DNA from: Gammaproteobacteria bacterium
GTDB taxonomy: Bacteria > Pseudomonadota > Gammaproteobacteria > Pseudomonadales > Azotimanducaceae
Length of the DNA: 57,499 nt
Assembly: GCA_028821405.1 (NCBI GenBank)
Contig: JAPPGK010000051.1
Location: 1-57,499 of the forward strand
Direction of reading: 5' to 3'
The position numbers and the translations under genes are program-made. Below are positions 1 to 57,499 of the stretch, piece after piece. Numbering within the stretch: the first letter of the stretch is position 1; each line of letters opens with the position of its first letter. The notes under the pieces were generated by a model that saw only the letters and a list, made by a program, of their open reading frames with translations, made no database searches and had not been told where the DNA came from.

Positions 1-2756
1 CGGTGCGTGAGGATGTCGATGGCGGACGGCATGGCCGGCAGCGCCCCGAGCTGCAGGATCAGCGCGTCGCGGGCTTCGACCGCCTGCTGCGACTCGACGG
101 GGCGGCCGTCGTCGTCGTACACGGGCACGGCGATGACGTTGCCGGAGTCGTCCACGGCCTCCTCGTGCAGCGTGGTGGGGAACGAGCGCACGAGGTATTC
201 CATGACGTACTCGCGCGGCGTGAGGTCGACGGAGAGGTCGGCGTGCTCGGCCGGCGGCAGTTCCGCGAGCCGGCGGTCCAGAAGCGCCTCGCCGGTGGAG
301 ACGAGCTGCACCACCGGCGCCCGGCCCGCTTCGAGGTCCGCCTCGATGGCGCGGATGAGGGTCGGGCACTTCATGGCGGCGAGCAGGTGGCCGAAGAACC
401 GCTGCTTGGCCTGCTCGAACGCGGACATGGCGGCGGCCTTCGCCCCGGAGGAGAGCGTGTCGCCGTTGTGCGTGACGCCGGTGGCTTCGAGCGCGTCGTG
501 GATGTGCTGGTGGATGATCCGGAACGCCCCGGCGTAGGCGTCCCAGATCTCGCGCTGGGGCTCGGTCAGGGCGTGTTCGAGGATGTCGATCTCGACGCCG
601 TGGTAGGCGAGCGCGCGCGCCTGGTAGAGGCCCATCGCCTTCAGGTCGCGGGCGACGATCTCCATGGCGGCGACCCCGCCGCGCTCCATGGCGGAGACGA
701 AGTCGGCGCGGTCGCTGAACGCGGTCGCGTCGCCGCCCCAGAGGCCCAGGCGGGACGCGTAGGCGAGGCCGTGCACCGTGGTCGCTCCGGTGGCCGAGGC
801 GTACAGCACGCGGGCGTTCGGCAGCGCGTGCTGCAGGCGCAGTCCGGCGAGCCCCTGCTGCGAGGGCTTGCCGTCGCCGCGGGTCTTGTTGGCGGGCCCG
901 GCCGCGGCGACCATGGCGTGCGCCTCGTCGAACACGACGACGCCGTCGAACGCGTGCCTCGACGCCTCGTCCATGCGGCCGGCGAGCCAGCGGACGATCT
1001 GGTCGAGCCGCGCGGGCGCCTCGCCGCGGGCCGGGGAGCGCAGGGTGGCGTAGGTGGTGAACAGGATGCCGGTGGCGCGGGGAATAGGCTGCGCAGGGCG
1101 GTAGTCCGCCAGCGGGAAGACGTCGCGCTCGTCGCGGCCGATCTCGCGCCAGTCGCGGCGGGCGTCGTCGAGCAGTCGGGTCGACTGGCTGATCCAGAGC
1201 GCTCGCTTCGCGCCGCGCAGCCAGCGGTCGAGCACGATGGCGGCCGCCTGGCGGCCCTTGCCGCAGCCGGTGCCGTCGCCGAGCATCCAGCCCTGCCGCA
1301 GCCGCACCGGCGCGGACAGCGGCGCGCCGGGCTCGATGCCGGAATCCAGCGCGCTGCCGTCGGCGTCGACGGGAAAGGCGCGCAGGAAGTCGGCGTCGAT
1401 GCGGCAGCGCGCCGGGAGCAGCTTCGAGTGGGCTTCGCCGGCCAGCGCGACGCTCTCGAGCTGGGCCTCGGAGAGCAGCCCGTCGCCGACCAGCGCGGGC
1501 GGCAGCAGGGGCCGGTAGTGCGGCACCGGCGGCGCGATGTCGGCCATGGCGGCGGACTCGACCAGCGGCGTGGGATGCTCCGCGGCGCCGGGCACGCGGA
1601 ACGAGGCGGGGGACCACGGCGTCCACGTGGAGGAGCCGCTGGCGGCATCGCCCTCGCGTTCGACCGCTTGGATCTGGAGCGCGCGCGGCTCAGGGTCGGC
1701 GGTCAGGCGCTCCGGCAGGGCGTCAACGCGGCGGACCAGGTCGGCGGCGTCCTCGGCGATGGCGAACGGATCGAGCGGCGGGTAGCGGCCGGCCGGCGCC
1801 GCCGGGGCGCGCTCGAGGACAACCAGGCGGGTCTCCACCCCCGTGCCGCGGCGGCGGTACAGCGCGGCGGGGATGCGGACCGCCAGCAGGATGCGCGGCG
1901 CGGTCGCGCCGCTGCCGAGGGCCTCGCGCCAGGCGGTGGAGTCGGGCACGCAGTTGGCGCCGGTGATTGCGACCAGCCGCCCGGACGGCGTCAGCGCGGC
2001 GTAGGCGGACCGGACGTGCGCGAGGTCGACGTGCCGGGCGCGCTTGCCGACCGTCGGGCGGGCCGCGAACGGCGGGTTCATGAGCACGACGTCGGGACGC
2101 ACGTCGGGCAGCCGGTCGCGGATGCGCTCGGCGTTGTGCCGCGTCGCAGACGCCTCGGGGAAGATCTCGGCGAGCAGGCCGTGGCGGACCGGCGAGAGCT
2201 CGTTCAGGTTCAGCCGGGAGAGGTCGTCGAGGACGGCGGCCGGCAACGCCGCCAGGACCCCCGTGCCGGCGGACGGCTCCAGCACCGTGTCGCCGGGGCG
2301 CACGTCGGCCGCGAGGAAGGCGGCGCAGGCGATCGCGAGCGGCGTCGAGAACTGGTCGAAGGCGACCTGGTGCTCGCTGCGGTGCGAGTGGGTCGGCTCC
2401 AGGGCCGCGATCCGCTCGATCATGGTGAGGAACGCCTCGGGCGAAACCGCCGCGTCGCTCATGGCGCGGCCCCAGCGGCGCAGGAACAGGACGGTCGCGG
2501 CTTCCGCGGCGTCGTAGCAGAGTTTCGAGTTCCACGAGCGGCCGGCCGGGTCGAGGCGGCGCCAGGCGTCGCGCATCGCGTCGAGAACCACCGGCGCGGC
2601 GAGGCGGCGGCCGGCCTCGAGAACCGGAACGAGGGTGCGGGCGGCCTCGGCCACGGCGCGGCCCGGGTCGGCGCGGGGAATCGGAACGGGCGCGGGATCG
2701 GCAAGGGAGCCGTCGGCGGCGAGATCGAACAGGGATGCGGTCTCCGGGGTGGTCAT
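1..2756 (-). CDS. Methyltransferase/strawberry-notch-like helicase (3' end outside window)
   Basis: About 918 codons are visible and the C-terminus runs off the window. The N-terminal half is an N6-adenine-type methyltransferase: EPSAGTG (about residues 160-166) is SAM motif I and MNPPF (about 225) is the catalytic NPPF motif. The C-terminal half is a strawberry-notch type superfamily 2 helicase with a Walker A-like GDGTGCGKG (about 490) and a DEAH box in FDEAHAMV (about 608). Such fusions are carried by plasmids and integrative elements, where a role in DNA modification or anti-restriction is suspected but not proven. The ATG at 2756 has GAAGGAG six bases upstream. It heads the farthest-downstream gene of a minus-strand cluster and has its own 306-bp leader. 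Confidence 0.85.
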   Translation of the reverse strand, partial: MTTPETASLFDLAADGSLADPAPVPIPRADPGRAVAEAARTLVPVLEAGRRLAAPVVLDAMRDAWRRLDPAGRSWNSKLCYDAAEAATVLFLRRWGRAMSDAAVSPEAFLTMIERIAALEPTHSHRSEHQVAFDQFSTPLAIACAAFLAADVRPGDTVLEPSAGTGVLAALPAAVLDDLSRLNLNELSPVRHGLLAEIFPEASATRHNAERIRDRLPDVRPDVVLMNPPFAARPTVGKRARHVDLAHVRSAYAALTPSGRLVAITGANCVPDSTAWREALGSGATAPRILLAVRIPAALYRRRGTGVETRLVVLERAPAAPAGRYPPLDPFAIAEDAADLVRRVDALPERLTADPEPRALQIQAVEREGDAASGSSTWTPWSPASFRVPGAAEHPTPLVESAAMADIAPPVPHYRPLLPPALVGDGLLSEAQLESVALAGEAHSKLLPARCRIDADFLRAFPVDADGSALDSGIEPGAPLSAPVRLRQGWMLGDGTGCGKGRQAAAIVLDRWLRGAKRALWISQSTRLLDDARRDWREIGRDERDVFPLADYRPAQPIPRATGILFTTYATLRSPARGEAPARLDQIVRWLAGRMDEASRHAFDGVVVFDEAHAMVAAAGPANKTRGDGKPSQQGLAGLRLQHALPNARVLYASATGATTVHGLAYASRLGLWGGDATAFSDRADFVSAMERGGVAAMEIVARDLKAMGLYQARALAYHGVEIDILEHALTEPQREIWDAYAGAFRIIHQHIHDALEATGVTHNGDTLSSGAKAAAMSAFEQAKQRFFGHLLAAMKCPTLIRAIEADLEAGRAPVVQLVSTGEALLDRRLAELPPAEHADLSVDLTPREYVMEYLVRSFPTTLHEEAVDDSGNVIAVPVYDDDGRPVESQQAVEARDALILQLGALPAMPSAIDILTH

Positions 2757-3062
2757 GTGGGGCTCCTTCAAGCAAGCGGTGGCGATGCGCCCCGGGGCGC
2801 GCCCGGGATCGGCGGCCCGCAAGGCCGCGCGGAGCGCGCCCGGAACGGGTCGCCTTGCGGGACGGCGGAGCGGGCGCAGGGTCTCGGCGCTTCCGCCTCC
2901 GTGCGGCGGATCGGCGCGGATGGCGCGGGTCAAGGCCGTTGGTCTGCGAGCGACGCGGGCGGCGGGAAGCAAGGCCGGGGAGAAGAAATCGCGGCCCGGC
3001 GCGCCGTCCGTGGCTGCCGGGCCGCGAGGTCCCGCGCCGTCCCGGGCGCGGGCGGAGGAGCC
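2757..3062 (-). promoter_or_regulatory. Structured GC-rich leader of the methyltransferase/helicase gene
   Basis: This 306-base stretch has no convincing gene. It holds a perfect 10-bp inverted repeat, CCCGCAAGGC (2816-2825) and GCCTTGCGGG (2852-2861), with more GC-rich potential stems around it. The same CAAGG...CCTTG bracket sits before other minus-strand genes of the cluster. It probably forms a structured 5' leader or an operator; which one cannot be told from the sequence. Confidence 0.45.
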
Positions 3063-5351
3063 TCAGGAGTTGAGGAACGCGGGGAGGTCGCCGTCGTCGC
3101 CCGCGGGCTCGGTAGCGCCGTTGCCGGCGCCGTCGCTCTCGGTCGCGTCGTCATCGGCTGCGGCGTCCTCGACGGGCTGTTCGGCGCGGTTCTGGACTGC
3201 TGCGGGATCGTCCGCGTCCGAAGCGTCCGCTACGGATTCGCCGTCGCCTCCGGTCGGCTCGGGCGCTTCGGACTCCGTGGCGGGCGGCGTGGCTTCGGAA
3301 GCCGCGACGGGCTTGGACGCGTCGGGATCGGCGACCGGCTCCGGCGCGAACCCCGGCGGGAGCCAGCGTGCTGCGGCGGCGTCGGTCTCGGCGTCCCGGG
3401 CCGGATCGGGGCGGAACGCGGCGGCGGTTGCGGTCACCAGGTCGGTCTTCTTCAGCCCGTTGTGCCGCCCTGTCCAGTCGTCGCCCAGCGTGTCGCCCGC
3501 CGCGCCGAGGATCAGCGCCTTGCTCATGCGGCTCCAGACGAGGTCCGCGTCGAACGGCATGGCGCCGATCGCGGCGAGTTCGGCCGGGAAGTCGATGTCG
3601 AGGTCGCGCACGGCCTCCTCGTGCGCCGCCGACACGTCGCGGTCGTCGCAGAGGTGCGGCACCGTGAGCGTGGCGACGGCATGGGCGAGCACGCTGGCGC
3701 GGTCCTCGTCGGGCAGCGCGCGGTAGGCGCGGAACGCGAGCGCCGCGTCGGGCTCCGCGAGCCAGCCGAGGTCGACGGCGGGCACCGGGTCGAGGTGCTT
3801 CATGGGCTCGCTCGACTTCATCGCGTCGGAGGCGTAGACGCCCTGGTAGTCCTTGCGCACGGCGAGGACCGGGTGCTCGTAGCCCGTGTAGGGGCGGCCG
3901 AAGCCGACGACGCGCGCCAGCACGAAGCCGACGAGGTCGGTGGCGACCGCGGGGCTGCGCGCGAGTACCCGGCGCACGGCGGCCGTGCGCATGACGCGCA
4001 GGTCGTTGCGCAGCGCGTCGGTCCAGCCGCCGTTGCGCTTCGCCGGCGGGGCGTCGTCCGGGACGTGGGGGGCGTCCGGGGAGTCCGGCATGGCCGTGGT
4101 TCCGTCGGCGCCGTTGCCGTCGCCGGTGCGCTCCCCGGCGCGGGCGGCGCGGTAGGCGGGGGCGTCCTCGGCGCGGATGAGGCCGCGGTGGATGTCGAGG
4201 CCGCCGTCGCGGTCGAGCGCGACGACCACGCCGGCGTGGCCGCGGGCGGTCCCGGAGTAGGCGTCGCGGTCGGCGCGGGCGCGCTCGATCTCCGCGTAGC
4301 GGGCCTGCTCGCGGGTCACGATGTCCCACTGCGCCTGCCGTCCGGCGGCGTCGAGGTCGCTGTCGAACGTGTCGAGCCGGGCGTGGGCCTGCTCGATGCG
4401 TTCCTCGGCTTCGGTGAGGGCGGCGGTCTCCTCGTCGGTGAACTCGGCGCGCGTGTCGACGTCCGCGATCAGGTGGTTCTGCTGGTCGAGCCAGGTGAAC
4501 TCGGTCTGCGCGGCGGTCCACTTCCAGTCCTCCGCGTACTTCGCGGCCTCGGCGTTCAGCTTCTGCAGCGCGAGTTCCTCCATGAGGTCCGGGTCGAGAA
4601 TCGAGACGTAGTCGTCCTCGAACAGCGGATCCTCGGTGTGGCCGCCGGCGGCGCGGTAGGCGTCGAGGCCGACGTACAGCGCGATGGGCGCGTCGGAGCG
4701 CGTCCGGCGCGAGCCGATGGCCTGGCGAACCGCGTGGCCGTAGAGCTGGCCGGAATCGGCGAGGCCCTTGAAGATGTTGCGCACGAACTCGGCGTCCGCC
4801 GTGACCGCGAACGCCTCGGCTGTGTCCGCGTTGATGCGGCCCTCGCGGTAGGCGTCGATGATCTCGTCGGGCAGGCCGCCCAGGCGCACGCGCTTCTGCA
4901 CGGTGCGCTCGGCGACGCCGAAGCGGGCGGCGATCTGCTCCGTCGTCGCGCCCTCGCGGGCGAGCCGGCTGAACGCGACCACCTGGTCCGCCGGGTGCAT
5001 GGAGATGCGCACGACGTTCTCGGCGAGCGACGACTCCGCGGCGGCGTCGGGTTCGACGACGAGGCACGGCACCGGGTGGTTCTTCGGGATGTGCTTCTCC
5101 GCCGCGAGGGCGTTCAGCGCGCGCAGCCTCCGGGCGCCCGCCGCGACCCCGAACAGGGTCTTCGTGCGCGGCGCGACGACGAGGTTCTCGAGGAGGCCGT
5201 GGCTCCTGATCGAGGCGACGAGCTCGGCGTCGGCCTGGACCCGCGCGGGATCGTCGGACGCGGAGCGCGCGTTGCGCTCGTCGAAGCGGAGCTTGTTGAG
5301 GGGGATGAGCCGCGTCTCGGGAGAGGCGGCGGTCGGGGTTGCCTTCTGCAT
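3063..5351 (-). CDS. Large ParB/RepB/Spo0J-family DNA-binding protein
   Basis: This 762-residue protein begins with a ParB N-terminal domain (about residues 14-110; GARRLRAL is the conserved arginine box). A helix-turn-helix follows (about 125-165, TTEQIAARFGVAERTVQKRV). The long remainder has a coiled-coil-like charged stretch near 290-370 and an acidic, Pro/Glu/Ala-rich tail. Chromosomal ParB is about 300 residues, so this is the enlarged plasmid/ICE type, which binds DNA and may act in maintenance or gene regulation. No ParA is in the window, so partitioning cannot be asserted. The ATG has AAGGAG about 10 bases upstream. Confidence 0.85.
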   Translation of the reverse strand: MQKATPTAASPETRLIPLNKLRFDERNARSASDDPARVQADAELVASIRSHGLLENLVVAPRTKTLFGVAAGARRLRALNALAAEKHIPKNHPVPCLVVEPDAAAESSLAENVVRISMHPADQVVAFSRLAREGATTEQIAARFGVAERTVQKRVRLGGLPDEIIDAYREGRINADTAEAFAVTADAEFVRNIFKGLADSGQLYGHAVRQAIGSRRTRSDAPIALYVGLDAYRAAGGHTEDPLFEDDYVSILDPDLMEELALQKLNAEAAKYAEDWKWTAAQTEFTWLDQQNHLIADVDTRAEFTDEETAALTEAEERIEQAHARLDTFDSDLDAAGRQAQWDIVTREQARYAEIERARADRDAYSGTARGHAGVVVALDRDGGLDIHRGLIRAEDAPAYRAARAGERTGDGNGADGTTAMPDSPDAPHVPDDAPPAKRNGGWTDALRNDLRVMRTAAVRRVLARSPAVATDLVGFVLARVVGFGRPYTGYEHPVLAVRKDYQGVYASDAMKSSEPMKHLDPVPAVDLGWLAEPDAALAFRAYRALPDEDRASVLAHAVATLTVPHLCDDRDVSAAHEEAVRDLDIDFPAELAAIGAMPFDADLVWSRMSKALILGAAGDTLGDDWTGRHNGLKKTDLVTATAAAFRPDPARDAETDAAAARWLPPGFAPEPVADPDASKPVAASEATPPATESEAPEPTGGDGESVADASDADDPAAVQNRAEQPVEDAAADDDATESDGAGNGATEPAGDDGDLPAFLNS

Positions 5352-5416
5352 GGATGGATCTCCTTGGTTGCAAAGCGGAATGGCCGAGCACCGTCGGCGC
5401 GTACGGGCGCGGCGGA

Positions 5417-5464
5417 GTCAAGGACGGCGCGTGAGCGCCGCCCCGCGAGGGGTTTTTCCTTGAC
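5417..5464. promoter_or_regulatory. GTCAAGGA...TCCTTGAC inverted repeat before parB-like gene
   Basis: An 8-bp perfect inverted repeat (5417-5424 and 5457-5464) encloses two hairpins, CGGCGC-GTGA-GCGCCG (5425-5440) and CCCC-GCGA-GGGG (5441-5452). A T5 run follows on the plus strand. On the minus strand it lies in the leader of the ParB-like gene. Read on the plus strand, the second hairpin plus T-run resembles an intrinsic terminator. Confidence 0.4.
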
Positions 5465-5513
5465 GCCGGCCGCGTGCCGGGCGCGAGGTTGACGGGCGAG
5501 CCGTTCGCGCTGC

Positions 5514-5738
5514 TCAGTCGAGCTGGAGGACGGTGCCGTCGCCGGCCAGCGCGACGAAACGGAGTTCGCCGACGCGGCGGGGCGCTCCGTCCGGGGGGTC
5601 GGACCAGAGCTCGAGGTCGACGGGCAGGCCGTAGTCCTCGGCGATCTGCCGGGCGGCGTCCTTGGCTCCTTCTTCCGCGTTGTCGGCGTGGAGGAAGCAC
5701 TCGGTGATGCCGCCGGCGCTCTTCACTGCGATGCGCAT
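5514..5738 (-). CDS. Small acidic protein of unknown function
   Basis: This 74-residue protein has an alternating beta/alpha look (MRIAVKSAGG...ECFLHADNAEEGAKDAARQI) and ends in a hydrophobic strand (LRFVALAGDGTVLQLD). I do not recognise the family. Small proteins of this size are common cargo of conjugative elements beside ArdC and ParB-like genes. The ATG at 5738 is preceded by AAGGGAAACCCC, a reasonable ribosome-binding site. The 162-bp spacer to the next gene carries the inverted repeat at 5417-5464. Confidence 0.65.
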   Translation of the reverse strand: MRIAVKSAGGITECFLHADNAEEGAKDAARQIAEDYGLPVDLELWSDPPDGAPRRVGELRFVALAGDGTVLQLD

Positions 5739-5739
5739 G

Positions 5740-5976
5740 GGGTTTCCCTTGGTTGGGGGTGGGTTGGAGGGGTTGCCGGCGTTCGGCGTCGGGTGGCGCG
5801 GGCGGCGCGTAAAGGGCGGCGGTGCCGGCGCGGTACGGCTGCCACGCCGTGAGCGGCCGCCAGTCGGGGTCCATTTCGCGGTAGTCGACGTCGCGCCCGT
5901 CGCGCGACCAGGCGTCGGCGATGGATTCGGCGGCGGTGGTCCGGTCGCCGGCGTTGTCTCGGTAATCGCATTGCAT
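5740..5976 (-). CDS. Possible small protein, no in-frame stop
   Basis: From ATG 5976 the first ~55 codons look protein-like (MQCDYRDNAGD...SIADAWSRDGRDVDYREMDPDW). The frame then becomes Pro/Arg-rich and runs without a stop into the next gene. A real small protein that ends through a frameshift near 5770-5800 is possible, but so is chance in GC-rich DNA. A perfect GGCCGC-GAA-GCGGCC hairpin lies upstream at 6026-6040, as in other leaders here. The end given is nominal. Confidence 0.3.
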
Positions 5977-6048
5977 GGTTCGTTCTCACGATGCGTTGTT
6001 GCGGGCGGGGGGTCGGGGCAAGGTCGGCCGCGAAGCGGCCGGTCTCGC

Positions 6049-6276
6049 TCAACCGGCGTAGGCGGCGCGCGGCATGGTCCGCGTCTTCCACGGGAACTGG
6101 GCCACGAGCCAGCCGTTGGCGAACCGCGCCGCCTCGGCGCGGGCGTGGCCGCCCGATGCGCACCACCGGCAGCCCTTGTCGACGCGGTACACGCCGAGGC
6201 ACTCGGGGCAGCGGCGGTGGGTGACCGGCAGTTCCTCCGGGCGCCACAGTTCCATCTGGCGGGTGCGTTTGGGCAT
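6049..6276 (-). CDS. Small zinc-ribbon-like protein
   Basis: This 75-residue protein has paired CxxC motifs, CPEC and CRWC, 15 residues apart (about residues 23-41). That spacing suits one structural zinc. The rest is basic and aromatic. It may bind nucleic acid or be a small adaptor; no specific function can be given. The ATG at 6276 has no strong ribosome-binding site. A strong hairpin (CCGCGCGGCGG with CCGCCGCGCGG) lies about 60 bases further upstream, in the gap to the preceding gene. Confidence 0.65.
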   Translation of the reverse strand: MPKRTRQMELWRPEELPVTHRRCPECLGVYRVDKGCRWCASGGHARAEAARFANGWLVAQFPWKTRTMPRAAYAG

Positions 6277-6351
6277 GGGATTGGGTCGCGGCTGTGCGGG
6301 ATGAAAAGGACCGCGCGGCGGCCCGGGGAGACCGCCGCGCGGCGTGGGGCG

Positions 6352-7116
6352 CTACGCGGGCGCGCGGACGAATTCGCCGCGGTTGATCCGCGCGGACCAG
6401 TGGTCCCAGTCCTGCGCGAGCGCGATCGGCTCGACGTGGCTGTCGAAGTCCTCGCGCGGGGTGTCGGCGAGCGGGATATCGCCGAACTCGCGCGGGTGCT
6501 GCTCCGGGGAGATGGTGCAGCGTCCGGTGATGCCGGAGTCGCATGCCGTGGTGCCGCAGACGGGGCAGGATTCGGTGACCCCGTGCGACGCCTCGAAGTG
6601 TGGCTCCCGGGTGCGGCCCGTGTCGCGCTCGACGATCTCCCCGATCGCCTGGCGGTCGCCGTGCTCGTTCTCGACGATGTCGGTGATCCGCGCCTTGACG
6701 TGGGCAACGCGGCCCGACTTCGCGGTGACCGCGACCTCGACCGTGTCGCCGGTGCGGGCCCGCCGCGACGCCGAGGCGTGGAGCCGCACGCCCCAGTCGC
6801 CGTTCGGGAGCATCGCGAAGGTGTTGCGCTCGTCGCTGGCCCGCCCGGCCCGGAACTCCTCGATGCGGCACAGCGCCCTGGGGGTGCCGTCGCGCATGAC
6901 CTGCGTCCTGACGACGGTGCCGGTCCGCGTGTAGCGCTTGCCGGCCTTCGTCTCGACGTCGCAGGTGACGGCGGTGCCGACCTGGACCATGCCGGCGAGC
7001 TGGGGCGCGAGGGACATCTGCCACTCGCCCTTGACCTTGACGAAACGGGCGTAGGACCCGTCGGAGACGAACTCCTCCGGGAGCGGGGTGTTGGACGGTT
7101 GGGACGTGTAGGGCAT
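6352..7116 (-). CDS. Conserved-looking protein of unknown function with CPVC motif
   Basis: This 254-residue protein has no family I can name. The N-terminal two thirds look beta-rich (FVKVKGEWQMSLAP, GTAVTCDVETKAGKRYTRTGTVV, DTVEVAVTAKSGRVAHVKARI). Near residue 190, CPVCGTTAC and a later Cys could form a small metal site. The ATG at 7116 has an excellent AAGGAGG six bases upstream. It belongs to the same minus-strand series as the ArdC-like and ParB-like genes, but a 162-bp leader suggests separate regulation. Confidence 0.6.
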   Translation of the reverse strand: MPYTSQPSNTPLPEEFVSDGSYARFVKVKGEWQMSLAPQLAGMVQVGTAVTCDVETKAGKRYTRTGTVVRTQVMRDGTPRALCRIEEFRAGRASDERNTFAMLPNGDWGVRLHASASRRARTGDTVEVAVTAKSGRVAHVKARITDIVENEHGDRQAIGEIVERDTGRTREPHFEASHGVTESCPVCGTTACDSGITGRCTISPEQHPREFGDIPLADTPREDFDSHVEPIALAQDWDHWSARINRGEFVRAPA

Positions 7117-7174
7117 TTCGACCTCCTTGATGGTCTGCTGTCTATTCCCGTCCGGGTCGCAGTCCGCGCTACGA

Positions 7175-7232
7175 GCCGGCGGTCAAGGCTCGCGTTAGCG
7201 ACCGCGTCAGCGGCTCGGCCTTGACGGCCGGC
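7175..7232. promoter_or_regulatory. GTCAAGGC...GCCTTGAC inverted repeat in leader
   Basis: Two 15-base arms, at 7175-7189 and 7218-7232, are complementary at 14 of 15 positions. They are centred on GTCAAGGC/GCCTTGAC in the spacer between the ArdC-like gene and the 254-residue unknown. It is the clearest copy of the repeat family seen before minus-strand genes in this cluster. Confidence 0.45.
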
Positions 7233-7278
7233 GGCGCGGACTAGGCTCGAAGGAATCGACGGCAGGCGCGGGGGCGGT

Positions 7279-8172
7279 TCAGGCCGCTGCCGCTTCGGAC
7301 GCGTTGGCGTCGTGCAGCGCGTGCAGGAACTCGACCGCCTGCTGGGCCTGCGTCGCGGCGTCGAACACGGCCCGCGGCTCGTCCTCGAGCAGATCGAGCC
7401 ACGAGGCGATGTAGCTCGCGTGGTCCGCCCGCGGCGTGGAGGCGATGCCGAGGTCCGCGCAAAGGAACGCGCTGCCGAGCTCCGCGACCAGCTCCTCGCG
7501 GGCGTACTCGCGGGTGCCCGGTGCGCCGAATGTGCGGTCGAGCCGGTGCTTCGCGCCCGTCGCGTGGACGTGCTCGTGGCCGAGCGTGCCGAAGAACGCG
7601 TGCGCCGACTCGAAGGTCTCGAACGGCGGCATCTGGATGCGGTCGGGACCGGGGGCGTAGTACGCGCGTTCGCCGCCGTGGCGGACGTCGAGGCTGAGGG
7701 CGTCGAACCACGCCTCGCAGCGCGCGTCGCGTTCGTCGGGGTTGACGTCGGGGGTCTCCGGGACGTACTTCGCGGGCAGTCCGTCGATCTGGTCGGCGTT
7801 GAAGACGGCGTAGACGCGGCGGACGTGGAGCAGCACCTGGCTTTCGTCGCCGAACTCGTCGGTCTCGGTCTTCTTCGCCGTCTTGGCGAACACGATGTGC
7901 GTGGCGCGTTCGCCCTTGCGCACCTGGGCGCCGATCGACTGCGCCTGGCGGTAGGTCATCCAGAACGGCGAGGCGTAGCCCGCCTCGATGGCGGCGCCCC
8001 AGAGGATGAGGACGTTGATGCCCTGGTAGGGCACGGCGTTCTCGCGCAGCGGCTTCGACACCTGCCGGTCGGGGTCGACGGCCCAGGGCTTGTGCCAGGG
8101 CAGCACGCCGTCGGCGAGCTGGGTGCGGATCTGCGATGCGATCTTGTCGTAGAGGTCGTTGATGCGGGCCAT
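7279..8172 (-). CDS. ArdC-like antirestriction protein with zincin metallopeptidase domain
   Basis: This 297-residue protein has the ArdC layout. The N-terminal ssDNA-binding region (MARINDLYDKIASQI..LPWHKPW..PYQGINVLIL, residues 1-130) is followed by a zincin-like peptidase domain. HEHVH at 199-203 fits HExxH, and a downstream REELVAELG helix supplies a likely third ligand. ArdC proteins protect incoming conjugative DNA from host restriction, which fits this neighbourhood. The ATG at 8172 has GAAGGAG upstream. A longer in-frame opening reaches 8451, but that part is Pro/Arg-rich leader sequence. Confidence 0.85.
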   Translation of the reverse strand: MARINDLYDKIASQIRTQLADGVLPWHKPWAVDPDRQVSKPLRENAVPYQGINVLILWGAAIEAGYASPFWMTYRQAQSIGAQVRKGERATHIVFAKTAKKTETDEFGDESQVLLHVRRVYAVFNADQIDGLPAKYVPETPDVNPDERDARCEAWFDALSLDVRHGGERAYYAPGPDRIQMPPFETFESAHAFFGTLGHEHVHATGAKHRLDRTFGAPGTREYAREELVAELGSAFLCADLGIASTPRADHASYIASWLDLLEDEPRAVFDAATQAQQAVEFLHALHDANASEAAAA

Positions 8173-8480
8173 TGCCGGTTCTCCTTCGAATCGAGCGAAC
8201 GGCGCCGCGCCGGGCCGCCGGGGTCCCTCCGACCGGGGCAAGGCCGGACGCCGGACCGCCAGGGACGGCGGCCGCCCGCAGGGCTCCGGCCTTGCCGCGG
8301 GCGGCCCCGGCGGCCGAGGCTGCGGGGTGCCGGTCGGCTCGACAGGAGAACCGACAGGCCGTTTTGGTGGTGGGTTTGCGGACGGAAAACCGGCCGAACG
8401 CGGCCCGCCAAGGCGGGCATGCGGGCGCTCGTGGGGCGCAGGAAGCGTCACGGGGAGGCATCCCGTCTCGGTCGACGGAC
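8173..8480 (-). promoter_or_regulatory. Structured leader of the ArdC-like gene
   Basis: This is the left part of a 505-base divergent gap. It has a perfect 12-bp inverted repeat, GGCAAGGCCGGA (8237-8248) and TCCGGCCTTGCC (8285-8296), around another GC-rich stem, plus GCCCGCC-TT-GGCGGGC near 8405-8420. No gene is supported on either strand. It is the transcribed leader of the ArdC-like gene or an operator region. Confidence 0.4.
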
Positions 8481-8509
8481 TGTCGATATCTAACTGAAAA
8501 TGCTACGAT
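8481..8509 (+). promoter_or_regulatory. Extended -10 promoter
   Basis: TGTCGA (8481-8486), a 17-base spacer and TACGAT (8504-8509) with TGC immediately before it form an extended -10 sigma70-like promoter. It points at the five-hairpin leader and the 95-residue gene. Confidence 0.5.
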
Positions 8510-8514
8510 TTATC

Positions 8515-8677
8515 GTGCTTGCAAGCCGGTATCCGGCGTGGCCTGGAAACCCAGGCGTGAGCATTGGTGCCGCCCTCGGGCGGCGTGGCACAACCGGGCC
8601 GCAAGGCCCATTCGATCTCCCGCCGGGAACCCTTCCGGCGGGAGGGTCCGTCCGGCGGGACTTGAAGGAGAACCGTC
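8515..8677 (+). ncRNA. radC-motif-like structured 5' leader, copy 1
   Basis: Five hairpins occur in a row: 8525-8537, 8541-8556, 8569-8584, 8596-8609 (GCAA tetraloop) and 8617-8644. Each of the first three is followed directly by GTGG or GTGA. A short outer stem (GTGCT about 8515 with AGCAT about 8560) encloses the first two. The same layout occurs before the radC-like gene at 10438. This resembles the radC RNA motif, known upstream of mobile-element genes for DNA-binding, antirestriction and RadC proteins. The family name comes from memory and was not checked with a covariance model. Confidence 0.55.
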
Positions 8678-8965
8678 ATGACGGACCTGAGAGGCATCGT
8701 CGACGTGCGCGGACCCGGACAACCGTCCGAGTTCCTGTGCGAGGCGAGCGTCGGCAGCGACGTGGTCGCGGCCAGCGCCCTGCCGGAGGACGAGATCCTC
8801 GCGCGCGCGGCGCGGGCCGTGGAGTTCGAGGTCGGGATGGCCGAGATCCATGCCGGCACCGCCGCCGGCGTCGACTGCGCGGTGTTCCCCCTCTCGGGGC
8901 AATGCCTGGCGGCGGCGCGGCTCCAGCGGAGCCCCGTCCCGCGCGTGGTCGTCGAGCTGGCGTAA
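8678..8965 (+). CDS. Small protein of unknown function behind radC-like leader
   Basis: This 95-residue acidic protein (starts MTDLRGIVDVRGPG) is not one I recognise. It has a helical middle (PEDEILARAARAVEFEVGMAEI) and a hydrophobic C-terminal strand. The ATG at 8678 has GAAGGAG seven bases upstream, and the structured leader ends just before it. By position it belongs to the conjugative/anti-restriction set. Translation is probably controlled through the leader. Confidence 0.65.
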   Translation: MTDLRGIVDVRGPGQPSEFLCEASVGSDVVAASALPEDEILARAARAVEFEVGMAEIHAGTAAGVDCAVFPLSGQCLAAARLQRSPVPRVVVELA

Positions 8966-9068
8966 GTCGGCGCGACCGAAACGGCGGCCCGCTTCCCGTG
9001 GCGATATGGGAGGCGCCGCCGCCACCTCCTCCCGGATGGCCCCCGGCTCACGACGGCAATGGTTTTCG

Positions 9069-10166
9069 ATGGGCATGTTCAAGCGCAAGCAAACGCGGCC
9101 GGCGACGAGCGTCGGCGGCGATCTCTTCACCCCTTGGGAGCGCGAACGCGTGGACGCGCTGTGGCGGCTGACCGCCCTGCCCCGGGACGGCTTCGAGGCC
9201 ACCTACGGCGTGCTGCTGGCGCGCTTCTGGCGCTACGTGTCGGCGCCCAAAGGCGAGGCGTGGACCGGGCTCCGGTCCGAGGCGCTGACCGCCGCCGTGG
9301 CCGCCCTGCGCGCCCGCCAGGCGCGGGTGCTGCCCCGCTTCGCCGCCGCCGAGGACGTGGCCCGGCTGGCGGAGGTGATGAGTTTCGCGCTCGCCGCCGC
9401 GGTCGTCGCCGAGCGCTTCGGCCTGGTGGCGGGACGGGCGTCCGCGCCCGGCTGGTGTCCGCTGACGGCAGACGTGCCGGCCGAGGCGGTGCTGGCCGCC
9501 CGGTCCGTGCCCTGTGCGTACGGCGCCCTGCTCCTGCCCCGCCTGGCGGGCGAGACGGGTCTCGGATGGCTCGCGCAGGAGCGGACCGCCCTTGATGCGC
9601 TCGCCGCCTACTTCGGCGGCGGCCCGAGCGACCTGCGCGCGATCGTCGAGCAGGCGGAGACGCGGGTCGGTCTGCCGCTGGCACGGGAGGGCGTGTCCGA
9701 GGGGGTGCCCGAGGGCGGGTCCGTTGCGGACGACGAAGCGGTGGCCGACGCGGGCACCGACGGGCAACCGGCGACGGACGCACAGTCGGCGGAGGACATC
9801 GGAGGCGAGGCGGCGGGCTGGCGCTGGGTGAACTGGGTGCGAGCGGGCCTCGCCGACGGCTCGATTGCGGTCAACGCCGCGAGCGGCTGGCTCTACAACG
9901 TCGCCGGCGAGGCGTACGTGGTGGTGCCGGAGGGATTCGAGGCGTTCGCCGCCCAGGAGGGCGTCGCGGTGGGCACGGTCAGGAACCGCGTCGTCCGCCT
10001 CGGCCGGCACCGCGAGCGCGGCACGCGGTCGGGCGCCGCCAACACGTTCCGCGCCGAGCTGCCGGACGGCCGCCGCGCCGACGGGATGGTGTTCCCGGGC
10101 GAGTTGATCTGGGAGACGGACGCGCCCCCGGAGGCGACCGGCAAGCTGGGCCGGCGGCGGCGCTAG
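9069..10166 (+). CDS. TraI_2/TraI_2_C-like protein (MobH-relaxase relative) with apparently lost HD motif
   Basis: This 365-residue protein starts with DLFTPWERERVDALWRLTAL, typical of the TraI_2 domain of MobH relaxases (residues ~16-210). The expected HH...HD metal ligands are replaced (AWTGLRSEALTAAV and FALAAAVVAERFG where HPGGLLDH-like and LLHDxG-like motifs should be). The C-terminus (WRWVNWVRAGLADGSIAVN onward, ~255-355) resembles TraI_2_C. An acidic linker joins the two. It may bind transfer DNA without catalysis. ATG 9069 or ATG 9075 could be the start; neither has a strong ribosome-binding site. Confidence 0.55.
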   Translation: MGMFKRKQTRPATSVGGDLFTPWERERVDALWRLTALPRDGFEATYGVLLARFWRYVSAPKGEAWTGLRSEALTAAVAALRARQARVLPRFAAAEDVARLAEVMSFALAAAVVAERFGLVAGRASAPGWCPLTADVPAEAVLAARSVPCAYGALLLPRLAGETGLGWLAQERTALDALAAYFGGGPSDLRAIVEQAETRVGLPLAREGVSEGVPEGGSVADDEAVADAGTDGQPATDAQSAEDIGGEAAGWRWVNWVRAGLADGSIAVNAASGWLYNVAGEAYVVVPEGFEAFAAQEGVAVGTVRNRVVRLGRHRERGTRSGAANTFRAELPDGRRADGMVFPGELIWETDAPPEATGKLGRRRR

Positions 10167-10226
10167 CGGTCGCGGATCGCCGGGGACCGGTGTCGCCGAG
10201 CATCATGGGGTGGCACGGGGTTGGCG

Positions 10227-10257
10227 TTGCCAAGCCGTTGTTTTTAAGTGCTATTCT
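10227..10257 (+). promoter_or_regulatory. Extended -10 promoter of the radC-like gene
   Basis: TTGCCA (10227-10232) and TATTCT (10252-10257) are 19 bases apart, with TGC just before the -10 box. The long spacer is partly offset by the extended -10. It resembles the promoter at 8481-8509. Confidence 0.4.
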
Positions 10258-10260
10258 GAT

Positions 10261-10437
10261 CTTGCTTTGAAGCCGACGCAGTCGGCGTGGTCGCGGTCGA
10301 ACGCGGCGTGAAGCAAGGTGTCGGCGCAAGCCGGCGTGACAAGCCCGGGCGGAGATCTCCGCCCACTCCCGCAGGGGACCGAAGTCCCCTGCGGAGGCCG
10401 GTGCCTGTTCGCGGGAGTCCTTCCAGGAGGAATCCCA
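10261..10437 (+). ncRNA. radC-motif-like structured 5' leader, copy 2
   Basis: A seven-base-pair outer stem (CTTGCTT 10261-10267 with AAGCAAG 10311-10317) encloses two hairpins (10272-10286 and about 10292-10305). Three more follow: 10320-10335 (GCAA loop), 10347-10364 and 10371-10392. Hairpins one to three are again followed by GTGG or GTGA. The order and spacing match copy 1 while the stem sequences differ, which is what a conserved RNA structure would look like. It leads straight into the RadC-family gene. Confidence 0.6.
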
Positions 10438-10926
10438 ATGAAGGACGAAGACAGGTTCGCCGGCCTGGGCGCGGAGGCGCTCAGCGAGGCGGAAAGGGAA
10501 AGCGTGGTGAAGCTGGCTCTGAGAGTGATGGCGGAGGAAGTGGCCGACGGACCCGTGATGACGGGCGAGACGGCCACTGCGCGCTACCTGCAGCTCAAGG
10601 CAGGCGGACGCGAGCGCGAGGTGTTCGGATGCCTGTTCCTCACGACGAGAAACAGGCTGATATGCGACCAGGAGTTGTTCTACGGCTCCATCGACCGCAC
10701 CACGGTGCACCCGCGGGTGATCTTGCAGAAGGCGCTCAAGCACAACGCCGCGGCGCTGATCTGTTATCACAACCACCCCAGCTCCGTGGCCGATCCGTCG
10801 CCGAGCGACATGGATCTGACCGGTCGCGTGAAGGATCTCCTCGACGAGATCGACGTGCGGCTGCTGGACCACATCGTCGTGTCCCGGACCGAGACCGTCA
10901 GCATGGCCGCCCGCGGCCTGATCTGA
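10438..10926 (+). CDS. radC: RadC-family JAB/MPN domain protein
   Basis: This 162-residue protein is the RadC/DUF2466 JAB domain without the N-terminal helix-hairpin-helix of full RadC. E61, H111 and H113 in CYHNHPSS, S121 and D124 make the JAMM zinc site (E...HxHx10D). Such short RadC proteins are typical cargo of plasmids and integrative elements; their biochemical role is still unsettled. The ATG has AGGAGG seven bases upstream and follows the structured leader. Confidence 0.9.
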   Translation: MKDEDRFAGLGAEALSEAERESVVKLALRVMAEEVADGPVMTGETATARYLQLKAGGREREVFGCLFLTTRNRLICDQELFYGSIDRTTVHPRVILQKALKHNAAALICYHNHPSSVADPSPSDMDLTGRVKDLLDEIDVRLLDHIVVSRTETVSMAARGLI

Positions 10927-10984
10927 CCGACCGCCGCGCGGAGGGAGCCTTCGGGTTCCCTTCGTCGGCGGCCTCGCCGTTGCG

Positions 10985-11013
10985 TTGACAGCCGTTCCGG
11001 GCGGTGTCAATTA
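10985..11013 (+). promoter_or_regulatory. Sigma70-like promoter before recombinase remnant
   Basis: A perfect TTGACA (10985-10990), a 17-base spacer and CAATTA (11008-11013). The AT-rich stretch just after it (to about 11038) could also hold a resolvase binding site, given the serine recombinase remnant downstream. Confidence 0.45.
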
Positions 11014-11142
11014 GCTGTTTGATAAGAGTTTTCTTCTCGCGCTGCCGTCGTGCACGGGCTAGGATCGGTTCGCGTCGACCGCCGCTGGCCGAGGGCTTGG
11101 CGTCGGCGGCACCGGGATGGTTCGCGGAGAGGAAAAGGCGAG

Positions 11143-11605
11143 ATGTTGATCGGCTACGCGCGCGTCTCCACCGAGGGACCTGCAGCGGGAGGTGCTCCTG
11201 GCGGTGGGGTGCGAGCGCTTCTTCGAGGACACCGCGGGCGGCGCCGCCGAGCGCCCCGCCCTGCGCAGCCTGAAGGAGGCAATCGACACGGATTCCAGCA
11301 CGGGCCAGTTCGTGTTCCGCATCTTCGGGGCGCTGGCGGATTTCGAGCGTGTGCTGATCGGGGAACGCACCCGGGCGGGCCTGGCCGCCGCCCGGGCTCG
11401 GGGCCGCATGGGCGGGCGGCACAAACGGCTCGGCGAGCAGCAGCGTCGCCACGCGGTGGAGCTCTACCGGTCGCGCCAGCGCACCGTGAAGGAGGTCTGC
11501 GCGCTGGTGGGGCTCTCCCGCTCGACGCTCTACGCCTGCGTTGAGGAGTTCGCGGATACCGGTGGCCAGGCGGGTAGGAATGCGTCGCCTGCGGTCGGCG
11601 GCTGA
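11143..11605 (+). pseudogene. Decayed serine recombinase (resolvase/invertase)
   Basis: MLIGYARVSTE carries the catalytic Ser of small serine recombinases, followed by a one-base insertion in a G3 run (11175-11177). In the next frame come ...VGCERFFEDTAGG...ERPAL, then a jump to LKEAIDTDSSTGQFVFRIFGALADFER...ERTRAGL and a C-terminal HTH. About 40 residues that normally carry the LDRLGR catalytic arginines are missing. The gene is therefore inactive. It sits between the conjugation-type genes and the Ssp operon and may mark an old transposon end. Confidence 0.8.
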
Positions 11606-11999
11606 CGCGGACTGAGGAACGTATGGACCAACGTCCGGCGGTTCCCGCGACAGGGATCGACGCCCGCCAGGGCCGAGACTCGCCTTTGGCGAGGCTCGGT
11701 GCGCAGCACGAGAGCCCGACCCCGGAGGGGGGTCGCCCGCTCCTACTCGACTGGGTCTACCGGCAGTGGCTGAATCCGCCGATGGACTCGATGGTCGGGT
11801 CCCGACTCGAAGTGCGGATGGCCGGATGCTACGATCAGGTAGTGGTGTGTCTTGTCGCAAGCCGGTGGAACTGGCTGGCAGCCGCACACACGCACGTTGG
11901 CACCGGAGGCAGGTCGTCTAGGTACACAGCATTGAGCTGCAGGTCAAGGAGGATGTGGCGCTTTGGGCGAGGCTTGGCCGTGGAGACTGGAAGCTCTCG
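11606..11999 (+). promoter_or_regulatory. Gap upstream of sspA
   Basis: This 394-base stretch has no gene I trust; the open frame across it is biased towards Arg and Ser and resembles nothing known. An extended -10-like TGCTACGAT lies at 11827-11835. It is followed by a possible stem GTGTGT...ACACAC that encloses an imperfect GCCGG...CTGGC hairpin. It is probably the promoter and leader region of the ssp operon. Confidence 0.35.
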
Positions 12000-13139
12000 A
12001 TGACGACTGCGAACATATACCTAGACTACCAGGCCACAACGCCACTGGATGAAAGGGTCCTCGAGGCGATGCTCCCATGGCTGGGACGTCCGGCGAACCC
12101 GCACTCAAGCGAGCATGCGTTCGGTCGGGATGCGGCAGCGGCGGTTGAGTTGGCGCGCGAGCAGGTGGCCGAGGCTGTCAGTGGTGACCCGAAAGGTGTT
12201 GTGTTTACCGGAAGCGCGACCGAAGCGGCCAATGTCGTTATACGTAGTTTCGCCAATGGCGGAGGACGCCTACTGATAAGTGCTATTGAGCATCCGTGTG
12301 TGGCGGAGACGGTGGCGGGGTGCCAGAAGCAATACGGCACGGAAGTAACTGTAGTTCCAGTGGATGAGGAAGGGCTGGTCGATCTGGACGTGCTCCCGGA
12401 ACTGATGGTCGGCGCCGACCTGGTGTCGGTCATGACGGTCAACAATGAGGTTGGCACGATTCAGCCGATTGAAGACATCGGAGCCTTGTGTATGAGCGAG
12501 GGTGTCCGATTGCACACGGACGCGGTGCAGGCAATTGGTCGCGTGAAGGTCGATATGGGGCTCGGCATCGCATTCGCAACGCTCTCTTCGCACAAGGTTT
12601 ACGGTCCGCCCGGCATTGGCGCTATCTGTTCGCAGCCGGAAGAGGTGGCACTGCTGAAGCCGATCATGAGTGGCGGAGGACAAGAAAGGGGCCTTCGACC
12701 CGGAACGCTCCCGACGGCGCTGTGCGTAGGTTTCGGGGTGGCCTGCGCTCTGGCGGTCAGGGAGCAGGAGAAGGACGCGGCGGAGGCTGGGGTGCTGGCA
12801 AACGCGTTCCTGCGCGAATTGGACAACGCCCATGTGTCGTACGTTGTCAACGGGAGCCGCGAAGAGCGTGTGGCGCAAAACCTCAATGTGAGCTTCGACG
12901 GGATCGAGGCGGAGGCGTTGCTGGCGCAGGTGCCGACGGTCGCGCTGTCCACCGGCTCCGCGTGTTCTTCAGGGTCGATCGCGCGATCCGCGGTGCTGAC
13001 GGCGATGGGCCTGTCCGAAGATCGCATTGACAGCGCGGTGAGGATCGGGTTTGGAAGGGGAACAGCGGCGTGCGAGGTCGCCGAGGCGGCGAGAATGGTG
13101 GCGGGGGCGGCGGCGAGGTTGCGGGGGAAGCTAGGGTGA
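12000..13139 (+). CDS. sspA: Cysteine desulfurase SspA
   Basis: This 379-residue PLP enzyme of the NifS/IscS class takes sulfur from cysteine as an enzyme persulfide. The PLP lysine is K199 in SSHKVYGP and the catalytic cysteine is C322 in TGSACSSGS. Other family marks are YLDYQATTP at the N-terminus, NNEVGTIQP (149-157) and the phosphate-binding region near GSATEAAN. In an operon with a DUF4007 gene, an ATPase and a PP-loop protein it is the sulfur donor of DNA phosphorothioation (SspA/DndA role). The ATG at 12000 has GGAAG upstream. The gene looks intact. Confidence 0.85.
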   Translation: MTTANIYLDYQATTPLDERVLEAMLPWLGRPANPHSSEHAFGRDAAAAVELAREQVAEAVSGDPKGVVFTGSATEAANVVIRSFANGGGRLLISAIEHPCVAETVAGCQKQYGTEVTVVPVDEEGLVDLDVLPELMVGADLVSVMTVNNEVGTIQPIEDIGALCMSEGVRLHTDAVQAIGRVKVDMGLGIAFATLSSHKVYGPPGIGAICSQPEEVALLKPIMSGGGQERGLRPGTLPTALCVGFGVACALAVREQEKDAAEAGVLANAFLRELDNAHVSYVVNGSREERVAQNLNVSFDGIEAEALLAQVPTVALSTGSACSSGSIARSAVLTAMGLSEDRIDSAVRIGFGRGTAACEVAEAARMVAGAAARLRGKLG

Positions 13140-14076
13140 CGCCCGCGAAGACAGCGAGGGCCAACAGGACCTGGGAATTGGCGGGCGGCCAAGCGCGGGT
13201 GTTTTCGGGTCACGAGTCGTTCGCATGTAGATACGGGTGGCTGCCGAAGTTGTACGAGGCGGTCGAACAGGATGAGGAGCTCTTCGCGGACGACGAACGG
13301 GCGATTCTTGCGCTTGGCCTGGGCAAGAACATGGTCAGGTCGATTCGGTTCTGGGGGGCACGCATTCGGGCTGCTGGACGTGCAACGCGGAGTCGCAAGG
13401 AATACGGAGCTGGCGCGGCGACTGCTGGACACGGAAGAGGGGTTGGACCCGTACCTCGAGGATGCGGGGTCCCTCTGGAGGTTGCACTGGTTTGTGACCG
13501 CGCACGCCGGTCTGGGCGCGTGGGTAACGGCCTTCCTCGAGTTGCAGGACGCGCAGGTCTCGCGAGATCGGTTGATCGACGTCGTGCGGAATCGGGCCGT
13601 GGTAGCCAGGGGATCGGTGACGCAGAGAACGGCGACGAACCACGTGGACATCCTGTTGCGGACGTACGACTGGGCACGCAGCGACGCGGCGGCAACCGGG
13701 CGAGGACGCGTCGGGGTGCCCGTTCCAGGAACTGCACTTGATGGAAACGTCAGCCGTGAACGGACACACGCAAGTGAGCGTGAAGCGAGGACCGAAGGCT
13801 CAACTGGACGTCGGGGCCTTCGCGTTCGCGCTGCACGACTATTGGCAGGGTACGGCGCCAGGCAGCCGGTCGCTCTCGATCAGAGGCCTCCTCGTGGATC
13901 GTCGCTCGCCGGGAGTAGTGTTTCGGCTCGACGAGGGGTCTCTCCTGGCATGCGTCGAGGAGGTTTGCGGTCTGTCCGGCATGGTGTTGCGTAGCGACGG
14001 AGCCGGCGGCATGGACGTTGTGGGGGACGGTCGGGCGAAGGGACGCCTTGAGGAGGTTGCGTGGCCGAGCAACTGA
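13136..14076 (+). pseudogene. sspB: SspB (DUF4007 nickase), two frameshifts
   Basis: GTG 13136 overlaps the sspA stop as GTGA. Three frames together give one DUF4007 protein of about 312 residues. Segment 1 has FSGHESFACRYGWLPK and LGLGKNMVRSIRFW. Segment 2 has HAFGLLD...DPYLEDAGSLWRLHW...LLRTYDW. Segment 3 has EDASGCPFQELHLM to the stop at 14076. Each break is repaired by removing one base: a G from the G6 run at 13353-13358 and a G from GGG at 13698-13700. SspB is the DNA-nicking component of Ssp systems. As read, the protein would stop early; a sequencing error is the alternative. Confidence 0.75.
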
Positions 14077-17000
14077 TAGCGGACCGGATTGAGATTGGGC
14101 GGCGCTACGTTCGGGCTGTCGACATCCTCCGCGACGAGGAAGACGCGCGGGCGTTGGAAGGCTATGTGCTGACGCCCTCGGTTCGGGACGGGCTTCGCAG
14201 GGTGCTGGCCGGTCTGGGGACGGGGTCGTCGCAGCGTGCGTTCCGGGTGACGGGGCCGTACGGCTGCGGGAAGTCGTCGTTCGGCCTGCTGTTGGCGCGG
14301 TTGTTCCGAGAAGGCACGGTAGGCGGCGAGGCGACGAGTCTCGCGGCCGAGGCACTCGGAGACCAGCAGGTGCCGGCGTATCGCCCGGCGGTCATCGTAG
14401 GTCGGCGAGCAAGCTTGACGGCGGATCTGGCCGTTGCAGCGCGCGACGTGGCGCGCATGGAGTTCGGCGGGGGCGACGAGTTGACGGTATCGGCGGCGCG
14501 GGAGGTGGACCGTGTGTCCGCGACAGGCGAAACCGACTCGAAGGGTATTCTGGACTGTCTCGTACGTTGCTCGGAGAGGCTGTACAAGGAACGTGGCCGG
14601 GGGCTCCTACTGCTGATCGACGAGATGGGACGGTACGTGGAGTTCGCGGTATCCAGCCCGGGCCGAGAGGACGCCTCGGTGTTTCAGCAACTCGCAGAGC
14701 GGGCCGCCGGGTCGCGGCCCGGGGGTCTGGGCGTTGTCGGGCTCCTTCACCACAGGTTCGGCGACTACGTGGCGACGCTCGGCGATTGGGTCGAGGGGGA
14801 GTGGCGGCGATCTTCGGAGCGCTACGAAGAGATCGCGTTTCACGAGACCCACGAACAACTGCTTTACCTCCTGTCGGAAGCACTGGTGACGCGGCGAGCG
14901 CACACGGCAGCGGTCAGGACTGCGGCGAGGTCAGAGTATCGAGAGGCGGGAAAGCGGGGGCTGTTCGCTCTGCCACGGAATGACCTGGCGGAGATCGGCG
15001 AGGCCCTGTACCCGTTTCAGCCGGGGGCGCTTGCGTGCCTTTGGTCTTGTTCCCGTCGCTTCGGACAGAACGAGCGGTCGGTATTCGCGTTCCTTCAGTC
15101 CTCCGAGCCGTTCGGCTACCAGGAGTTTGCGCATAGAACGAGCTACGACGGGCGGAACTGGTACCGGATAGACGACGTCTACGACCATCTGGCGGCGCAA
15201 GGTTCGCTTCGGTTCCAGAGCAGGGACCGCGAGAAGCGCTGGGAAAGGGGGCAGGACGCGCTGTTGGTTTGCGCAGATGTGTCCAGCGATGCACGGCGCG
15301 TACTCAAGGCGGTGACCCTCATCTCCGTATTGGAGCCCGTCCCGGGCTTGTTGGCGGAGGTGGACACGCTCGCGTGGTTGATCGGGTGCGCCGAGGACAG
15401 GGTGAGGAAGGCGCTGGACGAACTCGCGAAGCACGGTGTCATTCACAAGCGGGAGTCGCAGGCGGACTGGAGCCTTTGGTCGCACAGCAGCGTGGATCTC
15501 GACCCGTGGATGGACAAGGCGAGAGCGGCCGCCCCCGAGATGAGGCGGCTCGACGAGGAGTTGTCTCGTGTCACGTCGCTGCGGCCGATGGTGGCGCAGC
15601 GCCACTACCATCGGACCGGGACGCTTCGGAGCTTCGCGATCCGAATCGGGGATGGGGTCACCGAGACACGTGCAGGCAACGACGGGCTGATCGTGGTGCG
15701 TCCGACCTATCCGGACGAAGACCCCGCTGGGGGCAGGCGGGAAGCGGTACGGATGTCGAAGCGGCTGGGGACTCTCGCGCTGGTGCGGTTACAGCCGATT
15801 GCACCGGGACACCTGGCGCTCGCGAGGGACCTGGCGTGCTGGCGGTGGGTCCGGACGGCCTGCGGCGAACTGCGGATCGACGACTTCGCAAGGGCGGAGG
15901 TAGAACGTCGAATGCGGGATCTCGAGAACGAGTTGCGGCGACGACTGCTTCCATTCGGTCAGGCGAATGTGCACGAGGCGGGGGTGGAGTGGCTGCACGA
16001 GGGCGATGCGGTGCGGATCGAGTCACGGGGCGTCCTGCATCGCTTCCTGAGCGACATGTGCGACCGGACGTTCGACAAGTCGCCGATTCTTCGCAACGAG
16101 CTGATCAATCGCGACAAGCTCTCCACGGCGGCCGCGGCAGCACGAATGCGGCTCTTGGCTCTGATGCTGGAACGGGAGGGACAGGAGTTTCTGGGTCTCG
16201 TCGGAGCGCCCCCGGAGCGGACGATCTATCTCTCGATGTTCCACGCCTCCGGCATGCACAGGGCGATGGGGAGCCGCCTGCGGTTCGGGAGTCCGCCGCT
16301 ACAGGATCCGCTTGACTGGGAGCCGGCGTGGCAACGGCTCGACGAGGTGGCCAAGGCCGGCGAGAGCGTCAGGGTGGACGCCGTGATCGCGAGCCTGGCG
16401 GAGGCGCCGGTTGGACTGCGCGCCGGGCCCGCGCTGCTACTGATCGCAGCGTACATGCTGCGGCACCGTGGCACCGTTGCGCTGATGGAGCGAGGGAGCT
16501 TCCAGCCGGAGATCACGCAGGCGCACTTCATGCGGCTCGCCAAGTCGCCGAGGAACTTCGCGCTGCGCCGGATTAGGAGGATCGACAACGAAGACGTTCT
16601 CGGGTCGCTGGTCGACGGACTGTCGATCTGGGCGGATGATCGGCCGGGAACCAGTGTCAAGGAGGTCGTGGAGGCGCTGTACCGGTGGTGGGGACGTCTG
16701 CCCGAGTTCGCTCGGGGGACGAGAACGGTTGGCAAGACGGCGCAGAACGTGCGGGCGGCGCTGAGGAAGGCAAAGGAGCCGATCAACCTGTTGCTCGATC
16801 AGCTGCCGCGGGCGTGCGGGGCCATGGGATCGGACGGCCTGGAAGTCGAACCGTATACGCTCCGGTTGGACATGGCCTTGACCGAGCTCGGCGACGCACT
16901 GCCGACGCTGCGCAGTCAGGCCGCGGCGAGCGTCAGGCACGCGTTTGGCGCGCGTTCGGTGGGGGAACTGCGCGAACAGATGCGTCTGGACTACGAGGAC

Positions 17001-17426
17001 CATTTGCTGGCGCTGGGCAGTTACGAACTGCGGGCGTTCGTTGACCGTGCCTTGAAGGACGATGTGGAGGAAGAAGCTTGGGTAGATGGTGTTGCGGGGC
17101 TGGTCGTGGGAAAGAGGCTGGAAGGCTGGGACGACACGCTGGTCGACCAGTTCGCCTTCGAGATACGGGGCATGGCGCAGCAGCTCGCCCGCCGCCTCGC
17201 ATTGATCCGGGAGACGAATGCACGCGCCGCCCCCGTGACGGCAATCCACTTGACGACGTCGGACGGGAGGGAGCGGTCGCTATTCCTGAGCGAAGGGTCG
17301 GAAGACGATGGAGCGTTGAAGGCCCGGATGCGGAAGGAGCTCGCTCAGGCCGAGCGTCCGGACGCGGTGCTTGTGGACCTGCTTGATGAGATGATGGAGA
17401 AAGGAACGCGGGAGAGCGTGAAGTGA
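14061..17426 (+). CDS. sspC: Large P-loop ATPase SspC
   Basis: This 1,121-residue cytoplasmic ATPase has a Walker A GPYGCGKSS (65-73) and Walker B LLLLIDEMGR (D187, E188). A long helical C-terminal part follows with no motif I recognise. Its place between the DUF4007 gene and the PP-loop gene matches SspC, which is thought to power or couple nicking and sulfur insertion. The GTG start at 14061 has TGAGGAGG upstream and overlaps the end of sspB by 16 bases. The frame is intact over 3.4 kb, unlike its neighbours. Confidence 0.8.
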   Translation: MAEQLIADRIEIGRRYVRAVDILRDEEDARALEGYVLTPSVRDGLRRVLAGLGTGSSQRAFRVTGPYGCGKSSFGLLLARLFREGTVGGEATSLAAEALGDQQVPAYRPAVIVGRRASLTADLAVAARDVARMEFGGGDELTVSAAREVDRVSATGETDSKGILDCLVRCSERLYKERGRGLLLLIDEMGRYVEFAVSSPGREDASVFQQLAERAAGSRPGGLGVVGLLHHRFGDYVATLGDWVEGEWRRSSERYEEIAFHETHEQLLYLLSEALVTRRAHTAAVRTAARSEYREAGKRGLFALPRNDLAEIGEALYPFQPGALACLWSCSRRFGQNERSVFAFLQSSEPFGYQEFAHRTSYDGRNWYRIDDVYDHLAAQGSLRFQSRDREKRWERGQDALLVCADVSSDARRVLKAVTLISVLEPVPGLLAEVDTLAWLIGCAEDRVRKALDELAKHGVIHKRESQADWSLWSHSSVDLDPWMDKARAAAPEMRRLDEELSRVTSLRPMVAQRHYHRTGTLRSFAIRIGDGVTETRAGNDGLIVVRPTYPDEDPAGGRREAVRMSKRLGTLALVRLQPIAPGHLALARDLACWRWVRTACGELRIDDFARAEVERRMRDLENELRRRLLPFGQANVHEAGVEWLHEGDAVRIESRGVLHRFLSDMCDRTFDKSPILRNELINRDKLSTAAAAARMRLLALMLEREGQEFLGLVGAPPERTIYLSMFHASGMHRAMGSRLRFGSPPLQDPLDWEPAWQRLDEVAKAGESVRVDAVIASLAEAPVGLRAGPALLLIAAYMLRHRGTVALMERGSFQPEITQAHFMRLAKSPRNFALRRIRRIDNEDVLGSLVDGLSIWADDRPGTSVKEVVEALYRWWGRLPEFARGTRTVGKTAQNVRAALRKAKEPINLLLDQLPRACGAMGSDGLEVEPYTLRLDMALTELGDALPTLRSQAAASVRHAFGARSVGELREQMRLDYEDHLLALGSYELRAFVDRALKDDVEEEAWVDGVAGLVVGKRLEGWDDTLVDQFAFEIRGMAQQLARRLALIRETNARAAPVTAIHLTTSDGRERSLFLSEGSEDDGALKARMRKELAQAERPDAVLVDLLDEMMEKGTRESVK

Positions 17427-17861
17427 CGCGACATATTCTCAGCCTGTCAGGAGGCAAGGACTCGGCGGCGCTCGCGATTTACATGCGCGACCGCATTACG
17501 GAGATGGAGTACGTCTTCTCCGACACACGGAAGGAACTGCCGGAGACCTACGAGTACCTGGAGCGGATAGAGGACTATTTGGGGACACGCGTGCATCGGC
17601 TAAACGCCGATTTCGGGTTCGACCACTGGTACGACGTGTATGGCGGCATGATCCCGTCGAACCACCGGCGCTGGTGTACCAAGATGCTCAAGCTTCGCCC
17701 GTTCGAGGAGTTCGTCGGGGACGATCCGGTGGTGAACTACGTGGGCCTGCGCGCGGACGAGAATCGCGGGGGCTACATCAGCCACAAGCCGAACATCAAG
17801 GCCGTGTACCCGTTCCAGGAGGACGGACTGAAGTTGGAGGACATCAAGGAGATCCTGCTTA

Positions 17862-17869
17862 GTTCCGGC
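17862..17869. repeat. IS66 target-site duplication, left copy
   Basis: GTTCCGGC directly before the IS66 left end. It pairs with GTTTCGGC at 20329-20336 (7 of 8 identical), the 8-bp duplication typical of IS66. Confidence 0.8.
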
Positions 17870-17947
17870 GTAAGCGGTCATTCTGAGGCGTAGTTCCGCC
17901 GCTGTCGGGCTCCTGTTCCCATTCGCGGTTCGGAACAGGAGATCCAA

Positions 17948-18241
17948 ATGGACAACGTGGCAACCGGGAAGCGCGTGCAGCGCACGGCGGCGCAGTGGCG
18001 TTCGATCATGGCGCGGCAGGAGGCGAGCGGCCTGACCTGCGAGGCGTTCTGCGCGGCGGAGGGCATCGGCCGGAGCGCGTTCTGGCGCTGGCGGCGCCGC
18101 CTGGCCGACGAGGAGGCGGCGAGTGCCGGGAACGGCGGGCCGATGTTCGTCGAGCTGCCCGGCGCCGGCGCCGCGTCGTGGGACGCCGAGCTGGAACTGG
18201 GCGGCGGCGTCGTGCTGCGGGTGCGCCGTCCGCGGTGCTGA
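17948..18241 (+). CDS. tnpA: IS66 TnpA accessory protein
   Basis: This 97-residue protein is the IS66 OrfA/TnpA. Its N-terminal helix-turn-helix contains QWRSIMARQEASGLTCEAFC and GIGRSAFWRWRRRL (residues 17-52). A short tail ends in VVLRVRRP. It helps transposition with TnpB and TnpC. The ATG lies about 80 bases inside the left end; the stop overlaps the tnpB start. Confidence 0.88.
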   Translation: MDNVATGKRVQRTAAQWRSIMARQEASGLTCEAFCAAEGIGRSAFWRWRRRLADEEAASAGNGGPMFVELPGAGAASWDAELELGGGVVLRVRRPRC

Positions 18242-18582
18242 TCCCGGCGGCGGAGCGGCGCATCTGGCTGTGCGTCGCGCCGGCGGACATGCGGCGCTCG
18301 TTCGACGGCCTGGCGGCGCTGGCGCGCAACCACCTGGGCGAGGATCCCGCCGGCGGCGACTGGTTCGTGTTCGTGAACCGGCGCCGGACGATCGTCAAGG
18401 TGCTGTCGTTCGACGGCGGCGGCTACTGGGTGTGGGCCAAGCGCCTGGAGGCGGGACGGTTCGCCGAGCCGCGCGGCCGGGAGCGCAAGCGGGCGCTGGA
18501 CCGGACCGCGCTGCTGGCCCTGGTGGAGGGCGTCGACATGGTCGTGAAGGGCCGCCGGCGGCGCTACCGGAGGGCTGCGTGA
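18235..18582 (+). CDS. tnpB: IS66 TnpB (Orf2) protein
   Basis: This 115-residue protein is the IS66 TnpB family (IS66_Orf2 domain). RIWLCVAPADMRRSFDGLAA is the family hallmark, followed by FVFVNRRR, KVLSFDGGGYWVWAKRLEAG and a basic C-terminus. It is needed with TnpA and TnpC for movement, but its exact activity is not known. The likely start is GTG 18235, overlapping the tnpA stop by 7 bases. Confidence 0.88.
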   Translation: MLIPAAERRIWLCVAPADMRRSFDGLAALARNHLGEDPAGGDWFVFVNRRRTIVKVLSFDGGGYWVWAKRLEAGRFAEPRGRERKRALDRTALLALVEGVDMVVKGRRRRYRRAA

Positions 18583-18634
18583 AGGCTCGCGTTTGGTGTA
18601 GGCTGCGCCGCTTCGAGGACGCCACGGAAGGCCA

Positions 18635-20240
18635 TTGCCGAACGCCGCAGGGATCGCGGAGCTGCGCCGGGAGAACGCGCTTCTCGCCGAACGGCTGGAG
18701 GCGCTGAAGGGCGACTACGCGGCGCTGCAGAGGACGGTCTCGGCGCTCAAGGAGACCGCCGCGTCGCTGAAGGACCAGCTCGACTGGTTCAAGCGCCAGC
18801 TGTTCGGCCGGCGCTCCGAGAAGCGCATCGAGTTCGACCTCGCGGAGCAGGCGAGCCTGTTCGAAGCGCTGGGCGCTGGCGACGCCCGAGGTTCCCGTCG
18901 AGGAGGTCAGCTACCGCCGGCGACGCCGGAAGGCCCGCGGCGACGCGGTGAACGAGTCCGGACTGCGCTTCGACGACACGGTGCCGGTGACCACCGTCGA
19001 GGTGCGCGACCCGGCGGTGGAGTCGATCCCGGCGTCGGAGCGCGTGGTGGTCGGCGAGAAGGTGACGCACCGTCTGGCGCAGCGTCCGGCGAGCTACGAG
19101 GTGCTGCGCTACGTTCGGCCCGTGGTGAAGCGCCGGGACACCGGCGGGCTGCTGGCGGCGCGCGCGCCGGCGAACGTCCTGGAGAGGACCTCGGCGGACG
19201 TCAGCCTGCTGGCGGGGATGCTGGTCGACAAGTTCCGGCACCACCTGCCGCTGCATCGCCAGCACCGGCGCATGGCGGACGCCGGGATCGCGGTGAGCCG
19301 TGCGAGCCTGACCAACTGGGCGGGCCGCGCCGCCGACCTGCTCGGGCCGGTGGCCGCGGCGCAGACGGCGCACGTCCTGGAGAGCCGGGTTCTGGCGATG
19401 GACGAGACGCCGATCAAGGCCGGTGTCCGCGAGCCCGGCAAGATGCGCCAGGGATACTTCTGGCCGATCTACGGGGAGGACGACGAGATCGTGTTCCCGT
19501 TCGCGCCGACGCGCGAGCACCGGCACGTCGAGGCGTTCCTCGGCGACTTCGAGGGGGTGCTGTCGAGCGACGGCTACGAAGCGTACGCGCGCTACGCGGC
19601 GAAGCGCAGCGGCGTGCGCCACGCCCAGTGCTGGGCGCACTGTCGACGCACCTTCGAGCAGGCGCGCGACGGCGAGCCGGAGGCGGCCGGCGCGTCGCTG
19701 GCGCTGATCGGGGCGCTGTACGCGAACGAGAAGGCGATCCGGACGCGGAAGCTGAAGGGCGCCGCGAAGCTGGCGTTCCGGCGCGAGCGGAGCGTTCCCG
19801 CGGCGGCGCGGTTCTTCGCCTGGTGCCGCGGGCAGCTCGCGCGTCCCGACCTGCTGCCGCGCAGTCCGCTGGCGAAGGCGCTGAACTACGCGCTGGAACG
19901 CGAGGCCGGACTGTCGGTGTACTTGTCGGACGCCGACGTCGCGATCGACACCAACGATCTCGAAAGGGCGCTGCGGCCCATCCCGGCGGGCCGGCGCAAC
20001 TGGCTGTTCGCCTGGACGGAGGTCGGCGCCGAGCGCGTCGGCGTGGTCCAGGGCCTGCTCGCGACCTGCACGCTGCAGGGCGTGGATCCCTACGCGTACC
20101 TGGTGGACGTGCTGCAGCGCGTCGGACGCCACCCGGCGTCGCGCGCCGTGGAACTCACGCCGCGGGTGTGGAGGACGATGTTCGCGGACGACCCGCTGCG
20201 CTCCGACCTCGACCGCGCCCGGGATCCGCCCGGCACCTAG
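18635..20240 (+). pseudogene. tnpC: IS66 TnpC transposase, frameshifted
   Basis: A TTG start at 18635 begins the coiled-coil N-terminus (RRENALLAERLEALKGDYAALQ region). The frame breaks near 18882, where this copy lacks 8 bases that are present in the truncated copy at 24633. The catalytic part then continues in another frame to 20240 (VLAMDETPIKAG, EFDLAE upstream, HAQCWAHCRRTFEQ, NDLERALRPIPAGRRNW). The pieces together match an IS66 DDE transposase of about 530 residues. The deletion should abolish activity. Confidence 0.85.
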
Positions 20241-20328
20241 TCCGTCCGAAGTCCGGAACACCCGAGCGGCATCCGGCTCGCGAGCGCCGGTCGCCGAAAA
20301 TCGCCTACGTCCTAGTTTGACCGCTTAC

Positions 20329-20336
20329 GTTTCGGC
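20329..20336. repeat. IS66 target-site duplication, right copy
   Basis: GTTTCGGC just after the right inverted repeat. It differs from the left copy GTTCCGGC by one base, which suggests the insertion is not brand new. Confidence 0.75.
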
Positions 20337-20697
20337 GTCGGATTACCGCCGTACACGCGATGGGGCAGGACACGATCAGGGTGCTTCTTTTGCTTCTATC
20401 AGCAGAAGATCGAGTGGGTGCGGTTGAAGGAAGAGCACCCGGAGCTCTTCGAGCTAGCCAAGGATTACGAAAAGCCCTACGAAGGAAGCGGCAGGACGTT
20501 CACGTGGAGTTCGGACGAGAGCCTGGACGAGCTGGAACGCCCGGAACGCATGGCGGCGATCAAGCGCGAGCACGAAGTGCGGGCGGCCCGAAAGCGGGAA
20601 AGGCGGGAGAACCTGACGCTCGCGGAGGTCTTCGGGGACGAGGGGCCCGAAGAAGACGACGAAGGTTGTCTCATTTGCTCGCTATGAGATGCACTAG

Positions 20698-22978
20698 ATG
20701 AGTTTTTCGTTCGAAGCCAGAACCCTGTTGGAGCTGGGCAAGGAACTCATCAGTACGGATGAGGTTGCGCTGTACGAGCTGATCAAGAACGCCGTCGACG
20801 CTGGGTCCCCAAAGGTTGAGATAGATATTCAATCGATGCTGGCTCACACCGATTATCGGGAGGCGGTTAGACAGATATATGAGTCAGGTAAGGCATTGTC
20901 CGAAGTGACGGCGTTTCTTCGGGGCAAGATCGAACAGGATCCGGATGGGCGGTGCGATAAGTGGCTGGCCGAATTGGATCGAACCACCGAGGCGGACATC
21001 TACGTGGAAAGACTCGACGAGCGCTATGCCCGCCTGAATTCGATACAAATCAAGGATGTCGGGGAGGGTATGTCTTTTGAGGACCTCAACGATGTTTACC
21101 TCCGTATCGGCACGCGACACCGGCGCAGGCAAAATGAGGAAGGGGCGACCAAGCTTAGAGACAAAGGCATAGGGCGGCTGTCGGCGATGCGTTTGGGCGA
21201 CCTCTTGACGGTTGAAACGACGAGGGCAGGCGAGCGGTATTGGAACGTATTGACCGTGGACTGGGGGTTGTTCTCGCACTCGGAAGAGGAAACGAGCGGA
21301 CCACGGCACGACGATAAGGATCGAGAGTCTGAACGCGGACTGGACATGGGTGCGGTTCAACGAACTATTGGACGGCAAGATCGCCCGATTCATGGATCCG
21401 TTCGAGGCGGGGCTGGCGAACCGACTGCTGGTTGCCAGGCACAACGGACGGCGGGCGATGATTCCGTCCGTACCCAAGGCGTTGACGAGGCACGCGCATG
21501 CCAGCTGTCGGGCGACGTTTCGCTTCGACGACGGGGATCCGGTGATCGAGGGCAAGGTGGACTACCGCGAGAAGCGGCGCGCTACGACAATCGAGGCCCG
21601 CGGATCGGAGGTGATGACGGTCAGTCGCACGGCAAGAAAGCGTCGGGCGAAGCGCGGCCACGCGGCGTTCGAGGAAACGCCGATCAGTCGCGATGCGCTG
21701 GTCAAGCTAGGTGGCTTCGAGCTGGAGATTTACTGGTACAACCGGGGGATTGTGGACAGTATTGAGGGGTTGACCGAGAACAAGACGGCGTCGCGTGCCC
21801 AGATCGCGCGGTGGTCGGGTGGCCCGATGCTCTATCGGTACGGGTTCCGAGTACTGCCTTTCGGTGATCCGGACGACGACTGGATCTCGCTCGACAAGAG
21901 AGCATTCGGGGCTTCCGGATTCAAGCTGAATCGGCAGCAGGTGTTCGGGCGGATTCGGATCGAGACGCCGCACCGGTATCTCAGTGAACAGACGAACCGC
22001 GAGGGTCTGGTGCAGTCGCCGGTGTCGGACGCTTTGACGCGGCTGGTGATGTGGGTCGTGCATGTGGAGTTTCGCAACTTCATCAACGAGATCGATAAAC
22101 AGGAGCGGTTGCAGTTCCGCAAGGAGGAGTTGGAGAACAACCAAGTTCGCCGGGCTGAGAGGACCTTGGTGAGGGCCGTGTCCGACCTGCGCGACATGCT
22201 CGACGGCCAGTACGAGGAGGAGATCGAGGAGGTTGTCTCTACGGCGAGGGATCTCCGCGAGGAGGCGCTCGGCGTGCTGAAACGGTTGGACGAGGTGGAG
22301 AAGCAATCCACGCAGGATCGCGAGCAATTCGTCTACCTCGCGGGCGTGGGTCTGATGACCGAGTTTATCTTCCACGAGTTGGAACGTGCCGTAGCGCACA
22401 CGATGAGCGTCATCGCGGATGTTGGGGCGACGCGAACGAGCGTGTCGACGCTGAAGGACCAGTTGCAGACGCTGCACAAGCGAGTCGCCGCATTCGACGA
22501 ATTGACTGGGGAGAAGCGGCAGACGAAGTCGCGTTTCGATCTCTGTGATTTGGTTAGGGAAGTGTTGGGAAATCACGAACGGGAATTCTCTCGACACGGT
22601 ATTGAACTGCTACTCGATCTACCGGAGGACGAATGCACGATACGGGCGGTGCGCGGGATGATGATCCAGATTCTCGAAAACCTGGTCGTAAATGCCGCTT
22701 ACTGGCTAAAGCGCGAGGTGGAATACGACGCCATTGCTGTGTCCTTGGTGTGTGACGGATGGTTGGTCTTGTCTCCCGTTTCCAACTATTATCCCACACT
22801 CGGATTTGGCTCCCGAGACCGCTTGCATGGACCTCAGCAACAAGGAACTGACCGACCTGGGCCAGAAGCTTATCCGCGAAGCCATCGAGCGGCGGCTCGG
22901 AGACCGGAAGATGCAGGTTGGCGACATATGCCGGGGGGCGTTCGACGACTACACCGGAGGCAGGGACCCGCGTCATGA
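20698..22978 (+). pseudogene. Two-domain GHKL ATPase (histidine-kinase/Hsp90-like), frameshifted and truncated; putative Ssp-linked effector
   Basis: It starts 10 bases after sspD, so it is operonic. The N-terminal GHKL fold has ELIKNAVDAGS (N31), DVGEGMS (D120) and KGIGRLSAM (156-164). One extra base near 21290-21296 shifts the frame; the rest continues with ...ADHGTTIRIESLNADW and a long coiled-coil region. A second kinase-like unit (FDLCDLVREVLGNHEREF, then N-box ENLVVNAAYWL) follows. After about 22725 the sequence stops resembling the family and the ATP lid is missing, so the 3' end was replaced. The open frame nominally ends at 22978. It resembles paraMORC/HATPase_c_3 proteins of defence islands. 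Confidence 0.7.
22763..22792 (+). promoter_or_regulatory. Sigma70-like promoter
   Basis: TTGGTC (22763-22768), an 18-base spacer and TATTAT (22787-22792), about 35 bases ahead of the ATG at 22827. It lies just after the point where the GHKL gene breaks off, so it belongs to the incoming sequence. Confidence 0.5.
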
Positions 22979-23102
22979 AATCGTCCGCCATCTGCTGCTC
23001 GTCATGAAGGACGCCGGGCATGTGCAGAATGTGGACAACGACTACTGGTGGAAGCTGACTGCGAAGCGCACGAACGAGCGACTGGCGCGCTCGCTGGGGT
23101 AA
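22827..23102 (+). CDS. Small helical protein of unknown function
   Basis: This 91-residue protein (begins MDLSNKELTDLGQKLIREAI) is rich in helices and charged residues and ends YWWKLTAKRTNERLARSLG. It could be a small winged-helix or DNA-binding protein, but I do not recognise a family. It follows its own promoter at 22763-22792. Codon use looks like real coding sequence. The start is ATG 22827 with only a weak GAG upstream. Confidence 0.55.
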   Translation: MDLSNKELTDLGQKLIREAIERRLGDRKMQVGDICRGAFDDYTGGRDPRHEIVRHLLLVMKDAGHVQNVDNDYWWKLTAKRTNERLARSLG

Positions 23103-23165
23103 CGGCATGACCATGCTAGCGCCGGGGCCGCATTGACGAGTGTGTCGGGATTGACGGGAGTTAAT

Positions 23166-23456
23166 ATGCGCGTGATGACCGTGACGGCTGCGCACAACAA
23201 AGTGCTCTTCATCGTCGAGAGCGGAGGGAGCGAGTACCAAGCCCTGCAACTGGCTAGTCGCATCGAAGAGAGCGGGCGCATATACGCCAACGAGTACATC
23301 GAAGTGGGGGACGACGTTCTGGTGTGTGAGGTTCCGCAGTTCGTATCGTCGCGGTTCTCCGACACGCCGCCGGAGGACAGCATCAGCCACATCATTGTAG
23401 GGATCGTACCCCCGTGCAACGTGGACGATATAGCACCGGGACTGGTTACCGGCTAG
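23166..23456 (+). CDS. Small protein of unknown function
   Basis: This 96-residue protein has alternating hydrophobic and acidic stretches (NKVLFIVESGGSEYQALQLA, GDDVLVCEVPQFVSSRF, SHIIVGIVPP). That suggests a compact alpha/beta fold without cysteine or metal motifs. No family is recognised. The ATG at 23166 has GGGAG eight bases upstream. It follows the 91-residue gene on the same strand with a 63-base gap and may share its transcript. Confidence 0.55.
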   Translation: MRVMTVTAAHNKVLFIVESGGSEYQALQLASRIEESGRIYANEYIEVGDDVLVCEVPQFVSSRFSDTPPEDSISHIIVGIVPPCNVDDIAPGLVTG

Positions 23457-23517
23457 CACCTACTGCCGAGCATTCCGCTACAATTCCAGGCAGGACACAC
23501 AACAACGGAGAATCGTC

Positions 23518-23559
23518 ATGCGCGAAGCCATAGACGCCCGCAAGGTCGGGCTGCCATAG
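23518..23559 (+). CDS. Thirteen-codon ORF with good start signals (truncated gene or leader peptide)
   Basis: A CGGAG ribosome-binding site lies 7 bases before ATG 23518, and TACAAT (about 23480) could be a -10 box. The frame ends after MREAIDARKVGLP. It is most likely the surviving start of a gene destroyed by rearrangement. Confidence 0.25.
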   Translation: MREAIDARKVGLP

Positions 23560-23589
23560 CGTCCCCATGCGCACTTGCACGATTCCCTG

Positions 23590-24231
23590 CTAGCCGGACC
23601 TCGGCTGGGGGCTGATCGTGCTCCACGCAACCATAGCATTGGGTAGCACGTCGAACTCGTCCCCTAGCTCGGCGATGCCGGAGATGCTGTTCGGTTCGGG
23701 CACGGTCACCCAGGTGCCGCTCGCATGGACGTTGCCTAGAGAGTCCTGGCAGCGCCACTGAACCGGCCTGCCCCGCTCGTGAAGCGCGTCGGCGTCGAAC
23801 AGCACCTTCACCGTGTCTCCGGGGTTCAGCTTCGCGGGCACGGGTCCGGTGCCTAGATCGGTGCCCCGCCATTCCGTAGCGGGAGGGAGGACCGGTACTT
23901 GCCGCCGCTCCATGGTGACTCCGGCCTTGACGGCGAAATGCGCTGCAACGCCGACGATGGTGACCGGTACGGCCCCGGCATTGACGGCGGTGAATCCATG
24001 GAAATGCTTGTTCTCGCTTACCGGGGCGTCCAGGCCCGGGCGGACTACGGTGGTGGTGCATTGTCGAAGCTCGATCTTCGGCTTGTCGCGGTCCAGGGTC
24101 CGCTGCTGGCGTTCCTGCATTACGACGGTCTGGCGTCTGGTGGTCCTGGCCAACTGCCACGTCGCGATGGCCAGAACGCAGGTCGCGCCCGTTAGAACGT
24201 AGGCGTCCGCCGTTGCTACGAAGTCGGTCAT
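23590..24231 (-). CDS. Membrane-anchored protein of unknown function
   Basis: This 213-residue protein has one N-terminal membrane helix (about residues 10-27, VLTGATCVLAIATWQLA), then a basic coiled segment (TTRRQTVVMQERQQRTL) and a beta-rich domain of about 150 residues (TVNAGAVPVTIVGVAAHFAV-like strands). The layout recalls small stress- or phage-cargo membrane proteins whose C-terminal Ig-like domain faces the cytoplasm. No specific family is recognised. It runs opposite to its neighbours. Confidence 0.6.
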   Translation of the reverse strand: MTDFVATADAYVLTGATCVLAIATWQLARTTRRQTVVMQERQQRTLDRDKPKIELRQCTTTVVRPGLDAPVSENKHFHGFTAVNAGAVPVTIVGVAAHFAVKAGVTMERRQVPVLPPATEWRGTDLGTGPVPAKLNPGDTVKVLFDADALHERGRPVQWRCQDSLGNVHASGTWVTVPEPNSISGIAELGDEFDVLPNAMVAWSTISPQPRSG

Positions 24232-24296
24232 GGCGCGCCCGCTCTCGTCATGCCGGGCGTCCCTGACAGAATATGGCTATGAACGCAGTCACGACG

Positions 24297-24584
24297 CTAG
24301 GACAGGGACCCCGGTCCCACCCATTCGCAATCCGCGCACTTTACATGCTGACCGCCGAGAATGCTCTGGATGGCCTTCGGAACGTTTGCAAGCAGCGCGC
24401 GCTTGCCCTTGGCGTAGCAGTTTCCGCAGAAGTGACGCGCTGGCTGGGAGACCGTGCGAAAGACGACGGTTCCTCGCCCTATGTCCACAGGCTCGCACTG
24501 CTCGTGTCGTTCCGAATCTCCGAGTCGCTTCTCAAGCGCCTCTATACGAGCTTCTAGCGCCTTGATCGCTGCTCTGTCGCTCAT
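24297..24584 (-). CDS. Small coiled-coil/zinc-ribbon protein
   Basis: This 95-residue protein begins with a short coiled coil (AAIKALEARIEALEKRLGD). It then has two CxxC pairs, FCGNC (about 53-56) and KCADC (about 82-85), that can bind one zinc. The cysteine pattern favours this strand over the overlapping plus-strand frame. Role unknown. It sits just before the truncated IS66 copy, whose left junction is about 45 bases away. Confidence 0.55.
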   Translation of the reverse strand: MSDRAAIKALEARIEALEKRLGDSERHEQCEPVDIGRGTVVFRTVSQPARHFCGNCYAKGKRALLANVPKAIQSILGGQHVKCADCEWVGPGSLS

Positions 24585-24630
24585 GGACGAGCAAGTCTAA
24601 GACTTCGCCGTGCACTCTGCTACACAATTC

Positions 24631-26301
24631 CCGAACGGCTGGCCGCGGCCGGCCGCGCCCACGAAGCGCTCGCGGCCGACTACGCGGTGCTGCAGAGGAC
24701 GGTCTCGGCGCTCAAGGAGACCGCGGCGTCGCTGAAGGACCAGCTCGACTGGTTCAAGCGCCAGCTGTTCGGCCGGCGCTCCGAGAAGCGCCTGGAGTTC
24801 GAGCTCGCGGAGCAGGCGAGCCTGTTCGAGGCGCTCGGCGCCGGCGACGTGCCGGCACCCGAGGTTCCCACCGAGACGATCAGCTACCGGCGCCGAAGGA
24901 AGCACCGCGGCGATGCGGTGAACGAGTCCGGGCTGCGCTTCGACGCCACGGTTCCGGTGACCACCGTCGAGGTGAAGGACCCCGCGGTGGAGTCGATCCC
25001 GGAGTCGGAGCGCGTGGTGGTCGGCGAGAAGGTCACGCACCGCCTGGCGCAGCGTCCGGCGAGCTACGAGGTGCTGCGCTACGTGCGGCCGGTGGTGAAG
25101 CGCCGGGACACCGGCGGGCTGCTGGCGGCGCGCTCGCCGGCGAACGTCCTGGAGAGGACCTCGGCGGACGTCAGCCTGCTGGCCGGCATGCTGGTCGACA
25201 AGTTCCGCCACCACCTCCCCCTGCACCGCCAGCACCGGCGCATGGCGGACGCCGGGATCGCGGTGAGCCGGGCGAGCCTGACGAACTGGACCGGGCGCGC
25301 GGTCGACTTGCTCGCGCCGGTGGCCGCGGCGCAGACGGCGCACGTCCTGGAGAGCCGCGTGCTGGCGATGGACGAGACGCCGGTCAAGGCGGGTGTCCGC
25401 GAGCCTGGGAAGATGCGCCAAGGCTACTTCTGGCCGATCTACGGAGAGGACGACGAGATCGTGTTCCCGTTCGCGCCGACGCGCGAGCACCGCCACGTCG
25501 AGGCGTTCCTGGGGGAGTTCCGCGGCACGCTGGTGAGCGACGGCTACGAGGCGTACGCGCGCTACGCGGCGAAGCGCGCGGGCGTGCGCCACGCGCAGTG
25601 CTGGAGCCATGCGCGCAGAGGCTTCGGGCAGGCGCGCGACGGCGAGCCGGAGGCGGCCGGCGCGGCGCTGGCGCTGATCGGCGCGCTGTACGCGAACGAG
25701 AAGACGATCCGCGCCCGGAAGCTCAAGGGCGCCGCCAAGCTGGCGCACCGGCGCGAGCGGAGCGTTCCGGCGGCGGAACGGTTCTTCGCCTGGTGCCGCG
25801 GGCAGCTCGCGCGGCCCGACCTGCTGCCGCGCAGTCCGCTGGCGAAGGCGCTGAACTACGCGCTGGAACGCGAGGCCGGGCTGTCGGTGTACCTGGCCGA
25901 CGCCGACGTGGCGATAGACACCAATCACGTCGAAAGGGCGCTGCGGCCGATCCCGGCCGGACGGCGCAACTGGCTGTTCGCCTGGACCGAGCTCGGCGCC
26001 GAGCGCGTCGGCGTGGCTCAGGGCCTGCTCGCGACCTGCACGCTGCAGGGCGTGGATCCGTACACCTACCTCGTCGACGTCCTGCAGCGCGTCGGACGCC
26101 ATCCGGCGTCGCGCGCCGTGGAACTCACGCCGCGGGTGTGGCGCACGCTGTTCGCGGACGACCCGCTGCGCTCCGACCTCGACCGCGGCCGCGACCCGCC
26201 CGGAAGCTAGGCTCCGACAAGCTCGATATCTTTGCAGGCGGGCGCCGTTCGCGACACCGCTCGAGCAGCGAAACGCCCTACGTCCCTGTTTGACCGCTTA
26301 C
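24631..26301 (+). mobile_element. IS66-family element, copy 2, 5'-truncated
   Basis: Similarity to copy 1 begins abruptly at 24631 (CCGAACGGCTGG, equivalent to about 18686) and runs to the right inverted repeat TGACCGCTTAC ending at 26301. The left end, tnpA, tnpB and the first codons of tnpC are missing. The two copies are close relatives but not identical. The right end abuts an IS630 fragment. Confidence 0.88.
24633..26210 (+). pseudogene. tnpC: IS66 TnpC transposase, 5'-truncated
   Basis: The open frame is intact from the junction to the stop at 26210; the first available start is GTG 24687 (507 residues). The catalytic core matches copy 1 (VLAMDETPVKAG, HAQCWSHARRGFGQ, TNHVERALRPIPAGRRNW). 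It keeps the 8 bases lost in copy 1. About 15 N-terminal codons and the IS left end are gone, so the protein may be made but has no intact element to move. Confidence 0.8.
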
Positions 26302-26899
26302 GTATCTGAACCCGCCCGACCATGCGGTGGTGCTGTGCGTGGACGAGAAATCCCAGATCCAGGCCCTCGAGCGCACCCAGCCCATGATGCCCATGGGACT
26401 GGGCTACGTCGAAGGGGTGACCCACGACTACGTCCGCCACGGCACCACCACCTTGTTCGCCGCCCTCGACGTCGCCACCGGCGAGGTGCTCGCACAGTGC
26501 AAACGTCGCCATCGGCACCAGGAGTTCCTCGCCTTCCTGCGCCACATCGACGACAACGTGCCGAAGTCCCTCGACGTCCACCTCGTCGTCGACAACTACG
26601 CCACCCACAAGCATGCCAAGGTCAAGGCGTGGCTCGCCCGGCGGCCCCGCTACACCCTGCACTACACCCCCACCTACGCCTCGTGGATCAACCAGGTCGA
26701 GCGCTGGTTCGGGCTCATCACCCAGCAGGCCATCCGCCGCGGCTCGTTCTCCAGCGTCAAGGAACTCACCCACAAGATCAACGCCTTCGTGGAGCGCTAC
26801 AATGCACAAGCCAGCCCGTTCGTCTGGGTCGCCACCGCCGAATCGATCCTTGCCAAAATCGAACGACTTTGCTCAGTCATTTCCGGGACACAACACTAG
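26302..26899 (+). pseudogene. IS630-family transposase, N-terminally truncated
   Basis: The frame enters directly from the IS66 right end ([18 protein letters not shown]) and runs to 26899. It contains the DDE_3 catalytic core: [15 protein letters not shown] (first Asp), [12 protein letters not shown] (second Asp) and [14 protein letters not shown] (Glu). The N-terminal HTH half of this transposase is missing and no left end is visible. IS66 copy 2 probably landed in it, or a deletion joined them. Confidence 0.85.
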
Positions 26900-27064
26900 C
26901 GAGGCTTCGCCTCAGACCGACGAGGGCATGTGTTGGTCTCCCCCAACGTATGAGAGGGCTCCGGCCGCTGCCCCGCTCCGCGGCGCGAGGCCGCCTTCAT
27001 GGTCGCCCAAGGCGTCGTTGGCCGTATAGTGGCCGGTGGGGAGCCCATCGACCGGAGCCGAGGC

Positions 27065-28669
27065 ATGAACGTAGCACGAACCGCGGCCGAAGTACTGGCC
27101 AAGCACACGACCCTGGAGCTTGAGTGCGTCGACCGCATGTATCTGAACGTTTACGTTCCGGTGCTGCAGACGGGCGCGGGGGCGGCGCACTTCTTCAAGA
27201 AGATGCGCGGCAACCCGGTGCCGTCGTCGGCCTTGATGGCGCCGACGACGCGGGGCTTCGTCGCGGCCATGGAGCGGTACGCGGCGGACGCGGGCGTGGA
27301 CCTGGTGCGGTTCAAGCGGCACGAGCGCAAGGACGACCGCACGCGGGCGTACCTGCGGGAGTTCTCCGGAACGGAGGGCGTGCTGTACATCGGCAAGGCG
27401 CAGGAGAAGGCGCGCGTGCTGCGCACCGAGCGTCGCGAACATCCGGTGTTCGGGCCGTATCCGTGGCTGGTGTCGTCGACGGCGATGGTCAACCACTACT
27501 ACGCGTGCATCGTCGACAAGGACTTCGGGCCGCTGTTCGTGAAGTTCTGCTCGTACTTCCCCTACAACGCCAAGCTGTGCGTCAACGGCCACGAGTACCT
27601 GAAGCGGCAGCTGGCGAAGCGCGGCGTGGCGTTCGAGGCGCTGGACAACGGCGTCCTGAGCTGCGCCGACCCCGCCCTCATGCAACGGCTGGCCGACAAT
27701 CTGACGGCGGCGAGGATCGACGCCCTGCTGCGCAAGTGGCTGGCGCGCCTGCCGCATCCGTTCACCGCCGCCGACCGGGCGGCGGGCATCCGCTACGACG
27801 TCTCCGTGCTGCAGGCGGAGTTCGCCCTCACCCAGGTGTTCGACCGTCCCGTCCAAGGGCGGGTGCTGTTCGAGGAGATCATCCGGGAGAACGTCGACCT
27901 GGGACGCCCCGACCACGTGCAGTTGATCTTCGACCGGCGCGTCAGCCGGCGCACCCCCTCGCGGTATCGCACCCGCGTCATCACCGACGGGGTCATCCCG
28001 TCGCTGCACGTCGACTACAAGCACTCGCGCATCAAGCAGTACCACAAGGAAGGTCGCGCCCTGCGCACCGAGACGGTGGTCAACGACACCTACGACTTCG
28101 ACATCGGCAGACGGCTGCGCAACCTCGAGGATCTCAAGAAGATCGGCTTCGCCGCCAACCGGCGCCTGCTGCGCGTCCAGCGCGTCAGCCACGACTGCCT
28201 CATCGGAGCCAAGGCGTTCGACGATCTGCATCGTCCGCGCGCCGTCGGCGGCCAGCGCGCCTCGGCGCTGCGCTTCGGCGATCCCCGCGCGCGCGCCCTG
28301 CTCGCGGCGCTGCTCGGCTTCGGCATGCTCCCCGACGGCTTCCAGAACCGGGACCTGCGCGGGCGCGTCGCGCCGCTGCTCGGACTCTCCGTCGACGACT
28401 ATGGCCGCGGCCGCATGACCTACGACCTGCGCCGGCTGCGGTTGCGGGGACTGATCGAGAAGATCCCGCTCACCCGCCGCTACCGCGTCACCGACGACGG
28501 CCTGCGGACCGCGCTGTGCTACCACCGCGCCTACGCCCGCGTACTGCGCCCCGCAATGTCCGTCGTGTTCGACGCGCCGCCGCGCTCGGCGTCCCGGCTC
28601 AGCCGCGCCGTCGACTCGTTCGACCGCGAAATACAGCGACTATGGCAGGGTCATATACTCGCCGCGTGA
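27065..28669 (+). CDS. Conserved protein of unknown function (about 530 residues)
   Basis: This 534-residue protein belongs to a widespread uncharacterised family that I recall, often present in several copies per genome in soil and marine bacteria. Its hallmarks are MNVARTAAEVL at the start, ECVDRMYLNVYVP, a central CSYFPYNAKLCVNGHEYLKRQ and HVDYKHSRIKQYHKEGRAL. The C-terminus (RMTYDLRRLRLRGLIEKIP) looks like a winged helix. Multi-copy spread suggests mobility or DNA binding, but no function is established. It lies between two broken genes, as an insertion would. ATG 27065 fits the family start. Confidence 0.7.
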   Translation: MNVARTAAEVLAKHTTLELECVDRMYLNVYVPVLQTGAGAAHFFKKMRGNPVPSSALMAPTTRGFVAAMERYAADAGVDLVRFKRHERKDDRTRAYLREFSGTEGVLYIGKAQEKARVLRTERREHPVFGPYPWLVSSTAMVNHYYACIVDKDFGPLFVKFCSYFPYNAKLCVNGHEYLKRQLAKRGVAFEALDNGVLSCADPALMQRLADNLTAARIDALLRKWLARLPHPFTAADRAAGIRYDVSVLQAEFALTQVFDRPVQGRVLFEEIIRENVDLGRPDHVQLIFDRRVSRRTPSRYRTRVITDGVIPSLHVDYKHSRIKQYHKEGRALRTETVVNDTYDFDIGRRLRNLEDLKKIGFAANRRLLRVQRVSHDCLIGAKAFDDLHRPRAVGGQRASALRFGDPRARALLAALLGFGMLPDGFQNRDLRGRVAPLLGLSVDDYGRGRMTYDLRRLRLRGLIEKIPLTRRYRVTDDGLRTALCYHRAYARVLRPAMSVVFDAPPRSASRLSRAVDSFDREIQRLWQGHILAA

Positions 28670-28690
28670 TATGCAACCCAACCGTCAACA

Positions 28691-31616
28691 TCAGCTCCGC
28701 TCAAGGAATCTAGGTGAGCCGCGCCGATAGGCCCCTGGGAGGTTGGTGGCAGAGCGCGGCGCTAGTCGGCGGCTCTCCGAGCGGATTATGTCCGCGTAGC
28801 GGCTTCGCTCGTTGCTCGCCGCGTTGCGCCGTTCCATCTGCACCGTCGTCTTGATGTAGTCGCCGACCGGGCCGTAGTCGGCCGCCGGAAGTGTGTCGGG
28901 TGGGCTGGGATGCTCCGGGAAGTCGATGAGGATGTCGGCCGGAACAAGCCCAAAACGCTCCGCCGTAGGTACGCCTTCGGCAACTTCCTCGCGCACCGCG
29001 ACGAGTTCGGCAAGGATGGTCGTCGGCTCCCCGTCGGTCGTCTGGCCGCGAAGCGTGATTTCGCAGAAGTGCACGCGATACGGAGCCGATGTGAGGGGGT
29101 CGACGTAGACACCCGTCTGGGCCTCGACGTCCTTCAGGAGTTCGGTCAGCTTTTCGTCGACTGCAGCGTAGACGGGATGGCCGGGACCGAGCAGGACGGC
29201 ATCGAGGTGTTGATCCTGTTCCAGGTGCTCCTTGCAGAAGGTCAGCTTGCGGTAGCTGGGATCGGGCGGACCAAGTCGTCGTACCGAGGCGAGCCGCTCC
29301 GAACGGAGGTCCGCGCGGACATGCTCGATACGCCAGAGTCCATCCGCACGGGCGTCCGTGCGCTGTCCTACCGCCTTGGCGGCGCTTATGAAGTGCGATT
29401 CGACGTAGCGAGGCATAAGCCGACGTTCCTCGGCCTCCAGATTGGCCTGAGCGAATGCCGAGAAGTCCACGTGCCCGCGCGCCAGTGCGATTCCCGTGGC
29501 TTCCTCGTAGCGGTCGAGCAACTCGGGGTCGATGCGGTCGATCGCGTCGAGGTAGTCGTCCAGCCGCCTCGGTTCGTAGGCCACCTCGCGGAGCATGTCG
29601 GGCAGGTTAACCCTGTTGAGCGAGAGCACTTCGCCAACGACGTCGAACACGCGGTCACCGAGTGCCTCCCGCATGAGGTCGAGCTTGCTCAGGAGCCGTT
29701 CGAGAATGCGCCCCTCGATGACGGGCTGGCCGTCCTCCGAGGATGTGGCCACGAAGTTGAACGCGTACACGTCCCGCGTCTGCCCGATGCGATGGATACG
29801 ACCGAGACGCTGTTCGAGACGCGTGGGGTTCCAGGGAAGGTCGTAGTTGATCATCAGGTGGCAGAACTGGAGATTGATGCCTTCGCCCGCTGCCTCCGTC
29901 GCCACGCAGATCTGGCGGCTCGTCCTGAAGTCCTCCTGTGTCTCCTGGCGCTCGCGAGGGTTCATCCCGCCGTGAATCTGACAGGTCGAGTACCCCCAAG
30001 CTTCCAGGTGCTCTTGCAGATAGTCGAGCGTGTCCCGGTGTTCTGTGAAGAGAAGAAGCTTGCCACGTCCGTCCTGGAGTTCGTCGAACTCGGCTCGCTG
30101 GAGGCACTCGCGCAGGGCAACCAGCTTCGAGTCGCGCCCGGTTTCCCTGACGCGTCCAACTCGCGCCACCAGGTCCTCCAGCTCGGCAAACTCCGCCCGC
30201 AACTGGTCCAACTCGGCAGCCGAGGTCGCCTCATCGACAAGGGCATCGCGCGCCGCGTCGTCCAGATCATCCTCGTCCTGCTCGGTGTCGGACAGCCGAC
30301 CTTGCAGTTGCGCGAGCCGGCGTGCGCGCTGAGCAGGGGGGAGAGCGTCGAGTTCGCGGAGCAGATCGTCCAGCTTTTGGCGGCGGCGGCGAAGCGACTG
30401 GTGGATCGCGTGGGTGGAGCTTGCGAGGCGGCGCTGGAACACGGTGCGGGCGAGCGCAACGCTGTTCTTGCGGCGGCCAGTGGCCTGCGGCAGAAACTCG
30501 TTGATGTAGGCGGTTACCGCCTTGTAGATGGTGTACTCGTCCGGTCCGAGGGAAAAGCTGATGGTGTTCACGTGACGATCCGGGAACAGCCGTTGGCCAC
30601 GCATGTCCTTGAGGTCTTCCTTGAGCCGGCGCAGCGACCAGGGGCAGTCGGTCCCGAGTCTCAGGACATCCCGGCGAATGCGCCCGGCCTCTTCGCCAAA
30701 CCGATGCGGCTCTGGAAACAGGTCGCGGTCAAGCAGGCGGATGAAGTGGGCGAACCGGTCGTCGTCCCCGTGGTGCGGGGTGGCGGTCATGAGCAGGAGG
30801 TTGTCGCACTGGTCCGAAAGCCGTTCGGCAAGCTGGTAGCGCTTGGTGCGATCGACTTCGTCGTCGCGGCCAGCGGAACGCTTGGTGTAGGCGCTGCACT
30901 TGTGGGCCTCGTCGATGATGACGAGGTCCCACCGCTGCTGACCCACGCGCTCGCGGACCTCATCCTGCTTGGCGTAGTCGATGGATGCGATGACGTGCCG
31001 TTCCCGCTCCCAGAGGTTCAACAGCTGTTGCTGGTCGTTCGCTGAGTGGATTATCTGGAAGGGTTCGTTGAAGAAGCGCAGCAGCTCGTCCTGCCACTGG
31101 ATGGTCAAGGGTGCGGGAACCAGAATTAGGCAGCGGTCGACGGCTTCTCGCAGCTTCATTTCCTTGATCAGGAGGCCCGCCATGATGGTTTTGCCGGCGC
31201 CGGGATCGTCGGCCAGGAGGAAGCGGAGGCGCGGCTGGGGGAGCATCTTCAGGTAGACCGCCTCTATCTGGTGCGGCAGGGTGCGGATGCCGGATAGGCT
31301 CACCGCGAACTGGCGATCGTAGGCGTAGGCAAGCCGGATGCGCGTGGACTCGACGAGCAGACGCAACCTGCCGGCATCCGCAGGCTTCGGCGGGGGCCGT
31401 TCCGGCTTTCGACTCCGCGCCCAGAATCGCAGCCACCTCGTCGGGTGAGATGACGGCTTCCTCGAGGACGCCATCGGGCAGGCGAACACGGCATTCGTAG
31501 CCTGCCGATCCGTTCGCGCCCAGCGGGCGGACATCTTCGAGCACGACGGGTGCGTCGAAGTGTCCGGTGAGGGACACGCGGCTGCCGATGTGTGCGGCAA
31601 GGGAGTGCTCAGCCAT
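28691..31616 (-). pseudogene. SNF2/superfamily 2 defence helicase, frameshifted and 3'-truncated
   Basis: The start ATG 31616 overlaps the HTH gene by 8 bases. One extra base in the C5/G5 run at 31392-31396 shifts the frame; removing it joins ...ESKAGTAPPKPADAGRLRLLV. Then follow Walker A DDPGAGKTIMAGL, VIIDEAHKCSAYTKR, TATPHHGDDDRFAHF and the helicase C domain (LLFTEHRDTLDYLQE, LEQRLGRIHRIGQT). This is the large helicase type found in DISARM-like and DUF1156/DUF499 defence loci. The last ~25 codons after RYADIIRSES do not fit the family, so the 3' end was lost at the junction with the 27065 gene region. No partner methylase remains. Confidence 0.75.
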
Positions 31617-31851
31617 TCGACGCCCCATCTGCGCTGCTGCGGTCCGATGTGCGGGGCGACCTGGGGGCCGGGATGTCGCCGCCGCGATTCTGGACCCACG
31701 CGTCGATGTGGGAGAGCCTGAATCGGAACAGGCGCCCGACGCGGTGTGCAGGCAGGCCTTGCGTGTCGACCCAGCGATACACCGTGTCCTTGGACACGTG
31801 CAGGTGAGCGGCTACTTCGGGAATCCCGACCCAGGGTTCGTCGGATGCCAT
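31609..31851 (-). CDS. Excisionase-type helix-turn-helix protein
   Basis: This 80-residue protein has a MerR/HTH_17 DNA-binding domain at residues 6-55: WVGIPEVAAHLHVSKDTVYR then WVDTQGLPAHRVGRLFRF and IDAWVQ. A flexible, charged tail follows. Such proteins often precede the large helicase in defence loci and probably regulate it. It overlaps the helicase start by 8 bases, so the two are translationally coupled. Confidence 0.85.
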   Translation of the reverse strand: MASDEPWVGIPEVAAHLHVSKDTVYRWVDTQGLPAHRVGRLFRFRLSHIDAWVQNRGGDIPAPRSPRTSDRSSADGASNG

Positions 31852-32230
31852 GTGCCGAATGCCCTCGATTGAAAGACGAATGCCACGCGTACAAGACTAT
31901 GCGAAAACAGATCATTGCCGTCAATTCCATAGCCACGCGGGTGAATTTTCACATCGGGGGGCGTCGAGGTCTGGTTGGCTGACCGGGTGGTTGTGGGAAA
32001 TTGAGCCCTTGACAGAAACTGTATGCATATACATATTCAGGGTCGGCGACGGTGAAGGATGACGGATGCGGCGCTCGGCGGGGGACGGGAGACATGACCG
32101 ACTCGCTCTGCGTGTCGGATTGCTGGTGCTGTCGTTGCGCGAGAGGCAGGGGTGGCTGGCGTTGTGGCAAGTCCGGCGGCGGCTTCGGGGGGCGCGTGTG
32201 GGTGGTAAAGGACGCATTTCGGCCACGAAC
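31852..32230 (+). promoter_or_regulatory. AT-rich divergent regulatory region
   Basis: The stretch from 31852 to the S24 start at 32393 has no intact gene. It is the most AT-rich spot of the left island. It holds the promoter and LexA-like box listed separately, then degenerate S24-like sequence from 32231. It likely drives the helicase operon to the left and the S24 gene to the right. Confidence 0.45.
32009..32037 (+). promoter_or_regulatory. Sigma70 promoter with overlapping LexA-like operator
   Basis: TTGACA (32009-32014), a 17-base spacer and CATATT (32032-32037). CTGTATGCATATACAT at 32019-32034 sits in the spacer and matches the gammaproteobacterial LexA consensus at 13 of 16 positions. 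It may be repressed by LexA or by the S24 protein downstream. Confidence 0.55.
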
Positions 32231-32345
32231 CTCGTCGAGCGCGTTCTGGACGACGCGATCGAACCCGTGATCCGGTTCCAGGAGATTGCGTCTACGTCGA
32301 TCCCGAAGTGCCGATCGAGTCGGACGGTTGCCGACCACGAGTCGG
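32231..32345 (+). pseudogene. Degenerate first S24/LexA-like domain
   Basis: LVERVLDDAIEPVIR (32231-32275) matches FVERVADDAMAPLLR of the next gene at 9 of 15 positions. In a shifted frame it continues with GDCVYVDPEVPIESDG, parallel to GEYVFIDPDEAAADG. The copy is frameshifted and followed by a stop at 32381. It is the decayed first half of a tandem S24 pair or of a longer repressor. Confidence 0.45.
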
Positions 32346-32392
32346 GGGCGGTGTACGCCCGCGGTGCGTGGCGAGGCACCTAGGCGGCGTCC

Positions 32393-32686
32393 GTGTACGG
32401 CGGGCCGGAGACGTTCGTGGAACGCGTGGCGGACGACGCCATGGCGCCGCTGCTCCGCGCTGGCGAATATGTGTTCATCGACCCGGACGAGGCAGCGGCG
32501 GACGGCCGCCTGGTGGCGGTGCGGGGACACGGTCCGGATAGCGGGGCTCTGGTGCGCAGGCTGTTCGTCGAGAACGGTCGGCGCATCCTCCGCGCGGAGT
32601 GCGCCGGCTGGCCCGCCATCGAACTGACGCGCGACAACGAGGCCATGATCCTGGGCGCGGCGGTATTGCGCGGGGAGGCAATCTAG
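32393..32686 (+). CDS. S24 (LexA/UmuD-like) domain protein lacking catalytic Ser/Lys
   Basis: This 97-residue protein is a stand-alone S24 peptidase fold: VADDAMAPLLRAGEYVFIDP, ADGRLVAVRGHG, GALVRRLF. The usual catalytic Ser (GDSM) is Ala in DDAM and the catalytic Lys (VKRL) is Arg in VRRL, so self-cleavage is not expected. No DNA-binding domain is attached in this frame. The GTG start at 32393 is the first start after an in-frame stop at 32381. It may have been part of a longer repressor, as the upstream degenerate copy suggests. Confidence 0.65.
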   Translation: MYGGPETFVERVADDAMAPLLRAGEYVFIDPDEAAADGRLVAVRGHGPDSGALVRRLFVENGRRILRAECAGWPAIELTRDNEAMILGAAVLRGEAI

Positions 32687-32689
32687 TGA

Positions 32690-33005
32690 TGCGGCAGGGT
32701 CGCAGACTGAATCGCCCGTCGGTCGTTCAGGTTGCGGAAGATGAAGGACCAAATGCGCTTGCGGATGCGTTGCCGCCTCCGCAGGGCGCGATGGTGCGGA
32801 AGGTACGCGCCGACGAACGTGGCTTGCAGCAAGGTGCTAAACGACTGTGGGATCGGGCCGCCGCTGCCCGCGAGACGCGGCGAGCCCTCGTGGTGCGGAA
32901 GCCGGCAATGACGATGGACGTCAAGGCGGGAACGTGGGATCGTTTGGGGGATTTTTCGGAGTTCGTGCATTAATACTAAGTAAATCATGGAGTTAAACTT
33001 GTACA
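32690..33005. other. Island edge, no clear gene
   Basis: The 316 bases between the S24 gene and tRNA-Ser contain only weak frames. The best is a 95-codon plus-strand frame from 32689, just after the S24 stop, Arg/Ala-rich and unsupported. The last 40 bases (around 32970-33003) are AT-rich, as is often seen at attachment sites next to a tRNA 3' end. No integrase is visible. Confidence 0.35.
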
Positions 33006-33096
33006 TGGCGGAGAGGGAGGGATTCGAACCCTCGATGGGTGTTTGGCCCATACTCCCTTAGCAGGGGAGCGCCTTCAGCCGCTCGGCCACCTCTCC
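33006..33096 (-). tRNA. tRNA-Ser(GCU)
   Basis: A 91-nt type II tRNA including an encoded CCA (33006-33008). Acceptor GGAGAGG/CCTCTCC, anticodon stem CTCCC/GGGAG with loop CTGCTAA (anticodon GCU), a long variable arm and GGTTCGAATCC in the T arm. Its 3' end faces the accessory island to the left, the usual target of tRNA-type integrases. Confidence 0.95.
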
Positions 33097-33133
33097 GTGG
33101 CCCGTCGAGTCCGTGTCGGGCCGCGCGTTTGAG

Positions 33134-33210
33134 TGGCGCTCCGAGCAGGATTCGAACCTGCAATCCCCGGCTTCGTAGGCCGATGCCTTATCCAGTTTGG
33201 CCATCGGAGC
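33134..33210 (-). tRNA. tRNA-Arg(ACG)
   Basis: A 77-nt tRNA with encoded CCA (33134-33136). Acceptor GCTCCGA/TCGGAGC, anticodon loop CTACGAA (anticodon ACG, normally inosine-modified) and T arm CAGGTTCGAATCCTG. It lies 37 bases upstream of tRNA-Ser in the same transcript direction. Confidence 0.95.
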
Positions 33211-33390
33211 GCTGCGGCGCGTATCTTAGCCGCAATCGGGGTGCCGGTGCACCGGGAGCTTGTCCGGCCGTGGTGCGGCCCTGGGCCGGCCGATCCGGGT
33301 GAGAGTCGCCCGCCTATTCGCCCATTCGGCTTCGGTCAGGCGGTAGTGAGACGGACGCTCGGAACGCAAACGGGCGCGGGAAGGTGTATA

Positions 33391-35937
33391 GTGGCGTGCT
33401 TTCTCGCTCCGGAACCCGTTTTGAGCCGCCCATTCGGTCGCGCCCGTCTCACCGCCTTCTTCATCACGGCGCTATGCGCCACCTCCCATCCCACCGTTCT
33501 TGCGGACTTCGACACGCGCGGCGAGGATTCGGCGACCACAGAGGACGGTCAGCCGCGGCTGACGCCCGACCCGGTTGCCGAACCGGCCGGGGAGGAAGGA
33601 ACGGAGGCGTCGGTCGCCGTGGCCTACGACCGCCACCCGGGTACCGGCCACGTCCTGCTGACGCGCCTTGACGCGGATTCCCTGATGCGCATCGACGGTC
33701 GCCTGGACGAGCCGGCATGGGCGGGTCTGGAGGTTCACGGCGACTTCCGGCTGATCGATCCCGACACGTTGGCGCCGGCGTCCCTGCCGACCGAGGTGTT
33801 GATTTTCTACACCGAACGGGGTCTCTATGTCGGGGCGCGGATGACGCAGGATCCGGACACCTTGGTCGAGTATCTGAGTGGGCGCGACCAGGGTTTCCTC
33901 AACAGGGACTATTTCTCGTTCACGCTCGATACGTCCGGCGAGGGGCGCTACGGGTTCTGGTTCCAGCTCAACCTGGGCGATGCCAAATCCGACGGTACGA
34001 TCCTGCCGGAGCGCCAGTACGACTTCAGTTGGGACGGCGCGTGGTGGGGCGCCACGGCACGCACCGACACGGGCTGGAGCGCCGAGTTCTTCGTGCCCTG
34101 GTCGCTGGTGAACATGCCCAAGGGCAACGGTACGCGGACGATGGGCATCTTCGCGCAGCGCAAGGTTGCGCATCTCGATGAGAACCATGCATGGCCGCCG
34201 CTGCCGTGGACCAAGCCGAAGTTCATGTCGGAGTTCCAGCAGCTTGCGTTGACCGAGGTCGATCCGCGGCAGCAGTACGGCGTCATCCCCTACGTCTCGG
34301 CGGGCTATGATCGGTTCGGGGACGGCACCTCGCGGCGAGGCGGTGTCGACGTGTTCTGGCGTCCGTCCAGCAACTTCCAGTTGACGAGTACCTTGAATCC
34401 CGACTTCGGCAACGTCGAAGCGGACGACGTGATCATCAACCTGTCGAACTACGAGACGTTCTTCCCGGAGAAGCGGCCGTTCTTCCAGGAAGGACAGGAG
34501 ATCTTCACGACCAACGGCCGCATGTCGGGCGGTCTGACGGCTCTGCATACCCGGCGTATCGGTGGTCCGGCGGTTCGGCCGGGCGTGCCCGAAGGGTTCG
34601 CGCTCTCGCGGACGTCCGTCGGTCGCCCAGCGGATCTGCTAGGGGCCGTGAAGGCGACGGGACAGCAGGGCTCGTTCCGCTATGGCCTGCTCGGGGTCGC
34701 GGAGGACGAGGCGCGGTTTGAGGCCGTCCGGGGCACGGAGTCGGTGACCCTGCTCGAGGATGGCCGCGATTTCGGCGCGCTGCGGGTTCTGTACGAAGAT
34801 TCCAACGGCGGCTACCGGTCGCTGGGTTTCCTTTCCACGGCTGTGCGCCATCCCCGGCGCGAGGCGTACGTCAACGCCGTCGATGGCCGATTCACGAGCG
34901 CCGACGGACGCCTGAGGGCGGCCGGGCAGGTGTTGACGTCGGATACGACCGGCACGGATCAAGACGGTGTCGGCGGGATCTTCGACATTGGGTACACCCC
35001 CCGCCAGGGCCTCTCGCACTACGTGTCGTTCGACGCCTTCGACGACTCGATCCATCTCAGCGACATGGGCTACCTGCGCCGCAACGACTACCGGCGGGCC
35101 GCGTACAGCCTGTGGATCTCCAAGTCCGACCTGCAGCGATTCCGAGAATCGCGGGGCAATTTCCGCGTCTATCGTGGCTGGAACACCAGCGGCGAGACGG
35201 TCGCCGCCAAAGTGTCCTACGACCACCGGTTCACGCTGCACAACCTCACCCAGGTGCGCTTCGAGGTGGAGTACGAACCAGCCCGCTACGACGACCGGGG
35301 CAGTTTCGGCCACGGGTCGTACCGGGTGGAAGACGTGCGCGGGATTGAAGCCCGCTACTACTCGGACTCCGCGCGGCGGTTCTCGTATTCCGTCCGGCAT
35401 AGCATCTCGGACCAGGAGATTGGCCACGGCTACTACCGCCGCAGCCAGGCGCAGGTGCGCTGGCGACCCACGGACCGGATGACCATGGCGATGGCGGTGA
35501 GCTACTCCGACCGGGAAGCGTGGCTCCTGCATCGGAGAAACGGCGTTTTCGCGACATTCGACGCAAAGGGGCTGACACCGTTCGCGACGTTGAGCTATTT
35601 CGTCAATGCCCGTCAGCAGTTGCTGATGGCGTTTCAGTGGGTGGCCATCAATGCCGAAGCGCTGGACCTCTACAGGATTGCCGACACACCGGATTTCCTA
35701 GTGCCCATCGACCGGGAACCCACGGCCCGGGACGACTTCTCGCTCTCCCAGATGAGCCTGCAGCTTCGCTATCGGTGGGAGATCGCGCCGTTGTCGGATC
35801 TGTTCGTCGTCTACCAGAACCGCGCCTCGCTGGCCGGGACCGACAACAGGGGGTTCGGCGACCTGTTCACGGACACCGTCGACGAGACGATCGGCGAGAA
35901 CCTCGCCATCAAGCTGCGCTATCGATTCGGCAGTTGA
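33391..35937 (+). CDS. DUF5916 outer-membrane protein with CBM9-like domain
   Basis: This 848-residue exported protein has a signal peptide (RLTAFFITALCATSHPTVLA, cleavage after VLA). A CBM9-like sugar-binding domain follows (IDGRLDEPAW...DFRLIDPD, residues ~110-270). Then comes the DUF5916 region (NPDFGNVEADDVIINLSNYE, FFPEKRPFFQEGQEIF). The C-terminal half has many aromatic, amphipathic strands and ends in KLRYRFGS, as in an outer-membrane beta-barrel. Substrate unknown. The GTG at 33391 is the start that keeps the signal peptide. It is the first core gene after the tRNAs. Confidence 0.82.
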   Translation: MACFLAPEPVLSRPFGRARLTAFFITALCATSHPTVLADFDTRGEDSATTEDGQPRLTPDPVAEPAGEEGTEASVAVAYDRHPGTGHVLLTRLDADSLMRIDGRLDEPAWAGLEVHGDFRLIDPDTLAPASLPTEVLIFYTERGLYVGARMTQDPDTLVEYLSGRDQGFLNRDYFSFTLDTSGEGRYGFWFQLNLGDAKSDGTILPERQYDFSWDGAWWGATARTDTGWSAEFFVPWSLVNMPKGNGTRTMGIFAQRKVAHLDENHAWPPLPWTKPKFMSEFQQLALTEVDPRQQYGVIPYVSAGYDRFGDGTSRRGGVDVFWRPSSNFQLTSTLNPDFGNVEADDVIINLSNYETFFPEKRPFFQEGQEIFTTNGRMSGGLTALHTRRIGGPAVRPGVPEGFALSRTSVGRPADLLGAVKATGQQGSFRYGLLGVAEDEARFEAVRGTESVTLLEDGRDFGALRVLYEDSNGGYRSLGFLSTAVRHPRREAYVNAVDGRFTSADGRLRAAGQVLTSDTTGTDQDGVGGIFDIGYTPRQGLSHYVSFDAFDDSIHLSDMGYLRRNDYRRAAYSLWISKSDLQRFRESRGNFRVYRGWNTSGETVAAKVSYDHRFTLHNLTQVRFEVEYEPARYDDRGSFGHGSYRVEDVRGIEARYYSDSARRFSYSVRHSISDQEIGHGYYRRSQAQVRWRPTDRMTMAMAVSYSDREAWLLHRRNGVFATFDAKGLTPFATLSYFVNARQQLLMAFQWVAINAEALDLYRIADTPDFLVPIDREPTARDDFSLSQMSLQLRYRWEIAPLSDLFVVYQNRASLAGTDNRGFGDLFTDTVDETIGENLAIKLRYRFGS

Positions 35938-35942
35938 CCGGG

Positions 35943-36371
35943 ATGTCGCTCACGTTCGATCACATCCACCTGATCAGCGCCGACCCGAAGGCTGCGGCGG
36001 CATGGTACGAGGATATCTTGGGCGGCGAGATCGTGGCGGACTACGAGCTGCGCGGGGCGCCCCAGATCAACGTTCGCCTCGGTGGCATGACCGTCATCAT
36101 CAGGGGGCGGCGCCCGGGGGAGGAACCCCTCGCCACTCGCCCCATGACCGACTTCGGTGTCGCGCGGGAGCGTTACTCCAGCCACAACGAATGGGGAACC
36201 GACCACTTCGGCTATACCTACCACGGCGACCTCAGGGCGTTCTGCGAGGCCATCCGCGCCAAGGGAGCGAGCTTTTCCGTGGAACCTTGGCAGTTCTCGG
36301 CCGGCGGCTTGCTTTGCTACGTGGCGGCACCGGACGGGGTCAGCATCGAGATCGTCCAAGCGCGCGGCTAG
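35943..36371 (+). CDS. VOC-family (glyoxalase/dioxygenase-like) protein
   Basis: This 142-residue protein has two beta-alpha-beta-beta-beta repeats of the vicinal oxygen chelate fold. FDHIHLISADPKAAAAWYED starts repeat one with a probable metal His, and GVSIEIVQ at the end supplies the usual Glu. WGTDHFGYTYHGDL starts repeat two. The reaction is unknown; lyases, dioxygenases and resistance proteins share the fold. Only 5 bases separate it from the DUF5916 stop, so the two are probably co-transcribed. Confidence 0.8.
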   Translation: MSLTFDHIHLISADPKAAAAWYEDILGGEIVADYELRGAPQINVRLGGMTVIIRGRRPGEEPLATRPMTDFGVARERYSSHNEWGTDHFGYTYHGDLRAFCEAIRAKGASFSVEPWQFSAGGLLCYVAAPDGVSIEIVQARG

Positions 36372-36812
36372 ACGAAGGCGTGGCGCTGGCTGGACCGGCG
36401 GCTCGCGAGGGTGCGCCCCCTTGTCCAGTCGAACGATGTCGACGCTACCGGCCCGGTAGTCTGGCGACGCTCGTGCGGTAGTCGCAGGCGGCTGACGCCG
36501 GCAACCGCAAAAACACCAACCGTGGTCGTTGATAGGCCGCGCCGTCTAATCCTAGTGTGTCCAATGCCTCTTGGAGTGCGGTGGAGGGGTTTGCCGGATT
36601 TCAGCAACGATCGCTTGGACCGGGTGCAGCGAACCCGTGAACTTTTGCGTGCTGGACGGTGGCGCAGGTTCACGCCGGCCCTGATGCCCATTGGCGTCCA
36701 TTGCGATGCGGAGAAGGCGACTTTGGGGACTGGTTGGAGGACGTCGGAAATGCCCGGGGGTTTTGAGATTCGAAGTGCGCTCGTGACGCGGTGCGGCAGC
36801 GGGAAGCGCGCA
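36372..36812. other. 441-base gap with hairpin
   Basis: No gene is supported. There is a CGTGAAC...GTTCACG inverted repeat around 36637-36678 and a start-like ATG 36750 in the frame of the next gene, but the stretch upstream of 36813 lacks a signal-peptide-like sequence. It probably holds the promoter of the secreted protein at 36813. Confidence 0.35.
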
Positions 36813-37802
36813 ATGCGACCGGCGGGCGGGGCGGTCAGACGCGTATTCGCGTCGTTGCTGTGCTGCGGCGCGTTGCTCGGCGTCGCCGCCAGCGCCGACG
36901 AGGGCGGCCGAAGCTGGTTCGACACTATCGCCGACTGGTTTACCGGATCGGACGACTCCACGGCGAATGCCACGCCGAACGATGTGCACCGCGCAAGCCT
37001 GGACATGCTTGCCGAGATCCAGATTCTGCGCGAGGAACTCGGTGCCGACGACTTTCCCGCCGAGGCGGAGGGCCAGGACGACCGTGCGCCGCTCCACGTC
37101 TATGCCAAGTCGCTCGAGGTGATGGGTAAGGTGTCGCGGGTCCAGCACCGGCTTGGCATGTCGGTCAGCAAGGTGGGCCAGATTCCCGTCAAGGTGATCC
37201 AAGCCGGGGATGTGTTCGCGAGCGTTTCCACGATTCTCGACGAACTGCGCAAGATCAAGTCGCAGATGGTGATCGCGCGGGAGATCGAGCCCGCGCCGCT
37301 CGAGGCCGGCAAGACGACCTCGATGGTGTACAAGAATCTGGCCGACGCTTCGTTTCTGCTCGACGGATTGGTTGGCAGACCACTGAACCCCAACGACGTG
37401 TATCTGAACACTCAGCATCTATTGGACGACTTGGCGCTGATCGCCGATCGTCTTCGTGCGCCGGTGAACGACGAAGCGCCTCCCGTCGAAGGTCGGAAGA
37501 CCCCGAAGGACGTGGCCCAGCAGGTGCTGCGGGCGAGCTACAAGATGGTGAACCTGCAGACGCGCCTGGGTATGGACGCCTCAAGCGTGCCGACGCTAAC
37601 CCTGGTGCGGGTAACGCCGTCGGAAGTATTCGATGCGACCAACATGCTGCTCGCGGAGACGATGCGGGTAAAGCACCACTTGGGCATTGACGTGTTGCGC
37701 GAGGAACGCGCGCCGCCCCGCAACAAGCAGCCTGGCGACGTCTTCGCCCAGATTCTGCTGGTCATCATGAACCTGGACGTGCTGATGGGCGCCGTCTCGT
37801 GA
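36813..37802 (+). CDS. Secreted helical protein of unknown function
   Basis: This 329-residue protein has a signal peptide (RRVFASLLCCGALLGVAASA, residues 9-28). The mature part is helical with a repeated pattern: NDVHRASLDMLAEIQILREE, HVYAKSLEVMGKVSRVQHRL, GDVFASVSTILDELRKI, NDVYLNTQHLLDDLALIADR, KDVAQQVLRASYKMVNLQTRL, SEVFDATNMLLAETMRVKHH and GDVFAQILLVIMNLDVL. These seven ~40-residue units look like a periplasmic helical-repeat scaffold. The next gene, a haem-type protein, begins 59 bases later, so the two may work together. The family is not recognised. Confidence 0.7.
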   Translation: MRPAGGAVRRVFASLLCCGALLGVAASADEGGRSWFDTIADWFTGSDDSTANATPNDVHRASLDMLAEIQILREELGADDFPAEAEGQDDRAPLHVYAKSLEVMGKVSRVQHRLGMSVSKVGQIPVKVIQAGDVFASVSTILDELRKIKSQMVIAREIEPAPLEAGKTTSMVYKNLADASFLLDGLVGRPLNPNDVYLNTQHLLDDLALIADRLRAPVNDEAPPVEGRKTPKDVAQQVLRASYKMVNLQTRLGMDASSVPTLTLVRVTPSEVFDATNMLLAETMRVKHHLGIDVLREERAPPRNKQPGDVFAQILLVIMNLDVLMGAVS

Positions 37803-37861
37803 CGGCATCGAACCACCCGACCGTGAGAAAGATCCCGCCGTTCGGAACGACAGGAGGATTC

Positions 37862-38455
37862 ATGCCATTGACTGCGTGGCGAGTGCTAGCAAGGTCCGGG
37901 ACACGAGGTTTCGCATTGTGCCTCGCACTCGGTGTCGCGATGGACGCCGGGTCCGCCGATGACGGAATCCCCCGTCGGCAGGTCGCCGACATGCTCTACG
38001 AGATGGCGTTCGCCAATCGCAAGGTCTACACGCGGGATGTCGTCCAGCGGCTCACCCTCGAGGAAGACGTGCTCACGGCATCGGAACGCTACCTGGACGA
38101 GAAGGGGCTGCCGTTGCCGGCGCAGATCTTCCGCCTCGGTGCCGAGGAGATCCTCGACAACACCGACGATTTCTGGATCGCGCTGCGCTCGCTCGACCCC
38201 ATCAACTTCGCGAACGGTCCGATAACGCCGGTCGAGGAGCAAGGCCTTCAAGCCGTCGCGGAAGATCCCTCCAAACCTTTCTACGCCGAGGAGAAGGGCC
38301 TCACGGGCCGCCCCAGTCTCGTTGCCGTCTATGCCGACGTGGCTAGCGTCGAGGCCTGCGTTTCGTGCCACAACGGGCACCCGAAGTCGCCGAAGCGCGA
38401 CTTCGAACTCGGCGACGTGATGGGTGGCGTCATTATCCGCTTGTTCCTCGATTAG
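37862..38455 (+). CDS. Tll0287-like (DUF3365) periplasmic haem protein
   Basis: This 197-residue protein has a signal peptide (residues ~10-34, FALCLALGVAMDAGSA). The C-terminus has CVSCHNGHPKSPKRDFELGD, a c-type haem site (CxxCH) followed by the family's DxxGGVIIRL ending. DUF3365/Tll0287 domains bind haem and act as redox or signal sensors, often fused to kinases; here the domain stands alone. ATG 37862 has AGGAGG six bases upstream. It is probably transcribed with the helical-repeat protein before it. Confidence 0.8.
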   Translation: MPLTAWRVLARSGTRGFALCLALGVAMDAGSADDGIPRRQVADMLYEMAFANRKVYTRDVVQRLTLEEDVLTASERYLDEKGLPLPAQIFRLGAEEILDNTDDFWIALRSLDPINFANGPITPVEEQGLQAVAEDPSKPFYAEEKGLTGRPSLVAVYADVASVEACVSCHNGHPKSPKRDFELGDVMGGVIIRLFLD

Positions 38456-38725
38456 GCGCCGCGCACCCAGAACGGCACCCGCCGGGGGGCCTTGACGCGC
38501 ACCCTCGCCCGCGTCACACGGCTCCGTCCGTTCGTACGGCCGGCGCAACGCCGGGTTCTCCCGGCGCGGCTGCGGAACTGCAACCCACCGCCCGCCGTTG
38601 GCTGTCCGACCCGCGCTGCGGATTGCCAATCCGCGGGCATGTCGTGTTCGCGAGTATCCGTGGGACAATGCCGGGCCAATGCGTACGCCGTCAGTGGCGC
38701 GCCCGCCGCACGAGGGAGCCCGGCA

Positions 38726-39886
38726 ATGCCGAACGAACCGATCTCCACCGAGGACGAGACGCGCCTTCTCGATGCCATCGACCGCTGGCTCGAGCGTGAC
38801 GTCCGGGACAAGGTGATGGCGCTCGAACGAGCGGACGAGTACCCCCACGAGATGGTCGCGCAGATGAAGGACCTCGGTCTGTTCGGGGCGACGATCCCGG
38901 TGGAGTACGGGGGACTCGGGCTGCCGGCCGGGACGTACGCGAAGATCGTCACGCGGATCTCCGAGGTGTGGATGTCCTTGACGGGCATCTTCAACTCGCA
39001 CCTCATCATGTCCAAGGCCGTTGAGCGATTCGGAACCGAGGCCCAGAAGGAGCGCTTCCTGCCGCGGTTCGCCAGTGGCGAAGTTCGGGGCGGCCTTGCG
39101 CTTACCGAGCCGAACTGCGGAACGGACCTGCAGGCCATCCGCACGACTGCCCTTCGCCAGGGCGACAACTACACGATCAACGGTACCAAGACCTGGATCT
39201 CCAACGGGATCGAGGGCGGTTGCTTCGCCCTGCTGGTCAAGACCGATCCGGCGGCCCAACCACGGCATCGGGGTATGAGCCTGTTCCTCGCCGAGAAGGG
39301 CAATGGCCTCTCGGTCGGCACAAAGCTCGGCAAGCTCGGCTACAAGGGCATCGACTCGGCTGAGCTGGTGTTCGAGAACTACCAAGTGTCGGCCGACAAC
39401 CTGATCGGTGGCGAGGAGGGGCAGGGGTTCTACCAGACCGTCGGCGGCCTGGAACTCGGTCGCATCAACGTCGCGGCCCGGGGCGTGGGGATCGCCAACG
39501 CGGCGCTCAGGGAGGCAACGTCGTATTCGCAGCTGCGCGAAACCATGGGCAAGCCGATCTGCGAGCACCAGGCGATCCAGATCAAGCTTGCCGACATGGC
39601 GACGCGCTGTCAGGCGGCACGACTGCTGACGGAATACGCCGCGTCGGCCTACGACCGCGGCGAACGGTGCGACATGGAGGCGGGAATGGCCAAGCTCTTC
39701 GCCACGGAAGCCGCCCTGACGAACGCCCAGGAGTGCATGCGCGTCCACGGCGGCTACGGCTATTCCACGGAGTTCCCGGTGGAAAGGCTCTACCGGGATG
39801 CGCCGCTATTGTGCATCGGCGAGGGAACCAACGAGGTCCAGCGCACTATCATCGCCCGACAACTCGTCGCCAGGAATCCGGTATGA
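38726..39886 (+). CDS. Acyl-CoA dehydrogenase
   Basis: This 386-residue flavoenzyme has the full three-domain family layout. ALTEPNCGTD (~125-134) binds FAD/substrate, KTWISNG (155-161) follows, HGGYGYSTEFPVERLYRDA (341-359) is the signature and E366 in IGEGTNEVQR is the catalytic base. It would make a trans-enoyl-CoA from an acyl-CoA; the chain length is not evident. The CoA-transferase gene starts inside its stop codon (ATGA), so the two act in one catabolic route: activate an acid, then dehydrogenate it. The nearest alternative is a glutaryl/isovaleryl-type dehydrogenase. Confidence 0.9.
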   Translation: MPNEPISTEDETRLLDAIDRWLERDVRDKVMALERADEYPHEMVAQMKDLGLFGATIPVEYGGLGLPAGTYAKIVTRISEVWMSLTGIFNSHLIMSKAVERFGTEAQKERFLPRFASGEVRGGLALTEPNCGTDLQAIRTTALRQGDNYTINGTKTWISNGIEGGCFALLVKTDPAAQPRHRGMSLFLAEKGNGLSVGTKLGKLGYKGIDSAELVFENYQVSADNLIGGEEGQGFYQTVGGLELGRINVAARGVGIANAALREATSYSQLRETMGKPICEHQAIQIKLADMATRCQAARLLTEYAASAYDRGERCDMEAGMAKLFATEAALTNAQECMRVHGGYGYSTEFPVERLYRDAPLLCIGEGTNEVQRTIIARQLVARNPV

Positions 39887-41070
39887 CCCTCCCGCTGGCA
39901 GGGCTGCGCATCCTCGCAGCCGAACATTGGGCTGCCGGGCCGTACGCCACCGGCTACCTGGCGGACCTCGGCGCCGATGTGATCAAGATCGAGAACCGGC
40001 GCCAGGGGGGCGACGCCTGCCGTACCCTGGGTCCGTTCTACCTCGGCGAGGACGACTCCCACGTCTTCCAGGCTTTCAATCGCAACAAGCGTTCGCTGAC
40101 GCTGGATCTCAAGAAACCGGACGGGCAGGAGGTGCTACGTCGACTGGTGGCCACGGCGGATGCCTTCATGCACAACCTGCGCGGCGACCAGGCGGCGAAA
40201 CTCGGCCTCACCTATGCGGACCTGGCGCCGTCCAACCCGAAGATCGTCTGTGCCCACATCTCGGCGTACGGACGCGAGGGGGAGCGGAGCGACTGGCCGG
40301 GTTTCGACTACCTGATGCAGGCCGAGGCGGGCTTCTTCTCGCTGACCGGCGAGCCTGATGGGCCACCGTCTCGGTTCGGGTTGTCCATGATCGACTACAT
40401 GACCGGTGCCACGACCTCGACGGCCATACTGGCGGGGATTCTCGGGGCGCGGGAGTCCGGAAAGGGGCGCGACATCGATGTGACGCTGTTCGACGTTGCC
40501 ATGTACCAACTCACCTACCCCGGCGCCTGGTATCTCAACGAGGCCTTTGTCACGCGTCGGGTCGCCCGGTCGAGCCACCCCTACGCCGTACCGTCCCAGC
40601 TATACCGGACCCGGGACGGCTGGATCATGGTGATGGCGCAGAACCAACGGTTCTGGGGGTTGTTCTGCGATCTGATCGGGCGGCCCGATCTGAAGGCGGA
40701 CCCGCGCTTCGAGGATTCGGACGGGCGCTACGAGAACCGCGACGCCCTGACCGGCGAGTTGGATGCGCATCTTGCTTTGCACGATACCGCAGCCTGGATG
40801 GACACGCTGGGCGGCCATGTACCGTGTGCGCCGGTACACGATGTCGCAGAAGCGATGGAGAACCCGTTTTTCCGAAGCCGCGGCGGGGTACGGGATGTGC
40901 CTCACCCCGCCCGGTCGGACTTCAAGCTGATCGCGAGCCCGTTCCGACTCGATGAACCCTCGCCCGATCGACCCGGGCCCCAACTCGGCGAGAACACCGA
41001 CGACATCCTGGCCGAGCTCGGGTACGCGGATCACGAGGTCGCGGCGTTGCGCGATTCAGGTGTCGTCTAG
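39883..41070 (+). CDS. Class III CoA-transferase (CaiB/BaiF family)
   Basis: This 395-residue family III CoA-transferase moves CoA between carboxylic acids through an aspartyl-CoA intermediate. D171 in GLSMIDYMTG is the catalytic residue. GLRILAAEHWAAGPYAT and LGADVIKIEN near the N-terminus and NRNKRSLTLDLKKPDG are family hallmarks. It overlaps the acyl-CoA dehydrogenase stop by 4 bases and should feed that enzyme. The substrate cannot be read from the sequence. Confidence 0.9.
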   Translation: MTLPLAGLRILAAEHWAAGPYATGYLADLGADVIKIENRRQGGDACRTLGPFYLGEDDSHVFQAFNRNKRSLTLDLKKPDGQEVLRRLVATADAFMHNLRGDQAAKLGLTYADLAPSNPKIVCAHISAYGREGERSDWPGFDYLMQAEAGFFSLTGEPDGPPSRFGLSMIDYMTGATTSTAILAGILGARESGKGRDIDVTLFDVAMYQLTYPGAWYLNEAFVTRRVARSSHPYAVPSQLYRTRDGWIMVMAQNQRFWGLFCDLIGRPDLKADPRFEDSDGRYENRDALTGELDAHLALHDTAAWMDTLGGHVPCAPVHDVAEAMENPFFRSRGGVRDVPHPARSDFKLIASPFRLDEPSPDRPGPQLGENTDDILAELGYADHEVAALRDSGVV

Positions 41071-41099
41071 CCCGCCTATCTCACCAGCCGGTTGTTGAC

Positions 41100-42563
41100 G
41101 TGACGAAACTCTTTAGGAATTTGACGATTGCCGGGTGCCTTGCCGCGTTGTGCCTCTCGTTGGGGGCGGATGCCGCCACGGTCGAGCTTTCGCCCTGCGA
41201 CCTTTCCGCCAAGGACGGCCGGGAGGAAGTGGATGCCGAGTGTGGGACCCTGGCCGTGCCGTTGGATCCCAGCGATCCCGACGGCGAGACCATCGAACTC
41301 TTCATCGCCCTCGTGCCCGCGCTTGCCGAACAACCGTCGCCTGATCCTCTGGTCGTCATTGCGGGCGGGCCGGGGGAGGCGGCGACGCGTTTCTACGTCA
41401 CGGCGGAGGCCGCCTTCTCGCGTATTGTCCGCCAACGGGACATCTTGCTGGTCGACCAGCGGGGTACCGGTCGGTCGGCGCCGTTGCAGTGCGATAGCAG
41501 TCAGGACGACCCGTTCCTGACCGCGGCTGGTGTCGGTGACGTGATCGACGCGAGCGTGCGCTGCCTGGAGGCGCTCGAGAACGATCCGCGTTTCTTCACG
41601 ACCAGCGTTGCTGTTCGAGATCTCGACGCGGTTCGGGAGGCGCTGGGTTACGAGCAGTTGAACCTCTACGGGGTCTCCTACGGCACCCGGGTCGCCCAGC
41701 ACTACGTGCGCCGGTTCCCGAACCGTGTTCGACGGGTCGTCCTGGACAGCGTCGTGCCGCCGGACGTGGCCTTGGGGCCGGACGTGGCCTTGGCCAGTCA
41801 AGCGGCGCTGGACGCGTTGTTCGAACGGTGCCAGGCGGACGACGGTTGCCGGCGCGCCTTCCCCGGTCTGCGGCAGCGGTTCGAAGCGCTACTTGCGAGG
41901 CTCCGGGCGGAGCCGGTGGAGGTTGTCGTCGATCATCCCCGAACGGGCGAGACCGTGGACATCGTGGTCGACCATTGGATGCTCATCGGCGTGGTCCGCC
42001 TGCTCGTCTATCACCCCCAGACCGCAAGCCTGCTGCCGGTTCTCATCGATGCCGTCGAGGGGGGCGACTACCGGTCGCTGGCGACCCAGTCGTTTCTGAT
42101 CGCGGAGGGCATTGAGGACCTATCCATGGGGTTGAACAACGCTGTCGTGTGCACGGAAGACGTGCCGTTCCAAGGCCAGGTGGATCTTGACGCGCAGGCG
42201 GCCACCTACATGGGCACGGCGTTCATCGAGATCATGACCGGCATCTGCGGCCATTGGCCCCGGGGGGTCCTGGACGATGATCTGCACAAGCCGTTGGTCA
42301 GCGACAAACCGGTCCTGCTCCTCTCCGGCGAATTCGATCCGATCACCCCGCCGCGCTATGCCCGCCAAGCGGCTGCCAGGCTTTCCAACGCGGTGCAGGT
42401 CGTCGGTCGTGGCCAGGGACATGGGATGTTGGTGGTCGACTGCGTGCAGCGATTGATGGCCGAGTTCCTCGATGTCGACGAGGCGAGTGCGCTGGATCTG
42501 GGCTGCGTCGACCGCATCCGCCCGTTTCCGATCTTCACCTCGCGCATGGGCCCTGGGCCGTGA
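41100..42563 (+). CDS. Secreted alpha/beta-hydrolase (tripeptidyl-aminopeptidase-like)
   Basis: This 487-residue exported hydrolase has a signal peptide (residues 8-26). The oxyanion-region motif AGGPGEA is at 88-94 and the nucleophile is S193 in GVSYGT. Asp sits in LLSGEFDPITPP (~400) and His in GRGQGHGM (~440). The C-terminal TAP-like domain makes a proline iminopeptidase/tripeptidyl aminopeptidase type likely, though an esterase is possible. The start is GTG 41100; the stop overlaps the next gene's GTG by 4 bases, tying it to the ABC transporter. Confidence 0.85.
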   Translation: MTKLFRNLTIAGCLAALCLSLGADAATVELSPCDLSAKDGREEVDAECGTLAVPLDPSDPDGETIELFIALVPALAEQPSPDPLVVIAGGPGEAATRFYVTAEAAFSRIVRQRDILLVDQRGTGRSAPLQCDSSQDDPFLTAAGVGDVIDASVRCLEALENDPRFFTTSVAVRDLDAVREALGYEQLNLYGVSYGTRVAQHYVRRFPNRVRRVVLDSVVPPDVALGPDVALASQAALDALFERCQADDGCRRAFPGLRQRFEALLARLRAEPVEVVVDHPRTGETVDIVVDHWMLIGVVRLLVYHPQTASLLPVLIDAVEGGDYRSLATQSFLIAEGIEDLSMGLNNAVVCTEDVPFQGQVDLDAQAATYMGTAFIEIMTGICGHWPRGVLDDDLHKPLVSDKPVLLLSGEFDPITPPRYARQAAARLSNAVQVVGRGQGHGMLVVDCVQRLMAEFLDVDEASALDLGCVDRIRPFPIFTSRMGPGP

Positions 42564-43312
42564 TCGAAGTCGAGGGCCTGGTCAAGCGATTCGGCAAGGT
42601 CGAGGCCCTGCGAGGCGTCGACTTCGCCGCGGCCGATGGCCAGATCACGGGGCTGCTGGGACCGAACGGCGCAGGCAAGTCCACGACACTGCGCATTCTG
42701 TGCACGGTGTTGAAAGCCGGCGGCGGGACCGCTCGCGTCGGCGGCATTGAGGTGCGCGACGATCCGATGGCCGTTCGCCGCCGGATCGGCGTCTTGCCCC
42801 ACAACTCGAACCTCTACGGCAACTTGTCGGCACGGGAGAACGTCGCGTACTACGCGGCGTTGCAGGGGCTTCGGGATCCCGCGCTCACGACAGCGGTCGA
42901 TCGAACCGTGGAGCGTCTGGGTATTGAACCGTTCGCCCACCGGCGGGCGAAGGGATTCTCGCAGGGGCAGCGCTTGCGCGTGGCGTTGGCCCGTGCGCTG
43001 GTGCACGACCCGGATACGTTGATCCTGGACGAACCCACCAATGGCCTCGACGTGATGGCGACCCGCGTGCTGCGGGACGTGATCCGGGAACGCCGGAACA
43101 GTGGCTGCTGCGTGCTGTTCTCCAGCCACATCATGCAAGAGGTGGCCGTGCTTTGCGACCGCATCGCCATCGTCGCCGAAGGCAAGGTGGTGGTCGATGG
43201 CACCGCCGCCGAGATCCGTGCCGCCACGGGGTGCGATGACTTGGAGGATGCGTTCGTCCATGCGGTGGAAGTGGCCGACTCGGATCGCCGGGCGGACCCA
43301 GGTCGCCACTGA
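42560..43312 (+). CDS. ABC transporter ATP-binding protein (NatA-like)
   Basis: This 250-residue ATPase subunit has a Walker A GPNGAGKS (34-41), a signature loop FSQGQRLR in place of LSGGQ, a Walker B LILDEPTNGLD and the H-loop SSHIMQE. The NatA/drug-export type pairs with the permease at 43328. The GTG start overlaps the hydrolase stop. With the permease it probably exports an ion or small molecule; the substrate is unknown. Confidence 0.88.
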   Translation: MIEVEGLVKRFGKVEALRGVDFAAADGQITGLLGPNGAGKSTTLRILCTVLKAGGGTARVGGIEVRDDPMAVRRRIGVLPHNSNLYGNLSARENVAYYAALQGLRDPALTTAVDRTVERLGIEPFAHRRAKGFSQGQRLRVALARALVHDPDTLILDEPTNGLDVMATRVLRDVIRERRNSGCCVLFSSHIMQEVAVLCDRIAIVAEGKVVVDGTAAEIRAATGCDDLEDAFVHAVEVADSDRRADPGRH

Positions 43313-43327
43313 CCAGGGCGGGGCTTG

Positions 43328-44509
43328 ATGTCGGGTCTTGGGGTCGTCTTCCGCAAGGAGTTCGTCGACAGTCTGAGGGAGCGCCGCTCGGTGATATCGG
43401 CGCTGGTATTCGGTCCGCTGCTCGGTCCGATTCTGTTCGTCGTGCTGACCAGCTACGCCGTCAACCTGCAGATCGACGAATCGGAGCAACCGATCGTCGT
43501 GCCGGTCGTCGACGGCGGCGACGCGGAGAACCTCATGTCGCACCTCTACCGGCGTCAGATCGACGTCGACCATGATCGATTCGCCGACCTCGATTCGCTC
43601 CGGGAAGCCGTGCGCGGGGGCGATGTGGACGTGGGTCTCGTCGTGGATCCGGACTTCGGCGAAGCCTTGCGCACGGGCAAGCCGGCGCGGGTGTGGATCG
43701 TTTCCGACACCGCCAACAACACGGCTCGGCGCGCCGTCGTGCGGCTGACCTTGGCCCTTCGCGAATATGGCAGCGGAATCGGCAAGCATCGACTGGCGCT
43801 TCGGGGAATCGATCCCAATCTCGCGGTCCCCGTGGCGGTACTCACGGACGATGTCTCGACGCCTTCCGGCCGTGCCGTGATGCTGCTCGGCATGATGACC
43901 TATTTCCTGCTGTTCTCGACCCTCCTCGGCGGTGCGCAGGTTGCCATCGATACCACGGCGGGCGAGCGGGAACGGGGCTCGCTGGAGCCGTTGCTCGCGC
44001 TCGCCGTGTCGCGGTCCGAAATGGTGTGGGGGAAGATGGGCGTGACCTTCGTTTTCATGGCGGTCTCGCTCGCGATCTGCGTTCTCTCATTCGCCATCGC
44101 GGTGCGATTCCTGCCGCTGGCGGAGATCGGCATGACCGCCAACCTGACGCCCTTGGTCTGCGTCGGCATCTACGTGACGATGCTGCCGTTCGCGGCCATG
44201 GGCGCCGGCGTGATGACCATCGTCGCGTCCTACACGAAGTCCTTCCGGGAGGCTCAGACCTACACCAGCATCGCCATGGTCGCGCCACCGCTACCCATCA
44301 TTCTCGTGGTCCTGAACCCGGTGCAACCATCGGCGGTGCTCATGCTGGTGCCGAGTCTTTCCCAGCATCTGCTGGTGACGGAGCTCGTCAAGGGCGAGGT
44401 CTTCGACCCGTTGCACCTGTTGATTTCAGGCGTCGCGACCCTCGCCGTCGGCGTAGTCTGTGGTCTCGCGACGGTACGACGCTATCGCAGCGAAGCGCTC
44501 TTGATTTGA
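43328..44509 (+). CDS. ABC transporter permease (NatB/ABC-2 type)
   Basis: This 393-residue ABC-2 membrane protein has an N-terminal membrane helix (about 18-42), a large external domain (about 45-175, DVGLVVDPDFGEALRTG) and then five or six helices (MMTYFLLFSTLL, GVTFVFMAVSLAICVLSFAI, LVCVGIYVTMLPFAA, SIAMVAPPLPIILVVL and more). The layout matches NatB. ATG 43328 lies 16 bases after the ATPase gene. It forms the transporter with the NatA-like subunit. Confidence 0.88.
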   Translation: MSGLGVVFRKEFVDSLRERRSVISALVFGPLLGPILFVVLTSYAVNLQIDESEQPIVVPVVDGGDAENLMSHLYRRQIDVDHDRFADLDSLREAVRGGDVDVGLVVDPDFGEALRTGKPARVWIVSDTANNTARRAVVRLTLALREYGSGIGKHRLALRGIDPNLAVPVAVLTDDVSTPSGRAVMLLGMMTYFLLFSTLLGGAQVAIDTTAGERERGSLEPLLALAVSRSEMVWGKMGVTFVFMAVSLAICVLSFAIAVRFLPLAEIGMTANLTPLVCVGIYVTMLPFAAMGAGVMTIVASYTKSFREAQTYTSIAMVAPPLPIILVVLNPVQPSAVLMLVPSLSQHLLVTELVKGEVFDPLHLLISGVATLAVGVVCGLATVRRYRSEALLI

Positions 44510-44594
44510 GCACGGGCCGCGCTAACCCACAGCGCCACAAAAGCCGCTGCCTGGCGCACCGCCATTCGGCCCCGGCACCCAGCCCGACCTTCGG

Positions 44595-45494
44595 CTAACG
44601 CCGAAGAGTCCGACAGGCTGCTAGGTCAAGGAGTTCTCTCTCCGCGGTTCGCCGGGTGGCACGTCGGGCGAGGTCGAGCGGCGTTTGTCCTTGTGCATCC
44701 CGGGCGTCGAGGTCGGCACCGGCACTTGCCAGGGCTCGGATGGCATCGCCCCCCGTGCCGCGAGCGGCCAGGAGATGCAGCGGGGTTCGCCCTGCAGCGT
44801 CGAGGACGTTGGGATCCGCCCCGTGGTCGAGGAGAATGCGCACCTTCGCGCCGTGGCCGTGGTTGGCGTCGTGGTGAAGCAGCGTCCGGTCGCCCGCGCC
44901 TTCGTTGATGTCCCAGCCGTGGTCCAGCAGTCCCGCGATGCCGTCCGGCAACGCGGCCGAGGGCATGAACTTGATCGGTCCCCGGTTCGGGTCGGCCCCA
45001 TGTTCCAGCAGAAACCGGGCACCGCCAACCTCGCCCTGACGGAGCTTCCAAGATAACGGGGTGTCGCCATTGAAATGCACGGTGGTCTGGACATTGATGT
45101 CGGCGCCGTTGTCGAGGAGCAGCTTGGCCAGCGCCGTTGATCGCCAGTGGTGTATCGCCTGCGCGATACCCCGCCCGGCGGTGAACTCCGCGCCGACCAC
45201 CGCGCGATCCGCCCGGATTTGGGCGCGTACGTCGGCGAGCCGATCCCCGAGCACGGCATCGCGAAACTCCCGCACCGGACGCGGGATCAGCAGTTCGGCG
45301 ATCTCTAGGTGCGCCTTGTGGTAGCAGTGGCCGTCGTTCTCGGCCACGCACGCATGCAGCAACGGGGATGCCCGGTAGCCGTCATGGGCGAGAAGGCCGG
45401 GTGTCCGGGCGAGTGTTTGCCGGGCGGCGTCGACATCGCGGTCGCGGAACGCAGCAAGGAAGGATCGTTGGCCGCTTTCAAGGCGGGACGTCAT
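44595..45494 (-). CDS. Ankyrin-repeat protein
   Basis: About 299 residues from ATG 45494. Ankyrin repeats run from about residue 125 to the end: LAKLLLDNGADINVQTTVHF, GARFLLEHGADPNRG, GIAGLLDHGWDINEG, KVRILLDHGADPNVLDAAGR and ALASAGADLDARDAQGQTPL. There is no signal peptide, so it probably mediates protein contacts in the cytoplasm. Longer starts at 45518 and 45578 are possible, but the latter would leave only 5 bases to the divergent lipoprotein gene. Confidence 0.8.
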   Translation of the reverse strand: MTSRLESGQRSFLAAFRDRDVDAARQTLARTPGLLAHDGYRASPLLHACVAENDGHCYHKAHLEIAELLIPRPVREFRDAVLGDRLADVRAQIRADRAVVGAEFTAGRGIAQAIHHWRSTALAKLLLDNGADINVQTTVHFNGDTPLSWKLRQGEVGGARFLLEHGADPNRGPIKFMPSAALPDGIAGLLDHGWDINEGAGDRTLLHHDANHGHGAKVRILLDHGADPNVLDAAGRTPLHLLAARGTGGDAIRALASAGADLDARDAQGQTPLDLARRATRRTAERELLDLAACRTLRR

Positions 45495-45583
45495 GGCAGT
45501 CAGGTTGTCGGGCGGCATTGGGCAGAATACGCTTGGCACCGGCGGACTTGGTCGGGACACGGTAGCACTCATCGACATCGATC

Positions 45584-47689
45584 ATGCCTAGGCGCATCTC
45601 CGACACGGTTTTCGTCTCAACGCTCACCGTCGCGTGGGTCTTGGCGGGCTGCGCCGGTCCGTCGGCGTCCCCGCCCCAGACCGGGGTCGGGGATGCGGCG
45701 GTCTTCGAGTCTTCCGCGATTCCGGAGGATCTGCTTCTCGATGTCGGAATCTCGATCTTCGATGCCCCCGATCCCGGATTGGACGCGGACCAGGAGTCCG
45801 TCTTCCATAGCCCCGAGGTGTTGCGGGCGGAGCGCAACTACGTGCCCTATGTGGTCGGTAGACACCTCGAGGCAACGGGTGCCTGGGGCGCCGTGCGGAT
45901 CCTCACCCGGCCCTCGGCGGCCATCGACGTCACGGTGAGCGGCTCGATCGAACGCTCGGACGGGGAGGTGCTCGCGTTCCGCGCCCGCGCCACCGACGCA
46001 CGCGGAATCCAATGGTTCGACAACGAATACCGGACCCTGGTGGGATCCGACGGGTATGACGCCGATCAGGGCGGGCGGGATCCGTTCGCCGGCGCCTATG
46101 CGGCGTTCGCGGCGGACATGGTGGCAAGTCTCAAGGCGCTGTCCTTGGACGATCTCGTTCGCATCCGCACCGTCGCCGAACTCGCCTTCGCACGATCGTT
46201 GGCACCCGAGGCGTTCGCGAAGCACGTGACGCCGAATCCGGACGGCGGACACGAACTGCGCCGTTTGCCCGCCGCAGGCGATCCCGCGTTGGCGCGGGTG
46301 CGTGAGATCCGCCACCGGGAGCACCTCGTGATCGACACGATCAACGACTACTACGACGACTTCACGACAAGCATCCAAGGGTCCTACGACAAGTGGCGAC
46401 GGGAGGCGTTTCGCAGCCGTCAAGCGCAACGGGAACTCAAGGTGGAGGTCGACGCCCAGGTCTTGCTGGGTTCTGCGAGGATCATCGCCGGGCTGGCGCG
46501 ATTGGATCACGACATGCCGGGACGCCAAGGTTTCGGTTGGGTAACGCGGGGCCTTGGGCTGATTCGCGGCGCCGAACAGGGTGAGCGACGGATCCGCGAC
46601 CACGAGGCAGCGCTTCGCGAAGTCGGTGTGTCGACCGAGGCCAACCTGTTGCCGTACTCCACGGCGCTGGAGAACCGCACCATGCGACTGCAGCGGGGAG
46701 TCGATTCGCAGTACAACGCGTTGCGGGAAGTCCTGCACCGCACCTTCCAGCAGGAGAACGGGTCTCTGCCCGACGCGCCTCGGATGCCCTTGTCTCAGCA
46801 ACCGTCGCCCGATCACCCGACCATGCCGAAAGCGAGGGAACGCCGGGTCTTGCCGCCTGCGGTTGCCCCGCCGCCACCGGCGCCTTCGGTCGCGCATGCC
46901 GCGCCACGAGCACACCGGGCGAAACGGACTCTCAACCCCAAGGAAAAGGAGCAATCGGGCGACGTTCAGGAGGCGCTCGACCTGCTGAACCAGCTCCTCG
47001 ATGACGAGGAGGAGGACCTCGGAACGTTCGCATCGGCGCGCATATACACCGTGATGGCCTTGGGGCAGCTTGCCCAGGCGGACGACCAGGGAGCGGTGAC
47101 CGCGTTCAACGAGGTCGTGGTTGCCGCATGCGCCACCGTCTGCATACCCCGGGCGACGCAGGCTACCGCGACGTCGCGTCGCCGCCACTACCCGCCTCTG
47201 CGTCCAAAGGTGTTTCAGTTTCTCGCGAACGTGCAGGAGGAGATCGCGTACGGGGAATTCGACTACGCCATCGAGCTTCTGGGAGACCTGACGGATGCGA
47301 AGCGCAACAGACCCCGGTCCGGCACCAAGCCGAACGTCGCGAAACGCCTGGGCGTGTACCGGCTACGGCCCGTTGAGCGGGCGGCCGCCTACCAGGTCAT
47401 GGCCAGAATGTACGTCGCCAAGCAGGACTACGAGAATGCGATCGAGACCTACAAGAACATACTGGCGATGGGCAGGAAAGCGCCGCCGTGGCACCACGAC
47501 ATGAGTAACGAGAACCTCGCATTGATTCACTTCTCGCAGAAGAACTACGAGCAGTCGTTGGCGTATCAACGGGCGTGGCTCGACGGCTCGGAATGGCTCG
47601 GACAAGCGTGTCCTCGGGTCTGTCCGGCGGGCAAGGACGACGACAGTGAACTGGCAGCCCTCAGTGGGTCGGAGGCGGGGTCATCGTAG
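45584..47689 (+). CDS. Outer-membrane-type lipoprotein with C-terminal TPR repeats
   Basis: This 701-residue protein has a lipoprotein signal (VSTLTVAWVLAGC, lipobox LAGC, Cys 23). The N-terminal domain (about 45-230) resembles a periplasmic accessory domain and includes AIDVTVSGSIERSDGEVL. A helical middle and a low-complexity Pro-rich linker (~400-450) follow. The C-terminal part has TPR-like repeats (FDYAIELLGDL, VMARMYVAKQDYENAIETYK, ENLALIHFSQKNYEQSLAYQ) and ends with two Cys in QACPRVCPAG. It may scaffold an envelope complex. The family is not recognised. Confidence 0.7.
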   Translation: MPRRISDTVFVSTLTVAWVLAGCAGPSASPPQTGVGDAAVFESSAIPEDLLLDVGISIFDAPDPGLDADQESVFHSPEVLRAERNYVPYVVGRHLEATGAWGAVRILTRPSAAIDVTVSGSIERSDGEVLAFRARATDARGIQWFDNEYRTLVGSDGYDADQGGRDPFAGAYAAFAADMVASLKALSLDDLVRIRTVAELAFARSLAPEAFAKHVTPNPDGGHELRRLPAAGDPALARVREIRHREHLVIDTINDYYDDFTTSIQGSYDKWRREAFRSRQAQRELKVEVDAQVLLGSARIIAGLARLDHDMPGRQGFGWVTRGLGLIRGAEQGERRIRDHEAALREVGVSTEANLLPYSTALENRTMRLQRGVDSQYNALREVLHRTFQQENGSLPDAPRMPLSQQPSPDHPTMPKARERRVLPPAVAPPPPAPSVAHAAPRAHRAKRTLNPKEKEQSGDVQEALDLLNQLLDDEEEDLGTFASARIYTVMALGQLAQADDQGAVTAFNEVVVAACATVCIPRATQATATSRRRHYPPLRPKVFQFLANVQEEIAYGEFDYAIELLGDLTDAKRNRPRSGTKPNVAKRLGVYRLRPVERAAAYQVMARMYVAKQDYENAIETYKNILAMGRKAPPWHHDMSNENLALIHFSQKNYEQSLAYQRAWLDGSEWLGQACPRVCPAGKDDDSELAALSGSEAGSS

Positions 47690-47817
47690 CTGCGTGGCTT
47701 GCCCTGGCGTTCGTGCGAGGAACGGTCTCGGCTGGGCGACCGCCCCGACGAGGGGTGTCGATCTGCGGGTGCTCGAGCGATCGCCGGTTGGTGCTAGGGA
47801 CCAAGCCAAGGAGTCCG

Positions 47818-47898
47818 ATGGCATTCTGCAATCTGCCCGACCCCAACTGGGTGGGAGATGCCTGTCTGAAGGTCTGTCCGTCGGACCCAAGGGCTTGA
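47818..47898 (+). CDS. Tiny ORF resembling the tail of the TPR lipoprotein
   Basis: These 26 codons begin with ATG 47818 and have GGAG four bases upstream. The product's NWVGDACLKVCP matches EWLGQACPRVCP at the end of the lipoprotein just upstream. It looks like a partial duplication of that 3' end and may not be translated. Confidence 0.3.
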   Translation: MAFCNLPDPNWVGDACLKVCPSDPRA

Positions 47899-47932
47899 AC
47901 CGCTACGACGACTACGTCCCCTTCGCTTTCTC

Positions 47933-49078
47933 CTACCAGTTGTTGAACGCACCATCCGGACGGCGAAGTTCCGGCGGCCAACCGTTCAGCGGCGCAGGGT
48001 GCGCCTGGGCCAGTGCCTCGTCGAATTCAACGCCGAGCCCCGGAACGTCCCGGCAGCGAGCGTAGCCGTTCTCCCACAGGATCTGCTGCGGGAACAGTTC
48101 CGTGGCGAAGGTACCTGGCGCCATTGGCATCTCCTGCACGCCGACATTGGTGGTCGCCATGCACAGCGCGACACCGGCTGCGGCGCTCACCGGTCCCAGC
48201 GGATTGTGGGGCACGATGTCGATGTAGTGCGTCTCGCACCAATGGGCGATCTTCAAGGCCTCGGTCAAGCCGCCGACGATGCAAAGATCGATGCGGGCGT
48301 AGTTGATCAGTTCCTCCTCGATGACCTCCCGGAACGCCCACTTCGACGACCACTGTTCGCCGGCTGCTATGGGCACCGCGACGTGCCGGGCGAGCGTCCG
48401 GTAGCTTGCCGGGTTCTCGGAGCGGAGCGGATCCTCGACGAAGAAGGGGTGGTAGGGCTCGAGGCGCCGGCACAGGTCGACGGCATGCGCGGTGTCGAGC
48501 CGCGTATGCACGTCGAGGCAAAGCCCAGGCTCGTCGCCAACGGCATCGCGCACGGCGGCCATGTGGCGGACGGCGTCGCGCACGGCTTCCGACGGCTCCA
48601 GAACGTGCGCATCGCCGGCCCGGGGTACAACGGCCCAGCGCAGGAACTGCCAGCCCGCCGCCACGTGGGCCCGGCAGCTGGCGACGAGTTCGTCGAGGTC
48701 GCGTTCCTGGACATGCGGGTAGCACACCACCTTGTCCCGCACCGGCCCGCCGAGCAGCCGATACACCGGCAACCCGAGCGCCTTGCCCTTGATGTCCCAG
48801 AGCGCGATGTCGATGGCGCTGATGGCGCACCCGTAGACCTTGTCCGCCGGAAAGTACGAGCCGCGGAACATGCGTTGCCAGTGACGTTCGATCGCCATCG
48901 GGTCTTCGCCGACGAGTGCCTCGGCCAGGTGTTTGACCGCTTGGTCGACGGCAGCCCCCCAGTTGTCGATGCCGACCTCGCCCAAGCCGAAGATGCCCGC
49001 ATCGGTTTCCACCTTGACGATGTGGTACTTCCGCCTCCCGTCGTGGCAGCAGAACGTCTTGATCTCGGCTACTTTCAT
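47933..49078 (-). CDS. Enolase-superfamily acid-sugar dehydratase (galactonate-dehydratase-like)
   Basis: This 381-residue enzyme of the mandelate racemase/enolase superfamily has metal ligands in CLDVHTRLD (Asp), FFVEDPL (Glu) and AAGEQ (Glu). The general base His is in VPHNPLGPVSAAA, typical of D-galactonate dehydratase rather than mannonate dehydratase. It would remove water from an acid sugar to a 2-keto-3-deoxy acid. The start ATG 49078 gives the usual family N-terminus (MKVAEIKTF); longer starts add unrelated residues. It stands alone between convergent and divergent neighbours, so its pathway is not shown here. Confidence 0.85.
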   Translation of the reverse strand: MKVAEIKTFCCHDGRRKYHIVKVETDAGIFGLGEVGIDNWGAAVDQAVKHLAEALVGEDPMAIERHWQRMFRGSYFPADKVYGCAISAIDIALWDIKGKALGLPVYRLLGGPVRDKVVCYPHVQERDLDELVASCRAHVAAGWQFLRWAVVPRAGDAHVLEPSEAVRDAVRHMAAVRDAVGDEPGLCLDVHTRLDTAHAVDLCRRLEPYHPFFVEDPLRSENPASYRTLARHVAVPIAAGEQWSSKWAFREVIEEELINYARIDLCIVGGLTEALKIAHWCETHYIDIVPHNPLGPVSAAAGVALCMATTNVGVQEMPMAPGTFATELFPQQILWENGYARCRDVPGLGVEFDEALAQAHPAPLNGWPPELRRPDGAFNNW

Positions 49079-49111
49079 GTCTCGTACCCGTAAACCCCCC
49101 GGACCGTGAGT

Positions 49112-50623
49112 ATGAGGCAAATCCCGAAACTACCCGAACCGTATCTTCAGTCGGCGGGAACCGCGAACCGCAGCTTGACACCGCTGGGCGTCCCCACGAG
49201 GGTCGCGACCTTCGCGATACGCCGGCGTGTGGCGTGGATTGTCGGGATGGCGATCGCAATGGCGCCAGCAACCCTGTCCTCGGAGTCCGATCCGGGGCGG
49301 AGCGTTCCGTTTTTCGCGTCTGCTTCGCACGCCCCCGAGCGGGAGGGCTTCGTGCGGGTAGTCAACCATTCCGACATCCCCGGCCAGGTGGTGATCGAGG
49401 CGATCGATGACGATGGGGTGTCCTACGAACCGCTGACGCTGAACCTAGGGGCGAGCGAGACCGCGCATTTCAACTCCGCGGACTTGGAGGACGGCAACGT
49501 CGACAAGGGGCTGATCGGGAGCACCGGCTCGGGTCAAGGAGACTGGCGACTGGCACTCACCAGCGACGTCGACATCGAGGTGTTGGCCTATATGCGCACA
49601 AGCAGTGGTTTCCTCACCTCGATGCACGACACCGTGCCTTGGCGGGACGGCGGATACCAGGTCGCGACCTTCAACCCGGGGAGCAACCGGAACCAACGGA
49701 GTCTCCTGCGGGTGGTCAACCTCGGTGAGGCCGACGCCACGGTGACCATCTCCGGCGTCGACGACGCAGGTGCGATGCCTGCCAATCCGGTGACGGTGGA
49801 CATTCCCGCGGGTGGCGCGAGAACCTACGCCGCCGCGGAATTGGAGTCGGGGAACGCACCGGGTCTGAGCGGATCGCTGGGCGATGGTGCCGGCAAGTGG
49901 CAGCTAACCGTCGGATCGGATCAACCGCTCACCGTGATGAGCTTGCTTCAGAGTCCCACCGGGCAACTCACGAACCTCTCGAGCGATGGGTCGGATACGT
50001 CCACGATCACCTTCGACTTCCACCGCGGGGATCCCGGTTTCGTCGCCGACTATGCCGACCTGCCACAGGACGACCAGGACATCTACGAGTTGATGTCGGA
50101 CTACCGCCCGCTTCCTTCCCCGCTGGCGCCGAAATCCGCGCTGTACCTTTCCGGGGTCAACCGGAGCGACGATCTGTTCATGTTCTTCAAGGGGCAGGTC
50201 GGCGGCCTTGTCCCGGGTGCGCGCTATGGCGTTTCGGTGAGCGTGGAAATCGCGACCGACACACCGGCCGGGTGCATCGGTGTCGGTGGTGCGCCGGGCG
50301 AGAGCGTCTGGATAAAGGCGGGTGTCACCGACGTCGAACCCGTCCCGGTCGTCGAGGGCACCTACCTGCGGATGAACATCGACATCGGGAACCAGTCCAA
50401 CAGCGGCGAACAGGCCGTGGTGCTCGGCGACATGGCCAACTCGCGGGCCTGCGAGGAATCGAGGCGATGGGAGCTCAAGGCGTTCCCGGCTCGATCGATA
50501 CCGGCACAGGTCTCGGCGTCGGCAACGGGGAGAGCTTGGCTGATGTTCGGCACCGACTCGGGTTTCGAGAGCCGGACGGAGGTCTACTTCACCCGGGCAT
50601 CGGTGACCTTCACGCCGAGGTGA
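49112..50623 (+). CDS. Secreted protein with two tandem repeat modules
   Basis: This ~503-residue exported protein has a membrane/signal segment at about residues 37-54 (RVAWIVGMAIAMAPATLSS). Two ~120-residue beta modules follow. Module one runs GFVRVVNHSDIPGQVVIEAI..ETAHFNSADLEDGN..GDWRLALTSDVDIEVLAYM. Module two has LLRVVNLGEADATVTISGV..ARTYAAAELESGN..KWQLTVGSDQPLTVMSLL. This adhesion-like module is common in secreted proteins of marine and sponge-associated proteobacteria. A unique C-terminal domain (~310-505) ends in TFTPR. GTG 49106 is an alternative start. Confidence 0.7.
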   Translation: MRQIPKLPEPYLQSAGTANRSLTPLGVPTRVATFAIRRRVAWIVGMAIAMAPATLSSESDPGRSVPFFASASHAPEREGFVRVVNHSDIPGQVVIEAIDDDGVSYEPLTLNLGASETAHFNSADLEDGNVDKGLIGSTGSGQGDWRLALTSDVDIEVLAYMRTSSGFLTSMHDTVPWRDGGYQVATFNPGSNRNQRSLLRVVNLGEADATVTISGVDDAGAMPANPVTVDIPAGGARTYAAAELESGNAPGLSGSLGDGAGKWQLTVGSDQPLTVMSLLQSPTGQLTNLSSDGSDTSTITFDFHRGDPGFVADYADLPQDDQDIYELMSDYRPLPSPLAPKSALYLSGVNRSDDLFMFFKGQVGGLVPGARYGVSVSVEIATDTPAGCIGVGGAPGESVWIKAGVTDVEPVPVVEGTYLRMNIDIGNQSNSGEQAVVLGDMANSRACEESRRWELKAFPARSIPAQVSASATGRAWLMFGTDSGFESRTEVYFTRASVTFTPR

Positions 50624-50648
50624 TCTTTACATTTTGCGCGGCCCGTAG

Positions 50649-50680
50649 GGGCGGGGCTTCTCCCGGGCTTCTCCCCGCCC
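50649..50680. terminator. Hairpin after the repeat protein gene
   Basis: GGGCGGGG (50649-50656) and CCCCGCCC (50673-50680) form an 8-bp stem about 25 bases after the stop codon. There is no T-run, so it may be a weak terminator or an mRNA-stabilising hairpin. Confidence 0.4.
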
Positions 50681-50797
50681 GAACCCGCTAGAACACGGCA
50701 GGCAAAAATTCCCAGTAACACCCCAATCTTGGGGACGCGCGGACCTGCACGATTGGCCTAAGTTCGTCGGACGGGTTCTTGTAGGGAGGGTCCGCCG

Positions 50798-53700
50798 ATG
50801 TACCGTAAAGTGTGTGCAGGCGCGTTGGGCGCTGCGTTGTTGTCCGTCTTGATGCTCGCCTACATGTTGGGAGTGCGCGGGACGGCGGTGGAGGAGGCGT
50901 CGGAGTCGGCCGGGAAGGACCGGCTGGCGGTCGAGGAGGCCATTGCCCAGGTTGCCGCGGAAAGCAGGGCAATCGACCAATTGGGGACCCCTGCGAAGAC
51001 GCGACCGAGGATCGCGGCGGCGGCGCCTTCGGGGTTCGAGCCGGGGCCGTTGACGAGTCCGCCGGCGAAGCCGCCGGAGGGCTACGGTTTCGTGGCTCAC
51101 CATGCCGTCAAGCGCGGTCGGATGCTGGAATCGGATATCGACCGCGACCGGCGTGTTCCGACGCCGGATTGGTTGACCTCGCCCGAACCGGCCCTTGCCG
51201 ACCTCGCCCAGGCCGCGGGGCGGGAATGGGCGTTCGGTTGGGTCAAACTGGCTGAAGGGCGCGCTCTCGACGAACTCCGGGACGCGTTGGCCGCGCAAGG
51301 CGGGGTCGTCCTCGGGCAGTCCGGGACTCTCGTGCGGGCGCGATTGCCGGGTGATGCGTTGCGGCTCTTGGCGCTGGCGGAATCCAGCGCGGTTGAGGGG
51401 ATTGGCGCGGTGCCCGCCGGGGCGAAGGTGCCCGCGTCGCTGGTCGAACGAGCGCTCTCCGGCGGACACGACGAGGTTCCCGTATGGATCACGTTGATGG
51501 ACGATGATCCCGAGGGACGCTGGCGCGGCGCACTTGCGGGCATGGGCGCGGTGGTGGGGTATTTCGACCCGACGATCCGTACCTACGCGGCAACCTTGCC
51601 GCTGGACGCGCTGTGGTCCGTTGCATCGGCGGATTTCGTCCTGGCTGTCGAGGCCATCGGTCGGGTGGTGCCGACCCTGGAGATGGCGTCTGCGGCGATG
51701 GGAGCGGACACGCTGCGCACCTACGACGCGTCGAACGGGCTCTTCGCGGGTGTCGGCGGGTCGTCGGTGACGGTGGGCGTGATGGACACCGGGTTGAACG
51801 TGGACCACAGGGATATCGGCGCCAACCGGCGCAGCATCTGTGGCGCCAACTTCACCAACCTGATCTTCAGCCGCGAGGAGGATCAGGACCTGTGGTTCGA
51901 CTACAACGGTCATGGCACCCACGTGGCGGGCATCGTCTTCGGAAACGGCGCGGTGGAATCGAACCGGGCGGGGATGGCGCCGCTGGTGCAGGACATCCGT
52001 TTCGCGAAGGTGCTCAGCACCTGGGGCGGATCGTCGGCGTTGGGATGGGGTCGCGCCATGGACTGGTTCGCGGCACCGTCGTCGTGTGGCGATGGCGTGC
52101 CGCGCAAAGCGCTCGTGATCAACTCGAGCGTCGGCGTCACCTTCGACGCCTGGGAAGGGCGTTCGGTGGTGGAGCGCAAGATCGATGCGACGGTATGGGG
52201 AGCGCGCCAGCTTTTCGTGACCTCGGCGGGCAACGCTGCCGGCACCGGGGGTTCCAGCATGGCGGGTGCCAAGAACGCGCTAGCGGTCGGCGCCGCGAAC
52301 AACGGTGGTGACATCGCGGACTTCAGCAGTCGAGGCCCCACGTACGATGGCCGCCTGCTGCCGAAGGTGGTCGGCACCGGTGTTGCAGTCGCTGCCCCCT
52401 CCGGCGAGGGTAGCCGCACGCAGTACGAGGTCCGTTCCGGTACGAGCATGGCTTCGCCATCGGTTGTCGGCGTTGCGGCCCTGGCCATGGACGCCGTACC
52501 GGCGCTGAAGGAAGAACCGGCCGCATTGCGCGCGCACCTGATGGCGAGTGCGATCAAGCCGGACGCTTTCCTGGCCGACCCACAGGCTTTTGCGCTGAAC
52601 AACACCAACGGTCCGGGCACGCTGCAGAACGTCTACGGGCTCGGCAAGGTCTCGGCCCGCACGGCGGTTCTGAGCCGCGATACCGAGGACGGCTGGACCG
52701 GGGGTACGGCGGCATTCGACATGGAAGCGGAGAGCCACGCCTATCACGACATCGTCGTGCCGGCGGGGGCGAGCCGACTGGACGTGGTGGTGACCTGGGA
52801 CGAGCCGCCGGCGGAGACGATCACGGATCCCGTGCTCCATGACCTCGACTTGTGGGTGGACCGCCATGCCTCGTGCGGCCCGGTCGCGGCGTGCGGCCGC
52901 TACCAGTCCCAGTCGCGGATCGACAATGTCGAATGGGTGATCGTGCCCAATCCGGACCCCGGGGTCTACCGTCTCAAGGTACTGCCGAACCGGATCCACG
53001 GTCCGTCGCCGCGCGCCGGCTTGGCCTGGACGGTGATCCGGGGCCACTCGACGCCGAAGCTTGACGTGGCGGCGGACCAGGATGCGGTCGCGGTCGCGCC
53101 GGACCAGGGGTTCGACGTGACCATTGCCGTAACGGCGGACAGCTACGTGGCGTCGGGTGCGAGCGTGCGCATCGATTGCCGCGCGCGAGCGGGCACCGAC
53201 GCGTGTCGCGACGCGTCCTACGTGGTCAGGGATGAGAGCAACGTCCTGCGAGAGGACGGCACGGAACGGTCGCTGGCGAGAGACGTCGGCGACGCCGTGG
53301 TGCTGGGCGAGATTGGTCCGGACGAGCGCCAGACGGTCACGGTTCGGGTCACGCCTCGGCAGGAGGGGAGCTTCCGGCTCCACTTCGCCGCCAGCGCGTG
53401 GAACGCGTCCGCGGGCGCAGCATCGATTCCGGTGGTGATCGGCTCGCCGGGGTCGGCGGCGCCGGACGCGATGGGCGCACCGCCGAACGACGATTTCGCC
53501 GCGGCCGTGCGGCTGCAAGGCAACGAGGGCGAGACGTCCTTCGACCTGCTGCATGCAACACGTGAGCCGGGGGAGCCGCTTGTACGCGACACGCCGGTTT
53601 CGCCGGCACTGAGCCCCCGGTCCGCGTGGTACGAATGGTGGGCGGAGGAAGATGGCCCGGTGCGTTTCTCCGTCGTGCCGGGGATGCGTGGCGACTACGC

Positions 53701-56311
53701 GGACAACGTCGTGGTGGGCGTCTATCGGGGCGACACGGTGGCCGGATTGACGGCGGTGGGAACGCCGAGGTTCGGCGGCGGGAGCACCTTCTTCGCCGAG
53801 GCTGGCGAGACCTACCGGGTACGCCTAGCGATCCACGACGCCAGCCTGCTCGAAACCCGACCCAACCCGTTGGGCTTCGGTACCGTGACCAAACGGCGGT
53901 CCACACCGGCCCTTACGCTCAAGTGGGCACCCGCCGACCGACCGGAAAACGACGACTACGCGTTCGCTGCCAGTCTCGAAGGCGAGACAGGTGTGACGTC
54001 AGGCCACAACCAGGCTGCGACCACGGAGCCCGGCGAACTGATGGGTTTCACAACTCCGTGGACACCGACCGTATTGGGACCCGGCAAGGCATCCAGTGTC
54101 TGGTACCGGTGGACGGCACCGTCGTCCGGGGACTGGCGGTTCGCCGTGAACCGGGAGAACCTCGTTGTGGCGGTCTATACCGGCGAACGCGTAGCCGAGT
54201 CACGGTTGGTCTCGGGTGTGCCCGCGTCGGAAGCGGTGTTTCGGGCCTCGGCGGGCGCCGAATACCGGGTCTCGGTCGCATCCGTCCACGCCTACGTATC
54301 GGGTGCCGAGTTCGAGCTGACGTGGGCACCGGGTGGGCGTGACAGTCCCGCCCACGACGACGTCGCCGGGGCGGTGCGCGCATTCGGCAATTTCGCGTTC
54401 GTTTCCATGGACATGGATGCCATGACGGTCGAGCCGGGCGAGCCTCTGGAATCCGGGTCGCGTACCACGTGGGTGGCGTGGCAGCCGTCGGCGGATGGCC
54501 GCTTCACGTGGCGCATATTGAGAGCGGGCTTCTTCAGTACGGTAGGCGAAGCACCGCTTCAGCAATCGGTGTTCGAGGGCGATGCGGTGGACACCTTGGA
54601 ACTCGTGTCCTACGACGAGGGCGACGAGACGATGGATCAGGTGATCGCGTTCGACGTCCGGGCTGACGCGACATACCGGCTGGCCCTGGGACTGCCCCGG
54701 GATGCCGCGGAAGTGCCGTTGGGCAACCAGACCTTCATTCTGGAGTGGGGCGAAACACCCTCGAACGACGACGTTGCGAACGCCATGTTGCTCGCGAGTT
54801 CGAGCGGCACGTACGCGGGCTCCAACGCCTTCGCGACGACGGAGAAGGGCGAATTGACCGGCACGCTGGGGGACTCGTCCCTCTGGTGGGCCATGGAGCC
54901 CGACGAGACCGGCTGGATGCGCTTCGCGGCCGAGGGTCTCGACGGGCTCAAGCTTGCCGTCTACGTGCGGCGAGAGGATGGCAGCCTCGAACTGATCCGG
55001 GCCGGTCCCACGCTGGGGGGGATAGCCAGCGTGACATTCCTCGCCGAGGCGGGCGTGCGGTATCTCGTCCGTCTGGGTGCCTACTACTGGGACCTGGGCG
55101 GCTACGGTGGAGACGAGCTGGGGGACTTCGAACTCTCCTGGTCGCCTGCCGACCCGCCGGCCATGCTGCGCTATGTCGGATCCGCCGCCAGCGGAGACCT
55201 GGCGGAGGACGGCACGGTGGTGGAACTGGATGGACTGGGTGCGCAGGCGTTCAACCCGGACGGCTCGGAACTCTACGTCGGCTCCCGACTCGGCATCGTG
55301 GTGTTCGCCCGCGATGTACAGACGGGTGAACTGACCATGAGGCAGATGTTGTCGGACTACGCCGTCTTCGATGAGGACGCGCGCCTGCTGTGGGATGCCG
55401 ACGGGGACGCGCTGTTGCTCGCGACGTGCGACGGTTGGTGGCGGTTCACGCCCCGGGAAGAGGGCGGGATCGAGCTCGCGGGCGAGGTCGGCGGCGCGCC
55501 GTGCCCTGGCGACAGCCTGTTGTTGCGCGATGAGTTCGTACACAACGTCGTCGGCCCGTGGATGATCGAGACCTACGAATTCGACGAATCGCGCGAAGTG
55601 CTCAGTCTGGTGGTGCAACAGGCGGTGGCCGGCGTGACGCAAGCGTCGATGACGGCGGACGGGACCAACGTTTACGCGATGGCACGCCGAGGCGACGCCG
55701 ACCACCTGCTCGCCATGGAGCGGGATGCCGAGACCGGTTCGTTGAGTATCGCGGCGATCATCACGGAAGGGTCCGTGACCGCCAACGAGGCGACGGTCGA
55801 GGGCCTCGACAACATCCGCGGAATGGCGGTTCACGGTTCGCACCTGTTCCTGTCGGCGCAATACGGAGACACCCTGGTGTTCGATCTCGCCGACCGGGTC
55901 GACCCCGCGTATCTCGGCAAGGTGGAAACGATCCTGCCGATTCCACCCCAGTTCGGTCGCTGCTGGTATCCGGTCGCGCGAGCGTCGGTCCCTGCCGCCG
56001 ACATCGTCTGCGGCTTCATCGGCGAGCTCTACACCATCCAGGTGGGACGCGACGGCACGCCGTTTGCCACGGACTACGTCCGGGCCGATGGGTCGAACCA
56101 GGACTCGTTCGGGAACCTGGTGCCGTTCTACATCCGCTTGGGTTCGATCGTCCGCAGTCCCGACGACCGGCACCTCTACCTGGCGAGTTACTGGGCGCGG
56201 TTTACCTTCCCGCCAGGAATCTTCGAGGCGGGGCATCGCGTGCTGGTGTTCGAGAGCGTAAGCGGCGAATCGCATGGAACAGACCCGCACGATGACTCGC
56301 ATGCCCCGTAG
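50798..56311 (+). CDS. Secreted S8 subtilase with four repeats and a beta-propeller-like C-terminus
   Basis: This 1,837-residue exported serine protease has a membrane/signal segment at residues 8-28 and a long propeptide region to about 300. The catalytic domain has D330 (GVMDTGLN), H372 (NGHGTHVAG), S550 (GTSMASPSV) and the oxyanion Asn in TSAGNAAG. Four ~130-140-residue repeats begin with NDD or HDD near residues 896, 1049, 1184 and 1321 and resemble pre-peptidase C-terminal modules. The last ~380 residues (1450-1837) look like a lactonase/beta-propeller (FNPDGSELYVGSRLGIVVFA). It is probably cell-surface or extracellular. ATG 50798 has GGGAGGG upstream. Confidence 0.88.
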   Translation: MYRKVCAGALGAALLSVLMLAYMLGVRGTAVEEASESAGKDRLAVEEAIAQVAAESRAIDQLGTPAKTRPRIAAAAPSGFEPGPLTSPPAKPPEGYGFVAHHAVKRGRMLESDIDRDRRVPTPDWLTSPEPALADLAQAAGREWAFGWVKLAEGRALDELRDALAAQGGVVLGQSGTLVRARLPGDALRLLALAESSAVEGIGAVPAGAKVPASLVERALSGGHDEVPVWITLMDDDPEGRWRGALAGMGAVVGYFDPTIRTYAATLPLDALWSVASADFVLAVEAIGRVVPTLEMASAAMGADTLRTYDASNGLFAGVGGSSVTVGVMDTGLNVDHRDIGANRRSICGANFTNLIFSREEDQDLWFDYNGHGTHVAGIVFGNGAVESNRAGMAPLVQDIRFAKVLSTWGGSSALGWGRAMDWFAAPSSCGDGVPRKALVINSSVGVTFDAWEGRSVVERKIDATVWGARQLFVTSAGNAAGTGGSSMAGAKNALAVGAANNGGDIADFSSRGPTYDGRLLPKVVGTGVAVAAPSGEGSRTQYEVRSGTSMASPSVVGVAALAMDAVPALKEEPAALRAHLMASAIKPDAFLADPQAFALNNTNGPGTLQNVYGLGKVSARTAVLSRDTEDGWTGGTAAFDMEAESHAYHDIVVPAGASRLDVVVTWDEPPAETITDPVLHDLDLWVDRHASCGPVAACGRYQSQSRIDNVEWVIVPNPDPGVYRLKVLPNRIHGPSPRAGLAWTVIRGHSTPKLDVAADQDAVAVAPDQGFDVTIAVTADSYVASGASVRIDCRARAGTDACRDASYVVRDESNVLREDGTERSLARDVGDAVVLGEIGPDERQTVTVRVTPRQEGSFRLHFAASAWNASAGAASIPVVIGSPGSAAPDAMGAPPNDDFAAAVRLQGNEGETSFDLLHATREPGEPLVRDTPVSPALSPRSAWYEWWAEEDGPVRFSVVPGMRGDYADNVVVGVYRGDTVAGLTAVGTPRFGGGSTFFAEAGETYRVRLAIHDASLLETRPNPLGFGTVTKRRSTPALTLKWAPADRPENDDYAFAASLEGETGVTSGHNQAATTEPGELMGFTTPWTPTVLGPGKASSVWYRWTAPSSGDWRFAVNRENLVVAVYTGERVAESRLVSGVPASEAVFRASAGAEYRVSVASVHAYVSGAEFELTWAPGGRDSPAHDDVAGAVRAFGNFAFVSMDMDAMTVEPGEPLESGSRTTWVAWQPSADGRFTWRILRAGFFSTVGEAPLQQSVFEGDAVDTLELVSYDEGDETMDQVIAFDVRADATYRLALGLPRDAAEVPLGNQTFILEWGETPSNDDVANAMLLASSSGTYAGSNAFATTEKGELTGTLGDSSLWWAMEPDETGWMRFAAEGLDGLKLAVYVRREDGSLELIRAGPTLGGIASVTFLAEAGVRYLVRLGAYYWDLGGYGGDELGDFELSWSPADPPAMLRYVGSAASGDLAEDGTVVELDGLGAQAFNPDGSELYVGSRLGIVVFARDVQTGELTMRQMLSDYAVFDEDARLLWDADGDALLLATCDGWWRFTPREEGGIELAGEVGGAPCPGDSLLLRDEFVHNVVGPWMIETYEFDESREVLSLVVQQAVAGVTQASMTADGTNVYAMARRGDADHLLAMERDAETGSLSIAAIITEGSVTANEATVEGLDNIRGMAVHGSHLFLSAQYGDTLVFDLADRVDPAYLGKVETILPIPPQFGRCWYPVARASVPAADIVCGFIGELYTIQVGRDGTPFATDYVRADGSNQDSFGNLVPFYIRLGSIVRSPDDRHLYLASYWARFTFPPGIFEAGHRVLVFESVSGESHGTDPHDDSHAP

Positions 56312-56373
56312 GGCGACCCGTGCGGTCGCCCGCTCGCGCCGTGCGGTCTCCCACCTAGGGCCCGGCTGCCGCG

Positions 56374-56405
56374 GGCGAGGGGACGGGACAGCCCGTCCCC
56401 TCGCC
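56374..56405. terminator. Strong 14-bp hairpin at core/element boundary
   Basis: GGCGAGGGGACGGG-ACAG-CCCGTCCCCTCGCC is a perfect 14-bp stem with a 4-base loop. It follows the subtilase stop by about 60 bases and lies just before the tRNA-Pro fragment. No T-run follows, so it may act as a bidirectional or Rho-dependent stop. Confidence 0.55.
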
Positions 56406-56425
56406 TACGACCCGTTGATTGAACA

Positions 56426-56468
56426 GGTCGGAGTGGCCGGATTTGAACCGGCGACCCCCGCCTCCCGA
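56426..56468 (-). other. 3' fragment of tRNA-Pro (putative att site)
   Basis: Read on the minus strand, the sequence from TTCGGGA (anticodon CGG region) through the T arm (GCCGG/CCGGC with TTCAAAT loop) to the acceptor end CACTCCG-A-CC matches the 3' half of a bacterial tRNA-Pro. The sequence that should be the 5' half (above 56469) does not pair. CCA is incomplete (CC then T). This is the scar expected when an integrative element uses a tRNA gene as its site. Confidence 0.65.
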
Positions 56469-56775
56469 AACGATCCAGTGGGCTGATCCACCCCTAAATC
56501 GTTGTTTTTCTTTCGTTCAACACGTCTCGAACCATCTTCAAAGGAGCAGTACATATTTGACTCCCCGTACGGCTAGGTCCATGATCGCTCCTCGTTGAAC
56601 CGACCGCAGAGCACCCCGCTTGCCGGGTTGCCTGCCCAATACAACAGCCGACACCCGGCGAGGGAGTAGCTACCCGCGCCAAGGCGAATAGGCGGGAACG
56701 TTCGCTTTCTCTGCGATTGGTTCAACACGACCCGGCACCACGCCGGACATGTCGCGAACCAAAGGAGCCAATCGC
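56469..56775. other. Element-side gap with duplicated leader
   Basis: No gene is supported. A ten-base word GTTCAACACG occurs at 56515-56524 and 56720-56729. Each is followed by a CGAACCA and an AAAGGAG. The second copy is the leader of the small lipoprotein at 56776; the first leads to no clear gene. The region is less GC-rich than the core block. Confidence 0.4.
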
Positions 56776-57112
56776 ATGAAAAACCTAGCCATTGTCGCAG
56801 CTGCCGTCGTTTCGGCAGGTTGCGCCACCCACCCCCAGAACGTTTGAACCGGCCCGCATCCCAATCAGCACTGCCAAGGTAATCGCGTCCTTGGACTGCG
56901 ATGAGTTGCATCTTGAATTAGAACGAACGCGTCAGGAGCACGACGCTTTTTGGAACAAGCAAAAGGGCAATCGCACCCGTGATGGTTGGCTCAACGCCCT
57001 TGTGATTCCGGGGATCGGCGCAGCCACGCCGGACCACGAAGCGGAACTGTCCAAGGCCAAGGGCATGGTCCTCTTGCTAGAGCAAGAGGTTGCCAAGCGC
57101 TGCACGGACTGA
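56776..57112 (+). pseudogene. Small lipoprotein, frameshifted
   Basis: It begins with MKNLAIVAAAVVSAGCATHP, a lipoprotein signal with lipobox SAGC (Cys 16), and AAGGAG upstream. One extra C in the C5 run at 56832-56836 causes a stop at once. Removing it joins in frame to RTFEPARIPISTAKVI... and to the stop at 57112, giving about 112 residues. The mature part is helical and basic, with LELERTRQEHDAFW and LNALVIPGIGAATPDHEAEL. This resembles small envelope lipoproteins of integrated elements. Confidence 0.6.
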
Positions 57113-57128
57113 CCGGGGAGTCGCACAA

Positions 57129-57497
57129 ATGAACGTCAAACTAGCACTCGCCGCCATCCTTCTCGCCACCGTGTCGAACGCGGGTGTCCATCGCTTCTAC
57201 GAGATCCCAAGCGGGGTGTTAACCACGGTGGTCGGCTGCAACGGCCAAAGCTGCAACATCTTTTGGGCACCCATCGAAAGGTCAACCGGCAAGCTTTACA
57301 CGATTGGCTACAACCTCGACGACATGCACCACAACACGCAGTACCACATGTGGGACCAATACGACTTTCCGGTCTATTTGCTGACACGCGACCCCGGTAC
57401 TGTCGTGTCTCTGACCACGCCGTTCGGAGTGCGCGAACTCGAACCGGGTGCACGTCTCGATTGTGAGATGAGGTCATTTCGCGGCGGCGCGGCGTAG
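57129..57497 (+). CDS. Small exported protein
   Basis: This 122-residue protein has a signal peptide (LALAAILLATVSNAG, residues 5-19), then a compact domain with Cys pairs (VVGCNGQSCNIFW, CEMRS). The C-terminus falls at the window end (stop 57495-57497). The ATG at 57129 has GGGGAG eight bases upstream, 16 bases after the lipoprotein stop, so the two are likely co-transcribed. The family is not recognised. Confidence 0.65.
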   Translation: MNVKLALAAILLATVSNAGVHRFYEIPSGVLTTVVGCNGQSCNIFWAPIERSTGKLYTIGYNLDDMHHNTQYHMWDQYDFPVYLLTRDPGTVVSLTTPFGVRELEPGARLDCEMRSFRGGAA

Positions 57498-57499
57498 CC

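Follow-up and report, generated by a model that had tools for sequence, protein, structure and literature searches.

A probable Ssp phosphorothioation operon in decay and its candidate kinase-like and receiver-like partner genes

The closest described counterparts of the locus analysed here are the Ssp systems SspABCD-SspE and SspABCD-SspFGH (PMC8092258, PMC9646914). By the accessible text of these sources, the likeness lies in the genes sspA, sspB, sspC and sspD standing in that order and in profile-level matches. The accessible portion of PMC8092258 describes a survey of 2,678 sspBCD modules, 196 of which came with sspFGH, 199 with sspE, and 36 more with both. By these counts, most sspBCD modules have no known effector beside them as far as the queries of that survey reach. 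The operon described here differs from both systems in that a kinase-like and a receiver-like gene adjoin sspD, and in its copy in the window (the whole stretch of 57,499 nucleotides that was analysed) three or more genes are broken. The window very probably carries a decaying, and probably horizontally spread, Ssp phosphorothioation operon that originally consisted of six genes: sspA-sspB-sspC-sspD, the kinase-like gene and the receiver-like gene.

The sspABCD genes and the IS66 element in sspD

An earlier note made from the sequence alone had recognized sspA, sspB, sspC and sspD in this order, with GTGA overlaps at two junctions, and had proposed profile searches as a check. All four genes matched PADLOC profiles in one locus, and the overlaps are present in the sequence at 13136-13139 (sspA/sspB) and 17423-17426 (sspC/sspD). 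The sspA gene (12000..13139, plus strand) is an open frame encoding a cysteine desulfurase of 379 aa with the Pfam domain Aminotran_5 (1.5e-59), and it is 74-78% identical to three relatives. It is named by its place in the operon because the SspA and DndA profiles of PADLOC score nearly alike on 12000-13136 (5.9e-115, 382.6 bits, and 6.7e-113, 375.8 bits, respectively). The sspC gene (14061..17426, plus strand) is likewise an open frame and encodes a P-loop ATPase of 1121 aa that matched PADLOC SspC at 3.3e-221 over 14061-17423; the Pfam scan assigned no family to this protein. The 5' part of sspD (17423..17869, plus strand) is of the PP-loop or PAPS-reductase type, as it matched PADLOC SspD at 1.4e-67 (17423-17893) and Pfam PAPS_reduct, and is 94-95% identical to the relatives. 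The 3' part (20337..20687, plus strand) matched PADLOC SspD at 2.5e-21 (20418-20684) and, in a whole-genome search, the SspD profile at 1.3e-40 over 20334-20681. It is 85-87% identical to the relatives, and the Pfam scan gave no family for it.

The sspB gene is present as a remnant (13136..14076, plus strand) that runs through three reading frames with breaks near 13,356 and near 13,700. A tblastn comparison with relatives placed its pieces at approximately 13133-13357, 13356-13724 and 13696-14073, in frames 2, 3 and 1, respectively. All three pieces carry the Pfam domain DUF4007 and matched the PADLOC SspB profile PDLC02764 at 1.5e-25, 1.9e-23 and 3.9e-13; for the last of these, PDLC02769 gave the best value (1.3e-14). 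Together they account for the first 258 of the 276 positions of the SspB profile. In the three relatives sspB lies in one frame. Thus, homologues of all four ssp genes lie together in the window, but the four are not all intact: sspB is spread over three frames and sspD is split by an IS66 element.

The genome to which the window belongs was searched for further copies; it is 97.56% complete in 122 contigs, so a small part of it is unseen. The earlier note had left room for an intact sspD elsewhere in this genome. None was found: the SspD profile, a loose one that also matched 7 of 14 control genomes, gave two matches, both of them in the window. Likewise, the only three sspB matches and the single SspC match in the genome lie in the window, and neither profile matched any of the 14 controls.

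The IS66-family element inside sspD occupies 17870..20328 on the plus strand (2,459 bp). Its ends both read GTAAGCGGTCA in inverted orientation, and its proteins carry the Pfam domains TnpB_IS66 and DDE_Tnp_IS66. IS66 elements duplicate 8 bp of their target. Copies of this length lie on either side of the element, at 17862..17869 on the left and 20329..20336 on the right, and agree in seven of eight bases. Domain proteins, terminal inverted repeats and an 8-bp target duplication are therefore all in place. The earlier note had claimed that removal of IS66 and one target copy restores sspD in frame, and this held up: the joined flanks form 265 codons with no inner stop, exactly the length of sspD in the relatives L023, L024 and L025, to which the joined gene is 89.8%, 91.3% and 90.6% identical, respectively. 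In these relatives sspD is uninterrupted, and the point of the IS66 insertion marks where its 5' and 3' parts join. A second, 5'-truncated IS66 copy, 89-91% identical to the first, lies beyond the operon at 24663..26301 on the plus strand. Of 163 candidates, 40 were scored, and among these no copy but the first is full-length. The tnpB gene of the first copy is open. However, its tnpC is frame-broken relative to the second copy and its target duplication differs at one of eight bases, so some time must have passed since the insertion.

A kinase-like and receiver-like pair beside ssp genes

In the three relatives, sspABCD are followed by a histidine-kinase-like gene of dual-GHKL type and then by a receiver-like gene, which makes an operon of six genes in the same order. 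One of them (L025, contig C76 of genome G006) belongs to the window's own family; L024 and L025 are labelled Gammaproteobacteria and L023 is labelled Acidobacteria. Compared piece by piece, their genes are 69-95% identical to the five left in the window. Over its full length sspC is 73-76% identical to that of the relatives (L025 76%, L024 73%, L023 75%), and these SspC values suggest horizontal spread of the operon, provided that the bins are clean. Within the family, the SspC profile matched 20 of 206 genomes, four of the 20 weakly (E above 1e-5), and the kinase was found at E below 1e-40 only in the window's genome and in G006.

The kinase-like protein of the relatives has 781-785 aa with HATPase_c_3 and HATPase_c domains and is followed by a receiver-like protein of 632-643 aa. 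In the window, the kinase-like gene lies directly downstream of sspD; it is part of the operon and is also broken. Its remnant (20698..22729, plus strand) matched HATPase_c_3 in Pfam at 8.2e-16, has a net 50-nt deletion near 21,285 and lost its C-terminal end after 22,729. Aligned with relatives by tblastn, it matches residues 1-197 and 212-694 of about 783. The window's kinase has therefore lost the G boxes, together with the last ~90 codons. The receiver gene was absent from the window in a tblastn search with the relatives. None was found in the genome either by a single-protein search, which had no positive control, or by a 3-row profile, which did match G006. SspE and SspFGH gave no PADLOC match in the four downstream pieces at 20418-23102, to which that scan was confined.

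How widely do the two genes accompany ssp genes? The kinase was found at E <=1e-20 in 16 plasmid records, and sspD lay within 12.3 kb of it in all 16 (28-12,245 bases away). Because the kinase query was itself taken from an ssp locus and several records are closely related, the 16 do not count as independent cases. Viewed from the other side, the kinase was present in 16 of the 61 plasmid records with SspD at E <=1e-40 (60 of the 61 listed). Twelve of the 16 plasmid neighbourhoods were opened, and all 12 had sspC or sspD near the kinase by tblastn; the receiver was found by sequence in nine of them, and in the remaining three a protein of 637-675 aa directly follows the kinase. The pair lies on the same strand as the ssp genes in some plasmids and on the opposite strand in others. 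All six genes are annotated on pME152 of Methylorubrum extorquens ATCC 55366, for example, an environmental carrier. In Chlorohelix (Chloroflexota) it stands between sspC and sspD (L077:12001-16574). The pair was also found in Alpha- and Betaproteobacteria and in MAGs labelled Gammaproteobacteria and Acidobacteria.

The pair is rare. A 15-row receiver profile (A3) matched one of 369 genomes in a class sample, where the order was sspB, another gene, sspC, sspD, kinase and receiver. The 3-row profile (A1) matched none of the 369, including the genome later matched by A3, and one of 206 family genomes. A3 matched none of 398 genomes in a phylum sample, a weak blank because nothing matched anywhere in that run.

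A phosphorelay kinase is recognized by its His and by its N and G boxes, and a receiver by an acidic pair, an Asp, a Ser/Thr and a Lys. These role names follow common usage and PMC8011034. In 15 kinases, all from ssp loci, residues H576, N678, D716 and G744 are conserved without exception; His576-Glu, both ATP-site motifs and the G boxes are kept across all of them. In 15 receivers, also from ssp loci, D26, D156 and K232 are conserved in every one, and D25 and S203 in 14. The 15 relatives thus carry the motifs expected of a two-component phosphorelay. The receiver-like protein matched no family in Pfam or PADLOC, including no receiver model. Linkage and conserved residues make the pair a candidate for a role in defence, and it may be a little-studied partner of phosphorothioation systems.

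More distant kinases of the window's family (25-30% identical) came from seven loci, L063-L069; eight regions had been fetched, and L070 was left out of the counts for want of a good full-length match. A C5-methyltransferase lies nearby in six of the seven (Pfam DNA_methylase, 8.2e-35 or better). In the same six (L064-L069), the gene after the kinase is receiver-like by eye, and the seventh locus ends at a contig end. Response_reg was sub-threshold in two of these six followers (0.0093 and 0.073) and gave no match in four. HEF_HK and Response_reg_2 were not listed by Pfam for those L064-L069 pair proteins that were scanned. Since the distant homologues sit with C5-methyltransferases, phosphorothioation is not the only setting for pairs of this kind.

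From what is known of these families, an intact SspA would supply sulfur, SspB would nick DNA, SspC would provide the ATPase function and SspD would activate the site so that single-strand phosphorothioates would result. The kinase-like protein, which has a GHKL ATPase at its N terminus and the conserved His in its C-terminal core, would phosphorylate Asp156 of the receiver-like protein. This phosphotransfer would gate either restriction or ssp expression. In the genome analysed here, neither the modification nor the partner pair is expected to work.

Extent and timing of the decay

The earlier note had held that the system was intact until recently and was then cut by IS66. The cut itself stands, as IS66 does split sspD; that the operon was intact until then is only partly supported and is not established, because sspB and the kinase gene are also broken and the receiver was not found. 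"Recently" fits loosely with the open sspA and sspC and with the substitution counts, but sits less well with the age signs in IS66, namely its broken tnpC and its imperfect target duplication. A codon comparison of the window with the three relatives puts 25 nonsynonymous and 119 synonymous single-base changes on the window branch (ratio 0.21); the other three branches carry 22/152, 26/178 and 25/173 (0.14-0.15). This count leaves out gapped or multiply different codons, changes that extend over more than one branch, and a few codons next to the breaks. Along the window branch, sspD has 0 nonsynonymous and 13 synonymous changes. Because sspA and sspC are open and the substitutions are mostly synonymous, with none in sspD that alters an amino acid, the operon seems to have stayed constrained through most of the time since it separated from the others, and to have decayed late. 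Relaxed selection was considered as a clock and rejected: the window ratio is the highest of the four, but not significantly so (Fisher p 0.27 against L025 and 0.28 against L024).

The operon seems to lie in a mobile island, since it has upstream of it an ArdC-type antirestriction gene (7279-8451, minus strand; ArdcN and MPTase-PolyVal domains) and, near that gene, genes for a ParB-like protein (3063-5351) and a RadC-type protein (10318-10926). Lesions seem to be concentrated in this island. A serine-recombinase (Resolvase) gene at 11050-11605 on the plus strand also looks broken; by eye, a typical start lies in another frame, and the Pfam Resolvase domain at 11192-11605 spans only positions 95-144 of 145. 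A large helicase gene (28691-31936, minus strand), with Helicase_C, SNF2-rel_dom and ResIII matches, is possibly another defence gene at the island edge. The last 28,899 bases of the window, beyond the downstream end of the island, hold 14 ORFs of at least 200 aa, the longest of 1837 aa, which sum to 25,569 bases with overlaps counted twice. Twelve of the 14 have Pfam matches, and no split was noticed among them, as judged from the window ORFs alone.

The sspB frame breaks could be sequencing errors in a draft assembly. Assembly error as the sole cause of the frame breaks is disfavoured by the unsplit downstream ORFs, the 50-nt net deletion and the gene loss, the last two of which are not base-calling errors. 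An unlikely account builds on such errors: in it, the Ssp operon worked until IS66, and nothing else, cut it recently. The anatomy of the element and the joined flanks agree with it, as do the open sspA and sspC and the purely synonymous changes in sspD. It would stand if both sspB breaks were errors, because loss of the kinase and receiver by itself would not stop modification; set against it are those two breaks, the deletion in the kinase gene and the loss of that gene's 3' end, and the failure to find a receiver gene. That programmed frameshifting expresses sspB and keeps the operon partly active is very improbable. The three pieces do cover most of the SspB profile, but each of the three relatives has sspB in one frame, and in the window sspD and the kinase gene are broken too. 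Equally improbable is that the window holds a fragment of type 4 BREX and not an Ssp operon, even though SspB, SspC and SspD belong to families also found in type 4 BREX by the accessible text of PMC12839542 and sspC matched BrxC at 2.7e-93. The SspC profile scores 735 bits on that gene against 311 bits for BrxC, none of 38 window proteins or pieces has a PglZ match in Pfam, and between sspA and the receiver gene the relatives have no gene beyond the six. A decaying Ssp operon with several lesions thus remains the preferred reading of the window.

Comparison with known systems

One tentative reading, possible but held with less than even confidence, is that SspABCD together with the dual-GHKL kinase and the divergent receiver may form a distinct, horizontally spread defence variant. 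In this variant a phosphorelay, acting instead of SspE or SspFGH or alongside them, would couple the sulfur mark to the response, and the window would hold a degenerating copy in which parts of both the partner pair and the modification genes are gone. An FtsK-type gene, a feature of SspFGH, is also near in 7 of 11 annotated plasmid neighbourhoods, the twelfth being without annotation. In the open literature, as distinct from subscription papers and preprints, no broader account was found of Ssp with a GHKL kinase, histidine kinase, paraMORC or HEF_HK. The one paper that mentions both phosphorothioate and paraMORC concerns Shedu, by its accessible text. In the window, an Ssp operon of this six-gene type is being lost through a number of lesions, and its receiver gene is no longer found.

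Kinases beside ssp genes have already been noticed in Acinetobacter (PMC7464106 and PMC12421847, the latter on A. baumannii), and the accessible parts of the two sources, taken together, treat it as a possible regulator of SspE or a possible new variant. The arrangement is alike in A. baumannii CP040048.1, where a kinase and a 637-aa follower stand beside DUF4007, ATPase and PP-loop genes. These accounts, in their accessible text, are limited to that genus, whereas the pair described here spans further classes and phyla.

The pairs of HEF_HK and Response_reg_2 associated with paraMORC (PMC8011034) resemble the present pair, by the accessible part of that source, in that adjacent kinase-like genes (mostly with HATPase_c_3) and receiver-like genes lie near DNA modification genes; the conserved His and Asp are also common to both. 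The kinases and receivers of L023-L025, and those scanned of L073, L077 and L082, have no HEF_HK (PF19191) or Response_reg_2 (PF19192) match in Pfam at E up to 1. The main text of PMC8011034 contains none of the terms phosphorothio, PAPS, DUF4007, sulfur, Dnd and cysteine desulfurase. The setting it describes, in its accessible part, resembles that of L064-L069, and the ssp-linked pair differs from it in having phosphorothioation as its partner. Staying near ssp genes across phyla despite changes in orientation and position, this pair is a candidate to fill part of the effector gap.
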